IMG/VR virus record: IMGVR_UViG_3300035694_000001 | Span: 31,771-95,770 of that record | Origin: a virus | Length of the DNA: 64,000 nt | Direction: 5' to 3' (one strand) | Part shown: positions 1 through 64,000 of the stretch, in pieces | Layout of the letters: each line of letters begins with the position of its first letter | How positions within the stretch are numbered: the stretch's first letter is position 1 | Program-made: the position numbers and the translations under genes | Notes under the pieces: generated by a model | The model's input: only the letters and a program-made list of their open reading frames with translations | The model's database searches: none | Told to the model about the DNA's origin: nothing

Positions 1-95
1 GTACCGCCGCACTCAGACTGATCATGATCACTTGGTGCGTCTGCATATGCATCAAGATCTTCTTGATCAGTTTTCCCAAATAACCCTCCGAACAT
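1..95 (-). CDS. Small acidic protein, cut by the left window edge
   Basis: The reading frame starts at an ATG at 95-93 and runs off the window without a stop after 31 codons. A strong AAAGGAGG site lies 7 bases upstream. The visible N-terminus begins MFGGLFGKTD and becomes acidic. It is the last visible gene of a minus-strand set, 17 bases after the preceding stop. Short genes with a similar MFG or MACFG opening occur at 9740-9898 and 3100-3270. No function is recognised. Confidence 0.6.
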   Translation of the reverse strand, partial: MFGGLFGKTDQEDLDAYADAPSDHDQSECGG

Positions 96-112
96 TTTAT
101 ACCGCCTCCTTT

Positions 113-304
113 CTAGGAAATATTTTTGTTTACTGCCATTTCTCGTTTTTCGATTCGGTCGCACGTAGCGCACATTCGCACTTTATCCGCGCCGAGGTTG
201 CATGGCCACCAATCTCCCATATTGTCATGAAGGCACCAGTGTCCGTGCGTCATCAGATAACGCAGGGCCCGCATCATATTCTCAATTGCTAATCTGACTG
301 TCAT
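113..304 (-). CDS. Small Cys/His protein, putative zinc knuckle
   Basis: This 63-residue protein overlaps the stop of the PadR-like gene by ATGA, so translation is probably coupled. It carries a Cys/His set (HWCLH, WPC, CATC) that could bind zinc. The N-terminus is a basic helix. I recognise no family; the metal site is inferred from cysteine spacing only. Confidence 0.6.
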   Translation of the reverse strand: MTVRLAIENMMRALRYLMTHGHWCLHDNMGDWWPCNLGADKVRMCATCDRIEKREMAVNKNIS

Positions 305-621
305 TTAGGGTTCTTCTCTCCTGGTGGTCGTAATTGGTTACTTACCTCGGATAAAATGTGCCGCGCGGTCTGCCGTCCCTCGGCAGTGAGTTGGTAGTAC
401 GAGCGAACGGGGCGCCCGGCTGTGGCCGGATCGATAGCTTCTCGCTCACAAACTACCCAACCGTTTTCTTCGAGCCTTCGCAACAAGGGGTAGAGAACCC
501 CAGTGTGTTGACCGACAGTTCGCATTAACTCAAATCCGTACCGTGGCGCACAGTCGTTGTCCAGCAGAGCCCGCAGCACTTTGAGGGTCTGCAGGCTCAG
601 CCGGGCATCTTTGTCGATCAT
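301..621 (-). CDS. PadR-like winged-helix regulator
   Basis: This 106-residue protein has the PadR layout: an N-terminal HTH whose recognition region reads GVLYPLLRRLEENGWV, then a wing with RSYYQLTAEGR. It lacks the long C-terminal dimerisation helices of PadR-s1 proteins, so it is the short PadR type. PadR proteins are usually ligand-responsive repressors. It is coupled by ATGA overlaps to the WhiB-containing gene upstream and the Cys/His gene downstream, forming one regulatory operon. A second PadR-like gene lies at 5379-5681. Confidence 0.85.
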   Translation of the reverse strand: MIDKDARLSLQTLKVLRALLDNDCAPRYGFELMRTVGQHTGVLYPLLRRLEENGWVVCEREAIDPATAGRPVRSYYQLTAEGRQTARHILSEVSNQLRPPGEKNPK

Positions 622-1139
622 GAGGCTAGCTGCTTCAACGCACGGCGCTCAGCCTCGGTCGTGCCTCCGGCGATCCCGGATGTGAGACCCGTGCTGCAGG
701 CCCAGCTCAGGCACTCGGCCTTCACAGGGCACCGCCGGCAGATAGCTTTAGCCCGCTGCAGCTGTCCTGCCTCGGCCGCAGTGAACACGTCGCCTAGCGG
801 GAAGAAGATCTCAGGGTCTGCGTCACGGCACGCGGCGCGGTGCCGCCAATCCTTCGTTACCATCGTGTTCACCTTCTTTCGGGCTCGACATATTGGACAG
901 TTCTTGGCTTTCCCTCGCTGCTTGAAGGCCCGTTCCCGATAGCGGTCACCCTCCCAGGTTCGAGCGAGCTTCCACGTGATGCCCTCGGCCGCCACCACTT
1001 CCAGCAGCCTGGCCCCTCGACCCTTCGCGTGTGCGGCTAGCCGGGCTTCGAGATTTGTAGTAAATCCGAGATAATGCTTGGCATGCTTGTAAGGTTTACT
1101 AAAATGCAATAAATAAATGATGCCGGTTAAATTACGCAT
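618..1139 (-). CDS. GIY-YIG nuclease domain fused in frame to a WhiB-like domain
   Basis: Residues 1-91 form a GIY-YIG nuclease domain of the kind found in actinobacterial mobile elements, with GIIYLL at 6-11, HYLGFT at 22-27 and CPIC at 81-84. Residues 93-173 form a complete WhiB-like Fe-S domain: RAACRD, FFP, CRRC and ECLSW give Cys104, 134, 137 and 143, followed by a GIAGG turn (WhiB proteins usually have G-[IV]-W-G-G). No stop separates them. ATG 863-861 between the domains has GAAGG upstream, so an 81-residue WhiB could also be made alone. I chose the start at 1139, just after the HNH stop; an ATG at 1175 is also open. See findings. Confidence 0.85.
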   Translation of the reverse strand: MRNLTGIIYLLHFSKPYKHAKHYLGFTTNLEARLAAHAKGRGARLLEVVAAEGITWKLARTWEGDRYRERAFKQRGKAKNCPICRARKKVNTMVTKDWRHRAACRDADPEIFFPLGDVFTAAEAGQLQRAKAICRRCPVKAECLSWACSTGLTSGIAGGTTEAERRALKQLAS

Positions 1140-1141
1140 TT

Positions 1142-1606
1142 CTAAACCCCATTTATCCGCGCGAATGGCCCCCATGTAGCTAAAACAAACACATCATAGG
1201 CTCTCGCCGCTATTACAGGATCTTTGAACACCCCAATGTGAACATTTTTACCGTTCACTTTAGCTTGAGACTTCCAACCCATGCGGAACGGATATACACC
1301 ACGATATGTGTTTGTATGGTTACGGTTGACACTATTTTGACTTCGCGAAGCACATCTAAGATTATGCCGCTGGTTATTTAAGCCGTCGCCATCTTCATGG
1401 TCTACTTCTTCTGGTGGTTCGCCCATTAACTGTCGGTGCATGTAGAGTGTTTTACGACGCCCGTCTTCTTGAGTTATCCATCGTGCGGCATACGCGCCGT
1501 GTCCGCAGCTGCGTGGTACGTACGTCCAACGGTGCCGGGATAGTTCAGGTAAATCTTCTTCGTCTACCTGCACCACATGACCTGCTGATATGGCTAATTC
1601 AGTCAT
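1142..1606 (-). CDS. HNH homing-type endonuclease with AP2-like C-terminus
   Basis: This 154-residue protein has an HNH core around HRQLMGEPPEEVDHEDGDG and NLRCASRSQN, followed by an AP2-like DNA-binding stretch (TYRGVYPFRMGWKSQAKVNG). Free-standing HNH-AP2 proteins are selfish endonucleases common in phages. Its DNA is visibly AT-richer than its neighbours, consistent with recent insertion. The start at 1606 follows a GAGGACGAG sequence; the frame stays open upstream to 1753. It ends 2 bases before the ATG of the GIY-YIG/WhiB gene. Confidence 0.85.
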   Translation of the reverse strand: MTELAISAGHVVQVDEEDLPELSRHRWTYVPRSCGHGAYAARWITQEDGRRKTLYMHRQLMGEPPEEVDHEDGDGLNNQRHNLRCASRSQNSVNRNHTNTYRGVYPFRMGWKSQAKVNGKNVHIGVFKDPVIAARAYDVFVLATWGPFARINGV

Positions 1607-1634
1607 AATCACTCGTCCTCGATTCCATGCCACT

Positions 1635-1663
1635 AGACTATCTAGGTTCCTAGCATCCGTCAA
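1635..1663 (-). promoter_or_regulatory. Minus-strand promoter for the HNH gene
   Basis: Read on the minus strand there is TTGACG (1663-1658), a 17-base spacer and TAGTCT (1640-1635). It lies in the 75-base divergent gap between the HNH gene and the cysteine peptidase gene. The sequence GATGCTAGGAACC in the spacer resembles the other minus-strand promoters at 4.6, 5.0, 11.2 and 11.7 kb. Confidence 0.5.
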
Positions 1664-1681
1664 CCCTTTTAAGGAGGCCCA

Positions 1682-2695
1682 GTGCCTGCGACCCCCCGCC
1701 GTCACGTGGAAAATCTGATTGTGCCGGGTATGCGCCTCGGCCGCCGGCCGCATGACCCTGACCGGCCAACCTTGAAGTTATCTCGGCTCTTGACCGGTGT
1801 GACGCCGGCACACCCAGCCACGGTGGATCACTTCAGCCTCGTACCAGTGCAGAGCTGGGGTGTGTTGGGTAATGATCAGTACGGAGATTGCGGGCCCGCT
1901 GATGTCGTGCACGATCGGATGCTAGTTTCCAAGTACTTGGGGAACGTCAGTTCTACCCTTGGCACGGCTGACGCCCTCGACCTCTACAAGCGGTCCGGCA
2001 ACCCGAATTTTCCCGTCGATGATAACGGCGTGGTCATGGCCGACATGCTCAGCGAGGTCCACACAACCGGCGTCGGACCCCCTGATGCGAACAAGAACCG
2101 CACGCGGTGCGTCGCCTACGCCTCGGTCAACGTGGCTGACCTCGATGAGGTCAGAGCCGCTATCGCTATCTTCGGCTCAGTCTCCACGGGCGCCGACCTC
2201 TCCCAGGCTCAGCAGGCTCAGACCACGGCCGGCGGCCCCTGGGACTATGACGGCAGCTCCCCTGATTGGGGCGGCCATGCCTTCCTCTCGGGCTTCTACA
2301 CGGGCGACACGACGGCTGGCCGCCCGGACGTCGGAGGTTTGACGTGGGGATTCCCCATCGGCATCACTGACAAATTCTGGGCACAGCAGGCTCAGGAAGC
2401 TTGGGTAGTGATCTGGCCAGAGCATCTGGCAAATAAGTCTTTCCTCACCGGAGTTGACCAGACTTTCCTGGCCGCCGACTACAAAGACCTCACCGGCCGA
2501 GAGCTGCCCGTGAGCCCGATCCCTCTGCCTACTCCTGGCCCGGCGCCTGCTGCCGCCGTGGTCACCTCGGCTGAGCTAGCAGCCAACCAGCAGCTCGCCA
2601 CCATGGCACATGCCTTCATCCGGTACGCACACAGCGGCCTCGCCGGGCAGATGGCTGATGAGCTGGCTCGGTGGCTTGGCGCCTGGGGGCTGTGA
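1682..2695 (+). CDS. Papain-like cysteine peptidase-fold protein
   Basis: This 337-residue protein has the layout of a C1-like peptidase: a nucleophile motif NDQYGDCGPAD with Cys70, a histidine motif WGGHAFLSGFY with His199, and a TWG turn at 221-223. The C-terminus (about 270-337) is Pro/Ala-rich and then helical. Similar proteins are widespread in actinobacteria and their phages, with unclear substrates. Lying close to the holin, it could take part in lysis or virion processing, but no cell-wall-binding domain is visible. The GTG start has a strong AAGGAGG site. Confidence 0.75.
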   Translation: MPATPRRHVENLIVPGMRLGRRPHDPDRPTLKLSRLLTGVTPAHPATVDHFSLVPVQSWGVLGNDQYGDCGPADVVHDRMLVSKYLGNVSSTLGTADALDLYKRSGNPNFPVDDNGVVMADMLSEVHTTGVGPPDANKNRTRCVAYASVNVADLDEVRAAIAIFGSVSTGADLSQAQQAQTTAGGPWDYDGSSPDWGGHAFLSGFYTGDTTAGRPDVGGLTWGFPIGITDKFWAQQAQEAWVVIWPEHLANKSFLTGVDQTFLAADYKDLTGRELPVSPIPLPTPGPAPAAAVVTSAELAANQQLATMAHAFIRYAHSGLAGQMADELARWLGAWGL

Positions 2696-3051
2696 TGACC
2701 GAGCCCAGGGCGATTTCCCTCGGATCACTGCTCAGTGACTTGGCAAACGTTCCCGCAAATGTCTCGGAAGTACTCCGAGATGTCAGAAAAATCCTACGAA
2801 ATCAGGAGATACAAATGGCTCTTGCTGATGACCAGCGTGCGGCCCTTGACGACCTCAAGGCCGAGGATGGCGTGATCGTGACGGCTCTGGATGACTTGGC
2901 CACCAAGGCATCGCAGACCGGCTCCGTCTCGGATGCTGACGTTCAGGCCGCGATTGATGGTATCCGGGGCGAGATCAACCGCGTGCACGCAGCCGTAGTC
3001 AAGGATGATCCGGGCGCTGTCCCCGCGCCGCCAGCTCCGGCAGGGCCGTAG
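2695..3051 (+). CDS. Small helical protein with Pro-rich tail
   Basis: This frame overlaps the peptidase stop by one base (TGATG). A second in-frame ATG at 2815 has a perfect AGGAG six bases upstream and would give a 78-residue form, so two products are possible. The body is acidic and helical (LDDLKAEDGVIVTALDDLA) and the tail is PAPPAPAGP. Similar short helical proteins occur beside structural genes of actinophages; the function is unknown. The last codons and the following terminator are duplicated at 4673-4713. Confidence 0.7.
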   Translation: MTEPRAISLGSLLSDLANVPANVSEVLRDVRKILRNQEIQMALADDQRAALDDLKAEDGVIVTALDDLATKASQTGSVSDADVQAAIDGIRGEINRVHAAVVKDDPGAVPAPPAPAGP

Positions 3052-3057
3052 GCAAAA

Positions 3058-3095
3058 TCCGGGGGCTGAGCCAACGCGAAAGCCCAGCCCCCGGA
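3058..3095. terminator. Bidirectional hairpin terminator
   Basis: An 11-bp perfect stem (TCCGGGGGCTG with its complement) encloses a 16-base loop between two converging genes. It serves the plus gene ending at 3051 and the minus gene ending at 3100. A close copy lies at 4704-4739. Confidence 0.85.
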
Positions 3096-3099
3096 CTCC

Positions 3100-3270
3100 T
3101 TACCGCTCAGGGTCTCCTTCCTGCCACGATGACAGCACTGTGATCTGCCTACCATGGCCTTTCAGGCTATGTGATCGCAAAGGTCGGCCATCGAACGCTG
3201 ATCGGCCGTGTGGTGCGTCGTCCTCTCCGTTGTCATCTTTCTTGTCGGGAAGCAGCCCAAAGCACGCCAT
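3100..3270 (-). CDS. 56-residue orphan protein
   Basis: The frame starts at ATG 3270 with AGGAGG seven bases upstream and ends at TAA 3102-3100, next to the terminator. The product begins MACFGLLPDKKDD, is acidic near the N-terminus and basic after that. It has no recognisable domain. The excellent ribosome site and clean fit between the tRNA-like gene and the terminator support it. Confidence 0.6.
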   Translation of the reverse strand: MACFGLLPDKKDDNGEDDAPHGRSAFDGRPLRSHSLKGHGRQITVLSSWQEGDPER

Positions 3271-3297
3271 ACAACCTCCTAGTTGTCGAATAAAACG

Positions 3298-3358
3298 TAG
3301 GCCGCCTGGGACTCGAACCCAGAAAAGGCGGATGCTCTACCAATTGAGCTAACGGCCC
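3298..3358 (-). tRNA. Truncated tRNA-Lys-like gene lacking part of the anticodon arm
   Basis: On the minus strand the acceptor strands GGGCCGT and GCGGCCT pair (two G-U), the D arm reads GCTCAATTGGTAGAGC, and the T arm is CTGGG-TTCGAGT-CCCAG. Only 10 bases (TCCGCCTTTT) lie between the D-arm base and the T stem, where about 22 are expected. The 5' half of a Lys-type anticodon arm is present but the 3' half is missing, so a normal anticodon loop cannot form. It is probably a remnant or an attachment-site copy. Confidence 0.6.
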
Positions 3359-3363
3359 TACTC

Positions 3364-3558
3364 TCAGCAGTGAACTTGCCAGTCGGATAGTTCTGCCCCT
3401 TCCGGCGAGATATCACCTCCTCCATCCGGGTCTTGCGCGATGAGTTCCATGAGCTTGGCTAGCTCAGCCACATCGCGAGTGTCTGCGTCTACAGGCACCT
3501 CAAAATCGTGATACGAGATCCACGTAGCGGTGACTCTGATCTTCTTGGTTTCTGGCAC
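3364..3558 (-). CDS. Small orphan protein with beta-strand N-terminus
   Basis: This 64-residue acidic protein starts with GTG directly after the TAA of the upstream gene, with GGAGG nearby. It opens with an alternating beta-strand pattern (KKIRVTATWISYHDFEVP) followed by a helix (VAELAKLMELIAQD). The pattern resembles small phage proteins of unknown role. No domain is recognised. Confidence 0.6.
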   Translation of the reverse strand: MPETKKIRVTATWISYHDFEVPVDADTRDVAELAKLMELIAQDPDGGGDISPEGAELSDWQVHC

Positions 3559-3714
3559 TTAGCCTCCCTGCATGATGTTAACCACAATGGTCAAGCCGAG
3601 GGTGATAACGATAGCAGCTCCTAGCGTGATGAACGCGGTCACGGCACCTGTAGTAATCACACCTCCTACTGTGACCGCAACGATTGCGGCCAGTAGAGTG
3701 AAGATGACAGGCAT
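3559..3714 (-). CDS. 51-residue hydrophobic membrane protein
   Basis: The product is almost entirely hydrophobic and could form two membrane helices (VIFTLLAAIVAVTVGGVI and FITLGAAIVITLGLTIVV). It starts at ATG 3714 after TAGGAGC. It is directly followed by the GTG of the next gene, so the two are probably co-translated. The role is unknown. Confidence 0.65.
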   Translation of the reverse strand: MPVIFTLLAAIVAVTVGGVITTGAVTAFITLGAAIVITLGLTIVVNIMQGG

Positions 3715-3723
3715 TGAAAGCTC

Positions 3724-4179
3724 CTAATTATCGCTGTACGTACCGACTGGAAGGTGGGTACCTGTGGCGCGTTCGACCAAGTCGGCGAACGCAGATTCTC
3801 GTGAGCTAAACTCATAGTGCCCACTCATTAAATCCCAGTTAAGTACGCCAATCGGTGAATCGTCGCAACAGATTACGCAATGTGTGGAAAACCTGTCGGT
3901 GTTCATGTCTGCGCTGTGCTGTGTGATAGCGAACGCGCATGCGTATACACCTGAGCCGCCCGGCCTAAAGCTGATGACTTCAAGCACCTGAAAGTTATTG
4001 ATCAGCGCGGGCACGCTAGTTCGGAACTGCGTCTCACTGCGTCGGTTGAAGCGCACCACGTCTGACATCGGAGCCTCCTCGATTTTTGGTAGCCGGGGGC
4101 TGTGGTATCTAATACACCAGTCCTCAGCTTCTACATCTCCGCCTGGGTGTGGCCGCTCGCAGTACATTTGCTGACCCAT
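3724..4179 (-). CDS. Orphan protein; shorter start at 4068 likely
   Basis: From ATG 4179 the product is 151 residues. From ATG 4068 it is 114 residues, and that start has a near-perfect GAGGAGG seven bases upstream, so the short form (MSDVVRFNRR) is the better call. The leading 37 codons may be a separate coupled leader. The body mixes strands and helices with Cys pairs (CVICCDD). No family is recognised. Confidence 0.6.
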   Translation of the reverse strand: MGQQMYCERPHPGGDVEAEDWCIRYHSPRLPKIEEAPMSDVVRFNRRSETQFRTSVPALINNFQVLEVISFRPGGSGVYACAFAITQHSADMNTDRFSTHCVICCDDSPIGVLNWDLMSGHYEFSSRESAFADLVERATGTHLPVGTYSDN

Positions 4180-4232
4180 GATGGCTTCTTTCAAAGAATA
4201 GGTTGGGGAGGTTGAGTGCCTCCCCAGACGAC

Positions 4233-4520
4233 TTATTTGGGGCAAGGCAAATCAGGGTCGGGCACCTGATTGCCGGGCACTACCGAACGGCCGCAGCGGA
4301 AACAAGTTGCCTCCGGCTCAGCGTTGATAGCCTCTAGCGCACTTTCCAGAGTGGAGAACGGTGATCCGGGCACAGCCCCAGTGGGCATGCCGTCAGTGAC
4401 CCGCTCGACCACGTACAAACCCCAAACCTCAACGAGTTTGCAGCTACGGATGAAGGCGAACCGTGAACTACCGCCAACGCTCTTGTTCCACTTGATGGCG
4501 TTGCGAGTCTTGGCAGACAT
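4233..4520 (-). CDS. Small protein with C-terminal zinc ribbon-like motif
   Basis: The 95-residue product is first gene after the minus-strand promoter at 4576-4605. The N-terminal part is basic with beta-strands (KLVEVWGLYVVERV). The C-terminus has CFRCGRSVVPG followed by a further Cys, a half zinc ribbon. The GGAGG sequence lies upstream of ATG 4520. The function is unknown. Confidence 0.65.
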   Translation of the reverse strand: MSAKTRNAIKWNKSVGGSSRFAFIRSCKLVEVWGLYVVERVTDGMPTGAVPGSPFSTLESALEAINAEPEATCFRCGRSVVPGNQVPDPDLPCPK

Positions 4521-4575
4521 GGTGACCTCCCGGTCTGGGGAAGCCCCGGCGGGGCCTCTGTAACTGGTATATCGG

Positions 4576-4605
4576 ATCCTAGCATCCTAGTGTTACACCT
4601 GACAA
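4576..4605 (-). promoter_or_regulatory. Sigma-70-type promoter, recurring family
   Basis: On the minus strand: TTGTCA (4605-4600), an 18-base spacer and TAGGAT (4581-4576), preceded by TGC (extended -10). The spacer carries GTGTAACACTAGGATGC, nearly repeated at 5028-5057 and 11223-11252. It drives the gene starting at 4520. Confidence 0.7.
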
Positions 4606-4618
4606 GCAGGAGGCCTAG

Positions 4619-4696
4619 ATGTCTGAGCACGGCCAGCACGAGAAGCTAGAAGCAGTCGTGTCCGCACCAGCACCGCCAGCTCCGGCAGGGCCGTAG
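4619..4696 (+). CDS. 25-residue chimeric micro-ORF
   Basis: An ATG with a perfect AGGAGG site opens a 25-codon frame. Its first residues (MSEHGQHEKLE) match the start of the holin gene at 5068 (MTDHGQHEKVE). Its end (APPAPAGP) and following 17 bases match the end of the gene at 2695-3051. It therefore looks like a recombination scar joining the two genes, possibly still translated. Confidence 0.5.
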   Translation: MSEHGQHEKLEAVVSAPAPPAPAGP

Positions 4697-4703
4697 GCAA
4701 AAT

Positions 4704-4739
4704 CCGGGGGCTGGGCTTTCGCGTTGGCCCAGCCCCCGG
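4704..4739. terminator. Duplicated hairpin terminator
   Basis: A 13-bp perfect stem (CCGGGGGCTGGGC with its complement) with a 10-base loop is followed by GCTTTCTT. It is a diverged copy of the terminator at 3058-3095 and again sits between converging frames. Confidence 0.85.
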
Positions 4740-4749
4740 GCTTTCTTAC

Positions 4750-4974
4750 CTAGTTCCCAGAATCTGTTACTGCTCCACGGGTGCCGTGAATTACTAGCGG
4801 GTCGCGTGCATCAATCTCGCTACCTGAGATAACTCGCCAGTCGAGCCAAGGCTGTGCGTTAGCTAGCTCTCGGACAGCCTCAAACGCGCTATCTCGATTA
4901 ACAGTACCTCGAATGCGTCGCTCCCAGGGCGTACATACATTCGGGTTACGTGACTGCACGTAGTACCTGGCCAT
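4750..4974 (-). CDS. 74-residue orphan protein
   Basis: This frame starts at 4974 behind the promoter at 5028-5057. The product opens MARYYVQSRNP and has a short amphipathic helix (SAFEAVRELANAQ) then strands. It is the only gene between the promoter and the duplicated terminator. No domain is recognised. Confidence 0.6.
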   Translation of the reverse strand: MARYYVQSRNPNVCTPWERRIRGTVNRDSAFEAVRELANAQPWLDWRVISGSEIDARDPLVIHGTRGAVTDSGN

Positions 4975-5027
4975 AACGCTCTCCTAGATTCTGATGGTCT
5001 GTGCTGCTCTCGTACCCGGTATATCGG

Positions 5028-5057
5028 ATCCTAGCATCCAAACGTTACACACGTCAA
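5028..5057 (-). promoter_or_regulatory. Sigma-70-type promoter, recurring family
   Basis: On the minus strand: TTGACG (5057-5052), an 18-base spacer and TAGGAT (5033-5028) with TGC before it. The downstream ATCCGATATACC is identical to that of the promoter at 4576-4605. It drives the gene starting at 4974. Confidence 0.7.
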
Positions 5058-5067
5058 GGAGACCTCG

Positions 5068-5355
5068 GTGACCGATCATGGCCAGCATGAGAAGGTAGAG
5101 GTTTCTGGGTCGCCGGCAGCTGGAGGTAACCCATACACCAAGGCTTGGGCCATCGGCACCGCTGACCGCGCGTTGAAGAGCTTTGCCGCCACGCTGATAG
5201 TCCTGCTCGGAGGGGGTACAACGGCCCTCAACATCGACTGGCAGGCTGCCCTGGGCTCGGCGGCAGGGGCTACGCTGCTTTCCCTCCTCTTTTCGGCTGC
5301 TTCGGCGCCGCTCGGCGAGTCAGGCACCACGTCTTTGCTGCCTGGTGGCCGGTAA
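5068..5355 (+). CDS. Phage holin, r1t-like family
   Basis: This 95-residue protein matches the r1t-type holin pattern. A soluble N-terminus precedes RALKSFAATLIVLLGGG, then IDWQAALGSAAGATLLSLLFS, and a GTTSLLPG tail. Two membrane helices lie at about 37-52 and 58-78. Holins permeabilise the inner membrane at the end of infection and let endolysin out. The GTG start has AAGGAG seven bases upstream. No classical endolysin is in the window; the nearby peptidase (1682) or the Rpf-like enzyme (58786) could act with it. Confidence 0.85.
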   Translation: MTDHGQHEKVEVSGSPAAGGNPYTKAWAIGTADRALKSFAATLIVLLGGGTTALNIDWQAALGSAAGATLLSLLFSAASAPLGESGTTSLLPGGR

Positions 5356-5378
5356 GCGCCACATGCTAGAATCCGAGC

Positions 5379-5681
5379 ATGACGAAACCCTTACTTACGC
5401 ACACGAGCGCCGAGGTGGCGCGGGTGTTTATCCAAGCACCTGATAAAGAATACTATGGCGTGGAGATTTGCCACTGCTCTGGCATCGCCCCCGGCACGGT
5501 GTACCCCATGCTTGACGAGTGGGGTTCGCGCGGTTGGCTGACCAACCGGCAGGAATCCCAGGCCGACGCGCGCCAACGCAAGGCCCAGGGACCGCTGCGC
5601 CGATACTGGAAACTCACCCCAGAAGGGCGTACCGAGTTAACCAACTACGTGCATCGTTGGGATTCCCGTGCAGCTCGGTAA
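5379..5681 (+). CDS. PadR-like winged-helix regulator
   Basis: The 100-residue product has the PadR HTH and wing: YYGVEICHCSGIAPGTVYPM then LRRYWKLTPEGR. It is of the short type, like the gene at 301-621, with which it shares the layout but little sequence. It lies between the holin and the secreted nuclease and overlaps the latter by 14 bases, suggesting it controls or is coupled to that gene. Confidence 0.85.
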   Translation: MTKPLLTHTSAEVARVFIQAPDKEYYGVEICHCSGIAPGTVYPMLDEWGSRGWLTNRQESQADARQRKAQGPLRRYWKLTPEGRTELTNYVHRWDSRAAR

Positions 5682-6237
5682 AGCTCTGGGGTTTGCTCTC
5701 GTTGTCACGCTCACTGCGTGCGGCTCAGCCCATCCCCACTCCCCGATAACTTTGCCCCTGGCCTCGACATCGGTTTCTGATAAACCATGTCACGCCCGGC
5801 ATGTCAACGAAGCCGATCCGCAAGCCTGGCTGCCTGATGCCTCGTGCACACCGGGGGCCACCAATCCGGCCGTCACCCTCGGCCAGCTGTGCCCTGTGGC
5901 GCACACGAAGCAGTGGCGACCGCCGGCCCGCTACACAAGCAAGCTCAAAGCCGCCCAGCTGGCTACCAAGTATGACTACGTGGACAGCACGGGAACACAC
6001 CCCATGACCGCAGTTGGCACTGAAGAAGACCATCTCATTTCGCTAGAATTGGGCGGCTCCCCGACTTCAGTTTTGAATCTATGGCCAGAACCGCACGCAT
6101 CTCTGAATGAGAAAGACAAGGTGGAGAGCGCCGCGCACGCGGCCATCTGCACAGGCCGGCTCACCCTCCCCCAGGCTCAGCAGGGCATAGCCGCTAACTG
6201 GATCGAGTTAGGCAAACGCCTCAACGTGAAATACTGA
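5668..6237 (+). CDS. Secreted HNH-type nuclease, predicted lipoprotein
   Basis: The 189-residue product starts at GTG inside the PadR frame. The N-terminus is a lipoprotein signal ending in LTAC, so Cys18 would be lipidated. The C-terminal half has a nuclease core: EEDHLISLELGG, NLWPEP and KDKVESAAH, known from extracytoplasmic HNH-like nucleases. This predicts a nuclease on the outer face of the host membrane. It might digest incoming DNA (superinfection exclusion) or free DNA after lysis; both roles are inference. Confidence 0.75.
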   Translation: MQLGKALGFALVVTLTACGSAHPHSPITLPLASTSVSDKPCHARHVNEADPQAWLPDASCTPGATNPAVTLGQLCPVAHTKQWRPPARYTSKLKAAQLATKYDYVDSTGTHPMTAVGTEEDHLISLELGGSPTSVLNLWPEPHASLNEKDKVESAAHAAICTGRLTLPQAQQGIAANWIELGKRLNVKY

Positions 6238-6286
6238 GCACTCAGTGTAACTAGCTCTGTGACAACGGGTGAGTAGATCTTCCCTT

Positions 6287-6361
6287 ATGGATGACAGCTC
6301 TAAAAACCCGTGGCACACTAAATCCATGATGCACGTGCATATGGGCGTTGAGATCGGATGA
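6287..6361 (+). CDS. 24-residue leader-like ORF
   Basis: An ATG opens a 24-codon frame whose TGA overlaps the ATG of the next gene. The product (MDDSSKNPWHTK and a His/Met-rich end) may act as a translational leader. It has no obvious ribosome site, so confidence is low. Confidence 0.35.
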   Translation: MDDSSKNPWHTKSMMHVHMGVEIG

Positions 6362-6546
6362 TGGCACTCGTGCTGCAGCTCACCGACACGCAGGGCTGGG
6401 AGCATGTAGTGACTGACGAAACGATGCAGCTCGGCCGGCACACCGGCCACTACGTCACCCTCTGCGGAGCCACCGTGGAAGCGGCGAGCATGGCGGCCCC
6501 GCCAGGGCGACCATGCTCCGCGTGCCGGGCGTCTCCGCTGCGGTAA
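6358..6546 (+). CDS. Small CG...CxxC zinc protein
   Basis: The 62-residue product has a beta-rich start, then YVTLCGATVE and PCSACRASPLR. The same arrangement (LCG or YCG, then CPxC near the C-terminus) is found at 19021-19206 and 21384-21554, so these form a small paralogous group, probably metal-binding. The function is unknown. Confidence 0.6.
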   Translation: MMALVLQLTDTQGWEHVVTDETMQLGRHTGHYVTLCGATVEAASMAAPPGRPCSACRASPLR

Positions 6547-6555
6547 CATGAAGAA

Positions 6556-6577
6556 GTGCTGCGCGGCTACGCAGCAC
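6556..6577. other. Perfect 8-bp hairpin
   Basis: GTGCTGCG and CGCAGCAC enclose a 6-base loop, immediately after the stop at 6546. It may support termination or protect the 3' end of the mRNA, together with the terminator 20 bases later. Confidence 0.5.
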
Positions 6578-6597
6578 AGTTCCTCTCTCGGCCAGCT

Positions 6598-6636
6598 AAG
6601 CCGGCTCAGCACCTTCGGGTGTTGGGCCGGCTTTTC
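6598..6636 (+). terminator. Rho-independent terminator with TTCG tetraloop
   Basis: A 16-bp stem (AAGCCGGCTCAGCACC with its complement, with some G-T pairs) closed by TTCG is followed by TT. It ends the holin-PadR-nuclease transcript. Confidence 0.85.
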
Positions 6637-6661
6637 GTGCGTCTGGGATACTCTCTGGCCG

Positions 6662-6967
6662 ATGAAGCACCGTACCTACCGGCGCCGAGGGTGGCTGGTC
6701 TGCCCCTCCCTCGGCATGCCCACCACAGGCCTCAGCAACGTACGTGAGTGCGAGAACTGCGGGGCGCAGGTCTTGACCGCTGTAGGCAGCTGCACGGCCC
6801 TGGTGGATGCCGGCACGCTCGATCCGCAGTGCCTCGACTGCTGGCTTGACGCTGGAGGCAAACCACTGGGCATGCACCCGAATGTAGAGGCCGAGCTTGA
6901 TGCCCTCGGCCTCTTAGCCCAAGGCAGGCAGCGCCTTAGTGAGATCAACACGAAACTAGAAGAGTAG
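6662..6967 (+). CDS. Small zinc-binding protein
   Basis: The first ATG after the terminator gives a 101-residue product; the open frame upstream to 6548 crosses the terminator and is not used. It has a basic start (MKHRTYRRRGW), Cys pairs ECENC and CLDC, and a C-terminal helix. A four-cysteine metal site is plausible. No family is recognised. Confidence 0.55.
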   Translation: MKHRTYRRRGWLVCPSLGMPTTGLSNVRECENCGAQVLTAVGSCTALVDAGTLDPQCLDCWLDAGGKPLGMHPNVEAELDALGLLAQGRQRLSEINTKLEE

Positions 6968-7261
6968 CTAGGGCAGCACTCGGGTATCAGTGCGATCAAT
7001 ACCATACTCCCACGCATCCGACCAGTCATCAGGGCAGTGCCTGCAGGCGGGGTTGCTGCATACCCAGCCGTCCGCAGTGCGTTCCCAAGTTGCAGAAGCG
7101 CCGTGGAAGTACTTAGTGCCGATTGGCGGCTCAGGCGGAAGAGTAGTGTAATCACGATGCCAAGCTTTATTGGCAATTTCTAAAAGAAGGTTTTTCAGCC
7201 GCTGGGCCTCTTTAGCCCAGTACTCGGCTTCTTCTCGGTAAAAATCTTCGTTGCTTGTCAT
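6968..7261 (-). CDS. Small protein with coiled N-terminus and Cys/His site
   Basis: The 97-residue product starts at ATG 7261, overlapping the stop of the DUF3307-like gene by ATGA. An N-terminal helix (DFYREEAEYWAKEAQRL) is followed by a C-terminal part with CSNPACRHC. The gene ends back to back with the plus gene at 6967. The function is unknown. Confidence 0.65.
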   Translation of the reverse strand: MTSNEDFYREEAEYWAKEAQRLKNLLLEIANKAWHRDYTTLPPEPPIGTKYFHGASATWERTADGWVCSNPACRHCPDDWSDAWEYGIDRTDTRVLP

Positions 7262-7716
7262 AGCACCACCATCACGATAGTAGTTACGAAAATCCAAAAC
7301 CAGTGCCACGATTGATCGAGCGCGTAGGCGCCCGTGCCAAGGGTAGAGTTATCGTCTTTGTTAAGGCGAGGTTGACCGAGGTGGTAGAACTTGTCTTTAC
7401 CTAGGCGCTCACAAAATCTCGCCAATGTGAAACGTCTGTCAGCCCAGTAATGACTAGCGGCGGATACCAGCAGGCCGAGGGCGATACCCTCAGGGTTGAG
7501 CGGTAGCCGGAAGATGAACATCAAAGCGAGAACAAATACAAGCAACGTAGCTGTGTAGCTCGCTACGTGAGCCGCACATGCTCGCCGGCCTGGCCAGCCC
7601 GGTAGGCCCTTGTTGCGTGCCTGAGCGTCTGTCTGCACCCAGTGGTCAGCAACGGTGTGCGCAACCAGCAGACCAAATCCTAGAAGCCCGGCAGCTTCGA
7701 TAACGTCGGTTGCCAT
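7258..7716 (-). CDS. DUF3307-like membrane protein
   Basis: The 152-residue product has three to four membrane helices. Its histidine-rich pattern resembles DUF3307: AHTVADHWVQTDAQARNKG near the start and SAASHYWADRRFT mid-way. These membrane-embedded proteins are common in phages and are of unknown role. It begins after GAGAGGAGC and overlaps the upstream gene by 37 bases. Confidence 0.75.
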   Translation of the reverse strand: MATDVIEAAGLLGFGLLVAHTVADHWVQTDAQARNKGLPGWPGRRACAAHVASYTATLLVFVLALMFIFRLPLNPEGIALGLLVSAASHYWADRRFTLARFCERLGKDKFYHLGQPRLNKDDNSTLGTGAYALDQSWHWFWIFVTTIVMVVL

Positions 7717-7862
7717 GGTGCTCCTCTCACCTCCTTAATCCAGCCAAGTAAAACCCGGCTCAGCTCGGTTTGCCAAACTTCTGGGAGATCTTCGATTGAA
7801 GTGTCGCCGGCAAGTATGTCCAAGTACTGGTCATCTGCGTTGATGTTGGATAAGTTCGTCAT
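7680..7862 (-). CDS. 60-residue acidic orphan protein
   Basis: The start at 7862 overlaps the upstream stop by ATGA, and the end overlaps the DUF3307-like gene by 37 bases. The product is acidic and helical (DDQYLDILAGDTSIEDLPEV) with a basic end. It has no recognised domain. Confidence 0.55.
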   Translation of the reverse strand: MTNLSNINADDQYLDILAGDTSIEDLPEVWQTELSRVLLGWIKEVRGAPWQPTLSKLPGF

Positions 7863-8353
7863 ACTCTCGTATCGTCTACAGGCTCCCCAGCGTTACGCAT
7901 AATCTCTTCCAACCCCCGGATAGCTCGACTACAAGCAGCTGCCTGAGCTTCCGCCACGCCCTTGCTTATTGAGCCGCTTGCTGCCCGATGAAAACAATCA
8001 CGATTGCTTCGTAGTGTCGTCAAAATTCCACGCCACACACCAAGGTCTGCTGTAGTAGCTAGACGTTGTTTGTAGGGCTCTTCCGATGTTTCGCCACGGT
8101 AGACAGTAGCCGCGTCAAGCACCACTTCAGCAATCTCTGCGTACTCGGTGCCTTGCCGCGCGAATCGTGGTCTATCTGAGCCATCTCCGTCATTCCAGCT
8201 TTGGAGTCGTGCGGCAGCTACCTTAACCACTTCTGGCGTGCCAGCCATCACCTCGGCCAGCAAATCAACGAAACGATCGGCGTTGAAAAACTCGTTTTCA
8301 ACGAGATAAGTAAGAAGTTTCTTCGCTTCGATTCGGCGTACCGGGTTTAGCAT
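7859..8353 (-). CDS. 164-residue helical orphan protein
   Basis: The product is mostly alpha-helical, with a basic start (MLNPVRRIEAKKLL) and a C-terminal helix (GLEEIMRNAGE). It starts directly after the stop of the Cys-rich gene. I recognise no domain. Confidence 0.65.
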   Translation of the reverse strand: MLNPVRRIEAKKLLTYLVENEFFNADRFVDLLAEVMAGTPEVVKVAAARLQSWNDGDGSDRPRFARQGTEYAEIAEVVLDAATVYRGETSEEPYKQRLATTADLGVWRGILTTLRSNRDCFHRAASGSISKGVAEAQAAACSRAIRGLEEIMRNAGEPVDDTRV

Positions 8354-8719
8354 CTAGTCTTCTCCGTCTCCTTTGTGTCCCTTGCACATGTCTTTGCACT
8401 CCCCGCACTCGGGGCATGGGCCTGGGCACTCCTTGACGCACCGGCCGCACTGGTTGCAGGTGCGGTGTCCTTGATCCCAGCAGATGCCGCAGATCCGACA
8501 CCACCCAGGGCAGCACGGTGCGCCGTCTTGGTGGCTGGCCGGCACGCGGTCTTGACCCTCGGCCGTGGCGCGCCTGCAGCGGCCGTGCAGGGCCCCAGGA
8601 GGTACCCGGTGCCAGCAGCCCCGGCACTTCGGCCACTCGTTGATCCGGCCGCTCTTGCCGCCGAGCTGTCCGGTCGGCGCGCCGCCAATTGGCGGGGGCT
8701 TACGACGGAAGGGCCACAT
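8354..8719 (-). CDS. Cysteine-rich protein with ferredoxin-like motifs
   Basis: The 121-residue product is basic at the N-terminus (MWPFRRKPPP) and very rich in cysteine in its last 55 residues. That part contains CRICGIC, CNQCGRCVKECP and CPECGECKDMC. Two of these fit the CxxCxxCxxxC pattern of 4Fe-4S ferredoxins, the first even with the following Pro. Tandem zinc knuckles are an alternative. The ribosome site GAAGG lies seven bases before ATG 8719. Confidence 0.65.
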   Translation of the reverse strand: MWPFRRKPPPIGGAPTGQLGGKSGRINEWPKCRGCWHRVPPGALHGRCRRATAEGQDRVPASHQDGAPCCPGWCRICGICWDQGHRTCNQCGRCVKECPGPCPECGECKDMCKGHKGDGED

Positions 8720-8721
8720 GA

Positions 8722-8871
8722 CTAACCTTCGTCAAATTCGACAATAACAGCCCTATTGTCATCATCAAACTTGACATAATCCAGTTCTTCGTCATCGATG
8801 CTCTTTACCGGGTGGTCACCGTACTTCGTTACAAGCTCAGACAGTTGGTTGATTACCTCGGAAGCGTACAT
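8722..8871 (-). CDS. 49-residue acidic protein
   Basis: The ATG at 8871 follows the upstream stop by 2 bases, with GGGGT upstream. The product is acidic, with an N-terminal helix (YASEVINQLSELVTKYG) and a beta-rich tail. The frame stays open further upstream but would then overlap the previous gene widely. The function is unknown. Confidence 0.55.
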   Translation of the reverse strand: MYASEVINQLSELVTKYGDHPVKSIDDEELDYVKFDDDNRAVIVEFDEG

Positions 8872-8873
8872 GA

Positions 8874-9083
8874 TCAGACCCCGGCATTCCTCGGCTGCGA
8901 CTGTGGCGACAATGAGCTCACAGTCTCCCAAACCTCTTTGACCCGCACCGGGTGTCCGGTGTCGCGCACATGCTCATCACATTCACTGAAATCTTTAGGT
9001 GCCCAATCGCACCCCTCGGTGAGACATTTAGCGGTAGTGAGCGTACGGTTCTTTGTTTTATTGACGATGATGTGCTTTTCCAT
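8874..9083 (-). CDS. Small C2H2-like zinc protein
   Basis: The 69-residue product has a single C2H2-type arrangement: KCLTEGCDW then ECDEHVRDTGHP. Short zinc-finger proteins of this type are common in actinophages. Metal binding is inferred. A competing frame (8918-9139) has no such pattern and was not chosen. Confidence 0.6.
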   Translation of the reverse strand: MEKHIIVNKTKNRTLTTAKCLTEGCDWAPKDFSECDEHVRDTGHPVRVKEVWETVSSLSPQSQPRNAGV

Positions 9084-9140
9084 GTTTTAGTCCTCATATC
9101 TTTTGTTAGTGATGTGTACCCCGTGTCTACTTCATCCACA

Positions 9141-9242
9141 CTATTTCCCCCACTTGTTGATAATTACTGCTGCGATGATTGCGGCGAGACCAGCCCAGCC
9201 TACTGCAATGAACATAAACTCAATGAAGCGAGCATTGATCAC
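9141..9242 (-). CDS. 33-residue single-span membrane protein
   Basis: A GTG overlapping the upstream stop (GTGA) opens a frame with one clear membrane helix (FIAVGWAGLAAIIAAVII) and a short basic tail NKWGK. The size and coupling suggest a real small membrane protein. The role is unknown. Confidence 0.5.
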   Translation of the reverse strand: MINARFIEFMFIAVGWAGLAAIIAAVIINKWGK

Positions 9243-9415
9243 TCAGCCCACAACCATTCGGACACCACAGCAACGATTCGCTCAACCTCCTCTGGCAGTG
9301 GCTTGGCCCATCCACCAGGGGTCGAGATCACATCAGCATCTAGCAGTTTGCCGCGCAGAATCAAACGAGCTTTGGCTCGTGCTTCCTCAACGGAACCAGC
9401 TGTCTCGCTGCTCAT
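9239..9415 (-). CDS. 58-residue helical orphan protein
   Basis: The ATG at 9415 overlaps the stop of the upstream membrane gene by ATGA. The frame is open to 9631, but the upstream part belongs to another gene. The product is a helix (SVEEARAKARLILRGKLL) followed by a Trp-containing end. The function is unknown. Confidence 0.55.
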   Translation of the reverse strand: MSSETAGSVEEARAKARLILRGKLLDADVISTPGGWAKPLPEEVERIVAVVSEWLWAE

Positions 9416-9573
9416 AGCCTGTGGCTCATACGGAATCCAAAGGGTCCGGGCAGACTGAGATAGCAACGGTGCAGGAACGAGCGGTGCCGGGTAGACCGGC
9501 GATAGCGGTGCCCTGAGAAGAGCAGGTGCACCAAGAAATAGATGATACCGAGGATGATCAGCATGTGGAGCAT
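9412..9573 (-). CDS. 53-residue membrane protein with basic tail
   Basis: One hydrophobic helix (MLIILGIIYFLVHLLF) is followed by a very basic tail (GHRYRRSTRHRS). The positive tail suggests it stays in the cytoplasm or binds nucleic acid at the membrane. It overlaps both neighbours. Confidence 0.5.
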   Translation of the reverse strand: MLHMLIILGIIYFLVHLLFSGHRYRRSTRHRSFLHRCYLSLPGPFGFRMSHRL

Positions 9574-9740
9574 GGCAGCTTAGACCTTTCTCTCTCAAAA
9601 TCGGATGCGTGAGCACTGCATAAAGGAACATCGTAGATGATTTCGCCTGCCTCGATTGGCCGGGTAGTAACAGCCAGATCGAGGCATCGGCCCATACCGC
9701 GCCAGCGATGGGCGCATTGCCCGTTAACCAGAGACTGCAT
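9558..9740 (-). CDS. 60-residue Cys/His protein
   Basis: The ATG at 9740 overlaps the upstream stop; AGCAGGAATTG lies before it. The product has CAHRW, GRC, PLCSAH and CSTC, a plausible zinc site similar to the treble-clef fragments of small phage proteins. The frame is open to 9767, but the internal ATG has the better context. Confidence 0.55.
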   Translation of the reverse strand: MQSLVNGQCAHRWRGMGRCLDLAVTTRPIEAGEIIYDVPLCSAHASDFERERSKLPCSTC

Positions 9741-9898
9741 CAATTCCTGCTTCCTGGCCTCCACCAACAGCCCGGCACCGCGTCTACCTGCGTGTCATTC
9801 CGGTCAAGATGATCCTGTGACACTGGCGCCTCAGTCACCCCCCGATCGTTAAACTCATCTTTCTTTTCCCAATCACGGGTCTCTCCGAATCCAAACAT
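9740..9898 (-). CDS. 52-residue acidic orphan protein
   Basis: AAAGGAC lies upstream of ATG 9898. The product begins MFGFGETRDWEKKDEF, resembling the partial gene at 1-95, and is polar throughout. Its stop overlaps the ATG of the next gene. The function is unknown. Confidence 0.5.
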   Translation of the reverse strand: MFGFGETRDWEKKDEFNDRGVTEAPVSQDHLDRNDTQVDAVPGCWWRPGSRN

Positions 9899-9922
9899 TA
9901 TTGCAGTCCTTTCTAGGCTCTA

Positions 9923-10186
9923 TCAGAGCCAACCAAACCTATCGGTTTTAGGGTCATAGTGCTCTGTGTCTGGCTCATCTACAGGCCAGCTGGACTTACC
10001 TTCTATGCCAGTAACGCTGCAGTGCTCTTCTCCATCTGGGATGTTTGTGGCGCTCACTTCGGCGTAGTGCTGAGTGCAGAGGTAGATGGGTCGGCTGTTG
10101 GAATGCGGGTTGTAAAGTTTGGTGCCCGGCTGGTCACAGGGTAAAGCGCACGGGCCGAAGATCGTAAACAGCAACCAAGCCCACAT
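9923..10186 (-). CDS. Membrane-anchored Cys/His protein
   Basis: The 87-residue product has a hydrophobic N-terminus (WAWLLFTIFGPCAL) that may be a signal anchor. Conserved-looking Cys and His follow (CDQPG, YLCTQHYAE), and the acidic end reads HYDPKTDRFGWL. Function and topology are uncertain. Confidence 0.55.
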   Translation of the reverse strand: MWAWLLFTIFGPCALPCDQPGTKLYNPHSNSRPIYLCTQHYAEVSATNIPDGEEHCSVTGIEGKSSWPVDEPDTEHYDPKTDRFGWL

Positions 10187-10197
10187 GATAGCTCCCT

Positions 10198-10386
10198 TCA
10201 GGAGTTGCGGATGGCGTCGGCGAGGTCAAGCATGGCATGTGCCTTAGCCGCTTCAACACGCAAATGGTAAGATGTGCCATGGCTGAATAAACCCATACTG
10301 GCGAGTAGCTCTTGAGCTTTCAGCCCATCGGCCGAGGGCGGCGCCAGCTCGTTGGCCGAGGAATCTACGATTGGCATGTCAGGCAT
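10198..10386 (-). CDS. 62-residue orphan protein
   Basis: The start at 10386 has TTAAGGAG nine bases upstream. The frame is open to 10449, but that would overlap the previous gene. The product has a disordered acidic start and a C-terminal helix (YHLRVEAAKAHAMLDLADAI). The function is unknown. Confidence 0.6.
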   Translation of the reverse strand: MPDMPIVDSSANELAPPSADGLKAQELLASMGLFSHGTSYHLRVEAAKAHAMLDLADAIRNS

Positions 10387-10397
10387 TGCATGTCTCC

Positions 10398-10688
10398 TTA
10401 ATCCCAGCCCGGCATGCCGGGCTCTGCGTAGTGATGCGGGCCTGAGCACAGCAACCCAGACATCCCGTGCTCACAAGTTGGGTACAACAGATCAAAAGTA
10501 ACCGGGTGGCGCTCAGGGTCAACGGTGGGCTGCTTTTCGCTCCAATCCCACATAGCGCAGTAAGTCTTGCGCTCCCAGAAAGCAGCGGCGTTCGCATCGA
10601 TCTCAGCATCGGTGCCTGTGAAGACTGCTTTGTAGGACCGACGTTGATCGCAAATATGAACTTCGAGCACTACCCGCTGCGCCTTCAC
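10398..10688 (-). CDS. 96-residue orphan protein
   Basis: I prefer GTG 10688 because AAGGAG sits five bases upstream, although an ATG at 10709 is in frame. The product starts with a beta-hairpin (RVVLEVHICDQRRSYKAVF) and ends with Cys/His residues (TCEHGMSGLLCSGPHH), resembling a small C-terminal metal site. The function is unknown. Confidence 0.6.
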   Translation of the reverse strand: MKAQRVVLEVHICDQRRSYKAVFTGTDAEIDANAAAFWERKTYCAMWDWSEKQPTVDPERHPVTFDLLYPTCEHGMSGLLCSGPHHYAEPGMPGWD

Positions 10689-10717
10689 GGCTACTCCTTG
10701 TCTAGTCATAATTGGGG

Positions 10718-10910
10718 CCGCGTCGGTGGCACTGCTTACCAGTCCTGCCAGTTCCTTTTAATTCCGATATTTATTTCGCGCGGCCCACTGTTTAGTTTTG
10801 GTTTGGGGTGTCGCGTCGGTGGCCTGCTATGCCAGCCTGTGTTCCGGGTTATCCGATATTCCCGGCTGAGTGTCGGTTATTCGCGCGACTCAACTATTTA
10901 GTTTTGGTTT
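10718..10910. repeat. Imperfect tandem repeat of about 100 bp, non-coding
   Basis: Two degenerate copies share, in order, GCGTCGGTGGC (10720, 10813), CCGATATT (10764, 10853), a TTCGCGCG-like block and TTTAGTTTTGGTTT (10791, 10897). The region lies between two minus-strand genes and has no good reading frame. It could hold duplicated regulatory sites or structured RNA. Confidence 0.65.
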
Positions 10911-11172
10911 ACACAGGGGTGTAGGCCCTGTCGTTAACTATGGTGACGCCGTGCTCATCGCACTTTGTGCAGATGTCTGGATCACTATAGGCTAGCGTCG
11001 TATCACAGCCGAGGCAGGCCTTGCGAGCTACACGCCCAGTATGGGAGTCGTAAGGTGTTCCACAATTCCGACAAAACCACGGGCCGTAGAGAGCCGAGTC
11101 AGGAGGGCGGTGCAATCCCGCCGCGCAGCACGGTGACTCTTGATCGGAGTATTCTGGCATTTCGATCAACAT
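10909..11172 (-). CDS. Zinc ribbon protein
   Basis: The 87-residue product from ATG 11172 has two Cys pairs, CRNCG and CLGC, plus CTKCDEHG, which could form one or two zinc ribbons. The stop lies at the edge of the tandem repeat. It is transcribed from the promoter at 11223-11252. The function is unknown. Confidence 0.65.
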   Translation of the reverse strand: MLIEMPEYSDQESPCCAAGLHRPPDSALYGPWFCRNCGTPYDSHTGRVARKACLGCDTTLAYSDPDICTKCDEHGVTIVNDRAYTPV

Positions 11173-11222
11173 CTTTGACGCTCCCTCGGTAGCTCTTGTG
11201 CTGCTGTCGACCTGTATATAGG

Positions 11223-11252
11223 AATCTAGCATCCTAGCGTTACAGCTGTCAA
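11223..11252 (-). promoter_or_regulatory. Sigma-70-type promoter, recurring family
   Basis: On the minus strand: TTGACA (11252-11247), an 18-base spacer and TAGATT (11228-11223), preceded by TGC. The spacer core GTAACGCTAGGATGC is shared with the promoters at 4.6 and 5.0 kb. Confidence 0.75.
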
Positions 11253-11271
11253 GCCCGGCAGGCTAGATTTT

Positions 11272-11487
11272 TTACAGCCTTACGAGCGGAGTGTGCAGCG
11301 AACGGTTGCGGCACCGCCCGCATTTCAGGACGAGCCCGGCGTCCGTCGAGGACTGCACGTGCTGGCCGGTCCGATCATTGCAACGCCGGCAGGTGGCGGC
11401 TACATACTGCCCGATTTTGTAAGTACCTGAGTCAAAAAATCTAGGGGTGCCGGGCACAGTATTTTCAGTGATAATGATTTCTGGCAT
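11272..11487 (-). CDS. Zinc ribbon protein
   Basis: The 71-residue product carries CRRCNDRTGQH and, 20 residues on, CGRCRNRS, a classic four-Cys ribbon spacing. It follows the 46-residue gene by 3 bases. A role in nucleic acid or protein binding is typical for such ribbons but unproven here. Confidence 0.65.
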   Translation of the reverse strand: MPEIIITENTVPGTPRFFDSGTYKIGQYVAATCRRCNDRTGQHVQSSTDAGLVLKCGRCRNRSLHTPLVRL

Positions 11488-11490
11488 TTC

Positions 11491-11631
11491 TCAGCCCTCC
11501 TTGGCGAGGATCTCGGCGCACTCCGGTTGTTCGATCAGCTTGCGGGCCCATGTGGCAGCTTCTTTGTCCTTGCCGCAATTTTTGAAGGCGATTGCCTTGG
11601 CGAGCGAGCGGTTGATCTCCTGCCGGTCCAT
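11491..11631 (-). CDS. 46-residue helical protein
   Basis: ATG 11631 has CAGGAGG seven bases upstream. The product is a single polar helical domain (RQEINRSLAKAIAFKNCGKD, then AATWARKLIE). It is the first gene after the promoter at 11671-11699 and begins the zinc ribbon operon. The function is unknown. Confidence 0.65.
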   Translation of the reverse strand: MDRQEINRSLAKAIAFKNCGKDKEAATWARKLIEQPECAEILAKEG

Positions 11632-11670
11632 GTGGGGCCTCCTGGCCTCGGCGACTGCTTGCTATATAGG

Positions 11671-11699
11671 AACCTAGCAACCTTCGGCCAACCTGTCAA
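11671..11699 (-). promoter_or_regulatory. Sigma-70-type promoter, recurring family
   Basis: On the minus strand: TTGACA (11699-11694), 17 bases, then TAGGTT (11676-11671) with TGC before it and CCTATATA after it, as in the other family members. Confidence 0.75.
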
Positions 11700-11722
11700 G
11701 CTCGACAGTCTCAGAACATGGA

Positions 11723-11758
11723 AGAGGGCGGCACCCCCGCGTCTGGGCACCGCCCTCT
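11723..11758 (-). terminator. Terminator of lsr2
   Basis: A 9-bp stem (AGAGGGCGG with CCGCCCTCT) lies 15 bases past the lsr2 stop and before the promoter of the next operon. Confidence 0.75.
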
Positions 11759-11773
11759 AGGCCTCCGAGCTAC

Positions 11774-12175
11774 TTACGCGGCGAGGTGGGCCAGCAGCTC
11801 AGGATTCTGCATCCGCCACGCCGAGATGGCTACCTCAGGTAGCCGACCGCGCTTGGCCAGCGCGTGGCCGTTCGCCTCGGCGTAGGCCCGGACTTCCTGT
11901 CGCTGCTCCTTCGTCAGACCTGAGCCGCCAGCCTCAACGGCAGCCGGGGCACTGGCGGGCTTGTTAGCCGAGCCCTTCGGCCGGCCGCGCTTGACCGCCC
12001 CAGCCGCCTTCCGGCCCTTCTCGAAGTAGACGCCGAGAGCGTCTCGCAGCTCACCATGCTCAGCCTCGGTGAGGTCGATCTCGATAGCCGAGCCATCGAA
12101 GCTCAGCGTCACGCCGTGTGCGTCGGGGGCATCGCTTAGGTCACTCAGGATGTCTACGGTTACCTTCTGCGCCAT
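11774..12175 (-). CDS. lsr2: Lsr2-like nucleoid-associated protein
   Basis: This 133-residue protein is a clear Lsr2 homologue. The N-terminal dimerisation domain opens with MAQKVTVDILSDLSD and contains SFDGSAIEIDLTE. A basic linker (KRGRPKGSANK) leads to a C-terminal DNA-binding domain with AYAEANGHALAKRGRLPEV, where RGR is the AT-minor-groove hook. Host Lsr2 silences AT-rich foreign DNA. A phage copy could occupy host sites, counter silencing or regulate phage genes. The start at 12175 has AAAGGAG; the open frame to 12256 is not used. Confidence 0.95.
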   Translation of the reverse strand: MAQKVTVDILSDLSDAPDAHGVTLSFDGSAIEIDLTEAEHGELRDALGVYFEKGRKAAGAVKRGRPKGSANKPASAPAAVEAGGSGLTKEQRQEVRAYAEANGHALAKRGRLPEVAISAWRMQNPELLAHLAA

Positions 12176-12219
12176 GGGTGTTTGTCTCCTTTGTGAGTCG
12201 GATTTTTCTGATAAAGCCG

Positions 12220-12249
12220 TTGATACACCTAATAATATATTCTTGTCAA
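12220..12249 (-). promoter_or_regulatory. lsr2 promoter
   Basis: On the minus strand: TTGACA (12249-12244), an 18-base AT-rich spacer (AGAATATATTATTAGGTG) and TATCAA (12225-12220). The AT-rich spacer would be a natural Lsr2 binding site and so allow autoregulation; that is inference. Confidence 0.65.
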
Positions 12250-12416
12250 CTCGCAAGGCGGCCCGCGCGGTGTCTAGTTTCTTGCTCGGCCTCTGGGTTT
12301 CCTTAGCCGCTATCGCGTTTCTGCTGGCAGGGACCTTGACGCTAGGCTTCTTGGGCCTAGCGCTAGCCCTTGGCCTCGCTGCCGCCGGTCGGGTGATCTG
12401 GCGGCGAAGCTGGTAG
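12244..12416 (+). CDS. Possible two-helix membrane protein
   Basis: A TTG-started frame encodes about 57 residues with two hydrophobic helices (SFLLGLWVSLAAIAFLLAG and LGFLGLALALGLAAAG) and a basic end. There is no ribosome site, and the start overlaps the divergent lsr2 promoter. A GTG at 12269 is an alternative. It is kept because the hydrophobic pattern is coherent and a terminator follows. Confidence 0.35.
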
Positions 12417-12468
12417 CCTAGCTGTACCGATCCCTACGAGGCCGGTGCGGTGCCTGACAACACCAGAC

Positions 12469-12513
12469 AGAGCAGGGCCCCTAGGTACTCCGACCTGGGG
12501 GCCCTGCTCTTTG
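12469..12513. terminator. Strong bidirectional terminator
   Basis: A 13-bp stem (AGAGCAGGGCCCC with its complement) is followed by TTT. It separates the plus frame ending at 12416 from the minus gene ending at 12519. Confidence 0.85.
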
Positions 12514-12518
12514 CTGTC

Positions 12519-12824
12519 TTACTCTCTCTCAGGCAGAGCTACCGGTCCTTCCTCAGGCAGGTGCGCCTTGCGCCATGCCTGATTTTTCGTCTTGCCGACC
12601 GCTGCGCCGACGCGCGCCCAGACATCTGAATTTTGTGGTCGGTACTCCTGGTAGAGCCCGTGGTAAAGAGCCCTCAGCAGATACGGTGCTCGGGCTACAA
12701 GCTCTTCCAGGTTCGTCACAGCTTTGATCAAATCAGTTTCTCGATCATCACCTAACTCCCCTAGCACCTCACGCAGTGCATCGCTCTCCACGACGCCGTA
12801 CGACACCACGTCTGGTCTGTCCAC
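12519..12824 (-). CDS. 101-residue HTH-like orphan protein
   Basis: The product from GTG 12824 (GGAG upstream) is helical, acidic in the middle, and ends with a helix pair (VWARVGAAVGKTKNQAWRKA) that may form a helix-turn-helix. It is transcribed divergently from the DUF2637/FtsK operon across a 220-base gap containing an operator-like repeat. A local regulator is plausible but not proven. Confidence 0.6.
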   Translation of the reverse strand: MDRPDVVSYGVVESDALREVLGELGDDRETDLIKAVTNLEELVARAPYLLRALYHGLYQEYRPQNSDVWARVGAAVGKTKNQAWRKAHLPEEGPVALPERE

Positions 12825-12885
12825 TCGGTGCTTCTCCTATCTCCTGCAGGTTTGCATGGTCAGGGGCCCCAGTATGGCCTATCTA

Positions 12886-12917
12886 GTTGCAATTTCGCAA
12901 CCGAAACTCTAGGCTGT
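12886..12917 (+). promoter_or_regulatory. Operator-like inverted repeat with overlapping promoter
   Basis: GTTGCAATTTCGCAAC (12886-12901) is a GTTGC-N6-GCAAC inverted repeat. TTGCAA inside it, 17 bases and TAGGCT form a plausible plus-strand promoter for the DUF2637/FtsK operon. Related repeats lie at 27337, 51168 and 57305. A repressor bound here would block the -35 box. Confidence 0.55.
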
Positions 12918-13046
12918 CGAGCACGGCGCCCTAGGGGGTGCCCGGCCAGTCGTCGGCCACGACAGGCCAGCCGCCTGGGATGTGCTCAGTCCCCGACCAT
13001 CCCAGGCGGCGCCACCACAGGGGACAGGTAGGCAGGGCTGGTCTGG

Positions 13047-13937
13047 ATGACCACCGATCTCACGGCGTTGCAGCTCACCCGGCAAAAGGTCAATACCGGC
13101 ATCTGGATTTGTGCTGCCCTAACCATGACTGCTTCGGCGATTTCGGGCGTTACGGCTTTTGTCTACCTGCAAAAAGACGGCTGGGGCATTGCTTCTGGGG
13201 CCATGACTGCCCTTGCGGTTGATGTCGCGCTGTGGGTGGCCTTGACCGGTGACCGGTTGATGGAAGCTATCGGCATCCCTTCTGGCCCCTGGGCTCGGGT
13301 AGTGCGCTGGGGCACGGCCGCGATGTCGGTCACCCTCAACATCACAGCGGCGGCCGTGGCCAACATCCCGGTTACGCTCAAAGTCCCACTGATCATCCTG
13401 CACGCCTTCGTACCGCTGATCATGGTGTCGCTGGCCGAGCTGCGCGGCGAGTATGCACAGCAGCTGGCGCCCGTCGAACGCGCGGCTCTCGCAGAGATAG
13501 AGGCCCAGGAGCGAGCTGCTGATACCCCGATCGTTGCGCCATCCGAGCGAATCTCGGCTACTAGCGACCAGCTCGAAGCTCTGGGGCCGGCACTCGAAAG
13601 ATCACAACGTCCGTTGGATCTAGGGCCCGCAGTTCCAACGGTAACGCCGTTTGCTTATAGGTCTGAGCACGTCGACAACCAATTTGCTCGCCCACGCTCT
13701 GACCAGCGGAAACACACTCGATCTTCTCGAGGACAACGCCCTGACCTGCGGGTTTCCACGCCGACTGGCCAGCCGGCTGTGCGCCGCTCGAACGTGCGAG
13801 ATGCCGCGTTCGCCTGGCTCGACGCTCACCACAGCCCCGACACCACCGCACGGAAGCTCGCCGAGGCCCTCAACGGATCCGAACACACCTGCAAAAAGTT
13901 GCTCGGCGAATGGCGCCGGCAGAAGGCGGCATCATGA
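13047..13937 (+). CDS. DUF2637-type (Spd-like) membrane protein with C-terminal HTH-like domain
   Basis: The 296-residue product has four predicted membrane helices in residues 18-135, the layout of DUF2637/SpdB proteins. In actinomycete plasmids and integrative elements these are encoded beside the FtsK-like translocase and help plasmid spread. A basic disordered linker follows, then a C-terminal domain (RDAAFAWLDAHHSPDTTARK onward) resembling a small winged helix. It ends with an ATGA overlap onto the FtsK-like gene, so the two are probably made together. Confidence 0.75.
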   Translation: MTTDLTALQLTRQKVNTGIWICAALTMTASAISGVTAFVYLQKDGWGIASGAMTALAVDVALWVALTGDRLMEAIGIPSGPWARVVRWGTAAMSVTLNITAAAVANIPVTLKVPLIILHAFVPLIMVSLAELRGEYAQQLAPVERAALAEIEAQERAADTPIVAPSERISATSDQLEALGPALERSQRPLDLGPAVPTVTPFAYRSEHVDNQFARPRSDQRKHTRSSRGQRPDLRVSTPTGQPAVRRSNVRDAAFAWLDAHHSPDTTARKLAEALNGSEHTCKKLLGEWRRQKAAS

Positions 13938-16030
13938 CAATCACAGATATTCGACAGTTTCCTGAGGATCGTGCCCCCTGGTGGCGACGGTGGTTTGACC
14001 GCCAGCAGCCAGAAGCTCAGTACGGCGACGTAGTGAGCACTGAGGTAATCAAATGGGAAGGCTCGCCGGAGGAAGAGCCGAAGGGTTGGGCCTGGGTAGA
14101 AAAGCACGCGGTAAGCCTGCCGGACAAGCGGGCGGTCAAAGCCAAGCTCAAGCACGCGGCATCCAAAATGCCTGGCATCCTCGCCAAGCACATACTCGTT
14201 ACGATTCCTAGAGGTATGTGGGCTGAGGTGGTTCAACCCACCTGGCGCGGCGCCGGCAAGTGCATGACGGCATATCACCACTGGGTTACCGCGATCCATC
14301 TCGATGAAGCGCAGAAAGTAGCTGAAGGACCCCTCAAAGCTCGCACGTTGAAAGATCGACACAGCAGCCATGGGTACCGCATCTGGGCCTCGATCATCGC
14401 TGTGCTGTCGGCTGCCGGCGGCATGACGTACCTCTACTACACCCAGCTCAACTACTTCTTTGCTGTCCTTATTGCCCTGGTTTGCATCCTCGATCTGATC
14501 GGCCGAGCCGGGCAGGAGAAGAAAGAAGAGTTTGTGCCGATCTACCGGGAGCCTCTCCGAGAGGGGATGCCCTACAAGCAGCTCACCGCGTCGATACAAA
14601 GCGCCTTCAACGAAATCATCGGGGTAGACGGCAACGGACACCCGTTGGTGCGAGTGGATGGCATCTGCTCATATGACTTCGATCGTGAAGAGTGGCGGCA
14701 GAATCTCTCCACTTTCCAAGAGATCAAAGAAGAGCATGTGCGGACACTGGAGCGGTCTATTGGCGCGGCACTTCGCTCGGTTCGCATCCTTGAAGTACCA
14801 GCCGTTGCCACTCGGCGGATTTTGAGCATCAAAAATGGGGATCCGTTCGTTGATGTTCCTGTGGCGCCTTGGCTACCAACCAAGTCGCAGAATATCGCAG
14901 ATGGGCTTCTCCTTGGTAAGTCCCAGACTCCGATGCCGTACCGGGTGCATTTCGCCGGTGTGCATGTTGGTGTAGTCGGTGGCTCTGGTAGCGGTAAGAG
15001 CGAGGGCACTATTAGTGCGATTATCGAAGGAATACTCTCTTGCTATAATGCTGTGCCGGTTGGTATTGACCTTACTGAGGGGCCAATTTTCCCGATTTAT
15101 GGTGACTGCATTCAGCGAGTCGCTTACACCCCGGAAGATGCGGACACACTTCTTGACTGGCTGCTTGCCGAGATCAAAGAACGTGCCAAGATTCTGGGCG
15201 ATATCGCGCGCAGCAGTGACCCTAACGATAAGGGCCGCGAATGGAATGTTCACCTTGCTGCGAAGTACAACAAGCCCAGTGTCCATCTCATTGTGGACGA
15301 ATCCCCACAGGCGATGAAATTTAATGGGCAGCCGAAGGGTACCATCAACCTTGCCGCTAAGCTGGAAGTAATCGCACGTACGGGCAGCAAGCATTGGGTG
15401 ACCTTGGTTCTCGCCTCCCAGAAGACCGGCAAGTCCGATGCCGGCAGCACTGGTATTTCTTCACAGATCATGACTTGGCTCGTCGGCCCTTGCACCCAAG
15501 ATGATGCTAATGAGATCTTCTCACCAGAGTTGCGGCGGGCCGGTTGGGCGCCGAACCTGCTTAAACCCGCCGTTCGGAACATCTCGAAGAATGATGCCGG
15601 GCGTGTTTATGTGAGCGCCGCTGGCTTTGGCCCTGACATTTGCATTAGCTGGACGCCTATGCCAGAACCAGAAATCAAACGTCGGCGAGACCAGCGGCTG
15701 ATTGATGGGTTGCCTCGCATTACCAGCGGGGTTGGTTTCCCTGGGGACAGCAATACCGTAGAAGGCAAAGTAGTGCCGAATACCCTTTCAGCCTTGGCCG
15801 CCGCGCTCGATGATATTGAGCCCCCGGACGGCAAGCTGCCCAGCGCCATGGCTGCTGAATGGATCACTGAGCACAGCAATCAGGAAGTCGACGCCACGGA
15901 GCTGGCCAAGCAGCTGCGCGCCGAGCTGGGTGACCTCGCGCCGAGGGCCAAGAGCATGCGCAACAAGCTGCGAGGCAACTGCTCTTGCTACCTCGCAACC
16001 GACATCAACGACGCCATGGAGGCGCTATGA
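13934..16030 (+). CDS. FtsK/SpoIIIE-type DNA translocase, TraB/TraSA-like
   Basis: The 698-residue product has a cytoplasmic N-terminus, two membrane helices at about 149-193, and a P-loop ATPase: Walker A GGSGSGKSEG near 349 and Walker B LIVDES near 453. A winged-helix-like tail follows (about 625-690). This is the plan of actinomycete FtsK/TraB translocases, which move double-stranded DNA between mycelial cells without relaxase. With the DUF2637 gene it forms a possible transfer or segregation module. ATG 13934 overlaps the previous stop; the frame is open to 13910. Confidence 0.85.
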   Translation: MTITDIRQFPEDRAPWWRRWFDRQQPEAQYGDVVSTEVIKWEGSPEEEPKGWAWVEKHAVSLPDKRAVKAKLKHAASKMPGILAKHILVTIPRGMWAEVVQPTWRGAGKCMTAYHHWVTAIHLDEAQKVAEGPLKARTLKDRHSSHGYRIWASIIAVLSAAGGMTYLYYTQLNYFFAVLIALVCILDLIGRAGQEKKEEFVPIYREPLREGMPYKQLTASIQSAFNEIIGVDGNGHPLVRVDGICSYDFDREEWRQNLSTFQEIKEEHVRTLERSIGAALRSVRILEVPAVATRRILSIKNGDPFVDVPVAPWLPTKSQNIADGLLLGKSQTPMPYRVHFAGVHVGVVGGSGSGKSEGTISAIIEGILSCYNAVPVGIDLTEGPIFPIYGDCIQRVAYTPEDADTLLDWLLAEIKERAKILGDIARSSDPNDKGREWNVHLAAKYNKPSVHLIVDESPQAMKFNGQPKGTINLAAKLEVIARTGSKHWVTLVLASQKTGKSDAGSTGISSQIMTWLVGPCTQDDANEIFSPELRRAGWAPNLLKPAVRNISKNDAGRVYVSAAGFGPDICISWTPMPEPEIKRRRDQRLIDGLPRITSGVGFPGDSNTVEGKVVPNTLSALAAALDDIEPPDGKLPSAMAAEWITEHSNQEVDATELAKQLRAELGDLAPRAKSMRNKLRGNCSCYLATDINDAMEAL

Positions 16031-16227
16031 GAACCACAACGTCCGGCTCAACGGACGAACCCCTAGGGCTCAACCTTCAACGCTTGTTGAACCCCCCTGT
16101 TGAAGGCCTGGCGGGCTCTAAGACTCCTGGGGTTGTCCGGGTATCCGTGCAGGGGTCGAGGGGCCCCAGGGGTCATCAGCAGGGGTACTCAGCAGGAGGG
16201 GTCAAGGGGTCATGCACGTCTGGGTAG
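16027..16227 (+). CDS. 66-residue disordered protein
   Basis: The ATG overlaps the translocase stop by ATGA. The product is Gly/Pro/Ser-rich and has no fold signal; its DNA contains many short GGGGTC repeats. It overlaps the next gene by 16 bases. Coupling is the main support. Confidence 0.45.
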   Translation: MRTTTSGSTDEPLGLNLQRLLNPPVEGLAGSKTPGVVRVSVQGSRGPRGHQQGYSAGGVKGSCTSG

Positions 16228-16418
16228 GGGTCTTGCTGTTCTTGGGGGCATGGGGTCTTCACATCTGGAACAAACCCTATGTGACCTGCTCACACTGTGG
16301 AGGGTCAAAGCGTGAGTACGCCGCAGACGGGGTGCACTTCAGCGAGGAGGAGTGCTTCTGGTGCTACGAGAACGGCTACCGCTACCGCTGGGAGTTGAGG
16401 TGGTTGACCCTCTTCTAA
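16212..16418 (+). CDS. Membrane-anchored zinc ribbon protein
   Basis: The 68-residue product has an N-terminal membrane helix (HVWVGVLLFLGAWGLHIW) and then a zinc ribbon with CSHCGGSKREY and CFWCYENG. AGGAGGGG lies upstream. It may attach a nucleic-acid or protein-binding ribbon to the membrane near the translocase. Confidence 0.6.
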   Translation: MHVWVGVLLFLGAWGLHIWNKPYVTCSHCGGSKREYAADGVHFSEEECFWCYENGYRYRWELRWLTLF

Positions 16419-16435
16419 ATGACCCCCTGTCGAGC

Positions 16436-16465
16436 TTGACAGGTGCCTAGGTGTCCGGCTACGTT
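16436..16465 (+). promoter_or_regulatory. Plus-strand promoter
   Basis: TTGACA (16436-16441), an 18-base spacer and TACGTT (16460-16465) lie upstream of the small-gene operon starting at 16504. The surrounding CGAGCTTGACAGGT resembles the sequence around the minus promoter at 11.7 kb. Confidence 0.65.
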
Positions 16466-16503
16466 GTTACTAGGTTCCTAGTATGTTGAAGATCGGAGAA
16501 GCC

Positions 16504-16794
16504 ATGAAGCTCAGAATGCCCGTTATCGCCTATGCGGTAGCTCGTACCGGGGCGCGTCGAGTGATCACTGCCTTGGGGGCCTTGGGCCTCAACGTCCGGG
16601 ATAGCTTCGTGGGCCTCGGCAGCAACGTCCGGCCCTGGAAGCGCGCGGCCATGTGGATCTGCCTTGCCCTGAACTTGGTGCTTGCTTTTGCGCTCGCAAC
16701 GCGCGGCAACGTCGTGAGCTTCATGGCCTTGCTCGGCTGCTGCACCGCTCTTAACTACCTCGACAGCACGATGCCCAGAAAGGTTAGGCCATGA
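16504..16794 (+). CDS. Two-helix membrane protein
   Basis: The 96-residue product has a basic amphipathic N-terminal half and two membrane helices (AAMWICLALNLVLAFALA and VVSFMALLGCCTALNYL). GGAGAAG lies before ATG 16504. The stop overlaps the next ATG. The function is unknown. Confidence 0.65.
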   Translation: MKLRMPVIAYAVARTGARRVITALGALGLNVRDSFVGLGSNVRPWKRAAMWICLALNLVLAFALATRGNVVSFMALLGCCTALNYLDSTMPRKVRP

Positions 16795-17096
16795 CAACCA
16801 TCGTCGATGCCCGCTACCACGAGGTGCACTGGTCGGGCGCCCTGGGTGATGCTCCTATCACCACTAAGCTCTATGGCAGCGCCCAGTTCCGCCCTTTCAA
16901 AATCAATGTCCGATACCGTGCGACTGCGGGTAAATGGGAGGCTGAGTGCGCCGAGGTGGCGGGGCCTCAGGTGAAGAAAGATGGAACCCAAGGCAAGAAT
17001 TGGATCACCTCTGAGTACTGGTTTGACCTTTCTGAGGATGTCCCTCAGTGGATAACTGATATCGCAGCTACTTACCTTCCTAGGATTAAACCATGA
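16791..17096 (+). CDS. 101-residue beta-rich orphan protein
   Basis: The product is rich in beta-strands (TKLYGSAQFRPFKINVRYRA) and ends with a short helix (VPQWITDIAATYL). It has ATGA overlaps with both neighbours, so it belongs to a tightly coupled operon. No family is recognised. Confidence 0.6.
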   Translation: MTTIVDARYHEVHWSGALGDAPITTKLYGSAQFRPFKINVRYRATAGKWEAECAEVAGPQVKKDGTQGKNWITSEYWFDLSEDVPQWITDIAATYLPRIKP

Positions 17097-17326
17097 GCAG
17101 AATCGTCCGAGTGATCGTGCACCATGTACTAGAGGTCGATGTTGACCGCCTGATTGATGATTGCGAGATAGGCGAGAATCTCGACGTCGACACTGACACA
17201 CTAAGCGACGGCCTAGCAGCGGATCACGTTGCCGGATTCTTCGACCCAGACTGCTGCATTCCCCGATGGGCGCGTGATGGTGTGCGTGTGATGACCAGCG
17301 ATGCCCAGGAGGTAGAAGATGTCTGA
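17093..17326 (+). CDS. 77-residue acidic orphan protein
   Basis: The product begins with beta-strand residues (RIVRVIVHHVLEVDV) and is strongly acidic in the middle. Cys residues in DPDCCIPRW are the only notable side chains. It overlaps the next gene by 8 bases. Confidence 0.6.
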   Translation: MSRIVRVIVHHVLEVDVDRLIDDCEIGENLDVDTDTLSDGLAADHVAGFFDPDCCIPRWARDGVRVMTSDAQEVEDV

Positions 17327-17549
17327 CAAGGTTCGCAGCATCATGCAGGTAGTCAATTCCCGCGACCAGCAAGCTGTGATTGTTGTGGAGCGTGATCTCG
17401 CTTCAGGAATTATTACGCTAACTTCTACCGAAGTGTCAGATATGCGGGTGTACACGGAAATATCCACGCTGTCTGAGACGAATTACGAAGAGACGCGTAG
17501 CCCATGGGTAACTGACTTCAACGAGGCGAAGGTGCCAAGTGATGTCTGA
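17319..17549 (+). CDS. 76-residue beta-rich orphan protein
   Basis: The product alternates short strands (IMQVVNSRDQQAVIVVERD, GIITLTSTEVSDMRVYTE), suggesting a small beta sandwich or OB-like barrel. It is embedded in the coupled operon. The function is unknown. Confidence 0.6.
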   Translation: MSDKVRSIMQVVNSRDQQAVIVVERDLASGIITLTSTEVSDMRVYTEISTLSETNYEETRSPWVTDFNEAKVPSDV

Positions 17550-17829
17550 CGCCATCACGTACCCAGCCCCTGAAAAGGACGAGACCGGCGCCGAGTACTG
17601 GGAGCGGGTACGGCAGCTTGGCCTTCCTTTCCCTTGGGAAGCCGATCGATCACTGCCGCCGGGCGAAGTTAAGGTAATTGAGGAGTGGGCTAACAAAGAT
17701 TCTTCTACCGGCAACTATTGGCCCTGCGACGAAGCAGCAGTAAAGCGCACTGCCGCCAAGGTGGCGAGCTGCACAGTCATGCGGCGGATTCGTTGGGAAT
17801 CGGCTGGTCCTTGGGAAGAGGTGAGCTGA
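17542..17829 (+). CDS. 95-residue orphan protein
   Basis: The start ATG lies within the previous gene's last codons. The product is Trp-rich (EYWERVRQLGLPFPWEAD, NYWPCDEAAV) with a basic end. No domain is recognised. Confidence 0.6.
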   Translation: MSDAITYPAPEKDETGAEYWERVRQLGLPFPWEADRSLPPGEVKVIEEWANKDSSTGNYWPCDEAAVKRTAAKVASCTVMRRIRWESAGPWEEVS

Positions 17830-17832
17830 GCC

Positions 17833-18039
17833 ATGGGATTTTGGACTGGCGATTATGGACGAGCAGATCAGTACGTTAATGGAGCCGCTGCACAGAATGG
17901 GCACTATAGCGTAGATACGCACGTTGCTCGGCAATGCCAAGACAGTGATAATAAGAATCAACGAAAGGATCGTGTCACATCAGCAGTGCACGACGCGGTA
18001 CAGAAAACTTCAGGGCTTTTAGACTGGTTGAGTAAATAA
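17833..18039 (+). CDS. 68-residue polar orphan protein
   Basis: The product begins MGFWTGDYGRADQY and ends with an amphipathic helix (AVHDAVQKTSGLLDWLSK). A related opening (WGFLTGDHSK) is found at 51925-52089. The stop overlaps the YdjM-like start by one base. Confidence 0.55.
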   Translation: MGFWTGDYGRADQYVNGAAAQNGHYSVDTHVARQCQDSDNKNQRKDRVTSAVHDAVQKTSGLLDWLSK

Positions 18040-19019
18040 TGATGGGTCACGGGCACGGCTCCTTCGGCCTCTTCGCTGGCCTCGCTGTCGGAGATGCTCT
18101 GTCCTTGCCGCCGGCTGCCGTGATAACCCTTGGCCTTGCTAGCGCAGGAGCCGGGTTGCTGCCCGATATCGACTGCAAGGGGTCCACGGCCGCTACCGCT
18201 TTCGGCCCGTTCTCTCAGTTTGCGCACTACGGTGCCATCGAGCTGCACAATGTCGTCTCAGCCTCGATCAGCACTGACCGGCATGAGCACGGCGCGCACC
18301 GGGGCTTAACCCACTGGTGGCCTTTCTGGGTGGTGTGCGGTGGCGCTGTGTGGGCTCTGTGCACGATCAACCAGTGGGTTGTGATGGCGGTGCTGGCCCT
18401 GCTGTTCGCGCTCGCAGCGCGGGGCCTCACTATCCCCGATCTGCCAGCCGAGACGCAGGGTCGTTTCAACAACTCTCCCCGCCACCACATGATGATGAAA
18501 CTCGCCTACGGCCTGCTCAATCTCAACCCCTTTACCTTCATCATGCGGCGCGGCCGGAAACACGTAGCCAAGACGCGGCGCCTCGGCTGGGCACGGTTGG
18601 GTTTCCGGTTTGGCGTCGGCAAGGTCTTGACCGCAGCGGCGGCCAGCGCACTGGCTTACGGACTCGTAGCGGCCGGCGTCGCAGCCACCATCGGTCCGTG
18701 GCTCGGGCTCATTGTTGGCCTGGGGATGGCGTTGCATTGGTTCGGTGATTGCCCGACGCATATGGGTGTTCCTGGTATTAAACTTCATCAAGTGTGGAAG
18801 CTTCCGTTTTGGGCTTCATTCTATGCCGGCGGTCCGTTCGAGATCATGGCCATCTGGTTCAGCCTCGGGTGGCTCAATATCGTGTTGATTCCCGGACTAC
18901 TCAGCCACGCACATGAGATGACCGTGTTGATTTGGGCAACTTCTGCACTCGCAGTACTGATAGTCCTTGCTATCATTGTTGAAGCAACTAGTGTCGTTAA
19001 ACGAAAGAGGTACGTATAA
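18039..19019 (+). CDS. YdjM/DUF457-like membrane protein
   Basis: The 326-residue product has about six membrane helices and the hallmarks of the YdjM/DUF457 family of predicted membrane metal-dependent hydrolases. These are an early LLPDIDCKGSTA site, HRGLTHWWPF, and further His/Asp residues (HWFGDCPTHMG). The substrate is unknown. In phages and hosts these proteins are often damage-inducible. Confidence 0.8.
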   Translation: MMGHGHGSFGLFAGLAVGDALSLPPAAVITLGLASAGAGLLPDIDCKGSTAATAFGPFSQFAHYGAIELHNVVSASISTDRHEHGAHRGLTHWWPFWVVCGGAVWALCTINQWVVMAVLALLFALAARGLTIPDLPAETQGRFNNSPRHHMMMKLAYGLLNLNPFTFIMRRGRKHVAKTRRLGWARLGFRFGVGKVLTAAAASALAYGLVAAGVAATIGPWLGLIVGLGMALHWFGDCPTHMGVPGIKLHQVWKLPFWASFYAGGPFEIMAIWFSLGWLNIVLIPGLLSHAHEMTVLIWATSALAVLIVLAIIVEATSVVKRKRYV

Positions 19020-19020
19020 A

Positions 19021-19206
19021 ATGTCACACTACACAAGTAATGCTCAAGGGTTCTTCGTAGGCCTGGGTATGAGAAACACAGCCACCACATTGTGTGGCCT
19101 TGTTCTTGACGAAGTAAAAGATTACGGTTCGCCGTCCGGCGGCCAGCACGCAACATGCCCGGAATGTCGACGTCGCAATGGCGAAGACCGCACCCGGTTA
19201 TTCTAG
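19021..19206 (+). CDS. Small CG...CxxC zinc protein
   Basis: The 61-residue product contains TTLCGLVLDE and ATCPECRRRNG, the same pattern as the proteins at 6358-6546 and 21384-21554. The CPECRRR end suggests zinc binding. It starts 1 base after the YdjM-like gene. Confidence 0.6.
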   Translation: MSHYTSNAQGFFVGLGMRNTATTLCGLVLDEVKDYGSPSGGQHATCPECRRRNGEDRTRLF

Positions 19207-19221
19207 AAGAGGAGAAAGTAA

Positions 19222-19698
19222 TTGAACCTAGATCGGTTTAGACCGCCGCAAGACGCGGTGTCGGCTGTGCCGCTCACCATGGTGGTAAACGGTGAGCAAT
19301 ACGTGCTGGCCTCGGCGGGGCAGCAACGAAGCGGCGAGCTGTCCCCTCAGGACAATACGCTGCAACACCATGGGGTTATCGCCTATAACGGTGAGCCGCA
19401 CATCATGACGCCGAACGGGATTGCACCCTACCGGCCAGTCTCTCCCTACTCGCCCGACCCTGGGCAAGTGCCGAGGTGGATCAAACACCCGTATGGCAAG
19501 GGGCTGGGCATCTTCGCCGGCGCGGCCATCCTTGGTGTGTTTCTGCTCTGTCTCGGTATTGCCTTGTACGCGTTGGTGAACGTTGTCATCGCGCACGCTT
19601 TCGCCATCGGTCTCACCATCGTGGCGGTCTTCCTCGGCGGCCTGATGTTGCTGGGCGCACTTACGAAATCACGGCACGGCTATGCTTCGAGGAGATGA
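19222..19698 (+). CDS. Membrane protein with soluble N-terminal domain
   Basis: The 158-residue product starts at TTG with GAGGAG upstream. Residues 1-95 are soluble (GEQYVLASAGQQ and a repeat-like NGEPHIM). Two membrane helices follow (GIFAGAAILGVFLLCLGIAL and AIGLTIVAVFLGGLMLL). The family is unknown; the gene precedes another two-helix protein. Confidence 0.65.
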   Translation: MNLDRFRPPQDAVSAVPLTMVVNGEQYVLASAGQQRSGELSPQDNTLQHHGVIAYNGEPHIMTPNGIAPYRPVSPYSPDPGQVPRWIKHPYGKGLGIFAGAAILGVFLLCLGIALYALVNVVIAHAFAIGLTIVAVFLGGLMLLGALTKSRHGYASRR

Positions 19699-19704
19699 TA
19701 AATA

Positions 19705-19857
19705 ATGTGGCCATTCAGTCCAGTACGCGAAGAGCGATGCCCAGGTACCTGGGGTCATCGTACTTTATTTGGCACATGGCGTTGCGATACATGCGGCGGA
19801 ATAGTAGAACCAGAGAAATCAGAATCTGATAGCTATCCCGCTTGGAGGCTTTTTTAA
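19705..19857 (+). CDS. 50-residue zinc ribbon protein
   Basis: ATG 19705 lies after CGAGGAG. The product has MWPFSPVREERCPG and CDTCGGIVEPE, a possible single ribbon. The MWPF opening recurs at 8719 and 21384. It was found by reading below the usual ORF length cut-off. Confidence 0.55.
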   Translation: MWPFSPVREERCPGTWGHRTLFGTWRCDTCGGIVEPEKSESDSYPAWRLF

Positions 19858-19858
19858 C

Positions 19859-20950
19859 ATGGAACGCTTGCCTGATACCCGAGTATTTGAGAACGTCACT
19901 ATCACACCAAACGGGAAAACAGCGGCTGTGCTCGAAGGCCGTTGGGATGACATCTATATCACGTTGATCAATATCCGCGATGATGGTGTTCTCGTGCCTC
20001 ATGCGCAGCGTCCGGTCGACCTCAAAGACGGTCGGATTCGAGTGCATATAGATCTCGTGCCGGCAGTGGCTACACCATCCTCGCGCGTGATTCCGGTCAA
20101 GCCACAACGCAAAACTAAGATCCCTCTGCCTTCTCGCGCGGCCCTGCAAGCTACCGGCCTAGGCCTCGTTGCGGCTACAGGCGCAGCAGCTGTGACCGGA
20201 CTCGTCTGGGTAGCCATCACAGTCGTACCCGCTGTGATCTCGTTCATCGCCACGTGGGCCTTGCCCGCCTTGGTGCTAAGCGTCATCGCCCTTGGCCTCG
20301 GCGCGGCCATGGAGACCAGTCATCGCCGAGCGGCTGTGCACGAAGAAGAGCCGAGTATCTACCCGCCTGGGTATTCGCCGGCTGAACCTACTACTCCGAG
20401 TCGCTGGCGGTGGGGCACGAAAACGGAATCAGTCAAACACCACTGGCTCACTGGAAAACCGGTTGAAACGGAAGAAGCAGCTGCAGAAGCTAAAGCTGAG
20501 GCGAAGGACGTAGAACGGGAGCAGCGACGAATTAAGGCCGAGACAGCACCCCGGCACCATTGGTTCAGCGGTAAACCAATCGAAGATGAAGAAGCTAAGG
20601 CCGAAGCGAAGGATGTAGAACGTGAATTGCGGCATTGGTGGGGCGGATTAACCAAAGAAGGAAAGATCGCCCAGCAGCAAGAGCAGTTTGCTCGGTTAGA
20701 CCCCAGGGCTCAGCAGTGGGTGCAAGATTTGCGTGATCCGGCAAGTAAGCAGGCCAAAGGCACTTATGATGATAGCGCGGGTCGTTACTGTGCGGTAGGT
20801 CTAGAGACGCATCTGCATCGCCGAATGACTCATCAGCAGATGCGTCGAGCGTTCGGACCCAACTTTGTCTATGATGTCGAGAAATACAATGATTCCACTA
20901 ACGCGACATTTGAAGATGTCGCCGATTTCATCGTCCGGGAACTAAGCTAA
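19859..20950 (+). CDS. Membrane protein with duplicated HHW-GKP coiled segments
   Basis: The 363-residue product has a beta-rich N-terminus (1-85) and two membrane helices (about 95-160). Next is a charged region with two copies of [KR]HHW-x2-GKP followed by EEAxAEAKDVERE. The C-terminal domain (about 270-363) is soluble and helical, with GRYCAVGLETHLHRRMTH. The repeats look like recently duplicated coiled coils. A structural or membrane-tethering role is possible; no family is recognised. Confidence 0.65.
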   Translation: MERLPDTRVFENVTITPNGKTAAVLEGRWDDIYITLINIRDDGVLVPHAQRPVDLKDGRIRVHIDLVPAVATPSSRVIPVKPQRKTKIPLPSRAALQATGLGLVAATGAAAVTGLVWVAITVVPAVISFIATWALPALVLSVIALGLGAAMETSHRRAAVHEEEPSIYPPGYSPAEPTTPSRWRWGTKTESVKHHWLTGKPVETEEAAAEAKAEAKDVEREQRRIKAETAPRHHWFSGKPIEDEEAKAEAKDVERELRHWWGGLTKEGKIAQQQEQFARLDPRAQQWVQDLRDPASKQAKGTYDDSAGRYCAVGLETHLHRRMTHQQMRRAFGPNFVYDVEKYNDSTNATFEDVADFIVRELS

Positions 20951-20959
20951 GGAGAAACG

Positions 20960-21382
20960 ATGAAAGACATAGGACGTGCCATCTTTCTTATCATAGTGCT
21001 CTGGTTAGGGTGCCAGGCAATTGGATACATGGGCAGTCACGGCATGATCGGCCCGGCTCCAGTCCCAGCATCCGACAGCACGAGCGAGCCAAATTGTTTT
21101 GCTGTCCCAGCTGACGGCCAGTCACACCCCTGCAATATCCCAGACGCGCCGGTCACAAAATGGACCGTCACGGATCACGGTGCCTACCACGCGGACGGTA
21201 ATTGCTGGTCTCTGGGCATGACGCTGCCGCCGGCTCCCGGCATGGATGGTGGTGCGTTCACGCGCATGTGCGTGCCGAGGTCGGATTATGACGCACACCC
21301 CGTTGGGTCTACCTACATCATTGGTGGCCCAGGTACGGGTCTCTCCGGCGGCACAGCCAGCCGGATAACGGACGGTGGCTGA
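20960..21382 (+). CDS. Secreted or membrane-anchored Cys-containing protein
   Basis: The 140-residue product has a hydrophobic N-terminal helix (IFLIIVLWLGCQAIGYM), then a Pro/Ser-rich exported part with four to five Cys (NCFAVP, PCNIP, NCWSLG, RMCVP) that may form disulfides. A GGPGTGLSGG tail follows. It is probably extracytoplasmic. The function is unknown. Confidence 0.6.
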   Translation: MKDIGRAIFLIIVLWLGCQAIGYMGSHGMIGPAPVPASDSTSEPNCFAVPADGQSHPCNIPDAPVTKWTVTDHGAYHADGNCWSLGMTLPPAPGMDGGAFTRMCVPRSDYDAHPVGSTYIIGGPGTGLSGGTASRITDGG

Positions 21383-21383
21383 A

Positions 21384-21554
21384 ATGTGGCCCTTTACACC
21401 ACTCGGCGGAGATGACTCAACATCTAGGTACTATCATCGGGCCCCCGGAAACAGCGCAACAACTTATTGCGGCATCCGCATAACTGGTGCGGTGCCGTGC
21501 GGACCGCCACCCTGGGGCACAGATGCCTGCCCTGTCTGTGAGGCGAACCGATGA
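21384..21554 (+). CDS. 56-residue CG...CxxC zinc protein
   Basis: The product starts MWPFTPLGGDD and carries TTYCGIRI and ACPVCEANR, the third member of the small CG...CxxC group in this window. Its stop overlaps the next ATG. It is short but well supported by pattern and packing. Confidence 0.6.
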   Translation: MWPFTPLGGDDSTSRYYHRAPGNSATTYCGIRITGAVPCGPPPWGTDACPVCEANR

Positions 21555-21757
21555 GCCTCTTCGAGCCTCAGCCTGCAACTCTGAGCCCTGACCCGCGAAA
21601 AGTGGCTATCGCTGAGCTGCGAGCTTTAGCCACATACCTACGGCAGCGTGCAGCGCAGGCAGTCAGTGTGCCTACCTCTGTGGCCTTCCAAATCAGTGCT
21701 GACCGCGCTGAAGAGCGCGCCGAGGCACTAGAGCAAGGTGCCCAACTCCACATCTAG
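21551..21757 (+). CDS. 68-residue helical protein
   Basis: The product is mostly helix (VAIAELRALATYLRQRAAQA and ISADRAEERAEALEQG). It could form a coiled coil. It ends the operon that began at 16504; an intergenic gap follows. Confidence 0.6.
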   Translation: MSLFEPQPATLSPDPRKVAIAELRALATYLRQRAAQAVSVPTSVAFQISADRAEERAEALEQGAQLHI

Positions 21758-21847
21758 CCCTCACCCGTTCGGAGTATTGCTGTCTAGCTAGGCAGGCACT
21801 ACTGTCGAGCTAGACAGGTTGAAAGAAACAAAATCCGAGGAGTCGGA

Positions 21848-21979
21848 ATGAACGCGCAGGACTACGACAGGCAAATGATTGAGAGGCTTCGAGAAGAGGC
21901 CGACGACAGCGGCCATTGTCAGGAATTCCGTAACCAGTGCCGGACTGAGGCTGACAAGCTCGAAGGAGAACTGCAATGA
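21848..21979 (+). CDS. 43-residue acidic helical protein
   Basis: ATG 21848 has CGAGGAG upstream. The product is a charged helix (DRQMIERLREEADDSG) with Cys residues. Its TGA overlaps the next ATG. The function is unknown. Confidence 0.55.
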   Translation: MNAQDYDRQMIERLREEADDSGHCQEFRNQCRTEADKLEGELQ

Positions 21980-22242
21980 CCACCACAGAGCCCCGTCGCC
22001 GGTCCCACAAGATCTGGCACTTGATCCGCAAAGATGACTACGGTTATGGCACCCACACTGAGTTTGTGATCGTTGCCGAGACTGAGCAGGCCGCGCGCTT
22101 CGCTGCGAGCGACACCGCACGGCAGTCAGACCGGCATGTGTGGCTTGACCCGCGTATCTCGCACGTCGAGCTGCTGGGCAAAACCGATGCCGGTGCCTAC
22201 GATAAGCCGACCGTGATTGTAGCGGTTTATCGTGGCGAGTGA
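21976..22242 (+). CDS. 88-residue orphan protein
   Basis: The product has a basic N-terminus and a beta-alpha-beta pattern (HTEFVIVAETEQAARFAASD). It resembles small phage proteins that precede nucleases, but no family is assigned. Confidence 0.6.
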   Translation: MTTTEPRRRSHKIWHLIRKDDYGYGTHTEFVIVAETEQAARFAASDTARQSDRHVWLDPRISHVELLGKTDAGAYDKPTVIVAVYRGE

Positions 22243-22411
22243 TGTGCACAGTCTTGAGCCCGGCCATTACCGAGTTCTGCATAATGGCCGGCTCATAGGC
22301 ATTATCAATGTGCAAGGGATTTGGTCGGATGGCTGCGATCTCCGAGATTTGCTTAAAAAGCGTGAAATTAAAAAGGGCGACATACTCGAATACAAGGCGG
22401 TGAAGCTGTGA
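22232..22411 (+). CDS. 59-residue orphan protein
   Basis: A GTG inside the previous gene opens a frame with a compact beta-rich start (GHYRVLHNGRLIGIINVQG) and a basic helix (LRDLLKKREIKKGD). It ends overlapping the next GTG. It falls below the usual length cut-off. Confidence 0.55.
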   Translation: MASDVHSLEPGHYRVLHNGRLIGIINVQGIWSDGCDLRDLLKKREIKKGDILEYKAVKL

Positions 22412-22572
22412 CTGACGCCGAGCGGCTGCGAGAAATCAATACCACAATAAGTGAAGGCCTAGCTGTCTTGTTGTCGGAGACAGAAATTATCTGGCTTATT
22501 CAGAGAGTCGAGCAGCTCGAAAAAGAAAATCAGAGCTTGCGAGACGCGCTAGATGTGTGGAGTAAAAAATGA
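22408..22572 (+). CDS. 54-residue coiled-coil protein
   Basis: The GTG start overlaps the upstream stop. The product ends in a clear heptad helix (IQRVEQLEKENQSLRDALD). Its stop overlaps the endonuclease VII start by ATGA. Confidence 0.55.
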   Translation: MTDAERLREINTTISEGLAVLLSETEIIWLIQRVEQLEKENQSLRDALDVWSKK

Positions 22573-23147
22573 CGGATGCTGGCAGCTTAGCACTGAGAGG
22601 GTGCACGGGGTGCTGCCGAAACCTTCCACTAACCGCGTTTAGTAAGCACGCTAATAAGCGAGATGGTTTGCAGCCTCGGTGCAAATCTTGTGTGAAAGAA
22701 TACTATGACACTTTCGTGCCCGCAGATGTGCTAACTAGTACTAAGAAATGCACCACATGCAAACAATATCGACCTAAAAAAGATTTTAGTCCACATAAAG
22801 GCAGGCGCGACGGGCTGCAGTCTATATGTTGCGTCTGTAGACGAGATCAAGAAAACTTGCGGCGCCGAAACGGCAAGGCTCACATAACTTGGATCAAAAC
22901 TAAATATGGACTCAGTCTGCAAGCGTATGAACTATTAGTTCAGCAGCAACAAGGAGTGTGCGCTATATGCGGGCAGCTTTGTGTTTTAGGTCGATTATGT
23001 GTTGATCATAACCACACCACGCACAAAGTTAGGGGACTTCTCTGTAATTCGTGCAACACAGGATTAGGTTATTTCAAAGATAATCCCCAACTGCTAGAAG
23101 CTGCTGCACAGTATTTACACAACTCCGCTTTGCCAGTTGGCTTTTAG
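22569..23147 (+). CDS. Recombination endonuclease VII-like protein
   Basis: The 192-residue product has an N-terminal half with two zinc-knuckle repeats (CTGCCRNL...CKSC and CTTCKQ...CCVCRR). The C-terminal endonuclease VII core reads CAICGQ, LCVDHNHTTHKVRG and LLCNSCNTGLGYF. T4 endonuclease VII resolves branched DNA; many actinophage versions act as homing enzymes. The gene is AT-richer than its neighbours. Two further copies lie at 29657-30175 and 60719-61348. Confidence 0.9.
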   Translation: MTDAGSLALRGCTGCCRNLPLTAFSKHANKRDGLQPRCKSCVKEYYDTFVPADVLTSTKKCTTCKQYRPKKDFSPHKGRRDGLQSICCVCRRDQENLRRRNGKAHITWIKTKYGLSLQAYELLVQQQQGVCAICGQLCVLGRLCVDHNHTTHKVRGLLCNSCNTGLGYFKDNPQLLEAAAQYLHNSALPVGF

Positions 23148-23161
23148 GAAAGGAGATAGTG

Positions 23162-23293
23162 ATGTGCGATCACGCGGCGCGTGGCACGGAGTTGATAGTC
23201 GCCATGGAACAAGTGACCAAGGAGTTTGAAAATGACCCGCTGGATGCCGACTACCAGTATGATTTGGAACGTGAGCGCCATGCGAATGGTTAA
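23162..23293 (+). CDS. 43-residue acidic protein
   Basis: AAAGGAGATAGTG precedes the ATG. The product is acidic and helical (MEQVTKEFENDPLDADYQYD). Its stop overlaps the next start. No family is recognised. Confidence 0.55.
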   Translation: MCDHAARGTELIVAMEQVTKEFENDPLDADYQYDLERERHANG

Positions 23294-23462
23294 ACGCGGA
23301 CGGCCCGATTACGCAGCCGAGCGGGATACACATGCGAGCACAGCGGTCCTGAATTTGCAAGCCGGTGATAGCTCAGCCGCTACTGCGGCGGCCTTGCTGG
23401 CTCTCGAAGCCCAGTTCGGTCGAATCGCTGATGCGCAGCTAGCGAAAGAAGATCACATCTGA
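23286..23462 (+). CDS. 58-residue helical protein
   Basis: From ATG 23286 (or 23280) the product is MVKRGRPDYAAERD followed by an alanine-rich helix. The start overlaps the preceding stop. The basic GRP opening could contact DNA. The function is unknown. Confidence 0.55.
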   Translation: MVKRGRPDYAAERDTHASTAVLNLQAGDSSAATAAALLALEAQFGRIADAQLAKEDHI

Positions 23463-23728
23463 TGCCCGAACGTCCAGCCGCTGAGTTGGCGCACCTGGCG
23501 GATATGGCTAGGAGGCTCAGCACATCGCTCGTGTACTACCAACATGCGCTGATTGCGGCCAGGCAAGCTGGGGCTACCTGGCCTCAGATGGCCGAGGTGC
23601 TTGGAACGTCCGAGGGTGGCGTGCGGTGGCGCCATAAGGCAGCTAGGGACGGTGGAGAGGTGCATCTGCGTCTCTGGCCGGCCAACGAACCTCAGATACC
23701 GGCTCCACGAAGTGAGGAGATGTCATGA
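23462..23728 (+). CDS. Small HTH DNA-binding protein
   Basis: The 88-residue product contains a helix-turn-helix of sigma region 4 type (AARQAGATWPQMAEVLGTSE). It is probably a small regulator. It is coupled to both neighbours by overlaps. Confidence 0.65.
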   Translation: MPERPAAELAHLADMARRLSTSLVYYQHALIAARQAGATWPQMAEVLGTSEGGVRWRHKAARDGGEVHLRLWPANEPQIPAPRSEEMS

Positions 23729-24090
23729 ACGAGACCATCAAAGAAGAGTGGAAGAAGAATCTCAAATCTGGAAAGTTTGCCCAAGGCAGCGGGCAGCTTC
23801 GCGCATGGAGCGAAGAGGATAACTGTTGGAAGTATTGCTGCCTCGGCGTGCTGTGTGAGATGTCCGGGCTTGGTGAGTGGGTAGAAGTAGTAGTGGACGA
23901 CGAAGAGCGTTACTCTACTTATTACCTTAACAACAAATATTACTTGCCCTGTGAGGTGGCCGAGTGGGCTGGTATCGATCCCAGTAACGATGAAGACACA
24001 GACGTACAACAGCGTTTAGGAACTGCGAATGACGAAGGCAATACTTTTACCGTGATAGCCGATCAAATCGGCACGACTTGGGATTTGTGA
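23725..24090 (+). CDS. Conserved phage protein of unknown function
   Basis: The 121-residue product has a pattern I know from phages of many hosts: a basic start, KYCCLGVLCEMSGLGEW, LPCEVAEWAGID, and a C-terminal ANDEGNTFTVIADQI. The function is not established. The DNA is locally AT-rich. Confidence 0.75.
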   Translation: MNETIKEEWKKNLKSGKFAQGSGQLRAWSEEDNCWKYCCLGVLCEMSGLGEWVEVVVDDEERYSTYYLNNKYYLPCEVAEWAGIDPSNDEDTDVQQRLGTANDEGNTFTVIADQIGTTWDL

Positions 24091-24094
24091 TAAT

Positions 24095-24367
24095 ATGCCT
24101 GAGTCACTGAGTGCTTGCAGCATCAAACTGTGCTTGTCGTGCGAGCTGGTGTTCAATGAAATTACGGCTGGTATCACACTTGTTTTAGCTCCACTTCCTA
24201 ATGTAGTGATGCAAGGTGCCCACAAACACCTTAAAGTGCATAAAGGAGATAATACTAATACCCCTTTCCCTCGGTGCAAACGTAATGGTCGAGGGTGGAA
24301 TGGCCCAAATTTTGTGCCCACGAAGCAACTTGTAAATTGCCGCCGTTGTTTGGTTTGTGATGACTAG
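24095..24367 (+). CDS. Cys-containing orphan protein
   Basis: The 90-residue product has CLSCELVF near the start and CRRCLVCDD at the end, which could form a zinc site across the chain. It is basic in the middle. No family is recognised. Confidence 0.55.
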   Translation: MPESLSACSIKLCLSCELVFNEITAGITLVLAPLPNVVMQGAHKHLKVHKGDNTNTPFPRCKRNGRGWNGPNFVPTKQLVNCRRCLVCDD

Positions 24368-24453
24368 CCGGCTGCTAATCACTGGCTCACGATGGTGAGC
24401 CTCAGAAGCAAGGCATCCCAGTATCACCTTTTGAGAAACGGAGTTGAAGAGCA

Positions 24454-24570
24454 ATGACGTTAGCTGAGCTAGGTTACCGGCTGGAAGCAAGGATGCCGGG
24501 ATGGATGACTTCGGTGCGGTGTCTCACTTTTATTGTTGCGGCTATGATTCTTCTGGTGCAGGGGCTTTGA
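24454..24570 (+). CDS. 38-residue membrane protein
   Basis: The frame encodes a short amphipathic start and one membrane helix (CLTFIVAAMILLVQGL). A GGAG site lies upstream. It ends 3 bases before the next gene. Confidence 0.45.
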   Translation: MTLAELGYRLEARMPGWMTSVRCLTFIVAAMILLVQGL

Positions 24571-24573
24571 GGC

Positions 24574-24762
24574 ATGGCAACTATGCGTGTACCCCTACAC
24601 ATCCTTGGCGCTGTGCACCCGAGGCCTGGCATTGGGTGGGAGTGGACCTGCAACTACAAAGAGTGCAACGGTCATGGATTTAGGATAGACCGAGAGAAAA
24701 GCTACGCTGCTATCAGCACGCACTGGCGAGAGCGGCACAGAGCTTTGGACGATAGGCGATGA
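24574..24762 (+). CDS. Single zinc finger-like protein
   Basis: The 62-residue product has TCNYKECNGHG followed by THWRERHRA, a C2H2-like spacing. It overlaps the DUF4031 gene. Zinc binding is inferred. Confidence 0.6.
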   Translation: MATMRVPLHILGAVHPRPGIGWEWTCNYKECNGHGFRIDREKSYAAISTHWRERHRALDDRR

Positions 24763-25229
24763 TTTATGTGGATGATGTCGGCATACCGGCGAAGGTGTGG
24801 AATAAGCGTACGGGCCGTTATGTCGAATCGCGTTGGTTCCACTTGATCTCAGACCAGATCGACACAGCCGAGCTACATGCATTCGCCGCGCGCCTCGGCT
24901 TGCACCGCTCCTACTTCCAAGAAGGATCCGATCTCAGCGGTCAGGTTCTAGAACCTTGGCATGATCATTATGACGTGACGGTTGGTAAGCGCAAGCAAGC
25001 TCTTGGTCTTGGTGCCCAATCGGTCTCCTGGCACGAACTGGCCGAGATCACAACCGCTAAGGGAGAGGAATGTCACGCGCGCCATAGCGTCGATCTGAGC
25101 GGCTATCTGTGCCCCGCGTGTGTGCACCTTCTTGGAGAGCACGAGCACAGTTTTGAGCCCGCCCCTCAACCGAGTTATGAAGTTTGGGCTTGTCAACACC
25201 CGACATGCGACTGTGTGATGGAGCGATGA
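24759..25229 (+). CDS. DUF4031-like protein with C-terminal zinc motifs
   Basis: Residues 1-90 match DUF4031: MIYVDDVGIPA, SRWFHLISDQIDTAELHAFA, then HYDVT and the KRKQALGLGA helix. The function of DUF4031 is unknown. Residues 100-156 add Cys/His motifs (CPACVHLLGEHEH, CQHPTCDC) that may bind zinc. It is a common accessory gene in actinobacteria and their phages. Confidence 0.8.
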   Translation: MIYVDDVGIPAKVWNKRTGRYVESRWFHLISDQIDTAELHAFAARLGLHRSYFQEGSDLSGQVLEPWHDHYDVTVGKRKQALGLGAQSVSWHELAEITTAKGEECHARHSVDLSGYLCPACVHLLGEHEHSFEPAPQPSYEVWACQHPTCDCVMER

Positions 25230-25486
25230 TGATGAAACAACCTATTACCGTGGGCGGTATTTACTTACACTATAAGGGTGATCGTTACATTGTCTTGTAC
25301 GCCGCGCAAGACTCGGAAAACTCGGATAACCGTGGATACCTAGTGATTTACATGTCGCTTGATGGCCCGCAAACGGGGCAAATCAATGTGAGGAGTTTAT
25401 CTGAGTTTAGAGAAGACGTCGAGATGCCCGGAGGCGGTAAAACACCTAGATTTAAATACCTACGGACAGCACCAAGGGACCGCTGA
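25226..25486 (+). CDS. DUF1653-like protein
   Basis: The product (about 85 residues) has the DUF1653 pattern: GGIYLHYKGDRYIVLYAAQ, then VRSLSEF and TPRFKYL. DUF1653 is a small SH3-like domain of unknown function. Three consecutive ATG codons at 25226, 25229 and 25232 leave the exact start open. Confidence 0.8.
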   Translation: MMMKQPITVGGIYLHYKGDRYIVLYAAQDSENSDNRGYLVIYMSLDGPQTGQINVRSLSEFREDVEMPGGGKTPRFKYLRTAPRDR

Positions 25487-25959
25487 TGACTACGCTACAA
25501 GAAGCTCAAACTTGGCTCGGTGAGCAGTTGCGAGATAAGGGCACCACATGCCCATGTTGCGGCCAGATGGCCAAGGTTTACAAGCGCAAACTCAACGCCA
25601 ACATGGCGCGCTCGTTGCTAGTCGGCTACCGGGAGGCTGGGCTAGATTGGTTCCACGCCCCCTCGGTTGTTAAAGATCGAGGCGAGATGGCCAAGCTGCG
25701 GTACTGGAAGCTGGTAGAGGAAGAGCAGGCACTGCGGCCGGATGGTGGCCGAGCGGGCTGCTGGCGGGTCACCTCGGCTGGGCAGATGTTTGCCCTCGGT
25801 CAGACAGTGGTCCCTGCACACGCGCTGGTCTATGACAGCCGGCTAGTTCGGCTGGACGAGTCGAGCGGCAAGATCAGTATCTATGATGCCTTGGGTGCTA
25901 AATTCAACTACCAGGAGCTGATGCGTGCCAAATTGCCGGCGTTTACTGTGGGTACGTAG
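25486..25959 (+). CDS. Conserved phage protein with zinc motif
   Basis: The 157-residue product has CPCCGQ near residue 23, then KLNANMARSLLVGYREAG and a wing-like LRYWKL. This combination looks like a winged-helix protein with a structural zinc and is seen in many phages without known function. It ends the plus operon. Confidence 0.7.
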   Translation: MTTLQEAQTWLGEQLRDKGTTCPCCGQMAKVYKRKLNANMARSLLVGYREAGLDWFHAPSVVKDRGEMAKLRYWKLVEEEQALRPDGGRAGCWRVTSAGQMFALGQTVVPAHALVYDSRLVRLDESSGKISIYDALGAKFNYQELMRAKLPAFTVGT

Positions 25960-26043
25960 CTCCCAGGAAACTCCCAGCTAACGAACACAACCCCCCTCAG
26001 CGATACAGCGTCTACAGGATGCACATCAACATGAGGAGGAGTT

Positions 26044-26295
26044 TTGATCAGAACACTTGCCGCGACGCTAGCGGTTGGCGCCTTGACGCTGGCTGGCGCG
26101 GCACCGGCCTTGGCTGACACGGCCGCGACGCAGGCTAGCGCTGCGCAGCCTTACCGTGGGGATTTCTGCGACAACGAGCGCAACCAGTGGGCCCCACAGT
26201 GCCGTAGCCACGACAGCTGGCGCTGGAACAGGCAACACAACCGCTGGGACCACTGGCGCTTCAACGACCGTGACCGTCGTTGGCACCAGAGGTAA
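26044..26295 (+). CDS. Secreted small basic protein
   Basis: The 83-residue product starts at TTG with GAGGAGG upstream. It has a Sec signal peptide ending in PALADT, and a mature part rich in Trp, Asn, Arg and His (RWNRQHNRWDHWRF) with two Cys. It would be released outside the cell. The function is unknown; such proteins suggest modification of the host surface or medium. Confidence 0.65.
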   Translation: MIRTLAATLAVGALTLAGAAPALADTAATQASAAQPYRGDFCDNERNQWAPQCRSHDSWRWNRQHNRWDHWRFNDRDRRWHQR

Positions 26296-26311
26296 GATCT
26301 TCAGCATAGAA

Positions 26312-26349
26312 AAGCGGGGCCTCTGAACTACCTACCAGGGGCCCCGCTT
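26312..26349. terminator. Hairpin terminator between converging genes
   Basis: A 10-bp stem (AAGCGGGGCC with GGCCCCGCTT) is followed by CTTGTGT. It serves the plus gene ending at 26295 and the minus gene ending at 26357. Confidence 0.85.
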
Positions 26350-26356
26350 CTTGTGT

Positions 26357-26500
26357 CTAGCTGCAGGCGAGGACGTCGCCGGTCTCCCGGCAGCTCGGCG
26401 GGTTGGGGCAAAAACCTGGGGTGCTGCCGCACGCGAGAGCTGGCACCTCGGCACTGAAAAGCAGCACGAGCACAAAGACGCCGGACGCAGCGGTGATCAT
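26357..26500 (-). CDS. 47-residue secreted Cys-rich peptide
   Basis: The product has a signal peptide-like helix (SGVFVLVLLFSAEVPALA) and a mature part with four Cys (ACGSTPGFC, SCRETG, LACS), which may form two disulfides. It is a candidate exported peptide. The ribosome site is weak (AGGATC). Confidence 0.5.
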   Translation of the reverse strand: MITAASGVFVLVLLFSAEVPALACGSTPGFCPNPPSCRETGDVLACS

Positions 26501-26511
26501 GGTACGTGATC

Positions 26512-27183
26512 CTACGGGGTAGAGGTCGGCGGTGGCGCGGTTTTCTTGGTCTTCCTGGGGCCTGTGGCCTTCGCCTTGGGCGCGGCGGCGCTGCCCTGAG
26601 GTTTGGCCCCTGGGTGCCGCCAGCATTTCTCTCCGGCCGTGCCTACCGGGTTGTTGCACGGGGTGCCATCATCCGTGGGAGCCCCGCACTTGTGGCCTCC
26701 GCTGCCCTTGGGAGGGTTGCCGGCGGCGCGCGGCTTCCGGGGCGTCTTCGGAGGCTTAGCTGGCGGGTTGGGGTCACCGAAGAACCACGCTGTGCCGGCG
26801 GAGATCCCCTCGGCGACGAAGAACATCTCAGCAGCCGCACTCCAGCTCGCAAACTCCACAGCAGCGGCCGTGAGCACCGTAGCCGCCACAACGACCGTGA
26901 AGAAGCCGAAGAGCATGCCTCGGCGCGGCGGCCGGCGCCGTACCCGGCGAGCTTGGGGCCTAGCCCCAACGTTGAAGACGCCAGCGCGCCGGCCTATTCG
27001 AGAAGACGGGCGGCGCGGCGGCGCTGTGTGCACAGCTACGAGCGGTCGCTTCGGCCGTGCCTGCCGGGCTGCCCGACGTGCCCGGATGTTGTCGCTGATG
27101 TGCTGGCCCAGCTTCGGCCTCGGTACTTCGCCCGTAAATCCTACGGGCGGGGGCGGTGCAGCTTGTTTCGACGCCTTAGCCAT
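26512..27183 (-). CDS. Membrane protein with basic N-terminus and C-terminal zinc motif
   Basis: The 223-residue product is very basic and Pro/Arg-rich in residues 1-88, then has one membrane helix (MLFGFFTVVVAATVLTAAAV). It ends with a zinc motif (KCGAPTDDGTPCNNPVG, EKCWRHPGA) and a Lys/Pro tail. The GxPC-x-N...CWxHP motif is widespread in actinobacterial mobile DNA. The basic segment could bind DNA at the membrane. Start ATG 27183 is preferred over 27231 for its CAGGACGG site. Confidence 0.65.
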   Translation of the reverse strand: MAKASKQAAPPPPVGFTGEVPRPKLGQHISDNIRARRAARQARPKRPLVAVHTAPPRRPSSRIGRRAGVFNVGARPQARRVRRRPPRRGMLFGFFTVVVAATVLTAAAVEFASWSAAAEMFFVAEGISAGTAWFFGDPNPPAKPPKTPRKPRAAGNPPKGSGGHKCGAPTDDGTPCNNPVGTAGEKCWRHPGAKPQGSAAAPKAKATGPRKTKKTAPPPTSTP

Positions 27184-27336
27184 GGTTTCCGTCCTGACAC
27201 TGCGGGTTGGTGTCCGGTTACTATGGATCACCTGTGTTTGATGTGTTACACGTCTGTGAGCTGCGTAAAGGCCAGCAATAGCCGGGCCATGCTAGCCTCC
27301 CTCCACCCGGACACTGTGTAAGGTGTCAGGGTACCA

Positions 27337-27352
27337 GTTGCGGTTTCGCAAT
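27337..27352. promoter_or_regulatory. Operator-like inverted repeat
   Basis: GTTGCGGTTTCGCAAT is a GTTGC-N6-GCAAY repeat, 22 bases before the HTH gene at 27375 and in the divergent gap to 26512-27183. It is the same motif as at 12886, 51168 and 57305. Confidence 0.5.
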
Positions 27353-27374
27353 CACAACGGAGCAAGGGAGGATC

Positions 27375-27887
27375 GTGTCCGTAGACCCGCGTCAGCTTGT
27401 TGAGCTGCTGTGTGTCGACATGAGCGAGACCGAGCGAGCCAAACAGCTGGGAGTAGCTCGGTCCTCGTACTACGGCGCGCTAGAGCGACTCATCCGAGAT
27501 GGGATCTTGAAAAGCCGCACGATGTTGGCCGGGGGGATGACCTGCACAGGCGCGCATCCGCGATCTAAAAATTCACCCACCAGGCACGCTCCGGTGCTGC
27601 ATGTGTCGTGGCTGGCAGGACTCGGCCGCTGGTCAGTGCAAGGTGCGTTGCTCGACGCATGGGACAAGGAATCCAAAAGTGAAGCTGTGGTTATTATTCG
27701 GTGGGCAGGTAAAACATTGGACATTTATTCATTTGTTGTGGTGCCCCCGACGCGATGGTCTACGAAAGATACTAATCGATACATTGGCAGCCGCTGGTTA
27801 CTGACCAGAACAGCTCTCGAAGAATTAACGATCGCTATTGCTAGGGTGCTCGACGCTGAGGCTGTGCTTATACCGGAGGGCTGGTGA
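27375..27887 (+). CDS. HTH regulator, unrecognised family
   Basis: The 170-residue product has an N-terminal helix-turn-helix (SETERAKQLGVARSSYYGAL, then RLIRDGIL). The C-terminal alpha/beta domain contains HVSWLAGLGRWSVQ and TLDIYSFVVVPPTRW. It starts at GTG with GGGAGG upstream, next to an operator-like repeat, so it may be autoregulated. A candidate regulator of the GTTGC operators. Confidence 0.65.
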   Translation: MSVDPRQLVELLCVDMSETERAKQLGVARSSYYGALERLIRDGILKSRTMLAGGMTCTGAHPRSKNSPTRHAPVLHVSWLAGLGRWSVQGALLDAWDKESKSEAVVIIRWAGKTLDIYSFVVVPPTRWSTKDTNRYIGSRWLLTRTALEELTIAIARVLDAEAVLIPEGW

Positions 27888-27973
27888 TGTACCGGGTTTT
27901 TAAGTATTGCGTGGGGCTATCTATTGTCGCTGTTTTACTAATTGTTTTTCTCATCATTGCGGTAGGAATCTAG
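27887..27973 (+). CDS. 28-residue membrane peptide
   Basis: The ATG overlaps the upstream stop (TGATG). The product is one membrane helix (GLSIVAVLLIVFLIIAVGI) with a basic start. Coupling and composition support it. Confidence 0.5.
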   Translation: MYRVFKYCVGLSIVAVLLIVFLIIAVGI

Positions 27974-27988
27974 ACTAGGAGGATTAGT

Positions 27989-28327
27989 ATGTCCGATTCA
28001 TCGAATCTACTAGACTTCATCTCTGACGAACCGCCGGCTCAGATCGACATCATCGAGCTGGCCGTGCAAGCACTGGCCGAGGCGATGGCGTGGCGGGTAG
28101 ACCCACTGAACATCCCCGCGCCGACTGCTGACATGACCCAGCGTGCGACGGATATTGTCTCGGCGGTGACCGACCTGGGCGGCCGGAAGTTCGTTGTGCT
28201 TGTGTGCGGCTCTGAGGCAGACGCCAAGCGCCTCGCCGTGGCATGCGGTAAGAACGGTGACCACATCGGCGAGGCGCTGCGCGTGCTTGATCTGCTGGCC
28301 GAGACGGAAGAGGCCCTGCCTAACTAG
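27989..28327 (+). CDS. 112-residue orphan protein
   Basis: ATG 27989 has TAGGAGG upstream. The product is acidic and helical with a central strand (RKFVVLVCGSEADAKRLAVA). Its last codons and stop lie inside a terminator hairpin. The function is unknown. Confidence 0.65.
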   Translation: MSDSSNLLDFISDEPPAQIDIIELAVQALAEAMAWRVDPLNIPAPTADMTQRATDIVSAVTDLGGRKFVVLVCGSEADAKRLAVACGKNGDHIGEALRVLDLLAETEEALPN

Positions 28328-28341
28328 CAGACAGGGCCTCT
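28309..28341. terminator. Terminator overlapping the stop codon
   Basis: AGAGGCCCTG (28309-28318) pairs with CAGGGCCTCT (28332-28341); the TAG at 28325-28327 is in the loop. It separates the plus gene from the minus gene ending at 28356. Confidence 0.8.
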
Positions 28342-28355
28342 ATGCAAAATAGGGG

Positions 28356-28496
28356 TTACTGACCGCCGGCAAGAAAATAGCCCGAATTCATGGCAAGAAA
28401 ACCAAGGGAGCCAGCAAGGAAAGTGACCAGGATAATTCTGGTGAGCAGGGGTATCGAACGCAGTCCATCTTCAAGCCACTGCAAAAAATCTTCCAT
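28356..28496 (-). CDS. 46-residue single-span membrane protein
   Basis: The product has an acidic amphipathic start (MEDFLQWLEDGLRS) and one membrane helix (RIILVTFLAGSLGFLAM). The ATG overlaps the MazG-like stop (TAATG). The function is unknown. Confidence 0.55.
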   Translation of the reverse strand: MEDFLQWLEDGLRSIPLLTRIILVTFLAGSLGFLAMNSGYFLAGGQ

Positions 28497-28993
28497 TACT
28501 TTACCGCCTTGGTCATGTCGGCTTCCTGGTAAGTAAGTGGCTTAAGAATTTTACCATCGGCTCGTGCGATGCATGAGCCATCTAGCAAAATTTTCGTCAT
28601 ATTCGACCGATGCACCTCTCTAAAAGCAGTATCTGTGTTTATTTCTGGTCGCGCGGCAGCTCCCACAATCACGTACATCAAATCGGCTGATTCTTTGGCC
28701 ATAGGCTTGGCATCGCCTGTGTCTACGAAATGCTGCAAGGCTTCGCACCACTCGGTATATTCTTCTTCAGCGAGCTTCCAGCGAAGCTCAGCCCACTCTT
28801 CAAGAGGTAAATGATCCCCGCCGGTTGCTTCACTCCACTCTTGTAACATCCCCGTATAGCTGGGCCGCAGAGCCTCGTAGGCGGTGAGGATCTCGGCTAG
28901 TGCAAAAGCTGCAGCCCCTGGGTGGTCGTATAATTTGCCTGCATGGCGGTCGAGGATCTCTAGTAGCTCAGCTGGTACGTCTTCAATCTTCAT
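28496..28993 (-). CDS. MazG-like nucleotide pyrophosphohydrolase
   Basis: The 165-residue product fits the all-alpha NTP pyrophosphohydrolase fold: KLAEEEYTEWCEAL supplies the metal-binding ExxE pair and KESADLMYVIVGAA the ExxD pair. A C-terminal REVHRSNMTKI helix follows, as in phage MazG-like proteins. Such enzymes hydrolyse NTPs or dNTPs to monophosphates and may clear modified nucleotides or (p)ppGpp precursors. ATG 28993 overlaps the upstream stop. Confidence 0.8.
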   Translation of the reverse strand: MKIEDVPAELLEILDRHAGKLYDHPGAAAFALAEILTAYEALRPSYTGMLQEWSEATGGDHLPLEEWAELRWKLAEEEYTEWCEALQHFVDTGDAKPMAKESADLMYVIVGAAARPEINTDTAFREVHRSNMTKILLDGSCIARADGKILKPLTYQEADMTKAVK

Positions 28994-29175
28994 GTCGCGA
29001 TGGTCCTTTCCGGGCACATATGCCCCTCGGTTGCTTCGATGTGATGGCAAGTTGCGCATCGGATCCACAGACCGCATTCAACACATTGCCGAAAATAGCT
29101 GGCGCCGACCATGTGGATCCACGTCATGTTTTCCGCTCGGCAATTGTAACAGTACCGTTTCTCGGAGGCTAGCAT
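28990..29175 (-). CDS. Double zinc ribbon-like protein
   Basis: The 61-residue product carries CYNCRAEN, CVECGLW, CATCHHIE and a final Cys: about eight metal ligands in two interleaved pairs. It lies between the sigma factor and the MazG-like gene. A transcription-related role is possible. Confidence 0.65.
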   Translation of the reverse strand: MLASEKRYCYNCRAENMTWIHMVGASYFRQCVECGLWIRCATCHHIEATEGHMCPERTIAT

Positions 29176-29757
29176 TTATTCAGCTCCTAGGTGCGCGAGA
29201 GATCGAGCGAGATTTTTACGTGCCTGCTGGCCGATGGTCTTCGGAGGGTAACCGAAGTGAGCAGTCAAGGCAGCTGTGCCGAGCCCTCGGCAATACCGCA
29301 AATAAATATACTCCCGTTGCCTGTCAGTTAGCTCGGCCATTGCATGCGCTATCTCTCCGTAGTGATAAGCGGTTTCGATCCCTTCAAGATTTGTCAGCAT
29401 CTCTACCCAGATAATATCCGAGGCTTTGCCGGTAAACTCGCTTGTGTGGTCATCCGAGTAGGCTTCGATCTTTTCCCACGGGTCGCCGGATAGCTCAGTT
29501 TTCCTTGCATCTCGACACTGTGCCGTCCAGTGTCGAATCATCACACGCATACGATCTGACGCGTTGCGCAAAAGCCAATAATCTAGTGTGACACCCCTTC
29601 GGTCATCGTAGGTCTTGGTAGCCTGCCATAGCGCAATCCACGCTTCTTGTGCAAGATCATCTGATCTGTCTGGGAACTGCAGAGTCATACGAGAGGCCAT
29701 CCGGCGCAATTTGGGTCGGTACTGTAATAGTAACTCCCGTTCTTCCGTTATGTTCAT
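29176..29757 (-). CDS. Sigma-70 family RNA polymerase sigma factor
   Basis: The 193-residue product has a region 2-like segment (DDLAQEAWIALWQATKTYDD) near residues 33-52 and a region 4 helix-turn-helix (LTDRQREYIYLRYCRGLGTA, then PKTIGQQARK) at the C-terminus. Regions 1.1 and 3 are absent, as in small ECF-type factors. It could direct host polymerase to phage promoters. ATG 29757 has AGGAAG seven bases upstream and lies inside the endonuclease VII gene, with a 101-base overlap. Confidence 0.85.
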   Translation of the reverse strand: MNITEERELLLQYRPKLRRMASRMTLQFPDRSDDLAQEAWIALWQATKTYDDRRGVTLDYWLLRNASDRMRVMIRHWTAQCRDARKTELSGDPWEKIEAYSDDHTSEFTGKASDIIWVEMLTNLEGIETAYHYGEIAHAMAELTDRQREYIYLRYCRGLGTAALTAHFGYPPKTIGQQARKNLARSLAHLGAE

Positions 29758-30175
29758 AACTTCTTCCTAATTGTTCGCATAGTTGTCGAGCAGGCGGGTT
29801 AATGAGATACCAAAAAATACGCAAGCCTACATCCGGGTTGTCTCGAACGCGTCTACCAAGGAACTGGTTACACTCCCCACATAGCAGTCCCCGAAGTAAG
29901 TCCGTTTTATGATCATGATCATTAGCGAGTCGTTTAGTTGCGCCGGTGGCCAGCCGACAGATCCAACACAGGCCATTTTGGAATGCGTACAATAAGTCGT
30001 AAAAATCTGTGTCCGTGTCGTACACTTTGGCGGTCATCGCCCGGTGCGCTGCTTCTTTGCGTCGCTTGACCTCAGGCCGCCAGCAGGTAGCGCAGCGCGG
30101 CCCAGGGTGTGGAGCCGGGCGTTTTTGATGTTTGATGTCTTCCCCCGCATTTTTGCAGGGCTTGAGTTTCTTCAC
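29657..30175 (-). CDS. Recombination endonuclease VII-like protein
   Basis: The 172-residue product has CATCWRPEVKRR, then the core GLCWICRLAT, LANDHDHKTDLLRG, LLCGECNQFLGR. The C-terminal 34 residues are encoded over the start of the sigma gene in another frame. Similar proteins at 22569 and 60719 suggest a mobile family. Confidence 0.9.
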   Translation of the reverse strand: MKKLKPCKNAGEDIKHQKRPAPHPGPRCATCWRPEVKRRKEAAHRAMTAKVYDTDTDFYDLLYAFQNGLCWICRLATGATKRLANDHDHKTDLLRGLLCGECNQFLGRRVRDNPDVGLRIFWYLINPPARQLCEQLGRSYEHNGRTGVTITVPTQIAPDGLSYDSAVPRQIR

Positions 30176-30247
30176 GGGCTAAGTCCGATCTACTCCAGTA
30201 GCGCCGAGGTCCCAGCGAGGCGACCTCGGCGCTACGCATCGGGCTAT

Positions 30248-31375
30248 CTACTGCTGCGGCTGCCAGCCTTGGGGCGGAGCACCCTGCTGGTTACCCCAGG
30301 GGTTCGCCGGATCGGGCGCAGACGGCTGGTACCCCTGCTGGGCTTGGCCGTTGGCAGCAGTCGGCGGCCCTTGTGGGGGGCCCTGCTGAGGCTGAGTCCA
30401 TGGGGCTTGGCTGGTAGGCGGTGGGCCAGCCTGCTGCGGAGGCCCTTGCTGCCAGCCCTGGGCGGCCGGTGGCGCCTGCTGAGCCCACGGGGCTTGGCCG
30501 TTAGGCAGTCCCTGGGCAGGAGGAGGCCCTTGCTGCCAGCCCTGACCCTGAGCGGCCGGCGCTTGCGCCGTCTGATACGGGTTGCCCTGCTGCGGCGGAG
30601 GGCCTTGCTGCCATGGGGTCTGGCTTTGCTGAGGCGGTGCCGTCTGTGCTGGAGGGCCCTGCTGCGGCGCTCCGTTGGTTTGCTGAGGCGGCCCTGCAAA
30701 GAAAGAATCATTGCGGCTGCCTGCAGGCGGCGGGACGTACCGGGCGGTATAGGTGAACGCCGGCATTCCTTTCTGACCATTCTGCTGAGTAGTCTGCCGA
30801 GAACCTGTGCGGGTCACCCACAGCTGGCCGCCGATCCTCAGCCGGATCTCACCTGTGTTCGCCGCACGCATAGCCTCGGTGACAGCCTTGGTGACATCCT
30901 TAGATTGAGGCAGCCAAATTGACCGCATACCGGTGTCCTCAGGGTCATTCGGCATTCGTTCATTAGTTTGCAGCGTCACGACCTTAATCATGATCGGTCG
31001 GTCACTATTCGGCCAAAACATCGGCTGCTTGGTCTTCTGATCGGTTTGCTGCCGTTCGCCGAGGCCAACGATTTCGCCGCCTCGCTCGTAGCCAATGCAA
31101 GAATCGTCACCAAACGACATGTATTTACCGCCAGTGCTGCTGGTGAAAAACTCATCATCGCCGTCTTCGTTAGCCGAGCTTGGCTGCGGCGCAGGCGGAG
31201 CTTGAGGCGTTTGCTGCCACGGCTGGCCCTGCCCCTGAGCGGGCGGCCCCGCCTGGGGCGGAGGGCCTTGCTGGGGAGGCGCTGGCTGCCAGCCCTGGTT
31301 TGGCGGTGGCCCCTGAGGCGGTCCTTGCTGCCATCCCTGAGGCGGGGCCCCTTGCTGCCACGGTGCTTGAGTCAT
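30248..31375 (-). CDS. SSB-like protein with two Pro/Gln-rich disordered arms
   Basis: The 375-residue product has a folded core at about 68-225 flanked by low-complexity arms made of QGPP, GWQQGPP and APPQ units. The core has an OB-like strand pattern (GGEIVGLGERQQ, IMIKVVTLQTNER, RLRIGGQLWVT). This position, directly before a RecB-like nuclease, is where actinophages often encode an ssDNA-binding protein. The arms could drive self-association. The SSB role is inferred. Confidence 0.6.
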   Translation of the reverse strand: MTQAPWQQGAPPQGWQQGPPQGPPPNQGWQPAPPQQGPPPQAGPPAQGQGQPWQQTPQAPPAPQPSSANEDGDDEFFTSSTGGKYMSFGDDSCIGYERGGEIVGLGERQQTDQKTKQPMFWPNSDRPIMIKVVTLQTNERMPNDPEDTGMRSIWLPQSKDVTKAVTEAMRAANTGEIRLRIGGQLWVTRTGSRQTTQQNGQKGMPAFTYTARYVPPPAGSRNDSFFAGPPQQTNGAPQQGPPAQTAPPQQSQTPWQQGPPPQQGNPYQTAQAPAAQGQGWQQGPPPAQGLPNGQAPWAQQAPPAAQGWQQGPPQQAGPPPTSQAPWTQPQQGPPQGPPTAANGQAQQGYQPSAPDPANPWGNQQGAPPQGWQPQQ

Positions 31376-31400
31376 TGTATTAGTTTCCCTTCTCTGTTAT

Positions 31401-33263
31401 TTAGTGAGTCGGAGTGAGTTGCTGGAAAGTGGCGAGCTTGGCATTCGCCGCATCAAGGATATGGCCGACCCAACTCTCTGGGCCGTACGTGTTCGTCCAC
31501 TGCTGATAGATCGCCCAGAGGCGGTCTTGTCCCGGAGCCTCACTGATCGCTTTCATGACCCCGTCATATGTCATATCTACGATGCCAGGCTGCTGGCCCC
31601 AAGGAGCCGGAGCGTTATTTTGCTGCGGTTGTGGGTCTTGCATTGCAGGCTGGGGCTGTGCTCCATCGCGATTACGCATCGCGTGCTGCGCCTTCACACA
31701 TTCTACGATCATTGATGCGAGAGGCTCCCGGTGCTTGCGCAGCGAGGCTTCATCAATCCCAGGGCTGATCAGCCTCAGCATTGGCTGTAGCTGCTCTTTC
31801 TTTGAGAGAGTGGCCAACTCTTCCACCATCTCTGTGTAGAACACCTCAGGATCGATACCGGCCCCGGTCCGAGCGATAAGATCTTGGATGTACTCGGCCG
31901 GCGGGGTGTTCTTGCTGGACCCCTTCGGTGCGGGGGGTTGCGGGCCTGGCGGCACGCCCTGAGGCGGGGCCTCAGCTGCCGGATACTGCGGCGGCTGAGA
32001 TGCCGGGCCGTGAGCCACCGTGCCTGGCGGGACGCCTGGAGGCAGCTGCTGGCCGACCACCGCAGCGGCTTGGGTGTTCATCTGAGCTACCTGCTCAGGG
32101 CCGATCGGTTGGCCAGACTGAATCTGCTGGTTGATGACTTCCTTGATCTGAGCTGCGTTGCCGTTTTGAGGCAATACAGCTTGCGCGGCAACCCACTCAA
32201 GCGGGGGGCAGCCCTGCTCGGCGGTGTGCATGTAGCCACATGTGGGGCACTTGGGTTGAGGCTGCCATTCGCCTGGCTGCGTAGGTGCTAAGATTCCTTG
32301 AGATCCTGTGTCGTCGCGAGTGTAGGGCTGAGGCATTACTACTTGAGCGGCAGCAGCGAAGGATTCCGCGACGCCTTGAATCCCAGGCACGACAGCCGGG
32401 GCAAGCCCAGTGCCCGGAAAGTACTCGTGAATGTTGATTTTCTGCTGGTGCCAGGCACGGTTATCCTCAGCAATCCGAGCGCCGACCCAGCCGAGGTCAA
32501 CCGGCACACGCAGAGCTTTAGCTTCGCCGGAGCCCGGACGGCACCACACCACAATAGAGAAGTCTCGCCGGACGGGCGGCATCGGCTCGTACTCGTGCGT
32601 GTCGTAATTCATGACGACCTCGGCATTGCTGTAGTAAGCCTGCTGAATGGTTTTGCCGCTGGGGTGCTCTACCGGGTCTTTTTCCGTTTTCCAGTCGATA
32701 ATTACCCAGGTGCCGTCATCCAATTCACCAATAGCATCAATCCTGCCACCCCGGTCGTAGATACGGCAATACACCACACGCTCATTGTAGCCGGGAACGA
32801 TCTTGATTTTCTTCGCGATCAACTCTGCTTCCACAGCTTTAATATCCGCATGGAAGTACTCGGCGATAGTATCTAAACTCTCTCCTTTCCCGAAATACCG
32901 ATCGAAGACGTGGTGCTGTGCAGAGCCGAGGTTGGCACCTGAACTGCCCCCGCCGGCCTCGAACGCAGCTGCTTCGATGGAATCCATGAGCTTGTCGTAC
33001 CCAGGATCGCTGGGGTCGGCGGCCCCGGCTCGTGCCATGAGGTCCGGCCGTAGGCCCATGCCTCGGATCACGGTCCGGCGGCGCCAGATAGTGAGCCCGT
33101 AGCCGCTCTCCATGGTGCCGGCCACTGTAGTTACCCGCGTGCGGCCCTTCACCTCACCGGTAGTCATGTCGGGCAGCAGGTACCGGCCTAGGCCGTCGCG
33201 CGGCACGTCAGCGTCGCGCACCTCCCCGCTGGTTACCTCGGTAAAAAATGTGTCATCAGTCAT
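31401..33263 (-). CDS. RecB/Cas4-like PD-(D/E)XK nuclease
   Basis: The 620-residue product has an N-terminal nuclease domain. The SGANLGSAQHHVFDRYF helix carries a conserved His, and GRIDAIGELDDGTWVIIDWK gives Asp175, Asp190 and Lys192 as the catalytic set. A CPTCGYMH zinc motif lies near 338. Residues 360-460 and 540-570 are Pro/Gln-rich like the SSB-like partner, and the C-terminal part is helical. A role in recombination or end processing is likely. AAGGAG lies upstream of ATG 33263. Confidence 0.8.
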   Translation of the reverse strand: MTDDTFFTEVTSGEVRDADVPRDGLGRYLLPDMTTGEVKGRTRVTTVAGTMESGYGLTIWRRRTVIRGMGLRPDLMARAGAADPSDPGYDKLMDSIEAAAFEAGGGSSGANLGSAQHHVFDRYFGKGESLDTIAEYFHADIKAVEAELIAKKIKIVPGYNERVVYCRIYDRGGRIDAIGELDDGTWVIIDWKTEKDPVEHPSGKTIQQAYYSNAEVVMNYDTHEYEPMPPVRRDFSIVVWCRPGSGEAKALRVPVDLGWVGARIAEDNRAWHQQKINIHEYFPGTGLAPAVVPGIQGVAESFAAAAQVVMPQPYTRDDTGSQGILAPTQPGEWQPQPKCPTCGYMHTAEQGCPPLEWVAAQAVLPQNGNAAQIKEVINQQIQSGQPIGPEQVAQMNTQAAAVVGQQLPPGVPPGTVAHGPASQPPQYPAAEAPPQGVPPGPQPPAPKGSSKNTPPAEYIQDLIARTGAGIDPEVFYTEMVEELATLSKKEQLQPMLRLISPGIDEASLRKHREPLASMIVECVKAQHAMRNRDGAQPQPAMQDPQPQQNNAPAPWGQQPGIVDMTYDGVMKAISEAPGQDRLWAIYQQWTNTYGPESWVGHILDAANAKLATFQQLTPTH

Positions 33264-33490
33264 TAGCTAAACTCCTTCCTATTCATTCCATCCACAAACG
33301 CGTCCCACTCGCCTGGATCGAACCGAAGCTCAAAAGCCGGAAAATTAGAATCTCGGACAGCCACCGACCCATCGGCAAACTTGGCGACCTCGACACAATT
33401 GCAGTCTTTCGGGCGGTCAATAGTTTTCTGAGCGCGTCGCCACGTCAGTTCATTAGAACTGCGGGCATACAACTCGGTCTTGTCTTTCAT
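33263..33490 (-). CDS. DUF397 domain protein
   Basis: The 75-residue product matches DUF397: LTWRRAQKT, NCVEVAKFADGSVAVRDSN, then PGEWDAFVDGMNRKEF. DUF397 proteins are abundant in filamentous actinobacteria, usually beside XRE-type regulators with which they are thought to act. No XRE partner is adjacent here. A phage copy may interfere with such host pairs. Confidence 0.85.
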   Translation of the reverse strand: MKDKTELYARSSNELTWRRAQKTIDRPKDCNCVEVAKFADGSVAVRDSNFPAFELRFDPGEWDAFVDGMNRKEFS

Positions 33491-33742
33491 TTACTTACCT
33501 CCTGGGTATCCGAGCACAGAGCTTAGATAGTTATTAACTTGTGCTAGCTTTGCGTCTAACTGAGCCTGCATCAGCTTCTCAAGGTTCTGAGTAGCATCGC
33601 GTTGCTCTTTCGCGAAATAAAGCAGAAGCTGGCCGATGGCTTGAGTGGCCAGAGCGGTGCTTTCTGGGTATGTCATAGCTGAGCGTCTAGCATCAGCAAG
33701 CAATGCCTCTGCCCTATCGATCTCATCAATCTTGTTAGTCAT
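33491..33742 (-). CDS. 83-residue helical protein
   Basis: ATG 33742 has TAGGAGAGGG upstream. The product is helical and amphipathic (NLEKLMQAQLDAKLAQVNNY), probably a coiled coil. It lies in the replication operon. No family is recognised. Confidence 0.65.
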   Translation of the reverse strand: MTNKIDEIDRAEALLADARRSAMTYPESTALATQAIGQLLLYFAKEQRDATQNLEKLMQAQLDAKLAQVNNYLSSVLGYPGGK

Positions 33743-33908
33743 TCCCTCTCCTAGGTAAATACTGCTTGACTTCTGAATCTGGATATTGCTCATTCCATAC
33801 CCAATTAAGCACAGTTCGGGCAATATCCGTGTCTGAATCCCCTGCTTCTGCATCAACAACTTCATCAAACCGATCTAGCATTCGCTGCACTTCATGTATA
33901 TCTCTCAT
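33735..33908 (-). CDS. 57-residue acidic protein
   Basis: The ATG overlaps the helicase stop by ATGA. The product is acidic with helices (VQRMLDRFDEVVDAEAGDSD and ARTVLNWVWNEQYP). Its stop overlaps the next gene's start region. Confidence 0.55.
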   Translation of the reverse strand: MRDIHEVQRMLDRFDEVVDAEAGDSDTDIARTVLNWVWNEQYPDSEVKQYLPRRGND

Positions 33909-35638
33909 ACGGATACCTCCGTTCTCGCTTCTTGATAAACGCTGCGGTACACCGGGCCGAGGGTTCGGCTGGCAATTTTAATCGTGATGGCGTCGGAAGC
34001 CTGGGCCATTGTCATTCCGTCGACACTTATATTCAGCGTCTGGGCGAAGCTCTGCTGTCCCGGTGTCGCGGTCCGTCCGGTCTGCCGCCACGCAGCTTTT
34101 TTGTGGGTAATTGTAGGGTCATCATCGAGAGCCGCATCACTTCCTATCCTTGCCGCTTCCATGGGGGTAACGCCCTCGGCCAGCCAGTAGCCGCCGGCAA
34201 AAGTCTTGGTTGATCCTGTCACGCCGACGTTATACATGCCGTTGATAGGCACCATAAAAAATATCCGAGCGCGTCCGCACTTACTCTTCTCGCTGGTTGC
34301 GATGAAGGGCATGCCGAAGTCAGTTTCTAGCCATCGTGCCGACGTTCGCTCAAAGAGATCCACATGATGAACACCGGTAATTTTCTTGGCGGTCAGCTCT
34401 CGCTCTTCAGGCTCTATGTCAAGGAGCTTGAAACACTCCTGGCAAAGGTTTTGGTCAATGCGCGACACATACCGAAGCACCCGGTACTCACCGCACTCAT
34501 CACACTCTTCAAGCTCTTGGTCTACGTCCTCGCCCGGCTCAGGTGTCTTAGATAGGTCAACCGCAGCGGCCATGTCTTTCTCGTCCAGTGTGCCGACGAA
34601 ATCAAGGATCCACGCAAGCTCCTTTCCTACCCACGGACGCAGCGCGCGGCCGATCTCTTGGATGAACCGACCTGCGAACTTGGTTCGCCGAAGGCAAAAC
34701 ACTCCATCGCAGCGCGGTGAATCCCAGCCCTCGGCCAGCGCCGAGCAAGTCACCAGCACTTTAACCGCACCGGTCTCAAAACCATGGAAAGCCCACTTGC
34801 GGTCTTTTGGTTTGGTGCTGGAAAATACCTCAGCTACGGAAACACCGGACTCTTTCAACGCTTCAGCGAAGAAACGCGCACTTGCCTGGGTAGGAGCGAA
34901 TAGGGCTATGGATTTGCCAGGGGTGATTGTGTGGTATGCATTAACCACGGTGTCTCGGAGACTATCAACCATGACCTGCTCTCCGAGGTCTTTCTCGCTA
35001 TAATCACCATCCGCTGCGGTACGCACCTGAGACATGTCAAGGTCGCCGCCAAGCTGCAACGAGTAGGGCTTGACCAGGTACCCTCGGTCGACGGCCCAGC
35101 CGATCGAGCGCTTGAAAACCACCTCCTCCCATATGTCGCCTAGCCCTAGTTTGTCCGAGCGCATCCACGTGGCTGTGAAGCCGGCTAGGTAGGCTGAGCC
35201 CCCTGGCACGGCTCCGATCCATTCGTAGTGCCTCCTGTAAATGCTTGAGACTGATACATGTGCTTCGTCCACAACGGTGAGCTGTGGTTTAGGCACTGTC
35301 TCCATTCGTTTAGGATCGCGGAGTGAGTGAATAGAGATGACGCGACATCGCTTATTTATCTCATGGCGGCGTCCTTTCACCACGCCGATATCATCGGGGT
35401 CAATTCCCGCATCCAGCAGCTTCCTAATTGTTTGGTCAATTAGTGTGTCTCGATGCAACAATATGTTTACGCTGCTTGTTCGTGCGCTATTTAGAACTTT
35501 ACCCGAGATATCTGCCATGACTACTGTCTTACCCGTCCCCGTAGGCTGTTGAATGCCGAGACGGTGCAAGCCTTTGGCGTACCCGTTATGCAGGGCCGTC
35601 GCGGCTTGTTTCTGGTAATCACGTAGTTGCACGGTCAT
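33905..35638 (-). CDS. SF2 DEAD/DEAH-box helicase
   Basis: The 577-residue product is a superfamily 2 helicase: Q-motif-like LRDYQKQA, Walker A QPTGTGKT at 31-38, DEAH at 124-127, a TAT motif (FTATWMRSD), and motif VI-like QEIGRALRP. A four-Cys zinc site (CDECGEY, CQECF) follows the helicase core at about 375-405, and the C-terminus is a separate domain. It is the general phage helicase type used in recombination and replication restart. Confidence 0.9.
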   Translation of the reverse strand: MTVQLRDYQKQAATALHNGYAKGLHRLGIQQPTGTGKTVVMADISGKVLNSARTSSVNILLHRDTLIDQTIRKLLDAGIDPDDIGVVKGRRHEINKRCRVISIHSLRDPKRMETVPKPQLTVVDEAHVSVSSIYRRHYEWIGAVPGGSAYLAGFTATWMRSDKLGLGDIWEEVVFKRSIGWAVDRGYLVKPYSLQLGGDLDMSQVRTAADGDYSEKDLGEQVMVDSLRDTVVNAYHTITPGKSIALFAPTQASARFFAEALKESGVSVAEVFSSTKPKDRKWAFHGFETGAVKVLVTCSALAEGWDSPRCDGVFCLRRTKFAGRFIQEIGRALRPWVGKELAWILDFVGTLDEKDMAAAVDLSKTPEPGEDVDQELEECDECGEYRVLRYVSRIDQNLCQECFKLLDIEPEERELTAKKITGVHHVDLFERTSARWLETDFGMPFIATSEKSKCGRARIFFMVPINGMYNVGVTGSTKTFAGGYWLAEGVTPMEAARIGSDAALDDDPTITHKKAAWRQTGRTATPGQQSFAQTLNISVDGMTMAQASDAITIKIASRTLGPVYRSVYQEARTEVSV

Positions 35639-35943
35639 GGCTTTACGAGAGGTTCCTCAAGTGAGATGCGCTGGTCAGCGTGGGCAAGATAGTTTCCGAT
35701 TAGCTCTTCGAGTAGTTCAGTTGCCGGCCACACTAATTGCCGGTTTTTGTGGTTTATTAACCAAGCATGTACTTCATCTCCGCGCCGCGCAACCACTCCA
35801 CTCGGATTCACAGCAACTGCCCAGACTTCGCCGCATTCCGAGCAAAACAACTCGCCCTCTGGCGCGAGGTTACGCAGCGAAAGGGGACGGTTCGCCACTG
35901 CGTGGATGTGACTGCATTTGGGGCAATCGAAGCGGCGGGTCAT
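35635..35943 (-). CDS. Zinc ribbon protein
   Basis: The 102-residue product begins FDCPKCSHIH and has CSECGEVWAV about 20 residues later, a full four-Cys ribbon. A helix at the C-terminus (ATELLEELIGNYLAHAD) may mediate contact. It overlaps the helicase start by 4 bases, suggesting a joint role. Confidence 0.7.
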   Translation of the reverse strand: MTRRFDCPKCSHIHAVANRPLSLRNLAPEGELFCSECGEVWAVAVNPSGVVARRGDEVHAWLINHKNRQLVWPATELLEELIGNYLAHADQRISLEEPLVKP

Positions 35944-36206
35944 TTGTGAGTCTCCAAAACCTTAGCGCAGCATTCGGCGAAGTACTTACGCCCTCGGTGA
36001 CCGTAGCCATCTGATGTGCCATGGATCAACGAGCCAGGCTCGAAGTCTTCGCCGCAGCCACGGCAGCTACCAGGGAACTGGGAGGCAAACCAGCCGCGTG
36101 TGGCCAGCTCTGCACGAAACTTCTTCTCCTCGGCTTCCTGCTTCTTGGCAGCTGTCTTGCCGCACGAGTACAAAGGCAGCTCGCAGCACTCACACTTCGT
36201 GGCCAT
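35940..36206 (-). CDS. Small protein with two zinc sites
   Basis: The 88-residue product from ATG 36206 has CECCELPLYSC, CRGCGEDFEPG and CCAKV. The second part (GCGEDFEPGSLIHG) resembles the treble-clef pattern of small PARP-type or HNH-like fingers. It is coupled by ATGA to the next gene. Confidence 0.65.
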   Translation of the reverse strand: MATKCECCELPLYSCGKTAAKKQEAEEKKFRAELATRGWFASQFPGSCRGCGEDFEPGSLIHGTSDGYGHRGRKYFAECCAKVLETHK

Positions 36207-36936
36207 GATCGCTTCCCATGAAGTACTTGCGAACGTAGGCCAGGGTGTTAAGGGCTTTCTCGCTGGCACCCCGTCTATCGCAAGCTTCGTTGCCATGTGT
36301 CGGGCACTGAGAATCACGAGCCAGGCAATCAAGCTCCCGGTTGTAAGGGCAGCTGCACTTGAAACGCAAAGCCTTAATCTCTCGGCGTAGCTCGGCTTTC
36401 TTGCCTGGCTTCAACATCGGACTATCAAATGCGTCAACTCCATGCGCGGGGCAATCGGGACTCGGCATGATTTTATCTTGGTCTACCCAGTAAGAGCAGC
36501 TGCATTGACGTTTCCGGGCGGCTAGCTCCTGCTGCAGCTCGACAATCTGACTAGTCGCGTTGTCGTTAGAGTGGGCCAACTTCTGAATCTTGTTATTAGA
36601 GGAGGCCAACTTCTGAGTCAGCTCCGCTACGTTGTTGTTAGCACGCTCTAGCGCTCGACCCAATGCCCGCACATAATCTTGTTGTCGTGTCAACTTCCTG
36701 GCTGCCTCAGCGGCCAGCGTCGCGGCCGTGTGGTCGCCCGTGACATAGTCACCAGGGCAGGGACAGTTGGGGTCTTCTTCGAGCGTGGGGGCCTTCTGGT
36801 AGCCGAGTGTTTCGGCTAGGATATCATGGATCTCGGCTAACTCGGTAAGCTCAGCACGTCGCTGATTAGATAAGTGCACAACCAGTTCGTTGAAGTCTGA
36901 TGGGTCTGCGATTACTTGGAACCAATCATCTGCCAT
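36190..36936 (-). CDS. Coiled-coil protein with duplicated CSC...C..HG motifs
   Basis: The 248-residue product has a central coiled coil (AELTQKLASSNNKIQKL) and two similar metal-like motifs: QCSCSYWVDQ...DCPAHG and KCSCPYNREL...QCPTHG. An earlier CPCPGDYVTGDH may be a third. It looks like a scaffold with zinc knuckles. No family is recognised. Confidence 0.65.
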   Translation of the reverse strand: MADDWFQVIADPSDFNELVVHLSNQRRAELTELAEIHDILAETLGYQKAPTLEEDPNCPCPGDYVTGDHTAATLAAEAARKLTRQQDYVRALGRALERANNNVAELTQKLASSNNKIQKLAHSNDNATSQIVELQQELAARKRQCSCSYWVDQDKIMPSPDCPAHGVDAFDSPMLKPGKKAELRREIKALRFKCSCPYNRELDCLARDSQCPTHGNEACDRRGASEKALNTLAYVRKYFMGSDHGHEV

Positions 36937-37237
36937 TCTTCTCTCCTTTCAGTGCGTCAAGTTTACGAGTAACCATCTGCCCGACGCGACGCACCGATTC
37001 AGTTGCCGGATTCTTGGGGTCTATGCCTCGCAGCGCAGTGTGAAGTTTCTTGCAGTAGTCAGCCAATACCTCAAAATCAGTGATCCGAGCTGCTTGTAAT
37101 TCTGTTATATCCTGTCGGAGTATTGTGTCTCTCAGGCGTAGCCGCTCCACCTCAGCAACTAACCAACCCGTGTCGGTTTGTGGGTGCAACTTTGGGTACT
37201 TGGCTTTGATGTTTTCTAGTCGGTCAGTTGCCACCAT
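36926..37237 (-). CDS. Helical protein, paralogue of the upstream gene
   Basis: The 103-residue product shares with the gene at 37224-37643 the motifs WLVAEVERLR, AARITDFEVL and DPKNPATESVRRVGQMVTRK. The two are tandem duplicates. They are mostly coiled helices. The function is unknown. Confidence 0.65.
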   Translation of the reverse strand: MVATDRLENIKAKYPKLHPQTDTGWLVAEVERLRLRDTILRQDITELQAARITDFEVLADYCKKLHTALRGIDPKNPATESVRRVGQMVTRKLDALKGEKNGR

Positions 37238-37643
37238 CGCCCTCTTTCCCACGCAAAGCTTTAAGCTTATGGTTGATACTTTGCGCTAGCATGCGCAAAG
37301 CGCCATGCGCGGGGCTATTAGGATCAAAGCTTCCAAGAGCCCGGCTGCTTCGCCTAGCTTGGTCTAACAGTTGCTCTAAGTCAGTAATCCTGGCCGCACG
37401 TGGCTGCTCAGTTTGTTGCCGCAGCATAGCTACCTGACCAATAAGCCAGTCTATGTCTTTTTGTGTTGCACGATCTCGATCAACGCTGCGGGCAAAGATA
37501 GCTTCGAGATCTTCAGATAAAGATGGTAACTCGGTAATACGAGCTTCTCGCAGCCGCTCGACTTCAGCAATCAACCAATCGGCATCACGGTTGCTTACAT
37601 AATACTTGCTCTGGTTTATTTTTATCCACTCTAGATGATCCAT
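37224..37643 (-). CDS. Helical protein with internal repeat
   Basis: The 139-residue product contains two copies of DWLI-x-[EQ]V-x2-LR followed by ARIT[ED]L, and an end matching the next gene. It is first in the large minus operon, divergent from DNA polymerase. It is probably a coiled-coil protein of unknown role. Confidence 0.65.
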   Translation of the reverse strand: MDHLEWIKINQSKYYVSNRDADWLIAEVERLREARITELPSLSEDLEAIFARSVDRDRATQKDIDWLIGQVAMLRQQTEQPRAARITDLEQLLDQARRSSRALGSFDPNSPAHGALRMLAQSINHKLKALRGKEGDGGN

Positions 37644-37700
37644 CCGTCCACCTCCTCGATGTCAAGGCGGCCGACGCTACACCCTGTCAGGAGTCGACGC

Positions 37701-37752
37701 AAGTAGACACAAGTAGTCAGAAGTAGACACGGCCTGGCATCCGCTGTACAGT
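37701..37752 (+). promoter_or_regulatory. DNA polymerase promoter with three 10-bp iterons
   Basis: AAGTAGACAC, AAGTAGTCAG and AAGTAGACAC lie head to tail at 37701-37730. The third contains a -35 box TAGACA (37724-37729), 17 bases before TACAGT (37747-37752). The GTG start is 7 bases further, so the mRNA is probably leaderless. GTCAGAAGTAGACAC recurs exactly at 51209-51223. Confidence 0.6.
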
Positions 37753-37759
37753 CGCCCCG

Positions 37760-39817
37760 GTGCAGGTCATCGAGACGGAGCTAGGACTACTGAGGGTAGT
37801 CAACACCCTGGAGGACGCCTCGGCCCTCTGGGAGTGGACGCGTGAGCGCCAAGGTCGTTGGCTGGGGCTCGACGCAGAGACCAACGCGCATGACCCCTTC
37901 TCCGCCTCGTACCAGCTGCGTACCGTGCAGGTGGCCGATGAAGCATCCGGTTGGGTGATTCAGGTCCAACGACCAGACATGTCCCAGGTTGTGCGGGCCG
38001 TGGTGTCCAGTCACGACGCGTGGTGGGCGTGGTTCGCACGCAATGAGGTCAACTTCATCGAGCGGGGCGTCCCTGGGTCCGTGCGGCTGGGCCAGGCCGC
38101 TCCGCATATATACGATGGGCAGCCGCTGCTGGCATGGTACAACCCACGTACAGTTACTACGCAATCAGCGAAAGACAACATCGATCCTCGTATCTCTCAG
38201 CCGCGCGCACTGAAGCCAGCCAGCGCGTTAGATCTTGGATTTGACTACCTTCACAAAGCTGAGCAGATCTTGCACGAAAAATTCAAAGCCATATATAAAC
38301 GAGACAATGGAAGCACCCCAGCTGAGAAGATCTGGAAGCCTTATGGCTTCGAGCACATAGACGACAATGACATAGATTATTTGAGGTACGCCGGGTTAGA
38401 TGCGCTCGTTACCGCTATCTTTGTTAATAAAATGGGTCGTGAGGTGCATCAACGCAACCAATGGGATAACGGCTATGCCAAAGGTTGCTGGTGGGATCTT
38501 AGATGGCAGTGGCATGCTGACCTCAGCCAGTATCGTGGGCGGGTCATTGATGGTCCGTATGTCATGTGGCTCAGCGAGCAGCTCAAAAACATTGTCGACA
38601 GCAATAGAAGGTTGCTCGACTGGTACCATATCAATCCGAGTGCGTCAGGGGTTGGAATTGGTAACGCATTCGAGTGGCTTAGCAATCAGGGACTGATGCA
38701 GTTCAAGAATACCAAGACCAGCAAGAAAACTGGAACAACCTGCTGGGACAAATTTGTCTTAGCCGACATCATTGCCAACGAGCCCGAAAGCTATGCAGGC
38801 AAGCTAGCTACCGCGATTCAAGCTGTGCGCAAGGCAGCTAAGTTCGATGCTTCTTACCTCAAGCCCATGCGCAAAGTACTAGAATTTGACGGCCGAATCC
38901 ACCCGGATACCCGAGTCATCGGAGCTATTAGTTCGAGAAATAGTGAGTCTCGGCCGCCTTGTCAGCAGCTGCCGAAGAAAGAGAAGAAGCTCAAAGTACG
39001 TCCAGCTATTTGTGCTCCGCCCGGATGGCTCATCGTCACGGCCGACCTTAAACAAGGAGAGCCCCGAACCATGGCTGGTTTGTCCGGCGACCAGAATCTT
39101 AAACGTGATCTGCTCCATGGCGACCTATATAGCTCACTGGCTGGTCTGACTTATGGTGATAAATTCAACTCAGATCCCAGGATCTGCAAAGAAGACCCGA
39201 CTTCAGTGCATTACAAAATGCGACAAGCTGCAAAGTTCGGTAGTCTTGCAACAGACTATGGGTGCGGAGTCGGCAAATATGCTGGGCTGCTAAGCATCCA
39301 TGGTGTGCTAAGTATGTCAGTCAGCGATGCTCACGTAGCGCTGAAACGTAGAGAAGTCGCGTACCCTGACCTTACTAGATTTCGTAACCGAATGAACGCC
39401 CAGCCGGCTATAATACTGGAGTCTGGGTGGATTGCTCCGCTTTGGGACCGCTATTTCGTTGATGAAAAAGGCATTCATCTATCCACCAAACCAAGCCGAC
39501 TAGGTTTGAATTACGCGACTCAAGGAAATCAACGGTACGTGTTTTCTATCGCCGTGCATAGAATTATTGACTGGGGTTGGTCTTGGGCGCTTTATTTCTT
39601 CATGCATGATGAGTTAGGGCTGTGCGTGCCTGCGCATATGGCGGATGAGGCAGCAATTATTCTAGAAAAAGCCATGACCCTTGACTTTCATGGTGTACCG
39701 ATTGAGTGTGATGTTGACAAGCCGCCTTACAGTCCTAGATGGACTAGCTACCCAGATGAATACTTCACAGCCACAGACGTGGCGACACTTGATGACCAGG
39801 TATTGGAAGGTTGGTAG
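37760..39817 (+). CDS. polA: Family A DNA polymerase (Pol I-like) with 3'-5' exonuclease domain
   Basis: The 685-residue product lacks the 5' nuclease of host Pol I. The N-terminal exonuclease domain has LDAET near 37-41 and GLDALVTAIFVNKM as a late exo motif. The polymerase domain shows motif A ADLKQGEPRTMAG near 428, motif B KMRQAAKFGSLATDYG near 487-502, and motif C MHDE near 615. The Asp in motif C makes the metal site complete. This is the replicative polymerase of many actinophages. It starts at GTG with no Shine-Dalgarno sequence, matching the leaderless promoter. Confidence 0.95.
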   Translation: MQVIETELGLLRVVNTLEDASALWEWTRERQGRWLGLDAETNAHDPFSASYQLRTVQVADEASGWVIQVQRPDMSQVVRAVVSSHDAWWAWFARNEVNFIERGVPGSVRLGQAAPHIYDGQPLLAWYNPRTVTTQSAKDNIDPRISQPRALKPASALDLGFDYLHKAEQILHEKFKAIYKRDNGSTPAEKIWKPYGFEHIDDNDIDYLRYAGLDALVTAIFVNKMGREVHQRNQWDNGYAKGCWWDLRWQWHADLSQYRGRVIDGPYVMWLSEQLKNIVDSNRRLLDWYHINPSASGVGIGNAFEWLSNQGLMQFKNTKTSKKTGTTCWDKFVLADIIANEPESYAGKLATAIQAVRKAAKFDASYLKPMRKVLEFDGRIHPDTRVIGAISSRNSESRPPCQQLPKKEKKLKVRPAICAPPGWLIVTADLKQGEPRTMAGLSGDQNLKRDLLHGDLYSSLAGLTYGDKFNSDPRICKEDPTSVHYKMRQAAKFGSLATDYGCGVGKYAGLLSIHGVLSMSVSDAHVALKRREVAYPDLTRFRNRMNAQPAIILESGWIAPLWDRYFVDEKGIHLSTKPSRLGLNYATQGNQRYVFSIAVHRIIDWGWSWALYFFMHDELGLCVPAHMADEAAIILEKAMTLDFHGVPIECDVDKPPYSPRWTSYPDEYFTATDVATLDDQVLEGW

Positions 39818-39824
39818 AGGACGA

Positions 39825-39998
39825 ATGAACGAATTTGATCAGTTCCTCAAAGAGCTGCGAGAAAATTTACTCGCTGACCACGTGATTAAACAGCACGACG
39901 AGTGGGTAAAGCCGACCCCGGAAGAAGCAGATGCCATTTGCCACGCGGCTCGTGATCTCTTCATTTACAGCGGCTGGTTTGTAAAGGAGAAGGCATGA
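39825..39998 (+). CDS. 57-residue helical protein
   Basis: ATG 39825 has GAGG upstream. The product is acidic and helical (FDQFLKELRENLLADHVIKQ). It follows the polymerase closely and overlaps the next gene by 4 bases. Confidence 0.6.
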   Translation: MNEFDQFLKELRENLLADHVIKQHDEWVKPTPEEADAICHAARDLFIYSGWFVKEKA

Positions 39999-40153
39999 TG
40001 GACTGGAAAGACCGCGTTGCACTTATTGCACTAGGTGAGATCCTGTATGACCATCTTCGTGAGCATGAAGACGTGAACGACACAAGGCTTCTACTTAGTG
40101 ATCGTTTACGTGGGGCCATTGATGCTCTTGCTCAAGGAGACCAAAAAATATGA
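39995..40153 (+). CDS. 52-residue helical protein
   Basis: The start overlaps the previous stop and has AAAGGAGAAGG upstream. The product is helical (VALIALGEILYDHLREHE). Its TGA overlaps the next ATG. Confidence 0.6.
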   Translation: MMDWKDRVALIALGEILYDHLREHEDVNDTRLLLSDRLRGAIDALAQGDQKI

Positions 40154-40713
40154 CAGCGACTGAGATCATAAAAGCCACGGATACAATCCGAGCTGGCGAA
40201 CGCCGAGAACTGCGCTCTCTGGTGCGGATGCGCGTCAAGCTACTGCGAGCTGAGGTCGCCGAGACGCACGCCGCGCAGATGGCTGAGATCGATGGCCGTG
40301 TAGCGGCGAAGTTCCAAGACGATACAGAGCGCATCGCGGCGCTACGGGCTGATCTAGATCAACTTGTGGCTGAGGCCAACCACAAGGCTGCCCAGACGTT
40401 CGCTCGGTACTCGGATGTGCTCGAAGCACAACGGTCAGAGGTCTTCAGTCGGCCGTGGTTCACGCGGCGGGAAGACCACAAGAGCAAGCTGCGCAAGGCC
40501 CTCGCTGCCGCTGTGGAGGCTTCAACTCAGAGGGCGAAGCTCCGGGTTGCCAAGCTCGAAGCCGAACTGCTGACGGCCCTCTCACTCGACGCGCTGAAGA
40601 CCGAAGCAGCGCATGAGTTCGTGGCCAACATCCCGACCGTGACCGACCTCATGCCAGCGGAGCCACTGCGAGAGATCGAAGATCAGTTCGGGGGCTCCCA
40701 TGATGAACGCTGA
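40150..40713 (+). CDS. Coiled-coil protein
   Basis: The 187-residue product is almost all alpha-helix, rich in Ala, Glu and Arg (RMRVKLLRAEVAETHAAQMA), with a break around residues 95-110 (SRPWFTRRED). It overlaps the next gene by 14 bases. No family is recognised. Confidence 0.65.
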   Translation: MTATEIIKATDTIRAGERRELRSLVRMRVKLLRAEVAETHAAQMAEIDGRVAAKFQDDTERIAALRADLDQLVAEANHKAAQTFARYSDVLEAQRSEVFSRPWFTRREDHKSKLRKALAAAVEASTQRAKLRVAKLEAELLTALSLDALKTEAAHEFVANIPTVTDLMPAEPLREIEDQFGGSHDER

Positions 40714-41110
40714 GCAGCTGGCCCAGTTCTTCCATGAGACCTACAACCGCCTTGCCCCTGAGTTCGGCCATCGGAAACGCCAAGCTAAAGCAAAGCCTTG
40801 GACTGAGCTGTCCGAACCGAACAAGAACCTTCTCACCGCAGTAGCGCGAGAGATGCTTTTCGTTCTAGACAGCGAATATGTTCTTAAATGGAGTACGGAG
40901 TGTGCGAGTCACCAAGCGGCTGAGCAAGCCCGTGTCTGCGCGTGCGGGCATGTGGTAAGCGATCACATACCTATGCCAGCCCCTGACGGCACACTTTTCC
41001 TCCTGTGCACTGCTATGCCGGATAATGACCACACACCAGCTTGTGGAGAGACTCAACTGCCCGGTTGGATTTTCCCTCGGTGCTCTATTCCGGCGAAGGT
41101 GGCAGGCTAA
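40700..41110 (+). CDS. Orphan protein with Cys/His metal site
   Basis: The product (136 residues from ATG 40700) has a helical N-terminal half (EPNKNLLTAVAREMLFVLD) and a C-terminal half with CACGHVVSDH, LLCTAM and ACGET. This could be one zinc site. The function is unknown. Confidence 0.6.
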   Translation: MMNAEQLAQFFHETYNRLAPEFGHRKRQAKAKPWTELSEPNKNLLTAVAREMLFVLDSEYVLKWSTECASHQAAEQARVCACGHVVSDHIPMPAPDGTLFLLCTAMPDNDHTPACGETQLPGWIFPRCSIPAKVAG

Positions 41111-41379
41111 TGGGCTATGCATGTTACGAGACGCCTATGGGCCTCGCCGGCTACGCGGTGGATGATGTGTGCTTTGAGGATGGCTGCTCAGCTGAGATCG
41201 ATCGGGGGCTGAGCTTTTTGTGTGGCACAGCGCCAGGCCGCGCAGATGAGAACGGCTGCGGCCACTGGTTCTGTGATGCACACCTGTGCGTACCCCCTGA
41301 GGGCATTAACGGCTATCTCTGTAACGGATGCATTCTGAAATACGACGGGGTAGACAGCGAGGATGAAGAAAATGGCTAA
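41110..41379 (+). CDS. Cys/His-rich treble-clef-like protein
   Basis: The 89-residue product has CSAEI, LCGTAPG, CGHWFCDAHLC and LCNGC. The GHWFCDAHL pattern resembles RING- or LIM-like fingers. The start is the ATG overlapping the previous stop. The function is unknown. Confidence 0.65.
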   Translation: MGYACYETPMGLAGYAVDDVCFEDGCSAEIDRGLSFLCGTAPGRADENGCGHWFCDAHLCVPPEGINGYLCNGCILKYDGVDSEDEENG

Positions 41380-41833
41380 TATGCCAATTAAATACCCACC
41401 ACCTGCTGGTGAGCTGTGGGATTTCTGGAAGTGGTCGGATATCCCATCAACTGTGAATCCTGGGCAGGTCTATTTGCGTCGACTTCGAGTAATCAGCACA
41501 CCTTGGTTTGCTGTGTACCTACACAAAATCAACGAGGCCGACGCCGGTCGATATCCTCATGACCACCCATGGAACTTTTGCTCTTTGGTCTTGCGAGGCG
41601 GGTACCGGGAAGAGATATGGCCGACCGAACGGCATTTTGATTTATGCACTTGGCAGCGCTGGTCGTTTCATAAGATGGCCCTCTCGTCTGCGCATCGAAT
41701 CGTTTTGATCGAATCGGATACCGTAACTCTGGTGGTGACGGGCAAGCGCCAGCGCAGGTTCCGTTTCTGGACACCCGAGGGGAAAATCCCATGGGATAAA
41801 ATGAAACCCAGTGAGGTCAATGATGTCGACTAG
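41363..41833 (+). CDS. Cupin-like protein
   Basis: The product (about 156 residues) has a single-domain cupin pattern: HDHPWNFCSLVLRGGYREE, then SSAHRIVLIESDTVTLVVTG and FWTPEGKIPW. His residues in HDHP and AHR would bind metal. Many phages carry this cupin-like gene; the role is unknown. The exact start (41363 or 41372) is open. Confidence 0.75.
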   Translation: MKKMANMPIKYPPPAGELWDFWKWSDIPSTVNPGQVYLRRLRVISTPWFAVYLHKINEADAGRYPHDHPWNFCSLVLRGGYREEIWPTERHFDLCTWQRWSFHKMALSSAHRIVLIESDTVTLVVTGKRQRRFRFWTPEGKIPWDKMKPSEVNDVD

Positions 41834-42260
41834 TGAAGTACAGAAACAACTAGACGCAGTCACAGGTCACGCCTCTTCCGGCAACTGGCAAGGTTTCCGG
41901 TCCGTACTGCTCAACGCTGCGCATGCGCTGGGCGCCGAGGTGAACGCCGGGCGCATGACCCGAGATGAAGCCACCATGCGCCTTGGCATCGCGATCCGGG
42001 CTGCCGGTCATGTGCCTAATACTGATGACCGGCGTTGGATCGCTCAGGGTCTAGAGGACGCATGTGCGAGGCCCGCAAACCCACGAGAAGACCTCGGTAA
42101 ATTAGTGTGGGCTACGTGGAAAGAAACAGACGTACCCCTTCCCGTTGACATACGGTGGGAGTCTTTGCCTCCCAGCTATAAGCATGTTTTTGCTACCATA
42201 GGCAAAGCTCTTTATGATGCTGGATTCCAAGCCGGCGCGGATTCGGTGCATCATGTTTAG
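41820..42260 (+). CDS. Bipartite helical orphan protein
   Basis: The 146-residue product has helices in the N-terminal part (SGNWQGFRSVLLNAAHALG, MTRDEATMRLGIAIRAAG) and a final helix (IGKALYDAGFQAGADSV). The N-terminal part resembles a segment of the prim-pol gene (residues 240-320: RGWAGFRDTLRDSS, then EEAQQALTQAIMYA and WIQQGLDDG), so it may be a detached primase-associated helical domain. Confidence 0.6.
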   Translation: MMSTSEVQKQLDAVTGHASSGNWQGFRSVLLNAAHALGAEVNAGRMTRDEATMRLGIAIRAAGHVPNTDDRRWIAQGLEDACARPANPREDLGKLVWATWKETDVPLPVDIRWESLPPSYKHVFATIGKALYDAGFQAGADSVHHV

Positions 42261-43635
42261 TCCGATCCGGTACTCCACATCTCCAGCACCTTGGGTGCCA
42301 GGCGCCTTGCTGCATCGAGGTGAGTGTCTGCGGGTGCTTCGTTCGCTGCCGGACGCCTCGGTCTCCTGTGTCATCACAGACCCTCCGTACGGGCTCTCAG
42401 ACGTCTCCAGCGCGGACACGATCCAAGCGCTCACCGCGTGGGTGTCTGGTGACCGTGAGCGGGTACCAACCGGCCGAGGGTTCATGGGCAACGAGTGGGA
42501 TCGGTTCGTGCCTCCTCCGGCTGTCTGGGACGAGTGCCTACGGGTGCTCAAGCCGGGCGGCTATATGGCTGTGTTCGCGGGGGCTCGCACGGCAGATTTG
42601 ATGGGCCTGTCTATCAGGCTTGCTGGGTTCGAGATCCGCGACACCATTACTTGGATGTATGGTAATGGATTCCCAAAAAGCTTAGATGTCGGCAAGGCTA
42701 TTGATAAAGCCGCCGGGGCTGTACGGGAAGTAGTAGGTATTCATCATAGGCACGGCGGGGGCTCACCTAATTCTAGCTCAATGAGCGGGCCTCTTGGCAC
42801 AGGAAGCCAACTACCATTAACAACCCCTGCCACCAAAGAAGCCAAGAAATGGGAAGGATGGGGCACAGCTCTCAAGCCCGCAGGCGAGCCGATCATCGTT
42901 GCGCGTAAGCCTTTCGTCGGCACCATCGCGGCTAATGTACTGAAGCACGGCACTGGTGGGATGAATATCGATGGTTGTCGGGTGCCGACTTCTACAGCCG
43001 ACGCTCTAGCGATGGAACGCGCTAATACACCAGGTAGTCACCGAATGAAAAAGGGCAGCAGTCCAATCGGAACTTTTGCCCGAAGTTCATCAAGTGGTGC
43101 GCTGGATACTACTGCTGGTCGTTGGCCCGCCAACGTCGTGCTTTCGCATGGTGAAGATTGCGAGGTAGAAAGTTGTGTTGCTGGGTGTCCAGTTGCTGAG
43201 CTTGATCAGCAGAGTGGCCCAACAGGATCTTGGTCCCCTAAAGGTCGGGCCACTTACACGGATACAGGCAAAGGTTCATCATTCATGATGCCTATCACCG
43301 AGAAGACTCATTACGGAGATTACGGAGGCGGAGCATCTCGGTTCTTTAACGCTTTCCGCTACCAAGCCAAGGCACCGAAATCTGAGCGGCCGGTTGTCAA
43401 CGGGGTTGCGCACCCGACTGTCAAGCCACTGGCTCTCATGGAATGGCTCGTTACTTTATTTACTCCGCTTTACGGCGTAGTGCTCGATCCATTCACAGGG
43501 TCGGGCACTACAGGCCATGCTGCTCTGAAGCTGGGGTTTAGCTCGATTTTGATTGAAAGAGATGCCCAATACTGGCCACTGATTGACAAACGATTTGGTG
43601 ATTATTTGGGTTCGTTGAAAGCCGAGGTGGGCTGA
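42253..43635 (+). CDS. DNA methyltransferase, DPPY type
   Basis: The 460-residue product is a beta-class amino-methyltransferase. Motif IV is DPPYGL at 43-48. The FxGxG motif for S-adenosylmethionine (DPFTGSGTTGHAAL) is near 411, with HPTVKPLALMEWL before it. DPPY enzymes methylate N6 of adenine or N4 of cytosine; the target sequence cannot be read here. It probably protects phage DNA from host restriction, as no partner endonuclease is adjacent. Confidence 0.92.
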   Translation: MFSPIRYSTSPAPWVPGALLHRGECLRVLRSLPDASVSCVITDPPYGLSDVSSADTIQALTAWVSGDRERVPTGRGFMGNEWDRFVPPPAVWDECLRVLKPGGYMAVFAGARTADLMGLSIRLAGFEIRDTITWMYGNGFPKSLDVGKAIDKAAGAVREVVGIHHRHGGGSPNSSSMSGPLGTGSQLPLTTPATKEAKKWEGWGTALKPAGEPIIVARKPFVGTIAANVLKHGTGGMNIDGCRVPTSTADALAMERANTPGSHRMKKGSSPIGTFARSSSSGALDTTAGRWPANVVLSHGEDCEVESCVAGCPVAELDQQSGPTGSWSPKGRATYTDTGKGSSFMMPITEKTHYGDYGGGASRFFNAFRYQAKAPKSERPVVNGVAHPTVKPLALMEWLVTLFTPLYGVVLDPFTGSGTTGHAALKLGFSSILIERDAQYWPLIDKRFGDYLGSLKAEVG

Positions 43636-43638
43636 GCG

Positions 43639-44016
43639 ATGATACCCAGATTCCAAGGTGACCTGCAGCCACCGCCTGATGCCGACTTCATCCCGGCTGA
43701 TGAGCTGCCGTACCCGTACTTGATTCAGGTGCTGCACGCTACTGCCAGCCTAGCTCTGCATTACGGCATCAAATATGTTGTGATCGGCTGGCATAGTGAC
43801 CTCGGTAACGGAGAGAGCGGCATTCGACTGTGCTCAGATGGCTGCTTCGACGGTATACACAGCACTTACACAATTCTACCTGATATCCTTTACATAGAGG
43901 CTCAGCTTAATGACGAGATCCCGCCATACGAAACACACAGTCTCACTATCCCTCGGACCGATGGCCGCTCAGTGGTTGTGTTTCGTGGAGACGCTGAGAC
44001 TAAGAGTTTCTGGTGA
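43639..44016 (+). CDS. 125-residue orphan protein
   Basis: The product mixes helices and strands (LIQVLHATASLALHYGIKYV) and ends basic. It follows the methyltransferase by 3 bases. No domain is recognised. Confidence 0.6.
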   Translation: MIPRFQGDLQPPPDADFIPADELPYPYLIQVLHATASLALHYGIKYVVIGWHSDLGNGESGIRLCSDGCFDGIHSTYTILPDILYIEAQLNDEIPPYETHSLTIPRTDGRSVVVFRGDAETKSFW

Positions 44017-44056
44017 GAGACATCAAGGAATACTACCTATTATTAATGGAGAAACC

Positions 44057-44557
44057 ATGGACCAGATCGAACATAGGCATAATAACCAATTCGGTGCGCG
44101 GATGGACCACGAGCATGACGGTTTGCCGTATCATGGCCATGATCTAGATAGGAACGATGGGCGGGCGCAATATTACCAGGTAGCCAGCCCTGAGCAGTCG
44201 GTCACCCTAAACCCTGCCGACCCGTTCGACGCGGCACTGATTCCTATCGTCAAGACGAATCGGGCCAAGCGCAAAGATTACGCCAAAGATGGTGACCCAT
44301 TCTCGAACTTCAAGACCACAGCAGCGATGCTGGGGCTTGATGGGTTCGGGCCGGCCGAGTCGGCTTACTTCAACGTGCTTCAAAAAGTCGCCCGGCTGCA
44401 GTCGTTACGCATGAACGGCCGCATGGCAGACACCGCTAATGAGTCGGTGCTCGACACCTACCTCGACTTGGCAGTGTACGGAGTCATCCTTTATGCCATT
44501 GTTTTGGGGCAGGCGGCGTGTGAAGTCAGAAATGAGATTTTCCATGATGCGGGCTGA
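44057..44557 (+). CDS. Nmad1/DUF1599-like protein
   Basis: The 166-residue product has a His-rich disordered N-terminus (HDGLPYHGHDLDRND). The C-terminal domain with KDGDPFSNFKTTAAMLG, VLQKVARLQSLRM and NESVLDTYLDLAVYG matches the Nmad1/DUF1599 pattern. That family is predicted to be associated with nucleotide modification. GGAG lies upstream of ATG 44057. Its place after a DNA methyltransferase fits a nucleotide-related role. Confidence 0.7.
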   Translation: MDQIEHRHNNQFGARMDHEHDGLPYHGHDLDRNDGRAQYYQVASPEQSVTLNPADPFDAALIPIVKTNRAKRKDYAKDGDPFSNFKTTAAMLGLDGFGPAESAYFNVLQKVARLQSLRMNGRMADTANESVLDTYLDLAVYGVILYAIVLGQAACEVRNEIFHDAG

Positions 44558-44738
44558 GTTGCAATTCGGGGTGTGCTACCTGTCGAGCGGCATCGTCGTG
44601 CCGACGCGCACAGACAAAATTGCTTATCGCACGGTGGACAAGCTCTTAGCCCTTAATGTCCCAGCCGAGGTGAAGTGCCGGAGGATCACTTACGGGGCCT
44701 GGGGACGGCCGCAAATAGAATTATTGAGCAGGGGGTAG
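44544..44738 (+). CDS. 64-residue orphan protein
   Basis: The start lies inside the end of the previous gene. The product is beta-rich and basic (YLSSGIVVPTRTDKIAYRTV). It ends just before the exonuclease gene. Confidence 0.55.
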   Translation: MMRAELQFGVCYLSSGIVVPTRTDKIAYRTVDKLLALNVPAEVKCRRITYGAWGRPQIELLSRG

Positions 44739-44745
44739 TAGAGAC

Positions 44746-45279
44746 ATGGACTTTAAGTACCCGGTAATTGTGGTAGACACTGAGACTACCGGGCTCGAAC
44801 TAACCGAAGGACACTTTGCTGTTGAGGTGGCCTGGTGGAACCTTGTCACCAACGAGCGAGACTGCTTTATCCCACCGCACAGCGTGACTCTTGCGCTGCG
44901 CATCGGTGACCCTGCAGCACTAGAGATGAATAAGTATCGGGACCGGATTGCGTTGCGTATCTCTGCCCAAGACACCAGCGGCCACCAAGCGTCGAGGCTT
45001 GAAGACCAACTAAGGGATAGCACTCTCGCCGGCTCCAATCCACGGTTTGACGCCAGTTTTCTAGTACCGAGGGTTCTCCGGCCGGTCTGGCATCACAGAC
45101 TCTGGGATCTAGCCCCTTATGCGGCTGGGATCTTAGGGCTTGACTACCTGCCAGGCCTCGCTGATGTGTGCGAGCAACTGGGGGTGCAGCCGCCCGGTCA
45201 CACCGCTGAGGGCGACGTGACCGCTACCGGCCGTTGCTTGTTGATTCTGCGGGCGCGTGCGGCCATGGACCCTCGGTGA
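44746..45279 (+). CDS. DnaQ-like DEDD exonuclease
   Basis: The 177-residue product has the exonuclease motifs: DTETTG at 11-16, NPRFDASFL (motif II), and PGHTAEGDV (motif III with His and Asp, DEDDh type). It could proofread or trim DNA or RNA. Its TGA overlaps the GTG of the primase gene, so the two are coupled. Confidence 0.9.
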   Translation: MDFKYPVIVVDTETTGLELTEGHFAVEVAWWNLVTNERDCFIPPHSVTLALRIGDPAALEMNKYRDRIALRISAQDTSGHQASRLEDQLRDSTLAGSNPRFDASFLVPRVLRPVWHHRLWDLAPYAAGILGLDYLPGLADVCEQLGVQPPGHTAEGDVTATGRCLLILRARAAMDPR

Positions 45280-47600
45280 GTAGCGCCGTGCAACCTCAAA
45301 GTGTGGTGTCTGTGTATGGGTCGGTGGCGCAGACCTACTACCAGCGCGGCTGGGAAGGTGTGCTGCCACTGCCACCAGGGGCCAAGACCGAACCCCCCAA
45401 GGGCTACACAGGCGACACCGGGCGGTACCCGACGCAGGCTCAGGTGGCCGGCTGGGCGAGCACCCATGCCGCCGGCAACGTCGCCTTGCGGCTGCCGGAC
45501 AATGTCCTCGGACTCGATGTCGACGCCTACGAAGGCAAGCTGGGTGGCCAGACGCTAGCGGCCTTAGAAGCCCGGCTGGGGCGCCTCCCGGCTACCTGGG
45601 TGAGCACGTCCCGCGAGGACGGCAGCGGATCCGGGATTCGCCTCTTCCGGGCACCTGGCGGCCTGGTATGGCGCAACGGCATCGGCGCGGACATCGACGT
45701 CATCCGCCGGTCCTGGCGCTACGCTGTGGTCTGGCCGAGTACGCACCCCAAAACCCGCAGCACCTACCGCTGGTACGCGCCCGGCTGGATCCCGGCGGTC
45801 GCACCGCCTGGGCCTGGGGATCTTGCTGAGTTGCCTTTTCCCTGGGTGCAGTTTTTGACCGAAGTACCGGAAGTAGGGAAACCGAGGGCAAGCAAAGGAG
45901 TAAATCGTCTTAAGTCTGATGACTTTTTTGAACCGCCGATTCCTTATAAGGAGGCTAACCGCAGAATCCGGGCACGTTTGGATGCTGTGACTGACCATGC
46001 GCGTCGAGGGTGGGCTGGCTTCCGGGATACTTTACGGGATTCTTCATATGATATTGGTGGATTTGTTGGCGGAGGGCATCTTAGCTATGAGGAAGCTCAG
46101 CAAGCTTTGACCCAAGCTATTATGTACGCAAGCACACCAGACCGTCCAGTATGGCCAAATACAGATGATTTGTTGTGGATTCAACAAGGGCTTGATGATG
46201 GAGCTTCGTTAGCGTGGAAGGTAGCTAAGCCTAGGCCGGTGACACCTGACCCAAAAGTAATAACGGAAGGACGTAGTGACAGCGAAGAAGTAAAGAAGGG
46301 TGATGGTAAAAGGGGGCGCAAGCTTCCTCTTATCCCTGACCATGTGTGGGAAAAAAGGAGCTGGTTGCAGGCAATCCGAGATAGGTCGCGAGGCACATCC
46401 GATAGCCCGGATGGTGTGCTTGGCGCTGTGCTAGGCATTTACGCTGCTAGCGTCCCACACAATGTCAAGATTTCGACAGGTATCCGGCGGCCGATCGGCT
46501 TTTCGCTCCTTGTTGGGCTCGTGAGTAAATCAGGTCGGGGCAAGTCCAGCGCCTGGGGGATGGCGTGCGATGAGTTTGCCCCTGATGATGCAGCACCTAT
46601 CTACCCCGTGCCTACTGGGGAAGGGCTCACCGAAAAACTAATGGGGAAGGTGATCACGATCGATCCTTTTACAGGCAAGGAGGTAAGCGATAAGAAGCAA
46701 GTTCGGTATAACGCGATATTCCATATCGATGAGGGCGCAGCACTTAACGCGGGGATGCTTCGGGATGGGGCCTCGGTCGGCGCCGTCATGCGGGCTATGT
46801 TCTCAGACCAGCAACTTGGTAACGCTAACGCTGATGTAGACCGAGCGCGCAACATCCCACGCGGGATGTACTCTCTTTCTCTGATCGTGGGCTATCAGCC
46901 GTCAACAGCTATGCGGATAGTTAAAGACACCTCTACAGGGATGGCTCAGCGGTTCCTGTGGTTCTCTGCCCGCCGGCGGCCGACGATGGAGCCCGGCATC
47001 CCTGAAGTGCCGAGGTTTGTGCTGCCCCACATCACGACTCTGCCTGCAGCGAATACATCGAGCGGGGCGGCACAGCATCTCGTGCACGTGGCGCCGGACG
47101 TGGCGGCTCTGATTCAGCACGAGAGCGATGCACGGGACGCTGCGGATGAAGACGACGCGGAAGACGACCTCGACTCGCAGCGGCCTGTTGTGGTGGCCAA
47201 GGTGGCGGGGCTGGCCTGCTTGATCGAAGGCCGGACACAGATCACCATGGACGACTGGCAGCTGGCCAGCGAGCTGTACGCGGCTAGTTGCGCCGTGCGT
47301 GACGAACTGATCGAGCTGGACGAAGAGCGGTCCGTTGTCGAGCGCCGGACCCAGGCGGCCCAGCAAGGCGAGGCTGATCAGGTGCGGAAGATGTACGGGG
47401 TCGAGGTGGTCAACGTCGCCGGCACGATCGTGCGACGGCTGCAGAAACTTGCTCGCTCTGTGCCGCACCGGGATTTGGTGCATGCAGTTGCCTCAAAACA
47501 TCGCGTTTACTTACGTAAATCCATAGAGTTAGCTCTAGAACAGAGCTGGATTGTCGAGGTAGATGGAAAATTTTTGATCGGCGATGTGCCGTTTGAGTAA
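45276..47600 (+). CDS. Bifunctional prim-pol primase with P-loop ATPase domain
   Basis: The 774-residue product has an N-terminal prim-pol domain: LDVDAY near 80, SGIRLF near 119 (the usual His is Arg here), and WPSTHP near 153. A C-terminal helicase-like ATPase has Walker A SKSGRGKSSA near 417 and GMYSLSLIVGYQPSTA in its later strands. Together these would prime and unwind DNA. Prim-pol proteins are also the replication initiators of several actinomycete integrative elements. The origin-like repeats directly after the gene fit that role. Confidence 0.88.
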   Translation: MSSAVQPQSVVSVYGSVAQTYYQRGWEGVLPLPPGAKTEPPKGYTGDTGRYPTQAQVAGWASTHAAGNVALRLPDNVLGLDVDAYEGKLGGQTLAALEARLGRLPATWVSTSREDGSGSGIRLFRAPGGLVWRNGIGADIDVIRRSWRYAVVWPSTHPKTRSTYRWYAPGWIPAVAPPGPGDLAELPFPWVQFLTEVPEVGKPRASKGVNRLKSDDFFEPPIPYKEANRRIRARLDAVTDHARRGWAGFRDTLRDSSYDIGGFVGGGHLSYEEAQQALTQAIMYASTPDRPVWPNTDDLLWIQQGLDDGASLAWKVAKPRPVTPDPKVITEGRSDSEEVKKGDGKRGRKLPLIPDHVWEKRSWLQAIRDRSRGTSDSPDGVLGAVLGIYAASVPHNVKISTGIRRPIGFSLLVGLVSKSGRGKSSAWGMACDEFAPDDAAPIYPVPTGEGLTEKLMGKVITIDPFTGKEVSDKKQVRYNAIFHIDEGAALNAGMLRDGASVGAVMRAMFSDQQLGNANADVDRARNIPRGMYSLSLIVGYQPSTAMRIVKDTSTGMAQRFLWFSARRRPTMEPGIPEVPRFVLPHITTLPAANTSSGAAQHLVHVAPDVAALIQHESDARDAADEDDAEDDLDSQRPVVVAKVAGLACLIEGRTQITMDDWQLASELYAASCAVRDELIELDEERSVVERRTQAAQQGEADQVRKMYGVEVVNVAGTIVRRLQKLARSVPHRDLVHAVASKHRVYLRKSIELALEQSWIVEVDGKFLIGDVPFE

Positions 47601-47616
47601 TACGTAAAATAAAATC

Positions 47617-47653
47617 TGGTCACTCTCTGTAATAGGGGGTGGCCATTTTTTTA
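47617..47653 (+). terminator. Rho-independent terminator of the primase operon
   Basis: A 9-bp stem (TGGTCACTC with GGGTGGCCA, two G-T pairs) is followed by a run of seven T. Confidence 0.8.
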
Positions 47654-48183
47654 TTCCCGGAAAAATTTTGGTGGAATCTTCATGCCCGATTTAGGCAACC
47701 TGAGTGTCCGTTTTGGGTAAATCAAGTTCCAACGTTGGAAGGGGCGGTGGAACACATCGTCGCAGCTCAGAGCACGTTGGAATCGTTGGAACCGTTCCAC
47801 CACCCTCCCGAGCCCCTAGGCAATATTTTGTAATATTACAGATTACCGAGGGTAATTATTTCCTCTGTATTTAATGTATCGTAACAGTGTTATAAAACTA
47901 CTTATACATCACGTAAGGAAAATATTATTTATTCACAAATATTTACCCCGTCGGGTGTGGAGGGTGTTGGAATCGTTGGAACCGTTCCAACGTGCCCTGA
48001 CCTGCGACGATACGTTCCACCACTGTTCCACCGCCCCCAGAGCTAGCAGCGTTTGCCCAGGTCAGAGGCTTTCCACCGTTGGAACGCTAGGGCGTTTGCC
48101 CAGGTCAGAGCGCTGGCTTCTTGATAGATTAGTCATCGTTGCAGGTCAGGGCACTAGCCTTGCGGAAAACTAGCTCTTGTGTG
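47654..48183. repeat. Candidate replication origin: GTTGGAA iterons, AT-rich stretch, 19-bp direct repeat
   Basis: This non-coding 0.5 kb follows the primase gene. It contains a 14-bp palindrome TTCCAACGTTGGAA (47727), two exact copies of a 24-bp block starting GTTGGAATCG (47776 and 47966), and further GTTGGAA or GGTGGAA/TTCCACC units at 47670, 47746, 48013, 48025 and 48071. An AT-rich stretch fills 47820-47946. A 19-bp direct repeat starting GCGTTTGCCC lies at 48049 and 48092. Iterons beside an AT-rich segment and a primase gene are typical of origins. Confidence 0.7.
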
Positions 48184-48190
48184 ATACGAT
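48160..48190 (+). promoter_or_regulatory. Promoter of a leaderless transcript
   Basis: TTGCGG (48160-48165), 19 bases and TACGAT (48185-48190) with TGTGA before it. The ATG at 48197 is where transcription should start, and there is no Shine-Dalgarno sequence. Confidence 0.5.
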
Positions 48191-48196
48191 CACGTC

Positions 48197-48367
48197 ATGA
48201 CTGATCACGAAACGGAAGAGTGCCTAGTGGCGCCGATCCAAACCATGTACGCCCCCTCGGACCGAGAACGGATCCGAGCGGCTGCGCGGCGCAAGCATCT
48301 GGCACCCTCGGTCCTTCAGCGCGTTGTGGTGCTTGAATGGCTGGATGCCCAGGAGCGTGGAGTATGA
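48197..48367 (+). CDS. Small ribbon-helix-helix-like protein
   Basis: The 56-residue product has a short strand and two helices (SDRERIRAAARRKHLAPSVL, then QRVVVLEWLDAQ) in the style of ribbon-helix-helix repressors. It lies next to the origin-like repeats, where copy-number or origin regulators are often encoded. The start is probably leaderless. The stop overlaps the next gene. Confidence 0.55.
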   Translation: MTDHETEECLVAPIQTMYAPSDRERIRAAARRKHLAPSVLQRVVVLEWLDAQERGV

Positions 48368-48870
48368 TGCGCTGCGCTCTTTACCGACATTTTGATGTTG
48401 ATGATGTGCTTCTCTATGTTGGTATCAGTGAACGACCAGGCGCTCGATCTAGCGGACACGCCGCTGATAGTGTGTGGGTTCAATTTGCTGTACGTGAGGA
48501 GGCTGTGTGGTTGGACAGTCGTGAAGAAGCGTTAGCAGCTGAGCGCATCACGATCCAATCTGAAAAACCTTTGTTTAACCGGCAACACGTCAATTACGAT
48601 AAACAGCCTACGATTGATTATCTCGCTCGCCAACTCAAGTGCATTCAAGAGCATACAGTTTGCAATTCTATGCATGGAATTGCTTCCGCTTCAATAGAAC
48701 GGGCGGTTTATCGGTGGCTTGATACAGCGACGTTCGCGGACGGACAGATTCTCAATGATTTTAGTGAGCCTGTGGAGCGAGCTGTCAGAGATTGGCTAGA
48801 AAAGAAACAACCTCCGCTTATTGTCGCGCCGTGGTCTGCTCAGAATGGAGCCCAGAATGCCAGCATGTAA
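48364..48870 (+). CDS. GIY-YIG-like protein
   Basis: The 168-residue product starts with a GIY-YIG-type fold: ALYRHFDVDDVLLYVGISER, then a conserved Arg/His and REEALAAERITIQSEKPLFN at its end. The C-terminal half is a different helical domain. The first motif is LYR rather than GIY, as in divergent subfamilies. It may be a nuclease, or a targeted version of one. Confidence 0.7.
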   Translation: MMRCALYRHFDVDDVLLYVGISERPGARSSGHAADSVWVQFAVREEAVWLDSREEALAAERITIQSEKPLFNRQHVNYDKQPTIDYLARQLKCIQEHTVCNSMHGIASASIERAVYRWLDTATFADGQILNDFSEPVERAVRDWLEKKQPPLIVAPWSAQNGAQNASM

Positions 48871-49201
48871 GCAGCTGCGCCAGCACGACACCCTCAGCAT
48901 CGCGGCCGGCGCACAAGTTAAGATTCTGGAATGTGGAGATGAAGCGACGGAGACGGTCGCCCTCGGTGGCGAGGTGTACGAGATGTGCCAGCGGTGCGCG
49001 ACGGATGCGGTCAACCAGTTCAGCGCTGTTGAAATCAAGGCGGCCCAGGAGCGGGACGCAGCCCGGCTCCGGCAGTACTCGGAGATCATGGCGACCGGCG
49101 CGGAGGTCTGGGTGTCTTATCCCGAGATCGCTGGGTGGTTCGGTGCGTGTGCCGTGCAGCTAGAGGCCATGGCGGTTGATGTCTTGGAAGGGAAGTTGTG
49201 A
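48845..49201 (+). CDS. 118-residue orphan protein
   Basis: The product begins MEPRMPACKQLRQHD, has a beta-rich Cys-containing middle (MCQRCATDAVNQ) and a C-terminal helix. It overlaps the previous gene by 26 bases and the next by 4. Confidence 0.6.
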   Translation: MEPRMPACKQLRQHDTLSIAAGAQVKILECGDEATETVALGGEVYEMCQRCATDAVNQFSAVEIKAAQERDAARLRQYSEIMATGAEVWVSYPEIAGWFGACAVQLEAMAVDVLEGKL

Positions 49202-49335
49202 GCCAGTTTTTTGACCCTGGCGCTGAGCTGCCCCCGGACCTTGAGCGCATCGCCGAGGCGCTGCAGGGTATCCGCAAGGAGCTGGGCTTGATCCGGCACT
49301 CACTGGAGGCGATAGCCAAAATCCAGCTGCTGTGA
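49198..49335 (+). CDS. 45-residue helical protein
   Basis: The GTG overlaps the previous stop. The product is one amphipathic helix (DLERIAEALQGIRKELGLIR). It may be a coiled-coil partner. It is followed by 147 bases without a clear gene, holding only a 13-codon frame. Confidence 0.55.
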   Translation: MSQFFDPGAELPPDLERIAEALQGIRKELGLIRHSLEAIAKIQLL

Positions 49336-49482
49336 CCACCACCACGGCGCCCAGATGCCCCGCCAGGGCTTCGCTCACGCCGCTAGGGCCGGCTCGCCCG
49401 TGTCCCTGGTAGGCCCAGATGCTCTACGAGGCCCTCAGGCTGTGTTTTCATGATCGATAAGTAAAGAAGGGACAAACCAGAC

Positions 49483-49710
49483 ATGACCACGGCGTTTCCA
49501 GTGCTCGACATGGCCAAGCAAGGCCCCCGGCTGGCGCACAACTCCCGAGCCGTGATGGCCCAGGTGGGCTGGCTGGGACACTCTGGGTCGGTCTACGCAC
49601 TCGATGACGAACCGCACGACCAGCGAGAACGAGGCGGCTACAGCCCGCTCTACATCCAAATTGGCCGCTGGGAGCATCTTGGCGACGGCAAGTACGGGAT
49701 CAAAGACTAG
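49483..49710 (+). CDS. 75-residue orphan protein
   Basis: AGAAGGGAC lies upstream of the ATG. The product is polar with a beta-rich middle (GHSGSVYALDDEPHDQRERG). No family is recognised. Confidence 0.6.
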   Translation: MTTAFPVLDMAKQGPRLAHNSRAVMAQVGWLGHSGSVYALDDEPHDQRERGGYSPLYIQIGRWEHLGDGKYGIKD

Positions 49711-49718
49711 GAGGGTTG

Positions 49719-49847
49719 ATGGGTATTCATTTGGGCGGCGTAGGGCTTGGCGCAGCCGGCGGCGGAGGAGGCACATGGGGTGAGAATCTATGGCCACTTG
49801 ATACGGCGTTGCATAGCTGGCCGAGTGCGAAAGACGAGGACCGATAA
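49719..49847 (+). CDS. 42-residue Gly-rich protein
   Basis: TAGGAGGG lies upstream of the ATG. The product is rich in Gly (MGIHLGGVGLGAAGGGG) with a Trp-containing acidic end. The stop overlaps the next ATG. Confidence 0.5.
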   Translation: MGIHLGGVGLGAAGGGGGTWGENLWPLDTALHSWPSAKDEDR

Positions 49848-50110
49848 TGTCAATCGAAGAAGACCGACAGCGGTACCTGGCTGCCGCGCATGCTGTGCAG
49901 ACATCGATAGCCTTTACTATGGGCCGCGATACTGAACCTAAGCATCTCCGTACTGGAATTGATCTCACGAAAAGTGATCAAGGCGCGCTGGCGACTTTGC
50001 TGATCGAGAAAGGGGTTATCACAGAAGCGGAGTACTTTAAGGCACTCGCCGATGGTATGGAGCGCGAGAAAGAAATGCGAGAGGCTGAGATGGGGGTTAA
50101 GTTAAAATAA
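49847..50110 (+). CDS. 87-residue helical protein
   Basis: The product has LTKSDQGALATLLIEKGVIT and EAEYFKALADGMEREKEM, a pattern also seen in small phage proteins near structural genes. The function is unknown. It overlaps the next gene by one base. Confidence 0.6.
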   Translation: MSIEEDRQRYLAAAHAVQTSIAFTMGRDTEPKHLRTGIDLTKSDQGALATLLIEKGVITEAEYFKALADGMEREKEMREAEMGVKLK

Positions 50111-50673
50111 TGGGATCTTCACCCTCGGCTGAACTGTACTGGGGTTTCAACCTCGGCGAGATGGTAGACGAAGACTGGGAACCTACTGGCCCTTCATGGC
50201 TTGTGCACGAAGAGAATTTTGATGGCGGTGATCGGGACTGGCGGGAAGAGTTGGCTACGCGGCTGGGCTGGGAGGAGGTACCGTTCCCGGAAGATCTGTG
50301 CCCGGCACGACCGAAGTACACATCTGACCCGCGCAAAAACCGGCAACTTGGACAAGAGTATGGGGAGAAAGAAAAAGCTTTTTATCTCACGCCGGAGTAT
50401 TTAGCATACTCGGCTAGTCGAGATCGTATGCGTGAGTTGGTGAAAGACTGCCCAGTTGAGTTGCACATCTGGAATTCTTCGGAAGACTCCGAGTACTGCG
50501 TGCGAATTTTGGCGTCTGTGCAGTGTGCTGATGATTGGGGCTCAATTGAGTTGCAGCCGCTTGAGGTTGATCCGGCATGGCATGATCAGCTTCTTCAGTT
50601 CATGACCGTATTGGAGTTGCCCGTGCCAGAAGATAAGCAGCCGGGCTGGCACATGTGCTGTGCTTATGGGTGA
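50110..50673 (+). CDS. 187-residue acidic orphan protein
   Basis: The product is acidic and Trp-rich (GDRDWREELATRLGWEEVPF) with a C-terminal alpha/beta part. No domain is recognised. Confidence 0.65.
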   Translation: MGSSPSAELYWGFNLGEMVDEDWEPTGPSWLVHEENFDGGDRDWREELATRLGWEEVPFPEDLCPARPKYTSDPRKNRQLGQEYGEKEKAFYLTPEYLAYSASRDRMRELVKDCPVELHIWNSSEDSEYCVRILASVQCADDWGSIELQPLEVDPAWHDQLLQFMTVLELPVPEDKQPGWHMCCAYG

Positions 50674-50683
50674 GGGGTTTTCT

Positions 50684-50863
50684 ATGGACGACAAGATGCC
50701 CTGTGGTGCGCCAATTGGTGTTATGTGTTTATGCCACGACTATGTGAAGCCGGCAAACTGGGACCTTACTGGCAGTTTGCCGGCGGCCGAAGTGTGGGTG
50801 CCTCGGTCAAAACGGTCGGTCGAGGTACCGAATCTTAGCGTCTCCGGCGACGGACCGGCCTAG
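50684..50863 (+). CDS. 59-residue Cys-containing protein
   Basis: ATG 50684 has GAGGGG upstream; ATG 50666 is also in frame. The product has CGAPIGVMCLCHDY. It overlaps the end of the converging minus gene by 57 bases, so one of the two may be wrong. Confidence 0.5.
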   Translation: MDDKMPCGAPIGVMCLCHDYVKPANWDLTGSLPAAEVWVPRSKRSVEVPNLSVSGDGPA

Positions 50864-51130
50864 CTCGTCAGTGGCCACATACCAGATGTAAACGAACGGG
50901 TCGCCGACGTAGGGGGCAAGACCGGCGGCCTTTTCTTTGATGAGAATGTGTGTGCTTATGGCGGGCTCGTGGGCCGAGCTGCCGGTGAGCGTGAGGTTTA
51001 GTCGTTGCGTGAATGGCACCTGTACGCGGTCTGGCGGGTACCTAGGGGATCCATTGAGCCAGTCTCGTAACCAGGACATCATGTCTTGGTAAGCCGGGTG
51101 GCACTCGCCAGGCGGCGGGGGCTCTCGCAT
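50807..51130 (-). CDS. 107-residue orphan protein on the opposite strand
   Basis: The product has a Pro-rich start and beta-rich body (DPFVYIWYVATDELGRSV) with a helix DMMSWLRDWLNG. It is divergent from the MerR/Xis-like gene and would share its control region. It is the only minus gene between 37.7 and 58.5 kb. Its ribosome site is weak. Confidence 0.5.
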   Translation of the reverse strand: MREPPPPGECHPAYQDMMSWLRDWLNGSPRYPPDRVQVPFTQRLNLTLTGSSAHEPAISTHILIKEKAAGLAPYVGDPFVYIWYVATDELGRSVAGDAKIRYLDRPF

Positions 51131-51167
51131 GCCCGGATCATAGCACCTCGGCAACGTAACGCTATCC

Positions 51168-51236
51168 GTTGCAATTCTGCAACTGATCATGAACTTTCGG
51201 TACTACTCGTCAGAAGTAGACACACGGTGGTAGCAT
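51168..51236. promoter_or_regulatory. Control region: operator-like repeat and shared 15-bp block
   Basis: GTTGCAATTCTGCAAC (51168-51183) is the third copy of the GTTGC-N6-GCAAC repeat. GTCAGAAGTAGACAC (51209-51223) is an exact copy of the DNA polymerase promoter element. TAGCAT (51231-51236) may be a -10 box, with the ATG 8 bases further. Confidence 0.55.
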
Positions 51237-51244
51237 CCCGAGAC

Positions 51245-51445
51245 ATGGCGACGGACGGACAGTTAACCAGGGGTGCAGCAGCGTGCATACTTGGTATTAG
51301 CGTTCGTCAATTAGATCGATACGGTGACGAAGGCATATTAACCAAGTACTCCAATGGGTCCAACCGCGTTCGGTACTGCCGGCAGCAGGTGGAGACCCTC
51401 CGGCGTCGCCGTGACCAGTTCGTGCCTGCCCGCGAGGCCTGCTGA
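51245..51445 (+). CDS. MerR/Xis-like HTH protein
   Basis: The 66-residue product is a single winged-helix of MerR or excisionase type: LTRGAAACILGISVRQLDRY, then NRVRYCRQQVETLRRR. It has no effector domain. It could regulate its own promoter and, through the shared 15-bp block, DNA polymerase; or serve as an excisionase of an integrase outside the window. Confidence 0.75.
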   Translation: MATDGQLTRGAAACILGISVRQLDRYGDEGILTKYSNGSNRVRYCRQQVETLRRRRDQFVPAREAC

Positions 51446-51504
51446 CGCTAGGTGCCCCCTGTTGCGGGCTGTTGACCCTGCTTGACCTGCGATGTTGTGC
51501 CCTG

Positions 51505-51533
51505 TTGACCCCTGGCTAGCTTTGCGGTAACGT
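51505..51533 (+). promoter_or_regulatory. Plus-strand promoter
   Basis: TTGACC, 17 bases and TAACGT precede the operon starting at 51584. TGTTGACCC is repeated just upstream at 51470. Confidence 0.6.
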
Positions 51534-51583
51534 TGTTGAGCAGACCAACAAACTGAGGGTGTCAAACCCAACGGAGGGGAACT

Positions 51584-51925
51584 ATGCATGAACGAAGCGC
51601 GGTAGATGGTGACGAGCTGGTAACCATCGAGCCGGCCGCAGAGCCCCGGCAGTACCTCACGCGGGTAGATGAGTTCGAGGTGTGGAGCATCCAGACTGCA
51701 GCCGAGATTGCCCAGGACTACGAGTACAGCCACTACAGCGGGTGTGGTCGCCCGGACGTCATCATGCTGTTGTCGCTCGATGGCACCGCACCGGAGTGGG
51801 TAACTGCCGTGATCATGGCTCACTTGGCCGACGAAGACGATTACCTCTACACCACCTATGAACTACGGGATGCATCAGGCAACACACATGACCGGTTTAC
51901 GGTCAAAATTGATGGGAGAGCGTGA
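51584..51925 (+). CDS. 113-residue acidic orphan protein
   Basis: The product is strongly acidic with alternating strands (FEVWSIQTAAEIAQDYEYSH). GGAGGGG lies upstream. It resembles small DNA-mimic-like proteins in charge only; no family is assigned. Confidence 0.6.
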   Translation: MHERSAVDGDELVTIEPAAEPRQYLTRVDEFEVWSIQTAAEIAQDYEYSHYSGCGRPDVIMLLSLDGTAPEWVTAVIMAHLADEDDYLYTTYELRDASGNTHDRFTVKIDGRA

Positions 51926-52089
51926 TGACTGTTTGGGGTTTTCTTACAGGAGACCATAGCAAAACTAGCCTTCAAAGTAGCCGAGAGCCTGAGCAAGATG
52001 CGGATTGCACGTGCTACAAAAATATGTTCGGGAGCTGGGTGCTCGACCCTCGCTGTCCATCTTCCATCCGACGCAAGGCCGCCCAGTGA
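51925..52089 (+). CDS. 54-residue orphan protein
   Basis: The ATG overlaps the upstream stop. The product begins MTVWGFLTGDHSK, similar to 17833-18039, and has CTCYKN. The function is unknown. Confidence 0.5.
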   Translation: MTVWGFLTGDHSKTSLQSSREPEQDADCTCYKNMFGSWVLDPRCPSSIRRKAAQ

Positions 52090-52090
52090 G

Positions 52091-52264
52091 ATGAGTAAGC
52101 AGCGATGTGCCCGCTGCGGACATACAACGCCCTATTGCGAGCGGTGCAAGCGCAGCGACCCGTTCCTTGGTGGTCGAGTCAATAATCAGTATTTCTGCCA
52201 CACATACAGCTCTGAGTATCCGACGTGTTATATGCGCGAAACCCAGGAAGGTTCCAAATCATGA
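52091..52264 (+). CDS. Zinc ribbon protein
   Basis: The 57-residue product has CARCGHTTPYCERCKR, a compact set of four Cys, and later FCHTY and TCYMR. It is probably a zinc ribbon. It overlaps the next gene by ATGA. Confidence 0.6.
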   Translation: MSKQRCARCGHTTPYCERCKRSDPFLGGRVNNQYFCHTYSSEYPTCYMRETQEGSKS

Positions 52265-52524
52265 ATACCACAATGACAATCCAAGATGCCAACGTAATTC
52301 GGCTGCGTGAGATCAATCCTGAGCGGGTCTATGCTGAGGCAGTAGGCATCGAAGCCCGGCAGGCCTGTGACACTGATTTTCTACACGGCAAGGCCGTGGT
52401 GTCGATCTGGCCGGAAGGCCACCCATACCTCGATGCGGTGTGCATGGCGTGCGCGGTGCCGGTTATCGAAGGATGGCTCACCTTGGATGTCTGCGATTAC
52501 GTTACGGTTCGGGTGCTGGCATGA
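52261..52524 (+). CDS. 87-residue orphan protein
   Basis: The product has beta-strands and a Cys pair (VCMACAVPVIEGW). The end reads LDVCDYVTVRVL. No family is recognised. Confidence 0.6.
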   Translation: MNTTMTIQDANVIRLREINPERVYAEAVGIEARQACDTDFLHGKAVVSIWPEGHPYLDAVCMACAVPVIEGWLTLDVCDYVTVRVLA

Positions 52525-52727
52525 CTTACCAAGCGCCAGTCGAGTTGCTCTCCGCTGCAGAAAGTGTTTTCGATGGTTGGTATGCGGAGTCTTCTCGTAT
52601 TGATTGGGAAGATTTTATTGACCGGCTAGAGACGTACGCGGGTGTTGACATGGGCAGTGACATGACGTCGCCAGCCATCCAAGCTGTACAACGACATATA
52701 CGGACTTACCGGAAGCTAGAGAGTTAA
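52521..52727 (+). CDS. 68-residue helical protein
   Basis: The product is helical and acidic (VELLSAAESVFDGWYAE) and ends with a basic helix. It is coupled to the previous gene by ATGA. Confidence 0.6.
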   Translation: MTYQAPVELLSAAESVFDGWYAESSRIDWEDFIDRLETYAGVDMGSDMTSPAIQAVQRHIRTYRKLES

Positions 52728-52730
52728 ATT

Positions 52731-52877
52731 ATGGCGGCCCTATTACAAGTTCTTAATGACCTAGCCCAGACGGGCTGGGACGGGCTGAGCCCAATCTTCG
52801 CAGCGGTTTGGAGCAAGGGTGTGCTCGCCACGCTGGCGGCCGTGGCGTTCGTGCTCTGGGCATGGAAAGCCTCGTGA
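52731..52877 (+). CDS. 48-residue single-span membrane protein
   Basis: The product has an amphipathic start and a membrane helix (GVLATLAAVAFVLWAW). The stop overlaps the GTG of the transporter gene, so it may be a small partner of it. Confidence 0.55.
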   Translation: MAALLQVLNDLAQTGWDGLSPIFAAVWSKGVLATLAAVAFVLWAWKAS

Positions 52878-53557
52878 GCTGTAACACTGTTGAGCTGAAC
52901 AACGACATACTGAGTATGGAAGACAGCAACGTAGTCGCCAAGGCTCTAGCCACCAACCTTCTCATTGCTCTGCTGAAGGCTGGCGCCGGTTGGGTGACAG
53001 GCTCTGCCTCGTTGCTCTCTGAGGCTGCGCACAGCGTGGTCGATAGCTCTACGGAGGTCATCCTCCTTGGCGGCAGTTGGCACGCTCAGCGGTGGAATAA
53101 TGCCCGGTATTTTTGGGGCCTAGTGGCCAGCATCAACATGTTTGCCATCGGCGGTCTTTACGCCATCTATGAGGGCTACCAGGCTGCCACAGAGCCGGCC
53201 AAGGCCGGCACGGCACTTTGGATGGGACTTATCGTGCTGACCGTCTCCTTCGGGTTGGAGTGCACGTCTTGGGTGCGCGCGGTCCGCACGCTGGCGGCTG
53301 AGCGCGGGGGACAGAGTTGGTACCGGCTGTTGCGCACAACTTGCAGCACAGACATCAAGGCTGTGCTGGTCGAGGACTCTGCGGACTTGACGGGATGTGT
53401 GCTGGCTGGCTTGGGGCTCAGCCTCCGAGGGCTGACCGGCTCCGCTGTTTGGGACGGCATAGCTTCCATCCTGATCGGCTGCATGCTCATCGGAATGGCT
53501 TACGAGCTAGGCGCCCAAAATTTCAAGCTGTTAGTTACCAAGGAGGTGACAGCATGA
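52874..53557 (+). CDS. CDF-family cation transporter
   Basis: The 227-residue product has about six membrane helices and CDF motifs: LKAGAGWVTGSASLLSEAAH followed by SVVD, giving HxxxD in helix 2. VEDSADLTGCVLAGLGL is in helix 5, with ExxxD in place of the usual [HD]xxxD. CDF proteins export Zn, Mn or Fe by proton exchange. It lacks the long C-terminal cytoplasmic domain, like the small actinobacterial type. It starts at GTG 52874, coupled to the upstream membrane gene. Confidence 0.85.
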   Translation: MSCNTVELNNDILSMEDSNVVAKALATNLLIALLKAGAGWVTGSASLLSEAAHSVVDSSTEVILLGGSWHAQRWNNARYFWGLVASINMFAIGGLYAIYEGYQAATEPAKAGTALWMGLIVLTVSFGLECTSWVRAVRTLAAERGGQSWYRLLRTTCSTDIKAVLVEDSADLTGCVLAGLGLSLRGLTGSAVWDGIASILIGCMLIGMAYELGAQNFKLLVTKEVTA

Positions 53558-53910
53558 GGGTTGAAGCAGAGATCACGGCAATGCATGATCGATTGATGCG
53601 AGACAGCATGATGTTTACAGGTAATCATAATCACCCAGCTATTGTCGCCCTGGGCTGGGTGTGTGATCGGCTAGTACCCGATGCGGAGATCCTTGCCGCT
53701 GCTGACTTGGCCGACGATGACGAGTACGAAATCCGCGCGGAAGATGTTGCTGAGCGTCTCGTTGAGCTAGCTGAAGATGACGTGTCGGCACTGAAAGAGT
53801 ACTTTAGTCGGACGGTTAATGTGCGTCTTGTCGAGATAGCCGCAGCTGCGCGTAAAGTTGATCGGCTGTGCAAGGCTGAAATGAAGAGAAGAAAGGATAG
53901 TAATGGCTAG
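53554..53910 (+). CDS. 118-residue acidic helical protein
   Basis: The product is acidic and helical (AEDVAERLVELAEDDVSALK) with a basic C-terminal tail (KAEMKRRKDSNG). The ATG overlaps the transporter stop and the end overlaps the Toprim gene. Confidence 0.6.
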   Translation: MRVEAEITAMHDRLMRDSMMFTGNHNHPAIVALGWVCDRLVPDAEILAAADLADDDEYEIRAEDVAERLVELAEDDVSALKEYFSRTVNVRLVEIAAAARKVDRLCKAEMKRRKDSNG

Positions 53911-54928
53911 GATTGAGTATCAAAGCTGGAAGCCCGGCAGCGAGGCGCGAGAAGCCATCGCACAAGCGAACGCTATTTGCCGGGAGTACCAGCTGGCTGG
54001 GTACGACTTGACTCTGCGGCAGCTTTTCTACCAGTTCGTCTCGCGCGACTTAATCCCCAACTCCCAGCAGAGCTACAAGCGCCTCGGCGATATTATCAAC
54101 AAAGCGCGATTGTCCGGGCTTATGGATTGGAATTACATAATCGATCGCACACGTAACCTGCAGTCGCTCTCTCACTGGTCGACTCCCGGTGAGATCATCC
54201 GCTCGGCCGCACAGTCGTTTGCCTTGGACAAGTGGCGCAACCAGCCGACTCGCGTAGAAGTGTGGGTAGAGAAGGAGGCCCTTGCTGGCATCGTCTCACA
54301 GGCCGCTGATCGATACGACTGTGCGTGGTTCTCGTGCCGGGGTTATGTGAGCCAGAGCGAGCTTTGGGGTGCCGCTCAGCGTCACCTGAGGTACCTCAAA
54401 CAAGGGCAGCGTGTTGTGGTGGTGCACCTCGGCGACCATGACCCATCCGGTATCGACATGACCCGCGACATCACAGACCGGCTGATGATGTTCATCACTC
54501 AGGACTGGCTTAATCAAATGATGCCGCCTGGTGAGGAGTCAGTGCGGGTATCTGAGATTATTAAACACATGATCTATAATATCGATAATGTTGGTATGCT
54601 TTCGGGTGACCACGCAGGCCGAGATCCTATTACGGTTAACCGAATCGCGCTCAATATGCACCAAGTAGAAGAGTACGATCCTCCACCAAACCCAGCGAAG
54701 CTGACCGATTCCCGGGCGCCTGATTATGTGGAGCTTTATGGTGACGACAGCTGGGAGCTTGACGCTTTATCACCAGAAGTGTTAGACAACTTGATCAGTG
54801 AGGCTATTAGGAAGCAGTTAAACCAGGAGTTGTTTGAGGACATGGCAAGCGATGAAGAAAACCACCGTGAGGTTCTCACCGCTGCATCTGCCCGGTGGTC
54901 CGAGGTGCAAGATTTCTTGGAGGCATAG
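53903..54928 (+). CDS. Topo VI-A/Spo11-like Toprim protein
   Basis: The 341-residue product has an N-terminal winged-helix-like domain in which TLRQLFYQFVSRD places Tyr43 where Topo VI-A and Spo11 have the catalytic tyrosine. A Toprim domain follows with the acidic VEKEAL at 122-127 and GDHDPSG at 178-184. The C-terminal 100 residues are helical. Topo VI-A cleaves duplex DNA; no Topo VI-B ATPase gene is nearby, so it may act alone or with a host partner. Proteins of this type occur in other phages without a known role. Confidence 0.75.
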   Translation: MARIEYQSWKPGSEAREAIAQANAICREYQLAGYDLTLRQLFYQFVSRDLIPNSQQSYKRLGDIINKARLSGLMDWNYIIDRTRNLQSLSHWSTPGEIIRSAAQSFALDKWRNQPTRVEVWVEKEALAGIVSQAADRYDCAWFSCRGYVSQSELWGAAQRHLRYLKQGQRVVVVHLGDHDPSGIDMTRDITDRLMMFITQDWLNQMMPPGEESVRVSEIIKHMIYNIDNVGMLSGDHAGRDPITVNRIALNMHQVEEYDPPPNPAKLTDSRAPDYVELYGDDSWELDALSPEVLDNLISEAIRKQLNQELFEDMASDEENHREVLTAASARWSEVQDFLEA

Positions 54929-55134
54929 TGATAAAAGACGTGATGGACACACCAGCGGTGGCCGCTTACCTCGGTTATGCAAATCTTAATGGCGTCAGTG
55001 TGTGGGCGAAACGGCGTGGAATTAAACCGCTGTATAAGCAACCAGGGCACAAGGGTTTCAATGTGTATGCACGAAAGGATGTTGTCGAGGGCAAGGAGAA
55101 TATGCCGGGACAGGGCAGGAGGTCAACGAAGTAG
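54928..55134 (+). CDS. Small HTH protein
   Basis: The 68-residue product from GTG 54928 has an HTH of MerR/Xis style (TPAVAAYLGYANLNGVSVW, then KGFNVYARKDVVEG). It overlaps the Toprim gene stop by one base. It is a DNA-binding protein of unknown target. Confidence 0.65.
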   Translation: MIKDVMDTPAVAAYLGYANLNGVSVWAKRRGIKPLYKQPGHKGFNVYARKDVVEGKENMPGQGRRSTK

Positions 55135-55271
55135 CGTAGCTGACTACTGCGTGTCGTGCTTTCGCTAGCCCTCGGTAACTTAGCAGCATCCTGGGCACCT
55201 AGGCTCTCGACGGCAACCGTCGCCCGTCCGGGGCGTCTATCTGGGCACTACCAGTAGAGGGAGCCGTGTAT

Positions 55272-55391
55272 ATGAAGGGTCTGCGGGTTACGCAGCTGCT
55301 TGAAGCCTGGTGGGGTCACCACCGCACGCCGCGCGGCCGGCACAGGTTGGGACGGCTGCACTCCTCCGGCGGTCGCCACCTCGCCGCGTGA
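55272..55391 (+). CDS. 39-residue basic peptide
   Basis: The product is very basic, rich in Arg, His and Gly (WWGHHRTPRGRHRLGRL). The stop overlaps the GTG of the phosphatase gene. The 137-base gap before it contains only short hairpins (CGACGG with CCGTCG). Confidence 0.45.
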   Translation: MKGLRVTQLLEAWWGHHRTPRGRHRLGRLHSSGGRHLAA

Positions 55392-55891
55392 GCCCGGTAC
55401 CGGTGCTCTACCTCGATCTTGATGGCACTGTGCGTCACGGTCTTGACGAGCTGGGCAGGTTCGTGACCAGCCCTGATGATGTGGTGATCTTCCCTGAAGC
55501 GGTAGAGATGATGCGGCGCTGGAAGGTGGCCGGCGGCCGGATTGTTGGTGTGTCTAATCAAGGCGGCATCGCCCTCGGCCATCTAACCATGCATAGTTGC
55601 GCAGAAACGATGATGCGCACTCATGAACTAACTAGTCAGCTGTTCGATAAAATTTTGTGGTGTCGTCACCACCCACAAGCTGAAGATCCGCTGCAAGCTC
55701 GTTGTTGGTGTAGGAAGCCCGCTCCTGGTCTCTTGATTGAGGGGGCCTTGTATATGGCTTTGGATCATAAAACAGAAATTTACCCTCTCTCCATGGCTTT
55801 GATGGTGGGAGATCGACCAGAAGACAAAGAGTGTGCTCGATCAGCAAGCATTGATTTTCAGTGGGCTCACGAATGGAGGGCTCAAACATGA
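55388..55891 (+). CDS. HAD-IIIA phosphatase, GmhB-like
   Basis: The 167-residue product has the HAD motifs LDLDGT at 9-14, SNQGG, KPAPG and VGDRPED. The Cys/His zinc loop (WCRHH...CWCRK) is typical of heptose-1,7-bisphosphate and histidinol phosphatases. It would release phosphate from a sugar or nucleotide-sugar precursor. With the epimerase and glycosyltransferases at 60-63 kb it may belong to a phage sugar pathway; the substrate is not known. Confidence 0.85.
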   Translation: MSPVPVLYLDLDGTVRHGLDELGRFVTSPDDVVIFPEAVEMMRRWKVAGGRIVGVSNQGGIALGHLTMHSCAETMMRTHELTSQLFDKILWCRHHPQAEDPLQARCWCRKPAPGLLIEGALYMALDHKTEIYPLSMALMVGDRPEDKECARSASIDFQWAHEWRAQT

Positions 55892-56802
55892 CTGATCATC
55901 GTTGCGCACGAGGTAGCCGGTGCGCACGCACGGAGACCGTCTCCTATGATCACTGCGCTGGGGAGTGCCAGTGTCACCTGGGCCCTCACTACCTCTGTTC
56001 AGTGCCAGGAGGCTGCGGGCATCTGCACAAGGCCACCTCAGCTGATGTAGGGGCCATGATCGAGCATCAGCGTGGTTTGTGTTCGCTCTGTGAGCTGGTT
56101 GTGGCCGATGCGCTTGCTGATTTGCCTCAGGACTACGTCTCGCTGCGTGCGGCGCAGCATCGGGGCGTGTCGCCGGCTACTGGGGAGCTGGTCATGGCCA
56201 CTAAAGATCTCCCCGTGCCGATTTCGCTTACACTCACCACGCTGGCTGACCAGATCGAAATCGAAACAACGGCATTCGCTGAGCCCGTTGCGGAGAAGCT
56301 GCACATAGACTGGGACAGAGCCACAACCCCACGGGCGGTAAGTCGATACGGCGTGCCACCACGTTACAGTGGTTCAGTGATACTGAATAAAGCGGCAAAC
56401 TTGCTGCGCAATTCTGTTTATACTTTGCTGAACTTACCTACTTGGGAGTATCGATTATGGGGTGAGGACGGCTGGGTTGAAGTGGCGGTGGATGGGGTTG
56501 GTGCTGCACTCACGCTTCTCGCATTGCACCACGCTGCCCGATCTACGCTAGGTCTTACTCGGGCAGTAATGACTATGCAGGCGCGATGCCCCTGGTGCAG
56601 GGCGCAATCTATTGTGCAAATATCAGGCAGAGCCCACAAAGAATGTCAACTGTGTCTCGTTAAATTCACGGAACGTGAATACGAGCAGCTAACGATTATT
56701 ACCATCAACGATCATCCGAAGCCTCCGAAAAAACCACAGCGTTTCGGACCTCAGCTTTCTAGCTCAGTTGAGGGCTCAGTAGGCAGGCCAATGCCAGGGT
56801 GA
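55888..56802 (+). CDS. Zinc-binding protein, actinophage type
   Basis: The 304-residue product has an N-terminal Cys-rich part (CARGSRCART, CAGECQCHLG, CSLCELVV), a helical middle with DLPVPISLTLTTLADQ, and a C-terminal ribbon (CPWCRAQSIV, CQLCLVKFTE). At least two zinc sites are likely. The layout is familiar from actinophage genomes, but the function is unknown. It ends overlapping the next gene. Confidence 0.65.
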   Translation: MTDHRCARGSRCARTETVSYDHCAGECQCHLGPHYLCSVPGGCGHLHKATSADVGAMIEHQRGLCSLCELVVADALADLPQDYVSLRAAQHRGVSPATGELVMATKDLPVPISLTLTTLADQIEIETTAFAEPVAEKLHIDWDRATTPRAVSRYGVPPRYSGSVILNKAANLLRNSVYTLLNLPTWEYRLWGEDGWVEVAVDGVGAALTLLALHHAARSTLGLTRAVMTMQARCPWCRAQSIVQISGRAHKECQLCLVKFTEREYEQLTIITINDHPKPPKKPQRFGPQLSSSVEGSVGRPMPG

Positions 56803-57134
56803 GCCGGCCATGGCCGTGGAAAGAGACCCCGCTCAAGCAACGAGAACGGGTAGCCCTGAGCTATCGGGCTCTAGTGGAGAAACTCAATCCAGAAGCGTGC
56901 GCTCAGCTTGATGCCGAGATGCTGGAATTTGGCGTGCGCTGGGTTGTGCCGCAAGTTGTGACTTACATAGACACGGATTTACTTGATGCAGTGATGGCCG
57001 CTAACTACTGTCAAGTCAATGTTAAGACGATGTATGTTTGGCGGTCCCGAGGGCTTGCCTCGGTCGACACACCGGACGGCATCCGGTTCCGGTTCGCTGA
57101 CTTGCAGCGGTGGGTAGCTGGTAGTCGAGGCTGA
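56799..57134 (+). CDS. HTH protein
   Basis: The 111-residue product ends in a MerR/Xis-like motif (LLDAVMAANYCQVNVKTMYV, then GIRFRFADLQRWV). The N-terminal part is helical. It is a DNA-binding protein, often next to the zinc-binding gene before it in actinophages. The tRNA-like RNA follows after 9 bases. Confidence 0.7.
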   Translation: MSRPWPWKETPLKQRERVALSYRALVEKLNPEACAQLDAEMLEFGVRWVVPQVVTYIDTDLLDAVMAANYCQVNVKTMYVWRSRGLASVDTPDGIRFRFADLQRWVAGSRG

Positions 57135-57143
57135 TACGCTGCG

Positions 57144-57297
57144 TGATCGCTAGTGGTGTAAAGGAGGCAGGGGTGCCCTGGCCAGCGTGGCGGCAACGGC
57201 AGACCTGCTCATGACAGGCAGCGTCAGTTCCGCGTGGCTTCAAGCACGCCGGCCGAGGGGCCGGTAATGCTGGGTTCGAGTCCCAGCCTAGCGATCA
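57144..57297 (+). ncRNA. tRNA-like structured RNA with a large insertion
   Basis: TGATCGCTAG (57144-57153) pairs perfectly with CTAGCGATCA (57288-57297). Inside it the 3' half is tRNA-like: T arm GCTGGG-TTCGAGT-CCCAGC (57269-57287), long variable arm CCGGCC-GAGG-GGCCGG (57249-57264), and stem GCGTG/CACGC (57232-57249) with an 8-base loop GCTTCAAG, which contains UCA in the anticodon position. About 78 bases instead of about 20 lie between the acceptor strand and that stem, forming further hairpins. This is not an ordinary tRNA. Confidence 0.6.
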
Positions 57298-57304
57298 GTG
57301 CTTG

Positions 57305-57320
57305 GTTGCAAAAATGCAAT
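57305..57320. promoter_or_regulatory. Operator-like inverted repeat
   Basis: GTTGCAAAAATGCAAT is the fourth GTTGC-N6-GCAAY repeat. It lies 8 bases after the tRNA-like RNA in the 204-base gap before 57502. Confidence 0.45.
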
Positions 57321-57433
57321 CACCTCTCTGACCTGCGAAGTTTGCACATAAGCTGTCGCTTGACTACCGTCTTTCGACAGGACGACGTGTGCCTGCAGCA
57401 CAGCGCCGCAAGTTCCCCTGCGTGGGGAAGCCA

Positions 57434-57483
57434 CGAACCGACCGAGGCGAAGCAACCCCCGACTCCCCGCCTCGGTCGGTTCG
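57434..57483. terminator. 16-bp perfect inverted repeat
   Basis: CGAACCGACCGAGGCG pairs perfectly with its complement across an 18-base loop. There is no T run after it. It may be a bidirectional terminator or a protein-binding site, 18 bases before the next gene. Confidence 0.65.
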
Positions 57484-57501
57484 CACACATTTGGGGATAA
57501 T

Positions 57502-57678
57502 ATGCTTCTCACCCTGGCCTACATCTGCATCGTTATTGGGGTGATTTTGATCATCCTTGGAGCCCTCGGTGTGACTGCCGGGCTGACTCCCTACGGGACG
57601 CACGGCGGTGTGACGCTCTTGGTTATCGGAGTCATTCTCTACGTGGTTTTACTTTTGCTACCAGCTGCACCTGCGTAG
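57502..57678 (+). CDS. 58-residue two-helix membrane protein
   Basis: The product has two membrane helices (AYICIVIGVILIILGALGV and GVTLLVIGVILYVVLLLL) with a short loop. Its ribosome site GGGGAT is modest. The function is unknown. Confidence 0.6.
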   Translation: MLLTLAYICIVIGVILIILGALGVTAGLTPYGTHGGVTLLVIGVILYVVLLLLPAAPA

Positions 57679-57689
57679 ACTGAGAGTTC

Positions 57690-57950
57690 ATGAGCAGCAA
57701 TACGGCGACAGGCCCGGATGACCGGTCAATAGGTGAAAATACACTAGTTGACCGTGAAAATACACGACATAATATAGCAAACTGGGTAAGACGGAACTAT
57801 CCGCAGCAATGGGATGTTTCGTGCGAAGAGCTGGCTGAGCTGATAGACATTCTAGGGCTTTGGCCCAGGTATGACCCACCAGCTGGCACTACCCCGACGC
57901 AACGCACGAAGATCACAGACTGCGGACCGGTGCTCCTGAGCAAGGCGTAA
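57690..57950 (+). CDS. 86-residue orphan protein
   Basis: The product is polar, with a helix (TRHNIANWVRRNYPQQW) and a second (SCEELAELIDILGLW). It might be a small DNA-binding or adaptor protein. No family is recognised. Confidence 0.55.
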   Translation: MSSNTATGPDDRSIGENTLVDRENTRHNIANWVRRNYPQQWDVSCEELAELIDILGLWPRYDPPAGTTPTQRTKITDCGPVLLSKA

Positions 57951-57980
57951 CCCAGGGCAGCACACGTCGTTACTGAGGGC

Positions 57981-58430
57981 ATGCGCTCACCTAAGCTGGC
58001 TGTAGTCGGGGCCGTAGCCACGGTAACCGCGTCCGTCGCCCTTGGCCTGCTGCTGGCGTTGCCAGCGTTTGCTGGGCCCACTGACTGCCCTGAGGGCTCT
58101 CTGACGAACTGCGTCATCCCCAGCTGCCCAGGTGGGGTCACTCAGCCCTCCCCCGGTGTGGTTCAGTGCGATCTGGGTTCGCTCGTGCTGGCGCGCGCCA
58201 GGGCTGAGGTCTTGACCCCTGATCAGGTGGTCAACCTCTGTGTTGATGCGAAGATTCGCAACGCTGCGCGCATCCGTATCGTGATCCGGCGGCCCGAGCT
58301 GATTGTGATCGATGGCAAGACCTGTGACGTTGTTGTGCCAACAACGAACACCCCAGCTCCTGTAGTGCCTTCCGCCACGGAAGCCCCCGCGCCACCCGTT
58401 GTTACGGCTAGCCTGCCTGTGACTCACTAA
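57981..58430 (+). CDS. Secreted Cys-containing protein
   Basis: The 149-residue product has a Sec signal peptide (VATVTASVALGLLLALPAFA) and a mature part with Cys residues (CPEGSLTNCVIPSC, VQCD, LCVD, TCDV) that may form disulfides. It has a Pro/Thr/Ala-rich tail. It is probably exported. The family is unknown. Confidence 0.65.
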   Translation: MRSPKLAVVGAVATVTASVALGLLLALPAFAGPTDCPEGSLTNCVIPSCPGGVTQPSPGVVQCDLGSLVLARARAEVLTPDQVVNLCVDAKIRNAARIRIVIRRPELIVIDGKTCDVVVPTTNTPAPVVPSATEAPAPPVVTASLPVTH

Positions 58431-58579
58431 TGGGAATTATCGTAGCGCTGCTGGTTTTGTGGCTGGTCTGCATTGTGGTCGGCTTCTTAGTGAAGACCGT
58501 TCTATGGCTAGCCATATTCGGAGTTGTGGCGTTCATTGTGACAGTAGGCGCTGGGGTTATTCATGCGGTGCGTCGCTAA
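58430..58579 (+). CDS. 49-residue membrane protein
   Basis: The ATG overlaps the stop of the secreted protein (TAATG). The product is two membrane helices (IVALLVLWLVCIVVGFLV and LWLAIFGVVAFIVTVGAGV). Confidence 0.6.
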   Translation: MGIIVALLVLWLVCIVVGFLVKTVLWLAIFGVVAFIVTVGAGVIHAVRR

Positions 58580-58662
58580 TCAATGGGCGCATCAAGCTCC
58601 CCGTGCGCGTATTCGTCGTGCTCAGTGTCGAGCAGTGCTGTGATTTCTTCGTCAGTGACCAT
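58576..58662 (-). CDS. 28-residue acidic peptide
   Basis: ATG 58662 has AGGGAGG upstream. The product is acidic (MVTDEEITALLDTEHDEY). It converges on the previous gene with a 4-base overlap and has its own promoter with a TATAAT box at 58694-58699. Confidence 0.5.
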   Translation of the reverse strand: MVTDEEITALLDTEHDEYAHGELDAPID

Positions 58663-58693
58663 GTGACCTCCCTGGTGTGTTTTTCGGCTTTGA

Positions 58694-58741
58694 ATTATAC
58701 CGCAGCTAACCGCTCACCGCAGAGAATCAACCGTTCACCGC
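58694..58741 (-). promoter_or_regulatory. Minus-strand promoter with paired 13-bp repeats
   Basis: On the minus strand a perfect TATAAT (58699-58694) is preceded by two copies of GCGGTGARCGGTT (58741-58729 and 58720-58708), 21 bases apart, two helical turns. They look like an operator or activator pair controlling the 28-residue gene. Confidence 0.6.
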
Positions 58742-58758
58742 TAGATGGGTTTACTTAG

Positions 58759-59588
<830 letters not shown>

Positions 59589-59714
59589 GGTGGGCCTGCT
59601 TTCGTTAAGGAACGGCCCGTACTTACTGCTGCCCAGCAGTCGTGCCTGGGATGGTAACGCGTAATTGAAGATCTAGTTACGCGATCCACCTGAATGGATT
59701 AAATGAGGTGCTTC

Positions 59715-59984
59715 ATGGTCGCTGGCAAAGAAGTCACACCTAAAGACGCTGAAAGTACCGAGCGCTTGATGCGCTACTGGTCAGAAGGCGAAGGCGCGAC
59801 TAAGTTGCAGTGGGGTGTGACCGGAGATTTTAACCGTTGTCGAGTTGAGTTAAGTAAGTATGTGGGGCCAAGCACTGTGGATGGTTTGTGTGCGAACCTA
59901 CATAAAAGGGCTACTGGTTTTTGGCCAGGTCACGCCCCGACTGAACAAACGCCGGGCGCCAGCAAAGACAAGGGCAAAAAATGA
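59715..59984 (+). CDS. Conserved actinophage protein
   Basis: The 89-residue product has SEGEGATKLQWGVTGDFNRC, then VDGLCANLHKRATGFWPG. I know this pattern from actinophage structural regions, without a clear function. ATG 59715 has GAGGTG upstream. It overlaps the glycosyltransferase start. Confidence 0.7.
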   Translation: MVAGKEVTPKDAESTERLMRYWSEGEGATKLQWGVTGDFNRCRVELSKYVGPSTVDGLCANLHKRATGFWPGHAPTEQTPGASKDKGKK

Positions 59985-60670
59985 TGGCCGACCTGCTGAT
60001 GATTGTGCCGTCACGAGGTCGCCCTCAAAATGCCCGGGATCTGTACACTTCGTGGATGGCTACAGCGACCGGAAACTCACAGTTGCTTTTCGTTGTTGAC
60101 GACGATGATCCCCAACTCGGCACATATGAAAATCAGATGGCGTGGATGCTTAATGCCCAGCTGCTTGTAGGGCCGAGGCTGCGCATGGTGGGTTCGCTCA
60201 ACGCGGCCGCCACGAGCCAAGGGCGGCAATACAAGTATGTGGGTTTCATGGGCGATGACCACCGGCCCCGCACGGTTGATTGGGATAACCGCCTCATGGA
60301 TGTGCTGGCTCAATCGCCGGCCAGCATCGCGTACGGTAATGATTTGCTGCAGGGTGAGAAAATGGCTACGGCCGTTGTGATGACCTCGGATATCGTTGCG
60401 GCCCTCGGCTACATGGCGCCGCCCTGCTTGGTGCACCTTTGTGTTGATTTGTGTTGGAACCTGTGGGGTGAGCGCCTCGGCACGTTGACGTACCTGGATA
60501 ATGTCGTTATTGAGCACATGCACCCAGCTAACGGCAAAGCGATGAATGATGCTGGTTACCAGGATGCAAATAGCACAGAGCGCATCGCCTCAGATTCCGC
60601 CGCGTTCTACGAATACCGAGACGGTGGTCAGCTAGACGCTGATGTCGACAAGTTGCGTACCTTGTTGTAG
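59981..60670 (+). CDS. Glycosyltransferase, GT-A fold
   Basis: The 229-residue product begins LLMIVPSRGRPQNARDLY, followed by FVVDDDDPQ with the metal-binding DxD and a second GDDHRPRTVDWD. The end (CVDLCWNLWGERLG) is common to phage GT-A enzymes. It would transfer a sugar to DNA, a virion protein or a host glycan. Other sugar genes follow closely. Confidence 0.8.
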   Translation: MMADLLMIVPSRGRPQNARDLYTSWMATATGNSQLLFVVDDDDPQLGTYENQMAWMLNAQLLVGPRLRMVGSLNAAATSQGRQYKYVGFMGDDHRPRTVDWDNRLMDVLAQSPASIAYGNDLLQGEKMATAVVMTSDIVAALGYMAPPCLVHLCVDLCWNLWGERLGTLTYLDNVVIEHMHPANGKAMNDAGYQDANSTERIASDSAAFYEYRDGGQLDADVDKLRTLL

Positions 60671-60718
60671 ACTACACAGAGTAAGGACCCCAGCGAGTGC
60701 GGGAACACTCCTGGGGCC

Positions 60719-61348
60719 GTGGCTAACCTGAGAGAGCAGGCTCGCATGAAGTATGATACACGTCCATGCATAATTTGCAATGTACCTTATAATCCTGTGC
60801 GGGTCGATTCACGTGCATGCGGTAAGAGGTGCCGGAATATACTAACTCGTCGTGAATCTGATGCGCGTAAGCGTGGGGAATTCGTGCCGTTACGACGTCC
60901 TAGAATTGTAACCAGTACTTCAAAAATGTGCACTCTGTGTGAGAAAATCAAAAAATTCACAGAGTTTGGCAACAAAGCGGCAAGTCCAGACGGCTTTAAC
61001 ACTTGGTGCCGTGCTTGCGCAAATGATCGAAGTCGTGTGTGGTATTGTGACAATACCGAACGTGCTAACACTAATACTCGCGCGTGGCGCCTTCGACAAC
61101 GTGGTTTTACTGCGTATGAACTAGCTTATCGCATGAATGAACAAGATAACAAATGTGTTGTGTGTCTTAGTCGGTTTCATTCTTCTGGTAAGCGCACTCC
61201 TGTCATTGATCACGACCATGCCACAGGCCATACTCGCGGAATTATTTGTACATTGTGCAACACAGCTATAGGTCAACTCGGCGACAATGAGACGGGATTG
61301 CAACGGGCGCTTGAGTATGTACGTCGAGGGAGTCTGGTGAGTGCATGA
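60719..61348 (+). CDS. Recombination endonuclease VII-like protein
   Basis: The 209-residue product (from GTG 60719; ATG 60746 is an alternative) has an N-terminal zinc motif (CIICNVPYNP, ACGKRCRN), a middle CTLCEKI...CRAC, and the core KCVVCLSRF, VIDHDHATGHTRG and ICTLCNTAIG. It interrupts the sugar gene cluster and is AT-richer than it, suggesting insertion as a homing-type gene. Confidence 0.9.
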   Translation: MANLREQARMKYDTRPCIICNVPYNPVRVDSRACGKRCRNILTRRESDARKRGEFVPLRRPRIVTSTSKMCTLCEKIKKFTEFGNKAASPDGFNTWCRACANDRSRVWYCDNTERANTNTRAWRLRQRGFTAYELAYRMNEQDNKCVVCLSRFHSSGKRTPVIDHDHATGHTRGIICTLCNTAIGQLGDNETGLQRALEYVRRGSLVSA

Positions 61349-61962
61349 CCCTGGTTGTTGTGCCGTGGCGCGACGACGGCCACCGCGTCTTGACCTGCAC
61401 GGCTGTCTGTATCGCCCTCAGGCACATGCTGCCGAGGTCGCCCATGGTCTTGGCCGACTCTGGCCATGAGCCCTTCAACCGCTCGGCCTCACGCAACCTC
61501 GGCGTCCGCTCCGCAGATCCTGGGGAGCTTGTAGTGGTGTGCGACGCGGACACGCTTCCAGATCCTCAGGGTCTCGCCACGGCCATCCGACGCGCCTATG
61601 ATGGCCGGCTGCACTACCCCTTCGCTGTCGTCAACTACCTCTCTGAGGCTGGCACGCTGAGCGTGCTGCAGGGTAATCAGCCAAGCCGGGAGCACATCGA
61701 GCGTTCAATACCCAGCGCGCAGGGCGGCATCATGGTCATGCGCGCCAGTGCGTGGCTCGAAGCCGGCGGCATGGATGAACGATTCATAGGCTGGGGCTAT
61801 GAGGATAATGCGTGGTACGCCAAAGTAGCGAAGACTATCGGGCCGCCAATTCATCATGCAGGTGTGGCTTGGCATCTCTGGCACCCAGCGCTGCGGTATC
61901 AAGGTACTACCGAAGAGACCAATAACTTTTTGATGGCCCGGAAAGCGATTGATGAACGGTAA
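61345..61962 (+). CDS. Glycosyltransferase family 2-like protein
   Basis: The 205-residue product has VVPWRDDGHR, VVCDADT as the DxD, GGIMVMRASAWLEAGGMDE, and GWGYEDNAW, the signature of galactosyltransferase-type GT2 C-termini. It probably adds a hexose. ATG 61345 overlaps the endonuclease stop. Confidence 0.85.
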   Translation: MTLVVVPWRDDGHRVLTCTAVCIALRHMLPRSPMVLADSGHEPFNRSASRNLGVRSADPGELVVVCDADTLPDPQGLATAIRRAYDGRLHYPFAVVNYLSEAGTLSVLQGNQPSREHIERSIPSAQGGIMVMRASAWLEAGGMDERFIGWGYEDNAWYAKVAKTIGPPIHHAGVAWHLWHPALRYQGTTEETNNFLMARKAIDER

Positions 61963-62540
61963 TGGCTGAGTATCGCTTCTTCCCTGAGGGCACTGTCCCT
62001 TACGTTTCTACCGAGCAATTCCATCATGGTCGAGATCGCGCGCCGCACCTAGAACAACAAGCACACCGTACCCGGCTCTTTCGAGTCGCTCATATTGTGA
62101 GATCACTGCATCCCGATTCCGTTGTTGACCTTGGCTGCGGAGATGGCGGATTGCTGTCTTTGCTCAAAAATGTGGATTCATGGGGTTATGATTTTCAGCC
62201 GTCGAATGTTGAGGGCTGGGAAGAACGCGGTGTGACAGCGGAAACCAAAGATGTGTTGTACCCAGGCGCGGGTGTTCGTTGGGCTGAGGTTGCTGTGATG
62301 ACCGAGGTACTCGAACACATTGCCGACCCTCACGGCGTTGTGGCTTGGGTAGCGAAACACTGCAAATACCTCGTGGCATCTTCACCCCATAGCGAGACAC
62401 CTGAGTGGCATGCTGAAGAGCATGCTTGGGGTTGGGATATGTTGGGATACGCGGCTTTGTTCTCGGAGCACTGCGAAATCGTGCAGCATGAGTACATAGA
62501 CTGGTGCCAGATTCTCGTAGGTCGGAGCAGATACGTATGA
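61962..62540 (+). CDS. SAM-dependent class I methyltransferase
   Basis: The 192-residue product has motif I VVDLGCGDGGLLSLL, an acidic end to strand 2 (GYDFQP) and TEVLEHIADP (motif after strand 4). This is the small-molecule type, probably acting on a sugar or nucleotide sugar. It is coupled to the flanking glycosyltransferase and epimerase genes. Confidence 0.85.
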   Translation: MAEYRFFPEGTVPYVSTEQFHHGRDRAPHLEQQAHRTRLFRVAHIVRSLHPDSVVDLGCGDGGLLSLLKNVDSWGYDFQPSNVEGWEERGVTAETKDVLYPGAGVRWAEVAVMTEVLEHIADPHGVVAWVAKHCKYLVASSPHSETPEWHAEEHAWGWDMLGYAALFSEHCEIVQHEYIDWCQILVGRSRYV

Positions 62541-63424
62541 ACAAAAAAGCTCTAGTGACCGGTTCGGCCGGGCTGATCGGCCGTTATTTTGTAGAGCACT
62601 TGCTTAGCGGTAGCTGGGATGTCACAACAATTGATATAAAGTATCGTCATCGAGATGCGCGCGAATACTTCCGTCAGATTGACACACCTAAATTTGACCT
62701 GGTCGTGCACTGCGCCGCGCACGTAGGCGGTCGGCTGGATATTGAGGGCAAGGCTGCTTTTATCGGGGCTTATAACGTTCAGCTTGATGGTGCGATGTTT
62801 GAGTGGGCTTTGCGCACTCGGCCAGCGCATGTTGTGTACTGGTCTAGCTCTGCTGCGTATCCTGTGTGTATGCAAAAAAGTGACCATTACGAGAGGCTTT
62901 GTGAGCCTGATATTAACGTGAATTTTCCGGCTCCTGCAGACTTTACTTACGGCTGGGCCAAGCTCGTGGGCGAGCGGCTTGCTCAAGAAGTTCAGGCTGA
63001 GGGAATCAAGGTGCATGTATTTCGCCCATTTTCGGGATGGGCCGATGACCAGGATACCTCATACCCGATGGGTGCCTTCTTAGACCGAGCCCGCCGCAAG
63101 GCAGATCCGTTTGACGTCTGGGGTGACGGCAATCAGGTACGTGATTTCATCCACATGAGCGACATCATCGGCGCGACCATGGCCGCGATAGACCAGGACT
63201 ACCCCGGACCGCTCAACTTCTGCACAGGCGTGCCTACGAGCTTCAACGAGCTGGCCGAGTTGGTCACCTCGGCGGCTGGCTACCGTCCAGCGCTGAAACA
63301 CCACTCAGACAAGCCTCAGGGTGTCCGTTACCGAGTTGGTGACCCTACCGAGCTGCACAAGGTCTGGACGCCTCGCGTGAGCCTTGAGGAGGGCATCACA
63401 CGAGCGTTAGCAGGTAGAGCGTGA
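62537..63424 (+). CDS. NAD-dependent epimerase/dehydratase (extended SDR)
   Basis: The 295-residue product has TGSAGLIG at 8-15 (NAD binding), HCAAHVGG, the catalytic SSS and YGWAK, and GDGNQVRDFIHMSDI. This fits nucleotide-sugar epimerases or dehydratases. It would supply a modified sugar for the glycosyltransferases. The start ATG 62537 overlaps the methyltransferase stop. Confidence 0.88.
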   Translation: MNKKALVTGSAGLIGRYFVEHLLSGSWDVTTIDIKYRHRDAREYFRQIDTPKFDLVVHCAAHVGGRLDIEGKAAFIGAYNVQLDGAMFEWALRTRPAHVVYWSSSAAYPVCMQKSDHYERLCEPDINVNFPAPADFTYGWAKLVGERLAQEVQAEGIKVHVFRPFSGWADDQDTSYPMGAFLDRARRKADPFDVWGDGNQVRDFIHMSDIIGATMAAIDQDYPGPLNFCTGVPTSFNELAELVTSAAGYRPALKHHSDKPQGVRYRVGDPTELHKVWTPRVSLEEGITRALAGRA

Positions 63425-63527
63425 TGCCGGCCAAGAGCACTAGCGCGCACAGGCCAATCTGGGAACCTAGGTAGTCGAGCTGCACGCGGCGGATGTTGCG
63501 GGCCTGGGCGATTCTGCTTGCGTTCAT
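63396..63527 (-). CDS. 43-residue single-span membrane protein
   Basis: The product is a basic amphipathic start (RIAQARNIRRVQLDYL) and a membrane helix (IGLCALVLLAGITLYLLTLV). It overlaps the end of the epimerase gene by 29 bases on the opposite strand. AAGAG lies upstream. Confidence 0.5.
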   Translation of the reverse strand: MNASRIAQARNIRRVQLDYLGSQIGLCALVLLAGITLYLLTLV

Positions 63528-63572
63528 ACTCTTAATATCGGAGCTGGGTGGCCGAACGTTACACACGAAAAA

Positions 63573-63590
63573 GCCCCGCCGTAGCGGGGC
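63573..63590 (-). terminator. Rho-independent terminator
   Basis: GCCCCGC and GCGGGGC with a 4-base loop are followed on the minus strand by TTTTT. It ends the gene at 63598 before the 63396-63527 gene. Confidence 0.85.
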
Positions 63591-63597
63591 CTAGTCG

Positions 63598-64000
63598 TCA
63601 CAGCTTCTCCGCTTGCTTCGGCCGCTTGTAGATGGCGAAACTCGCGTCTCCGCCCTTGCTCGCTACTACCTCGGCGACGAAGCGCACGCGCTGGCCCTTG
63701 AGGCGGTCATAGCAGCCAGCGGTAATGATGTTACCGATTAGGGAGCTAGGAACACTGCCCCAGACACGGTAGCCGTCGCACTCAACAGTCATTTTCCAGT
63801 CGACGGTGTTGTAGGCGTAGCCGGGCTGGTCTTTGACGCTGATGATAGTGCCCTCGATTACGATGTTCTTGCCCAACGGAGCGGCGGTCTTGGTGGCCTC
63901 ATATGCCGCTTTCCTGGCCGCGCGATCAGCTTCTTCATTCATGATCCGCCGGACAACCTCGGCCTGACGCTCGCTGAGTGGCTTCTGAGACCTGACCACA
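63598..64000 (-). CDS. OB-fold-like phage protein, cut by the right edge
   Basis: The frame is open to the window edge, so the N-terminus is probably missing. The visible C-terminal 133 residues have a helix (LSERQAEVVRRIMNEE) and a beta-barrel part (GKNIVIEGTIISVKDQPG, KMTVECDGYRVWGSVPSSL, RVRFVAEVVAS). This ends in FAIYKRPKQAEKL. I recognise this tail from phage and plasmid proteins with a helical N-terminus and an OB-like end. The role may be in DNA metabolism. Confidence 0.7.
   Translation of the reverse strand, partial: VVRSQKPLSERQAEVVRRIMNEEADRAARKAAYEATKTAAPLGKNIVIEGTIISVKDQPGYAYNTVDWKMTVECDGYRVWGSVPSSLIGNIITAGCYDRLKGQRVRFVAEVVASKGGDASFAIYKRPKQAEKL

Follow-up and report, generated by a model that had tools for sequence, protein, structure and literature searches.

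Behind the prim-pol gene of the virus record IMGVR_UViG_3300035694_000001 lies a gap filled with repeats, which raises the question whether the phage starts its replication here and, if so, which protein reads the site. The record comprises 95,770 bp; the window analysed here, 64,000 nucleotides long, corresponds to its bases 31771-95770, and the studied gap occupies 596 bp at 47601-48196 (all positions are window positions). From sequence comparison we conclude that the repeat-rich gap behind the primase gene is very probably the replication origin of this soil phage, read by the C-terminal end of the PrimPol protein, because the repeats and the DNA-reading helix change together across dozens of related phages.

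The record, which is classed as linear, is possibly incomplete. It carries the gene set of a tailed phage (terminase, portal, maturation protease, major capsid protein, tape measure and endolysin), and searches of the record for a tyrosine integrase, a resolvase-type recombinase and a ParA-type ATPase found no match; it is not an integrative element of the kind to which an earlier, sequence-only reading of this DNA had likened its primase. A block with glycosyltransferase and nucleotide-sugar epimerase genes is located at 59981-63424. No known phage or plasmid shares the DNA of the right part of the window at megablast level, and a scan of host genome contigs found no relative.

The gene ending at 47600, directly upstream of the gap, does encode a primase as that reading had supposed: its N-terminal domain matches PF09250 (E=7.8e-23), PHROGs assigns it to DNA polymerase/primase, DUF3987 is called in its relatives, and its nearest annotated matches are phage primase/polymerases of Gordonia, Mycobacterium, Rhodococcus and Corynebacterium (about 30% identity). 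It was further likened to the primases of actinomycete integrative elements (AICEs), and PF09250 is indeed common to both; however, AICEs mostly pair a Prim-Pol with a separate RepAM or RepPP protein (PMC3218068), whereas the window protein is a PrimPol-AAA+-winged-helix fusion, and the record differs from an AICE in its virion genes and in the missing integrase or resolvase match. A FtsK/SpoIIIE-like gene is present at 13910-16030. In a Foldseek search with the ATPase part, MCM proteins were the best matches (E 3.6e-6 and 1.9e-5), but because the TM-scores were below 0.5, the suggestion that this domain may be MCM-like is kept as a lead; a PDB sequence search with the PrimPol profile returned chance beta-lactamase matches alone. 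The AlphaFold model predicts a C-terminal winged helix (helices at residues 701-717, 723-729 and 732-747, strands at 751-754 and 757-760, mostly with pLDDT 85-90), and four residues that covary with the iterons are placed at the start of its third helix, the predicted recognition helix. Since the phage encodes its own DNA polymerase, helicase, exonuclease and topoisomerase-like protein, PrimPol is probably the initiator and primase instead of the main replicase. The replication genes and the features of the locus are:

31401-33263, minus strand: exonuclease (PHROGs)
33905-35638, minus strand: helicase (PHROGs)
37760-39817, plus strand: DNA polymerase (PHROGs)
45300-47600 (extendable to 45234), plus strand: PrimPol, putative initiator, with AEP primase-polymerase, AAA+ ATPase/helicase-like part (DUF3987 type) and C-terminal winged helix
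47397-47579, plus strand: predicted C-terminal winged helix of PrimPol, residues ~700-760 (AlphaFold model)
47493-47504, plus strand: codons for SKHR, residues 732-735, predicted start of the recognition helix
47617-47652, plus strand: predicted intrinsic terminator of the PrimPol transcript (terminator scan; folding z=-4.3)
47725-47811, no strand: PrimPol-proximal iteron block with palindrome TTCCAACGTTGGAA, GGTGGAAC, a 24-bp block and CAGCTCAG at 47763; kept in the relatives L001 and L002
47746-48021, no strand: long inverted repeat, a potential giant stem-loop, with arms 47746-47808 and 47959-48021 around the core
47812-47958, no strand: AT-rich core, presumed melting site
47959-48036, no strand: distal iteron block, with the second 24-bp block followed by GTTCCACC sites directed back at the core
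48049-48152, plus strand: outer direct repeats, with CAGGTCAG motifs at 48058, 48101 and 48142 and palindrome TTCCACCGTTGGAA at 48071-48084; partly lost in L002
48197-48367, plus strand: small gene for 56 amino acids, RHH-like by eye, no family match; a neighbour, probably outside the origin
53903-54928, plus strand: topoisomerase-like protein (PHROGs)

Every feature that the sequence-only reading names is present where it was placed. The exact 24-bp block GTTGGAATCGTTGGAACCGTTCCA occurs twice (47776-47799 and 47966-47989), the 14-bp palindrome TTCCAACGTTGGAA of the same core lies at 47727-47740 and has a near copy, TTCCACCGTTGGAA, at 48071-48084, a 19-bp direct repeat is found at 48049-48067 and 48092-48110, and the AT-rich segment of 130 bases (47819-47948; 27% GC) includes the lowest-GC 100 bp of the record. 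Half-sites were put at about five more, which is too few, as the gap contains 14 [GT]TGGAA sites (8 GTTGGAA and 6 GGTGGAA). The gap holds 8 of the 17 GTTGGAA copies of the record, where the frequency elsewhere in the record predicts 0.06, and repeated 10-mers occupy 90 positions in it (mean 1.3, maximum 12 in 2000 shuffles); in the whole-record repeat analysis that had been proposed as a check, it is the most repeat-dense of all 596-bp windows. The second most repeat-dense place of the record, at 30250-30730, falls in an ORF of the reverse strand (30248-31375) and resembles a coding repeat of low complexity. The two 24-bp blocks are direct repeats of each other and sit in 63-nt arms that are 83% complementary, on either side of the AT core; iteron orientation is mixed in the window phage, and therefore the convergent layout is clearer in its relatives. 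A second motif, CAG[CG]TCAG, has five copies in the gap. Short ORFs within the gap are not conserved in relatives. Rfam gave no match, and an RNA-based origin was dropped on this ground. The GC skew, also proposed as a check, shows no sign change at the gap, lends the site no support and was set aside as origin evidence.

Absence of the repeats from close relatives with the same primase would speak against an origin, but two viral contigs (L001 and L002) whose PrimPol is 80% identical to that of the window retain palindrome, blocks and AT core behind it. Among the three, the iteron blocks are 77-92% identical and the AT core 56-68%, i.e. the sites are more conserved than the DNA between them. 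The terminator structure is kept in both relatives as well (folding z=-6.7 and -7.3). Among 2.9 million viral contigs, the 23-bp block pattern is confined to these two known relatives.

We extended the comparison to the PrimPol family, first with a profile search and then with the ATPase-winged-helix part as query; each gave 80 loci, many of those in the second set being new. Clustering at 70% identity reduced the DUF3987-type loci from the two sets to 63 non-redundant ones. In 40 of the 63, repeats and AT minimum both belong to the top 5% of their own locus (0.16 expected); within 300 bp after the initiator stop, 38 loci have their densest repeats (rank 1% or better; 0.6 expected) and 43 their AT minimum (likewise at rank 1% or better); of the 50 non-redundant loci in the first set, 17 show their peak of repeat density immediately behind PrimPol (0.5 expected for a rank within the top 1%), redundancy and phylogeny inflating some of the family counts. 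Iterons of the GGACA type flank the core in mainly opposite orientation and are mostly directed to it: across 40 such loci, 112 are forward and 43 reverse on the PrimPol side, 47 forward and 86 reverse on the far side. The layout is also found with PrimPol proteins that have a D5/SF3-type helicase (e.g., L066 and L087) and on two plasmids recorded as circular, whose initiators are of the PrimPol or DUF3987 type. One of them, plasmid III of Nonomuraea gerenzanensis (L020), has the repeat-rich gap downstream of its initiator and looks like a phage-plasmid because terminase genes are present too; in the other, plasmid 4 of Tsukamurella tyrosinosolvens (L019), the repeat-rich layout lies about 0.7 kb further downstream. 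Iterons were not found behind the initiator in L017 (Corndog-like Catdawg), L026, L031, L132 and L162, and the Zierdtviridae phages examined have no such gap.

The motif CGCWGSTCAG(AG) occurs in or near the AT cores of 26 loci on the plus strand and 5 on the minus strand (9.7 expected per strand, redundant loci included), with examples in L022 (+114), L117 (+120), L075 (+65), L020 (+113) and the window (47763 and 48058-48149). It is kept only as a lead, because AT words dominated a family-wide search for a second motif by k-mer enrichment. Another word, GATCTTG, is found downstream of PrimPol in 17 of 53 loci (5.5 expected), including L038, L063, L071, L087 and L097.

The iteron sequence is lineage-specific and tracks the tetrapeptide that opens the recognition helix: [SGN]RD[RK] goes with GGACA, [AHMY]RD[RK] with GTACA, and SKHR, SKDR, GRHR or GKEK with GGAA. 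The first hint came from isolated Gordonia phages, in which Jojo24, Reyja and Santhid combine ACCTGGAAA iterons with an ASKDRE winged helix and Tarzan combines CGTGGACAC iterons with ASRDRD, the core being largely common to all four. The first set had yielded the rule that RD[RK] accompanies iterons with a terminal ACA; this rule was applied to new loci, with previously used contigs excluded, and was split into three classes during tabulation. Held-out [SGN]RD[RK] went with GGACA in 22/28 against 2/22 at below 70% identity (Fisher 7e-7) and in 15/19 against 1/15 at below 50% (3e-5), and the association was weaker at below 40% (p 0.04). For [AHMY]RD[RK] and GTACA the counts were 3/4 against 1/46 at below 70% identity (Fisher 8e-4), a class that is partly post hoc, like the GGAA class, because the classes were refined during tabulation; at below 50% identity one such cluster was left and the rule had no support. 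The association is partly phylogenetic, and winged-helix and iteron distances were weakly correlated in an unbiased comparison (rho 0.22, p 0.066). In five sister pairs the helix and all iterons have switched jointly while much of the core was kept (identities refer to the C-terminal 400 amino acids):

Tarzan, SRDR with GGACA, and Santhid, SKDR with GGAA; 93% identical
L121, GRDR with GGACA, and L123, MRDR with GTACA; 86% identical
L140, GRDK with GGGGGACA, and L127, GKEK with GGGGGAACA; 85% identical
L119, SRDR with GGTGGACA, and L117, SADR with GGTGGCGA; 83% identical
L118, GRDK with GGGGGACA, and L122, ARDR with GAGTACA; 81% identical

Because the iterons follow the recognition-helix residues and the RHH-like gene is not conserved at its place, the likely reader of the iterons is PrimPol's own winged helix and not the RHH-like protein. 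The comparative covariation, with the joint switches in the sister pairs, is the strongest indication that PrimPol reads them. That the repeats might instead serve the small protein encoded at 48197 as operator or partition site is very unlikely. Plasmid RHH proteins bind short repeats beside their own genes, and the gene does follow the gap directly in the window, L001 and L002, as the sequence-only reading had noted for the window; but its product has no match in Pfam, NCBIfam or PHROGs, so that the RHH label describes its appearance and no family model backs it, the record has no ParA-type ATPase match, and the iterons covary with PrimPol and not with the neighbour. Moreover, the next gene after the iterons varies among relatives with the same layout (RHH-like, Holliday-junction resolvase, endonuclease VII or unknown), and since unrelated genes replace the RHH-like one in most relatives that keep the iterons, its product is unlikely to be the common reader. 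In the window it is overlapped by a gene at 48337-48870 that matches phage endonuclease families. An origin dependent on host DnaA, with the repeats as diverged DnaA boxes, is less credible still. In its favour, the GTGGACA sequence of GGACA-type iterons in relatives is similar to the core of the DnaA box, and 48 GGACA-type loci together contain 11 exact TGTGGAYAA sites. In the window gap, however, an exact DnaA box is absent and one match with one mismatch lies in the AT core; the DnaA-box total of the window is not above chance. Iterons of the GTTGGAA, GTACA, GGAGG and GGCGA kinds do not correspond to DnaA boxes, and they track the winged helix encoded by the phage itself.

The origin could also be recognised as a structure, the complementary arms being extruded as a giant stem-loop whose loop is the AT core, and the winged helix binding the stem. 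The long inverted repeat folds stably as DNA (z=-9.0 in the window and -15.2 in L001), the arms of L001 are almost perfectly complementary, a short segment differs between the window and L001 and yet matches between both arms within each, and the archaeal plasmid pRN1, for which such an origin was proposed and which has an AEP-SF3-winged-helix gene, requires a stem-loop behind it (PMC4234260). However, arm complementarity in that segment is not kept in L002, the arms of most family members consist only of convergent iterons, and coupled iteron switches with a conserved core require that the sequence is read, so that we consider recognition by structure improbable. The gap might, finally, be regulatory DNA only, with repressor operators or autoregulation of the PrimPol operon and without origin function, which agrees with the terminator and with the fact that repeated operators are common in actinophages. 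We give this little credence, since the AT minimum of the record lies inside symmetric iterons, the stretch has no sigma-70-like promoter, the position 3' of the initiator is fixed across phages with differing neighbours, and the iteron copies are nearly confined to the gap.

As a whole, the evidence is best explained, in our judgement with high probability, by an origin extending from 47725 to about 48115, in which the winged helix would read the iterons, the AAA+ part melt the core and the AEP domain prime. Family comparison suggests that the C-terminal winged helix recognises short iterons (CGTTGGAAC in the window) on both sides of the AT-rich core. Two initiator assemblies, one on each iteron block, would face in opposite directions, and from domain content and known systems we infer that the AAA+ (MCM-like) domains would melt the AT core and load onto single strands, that the AEP domain would make the first primers, and that the DNA polymerase (37760-39817) and helicase (33905-35638) of the phage would extend the forks, probably bidirectionally. 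The terminator after PrimPol may shield the origin from transcription. As iterons and recognition helix appear to co-evolve, related phages would differ in origin specificity.

This layout matches the origins of PICI/SaPI satellites and, in part, that of pRN1. PICI/SaPI origins lie directly 3' of rep, consist of two iteron sets around an AT-rich region and drive plasmid replication, an organisation stated to be known in no other bacterial replicon (PMC6092414); the iterons are read by the C-terminal domain of their initiator, a helicase, and primase and rep are sometimes fused (PMC6092414, PMC7581432). The window phage and its family likewise place the origin candidate directly 3' of the initiator gene, with two iteron sets flanking an AT-rich region (in mixed orientation in the window phage itself); a C-terminal reader domain in PrimPol is predicted from strong residue/iteron covariation. 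In contrast to a PICI or SaPI, the window replicon is a complete tailed phage with virion genes, not a satellite, its initiator carries AEP and DUF3987 ATPase domains, and iterons and recognition helix vary together. In pRN1, ORF904 combines AEP, SF3 helicase and winged helix, the same order of domain types, and the essential region lies downstream of the replication gene, behind a terminator, in the position of the candidate origin of the window, but pRN1 is reported to have a 100-nt stem-loop and no iterons (PMC4234260). Iterons dominate in the window clade, which comes near the pRN1 origin because a very stable stem-loop is possible, although the pairing is not kept in every relative.

A similar domain organisation is known from PrimQH/PrimPol-PV1 primases with DUF3987 and a C-terminal winged helix, which was suggested to recognise the origin, although no origin was identified there (Kazlauskas et al. 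2018, PMC5862659). The SCCmec helicase Cch2 binds, with its C-terminal domain, iterons downstream of its own gene (PMC7581432), as PrimPol is predicted to do; it differs in having three iterons and a separate A-family primase, and no two-sided AT core is described. The sequence-only reading had seen the layout of an iteron replicon, and conservation and protein/DNA covariation strongly support an iteron origin linked to PrimPol. Its layout is nearer to PICI/SaPI than to a classical iteron plasmid with tandem direct iterons on one side: iterons and AT region are present, yet the iterons stand on both sides, mixed or convergent, with no exact DnaA box in the window gap. Mycobacteriophage prophage origins use RepA-like or RNA initiators (PMC7157519). 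A literature search covering few subscription journals found no description of origins or iterons in this phage family, which is weak evidence.

With somewhat less than even confidence, we propose an origin code, in which the recognition-helix tetrapeptide predicts the iteron and specificity changes by switching the tetrapeptide together with all 4-13 iterons, the melting core being kept. The RD of GGACA-type winged helices (GRDK, SRDR) is similar to the GGRDH stretch in the DNA-binding domain of DnaA, a domain whose targets are TGTGGATAA-type boxes (PDB 1j1v), and the RD reading of GTGGACA is possibly convergent with DnaA; CGCWGSTCAG would be a possible priming or loading site. The origin layout that was described as a peculiarity of PICIs seems to be widespread among complete PrimPol phages and to extend to two plasmids recorded as circular, and the winged helix of AEP-helicase fusions, until now merely suggested as origin finder, would gain a concrete target. 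Natural variation offers a testable recognition code for origin choice and a route to mutually compatible sets of plasmid origins for Gordonia and other actinobacteria, and, because the initiator and many iterons must change jointly, a handle on how origin specificity evolves.
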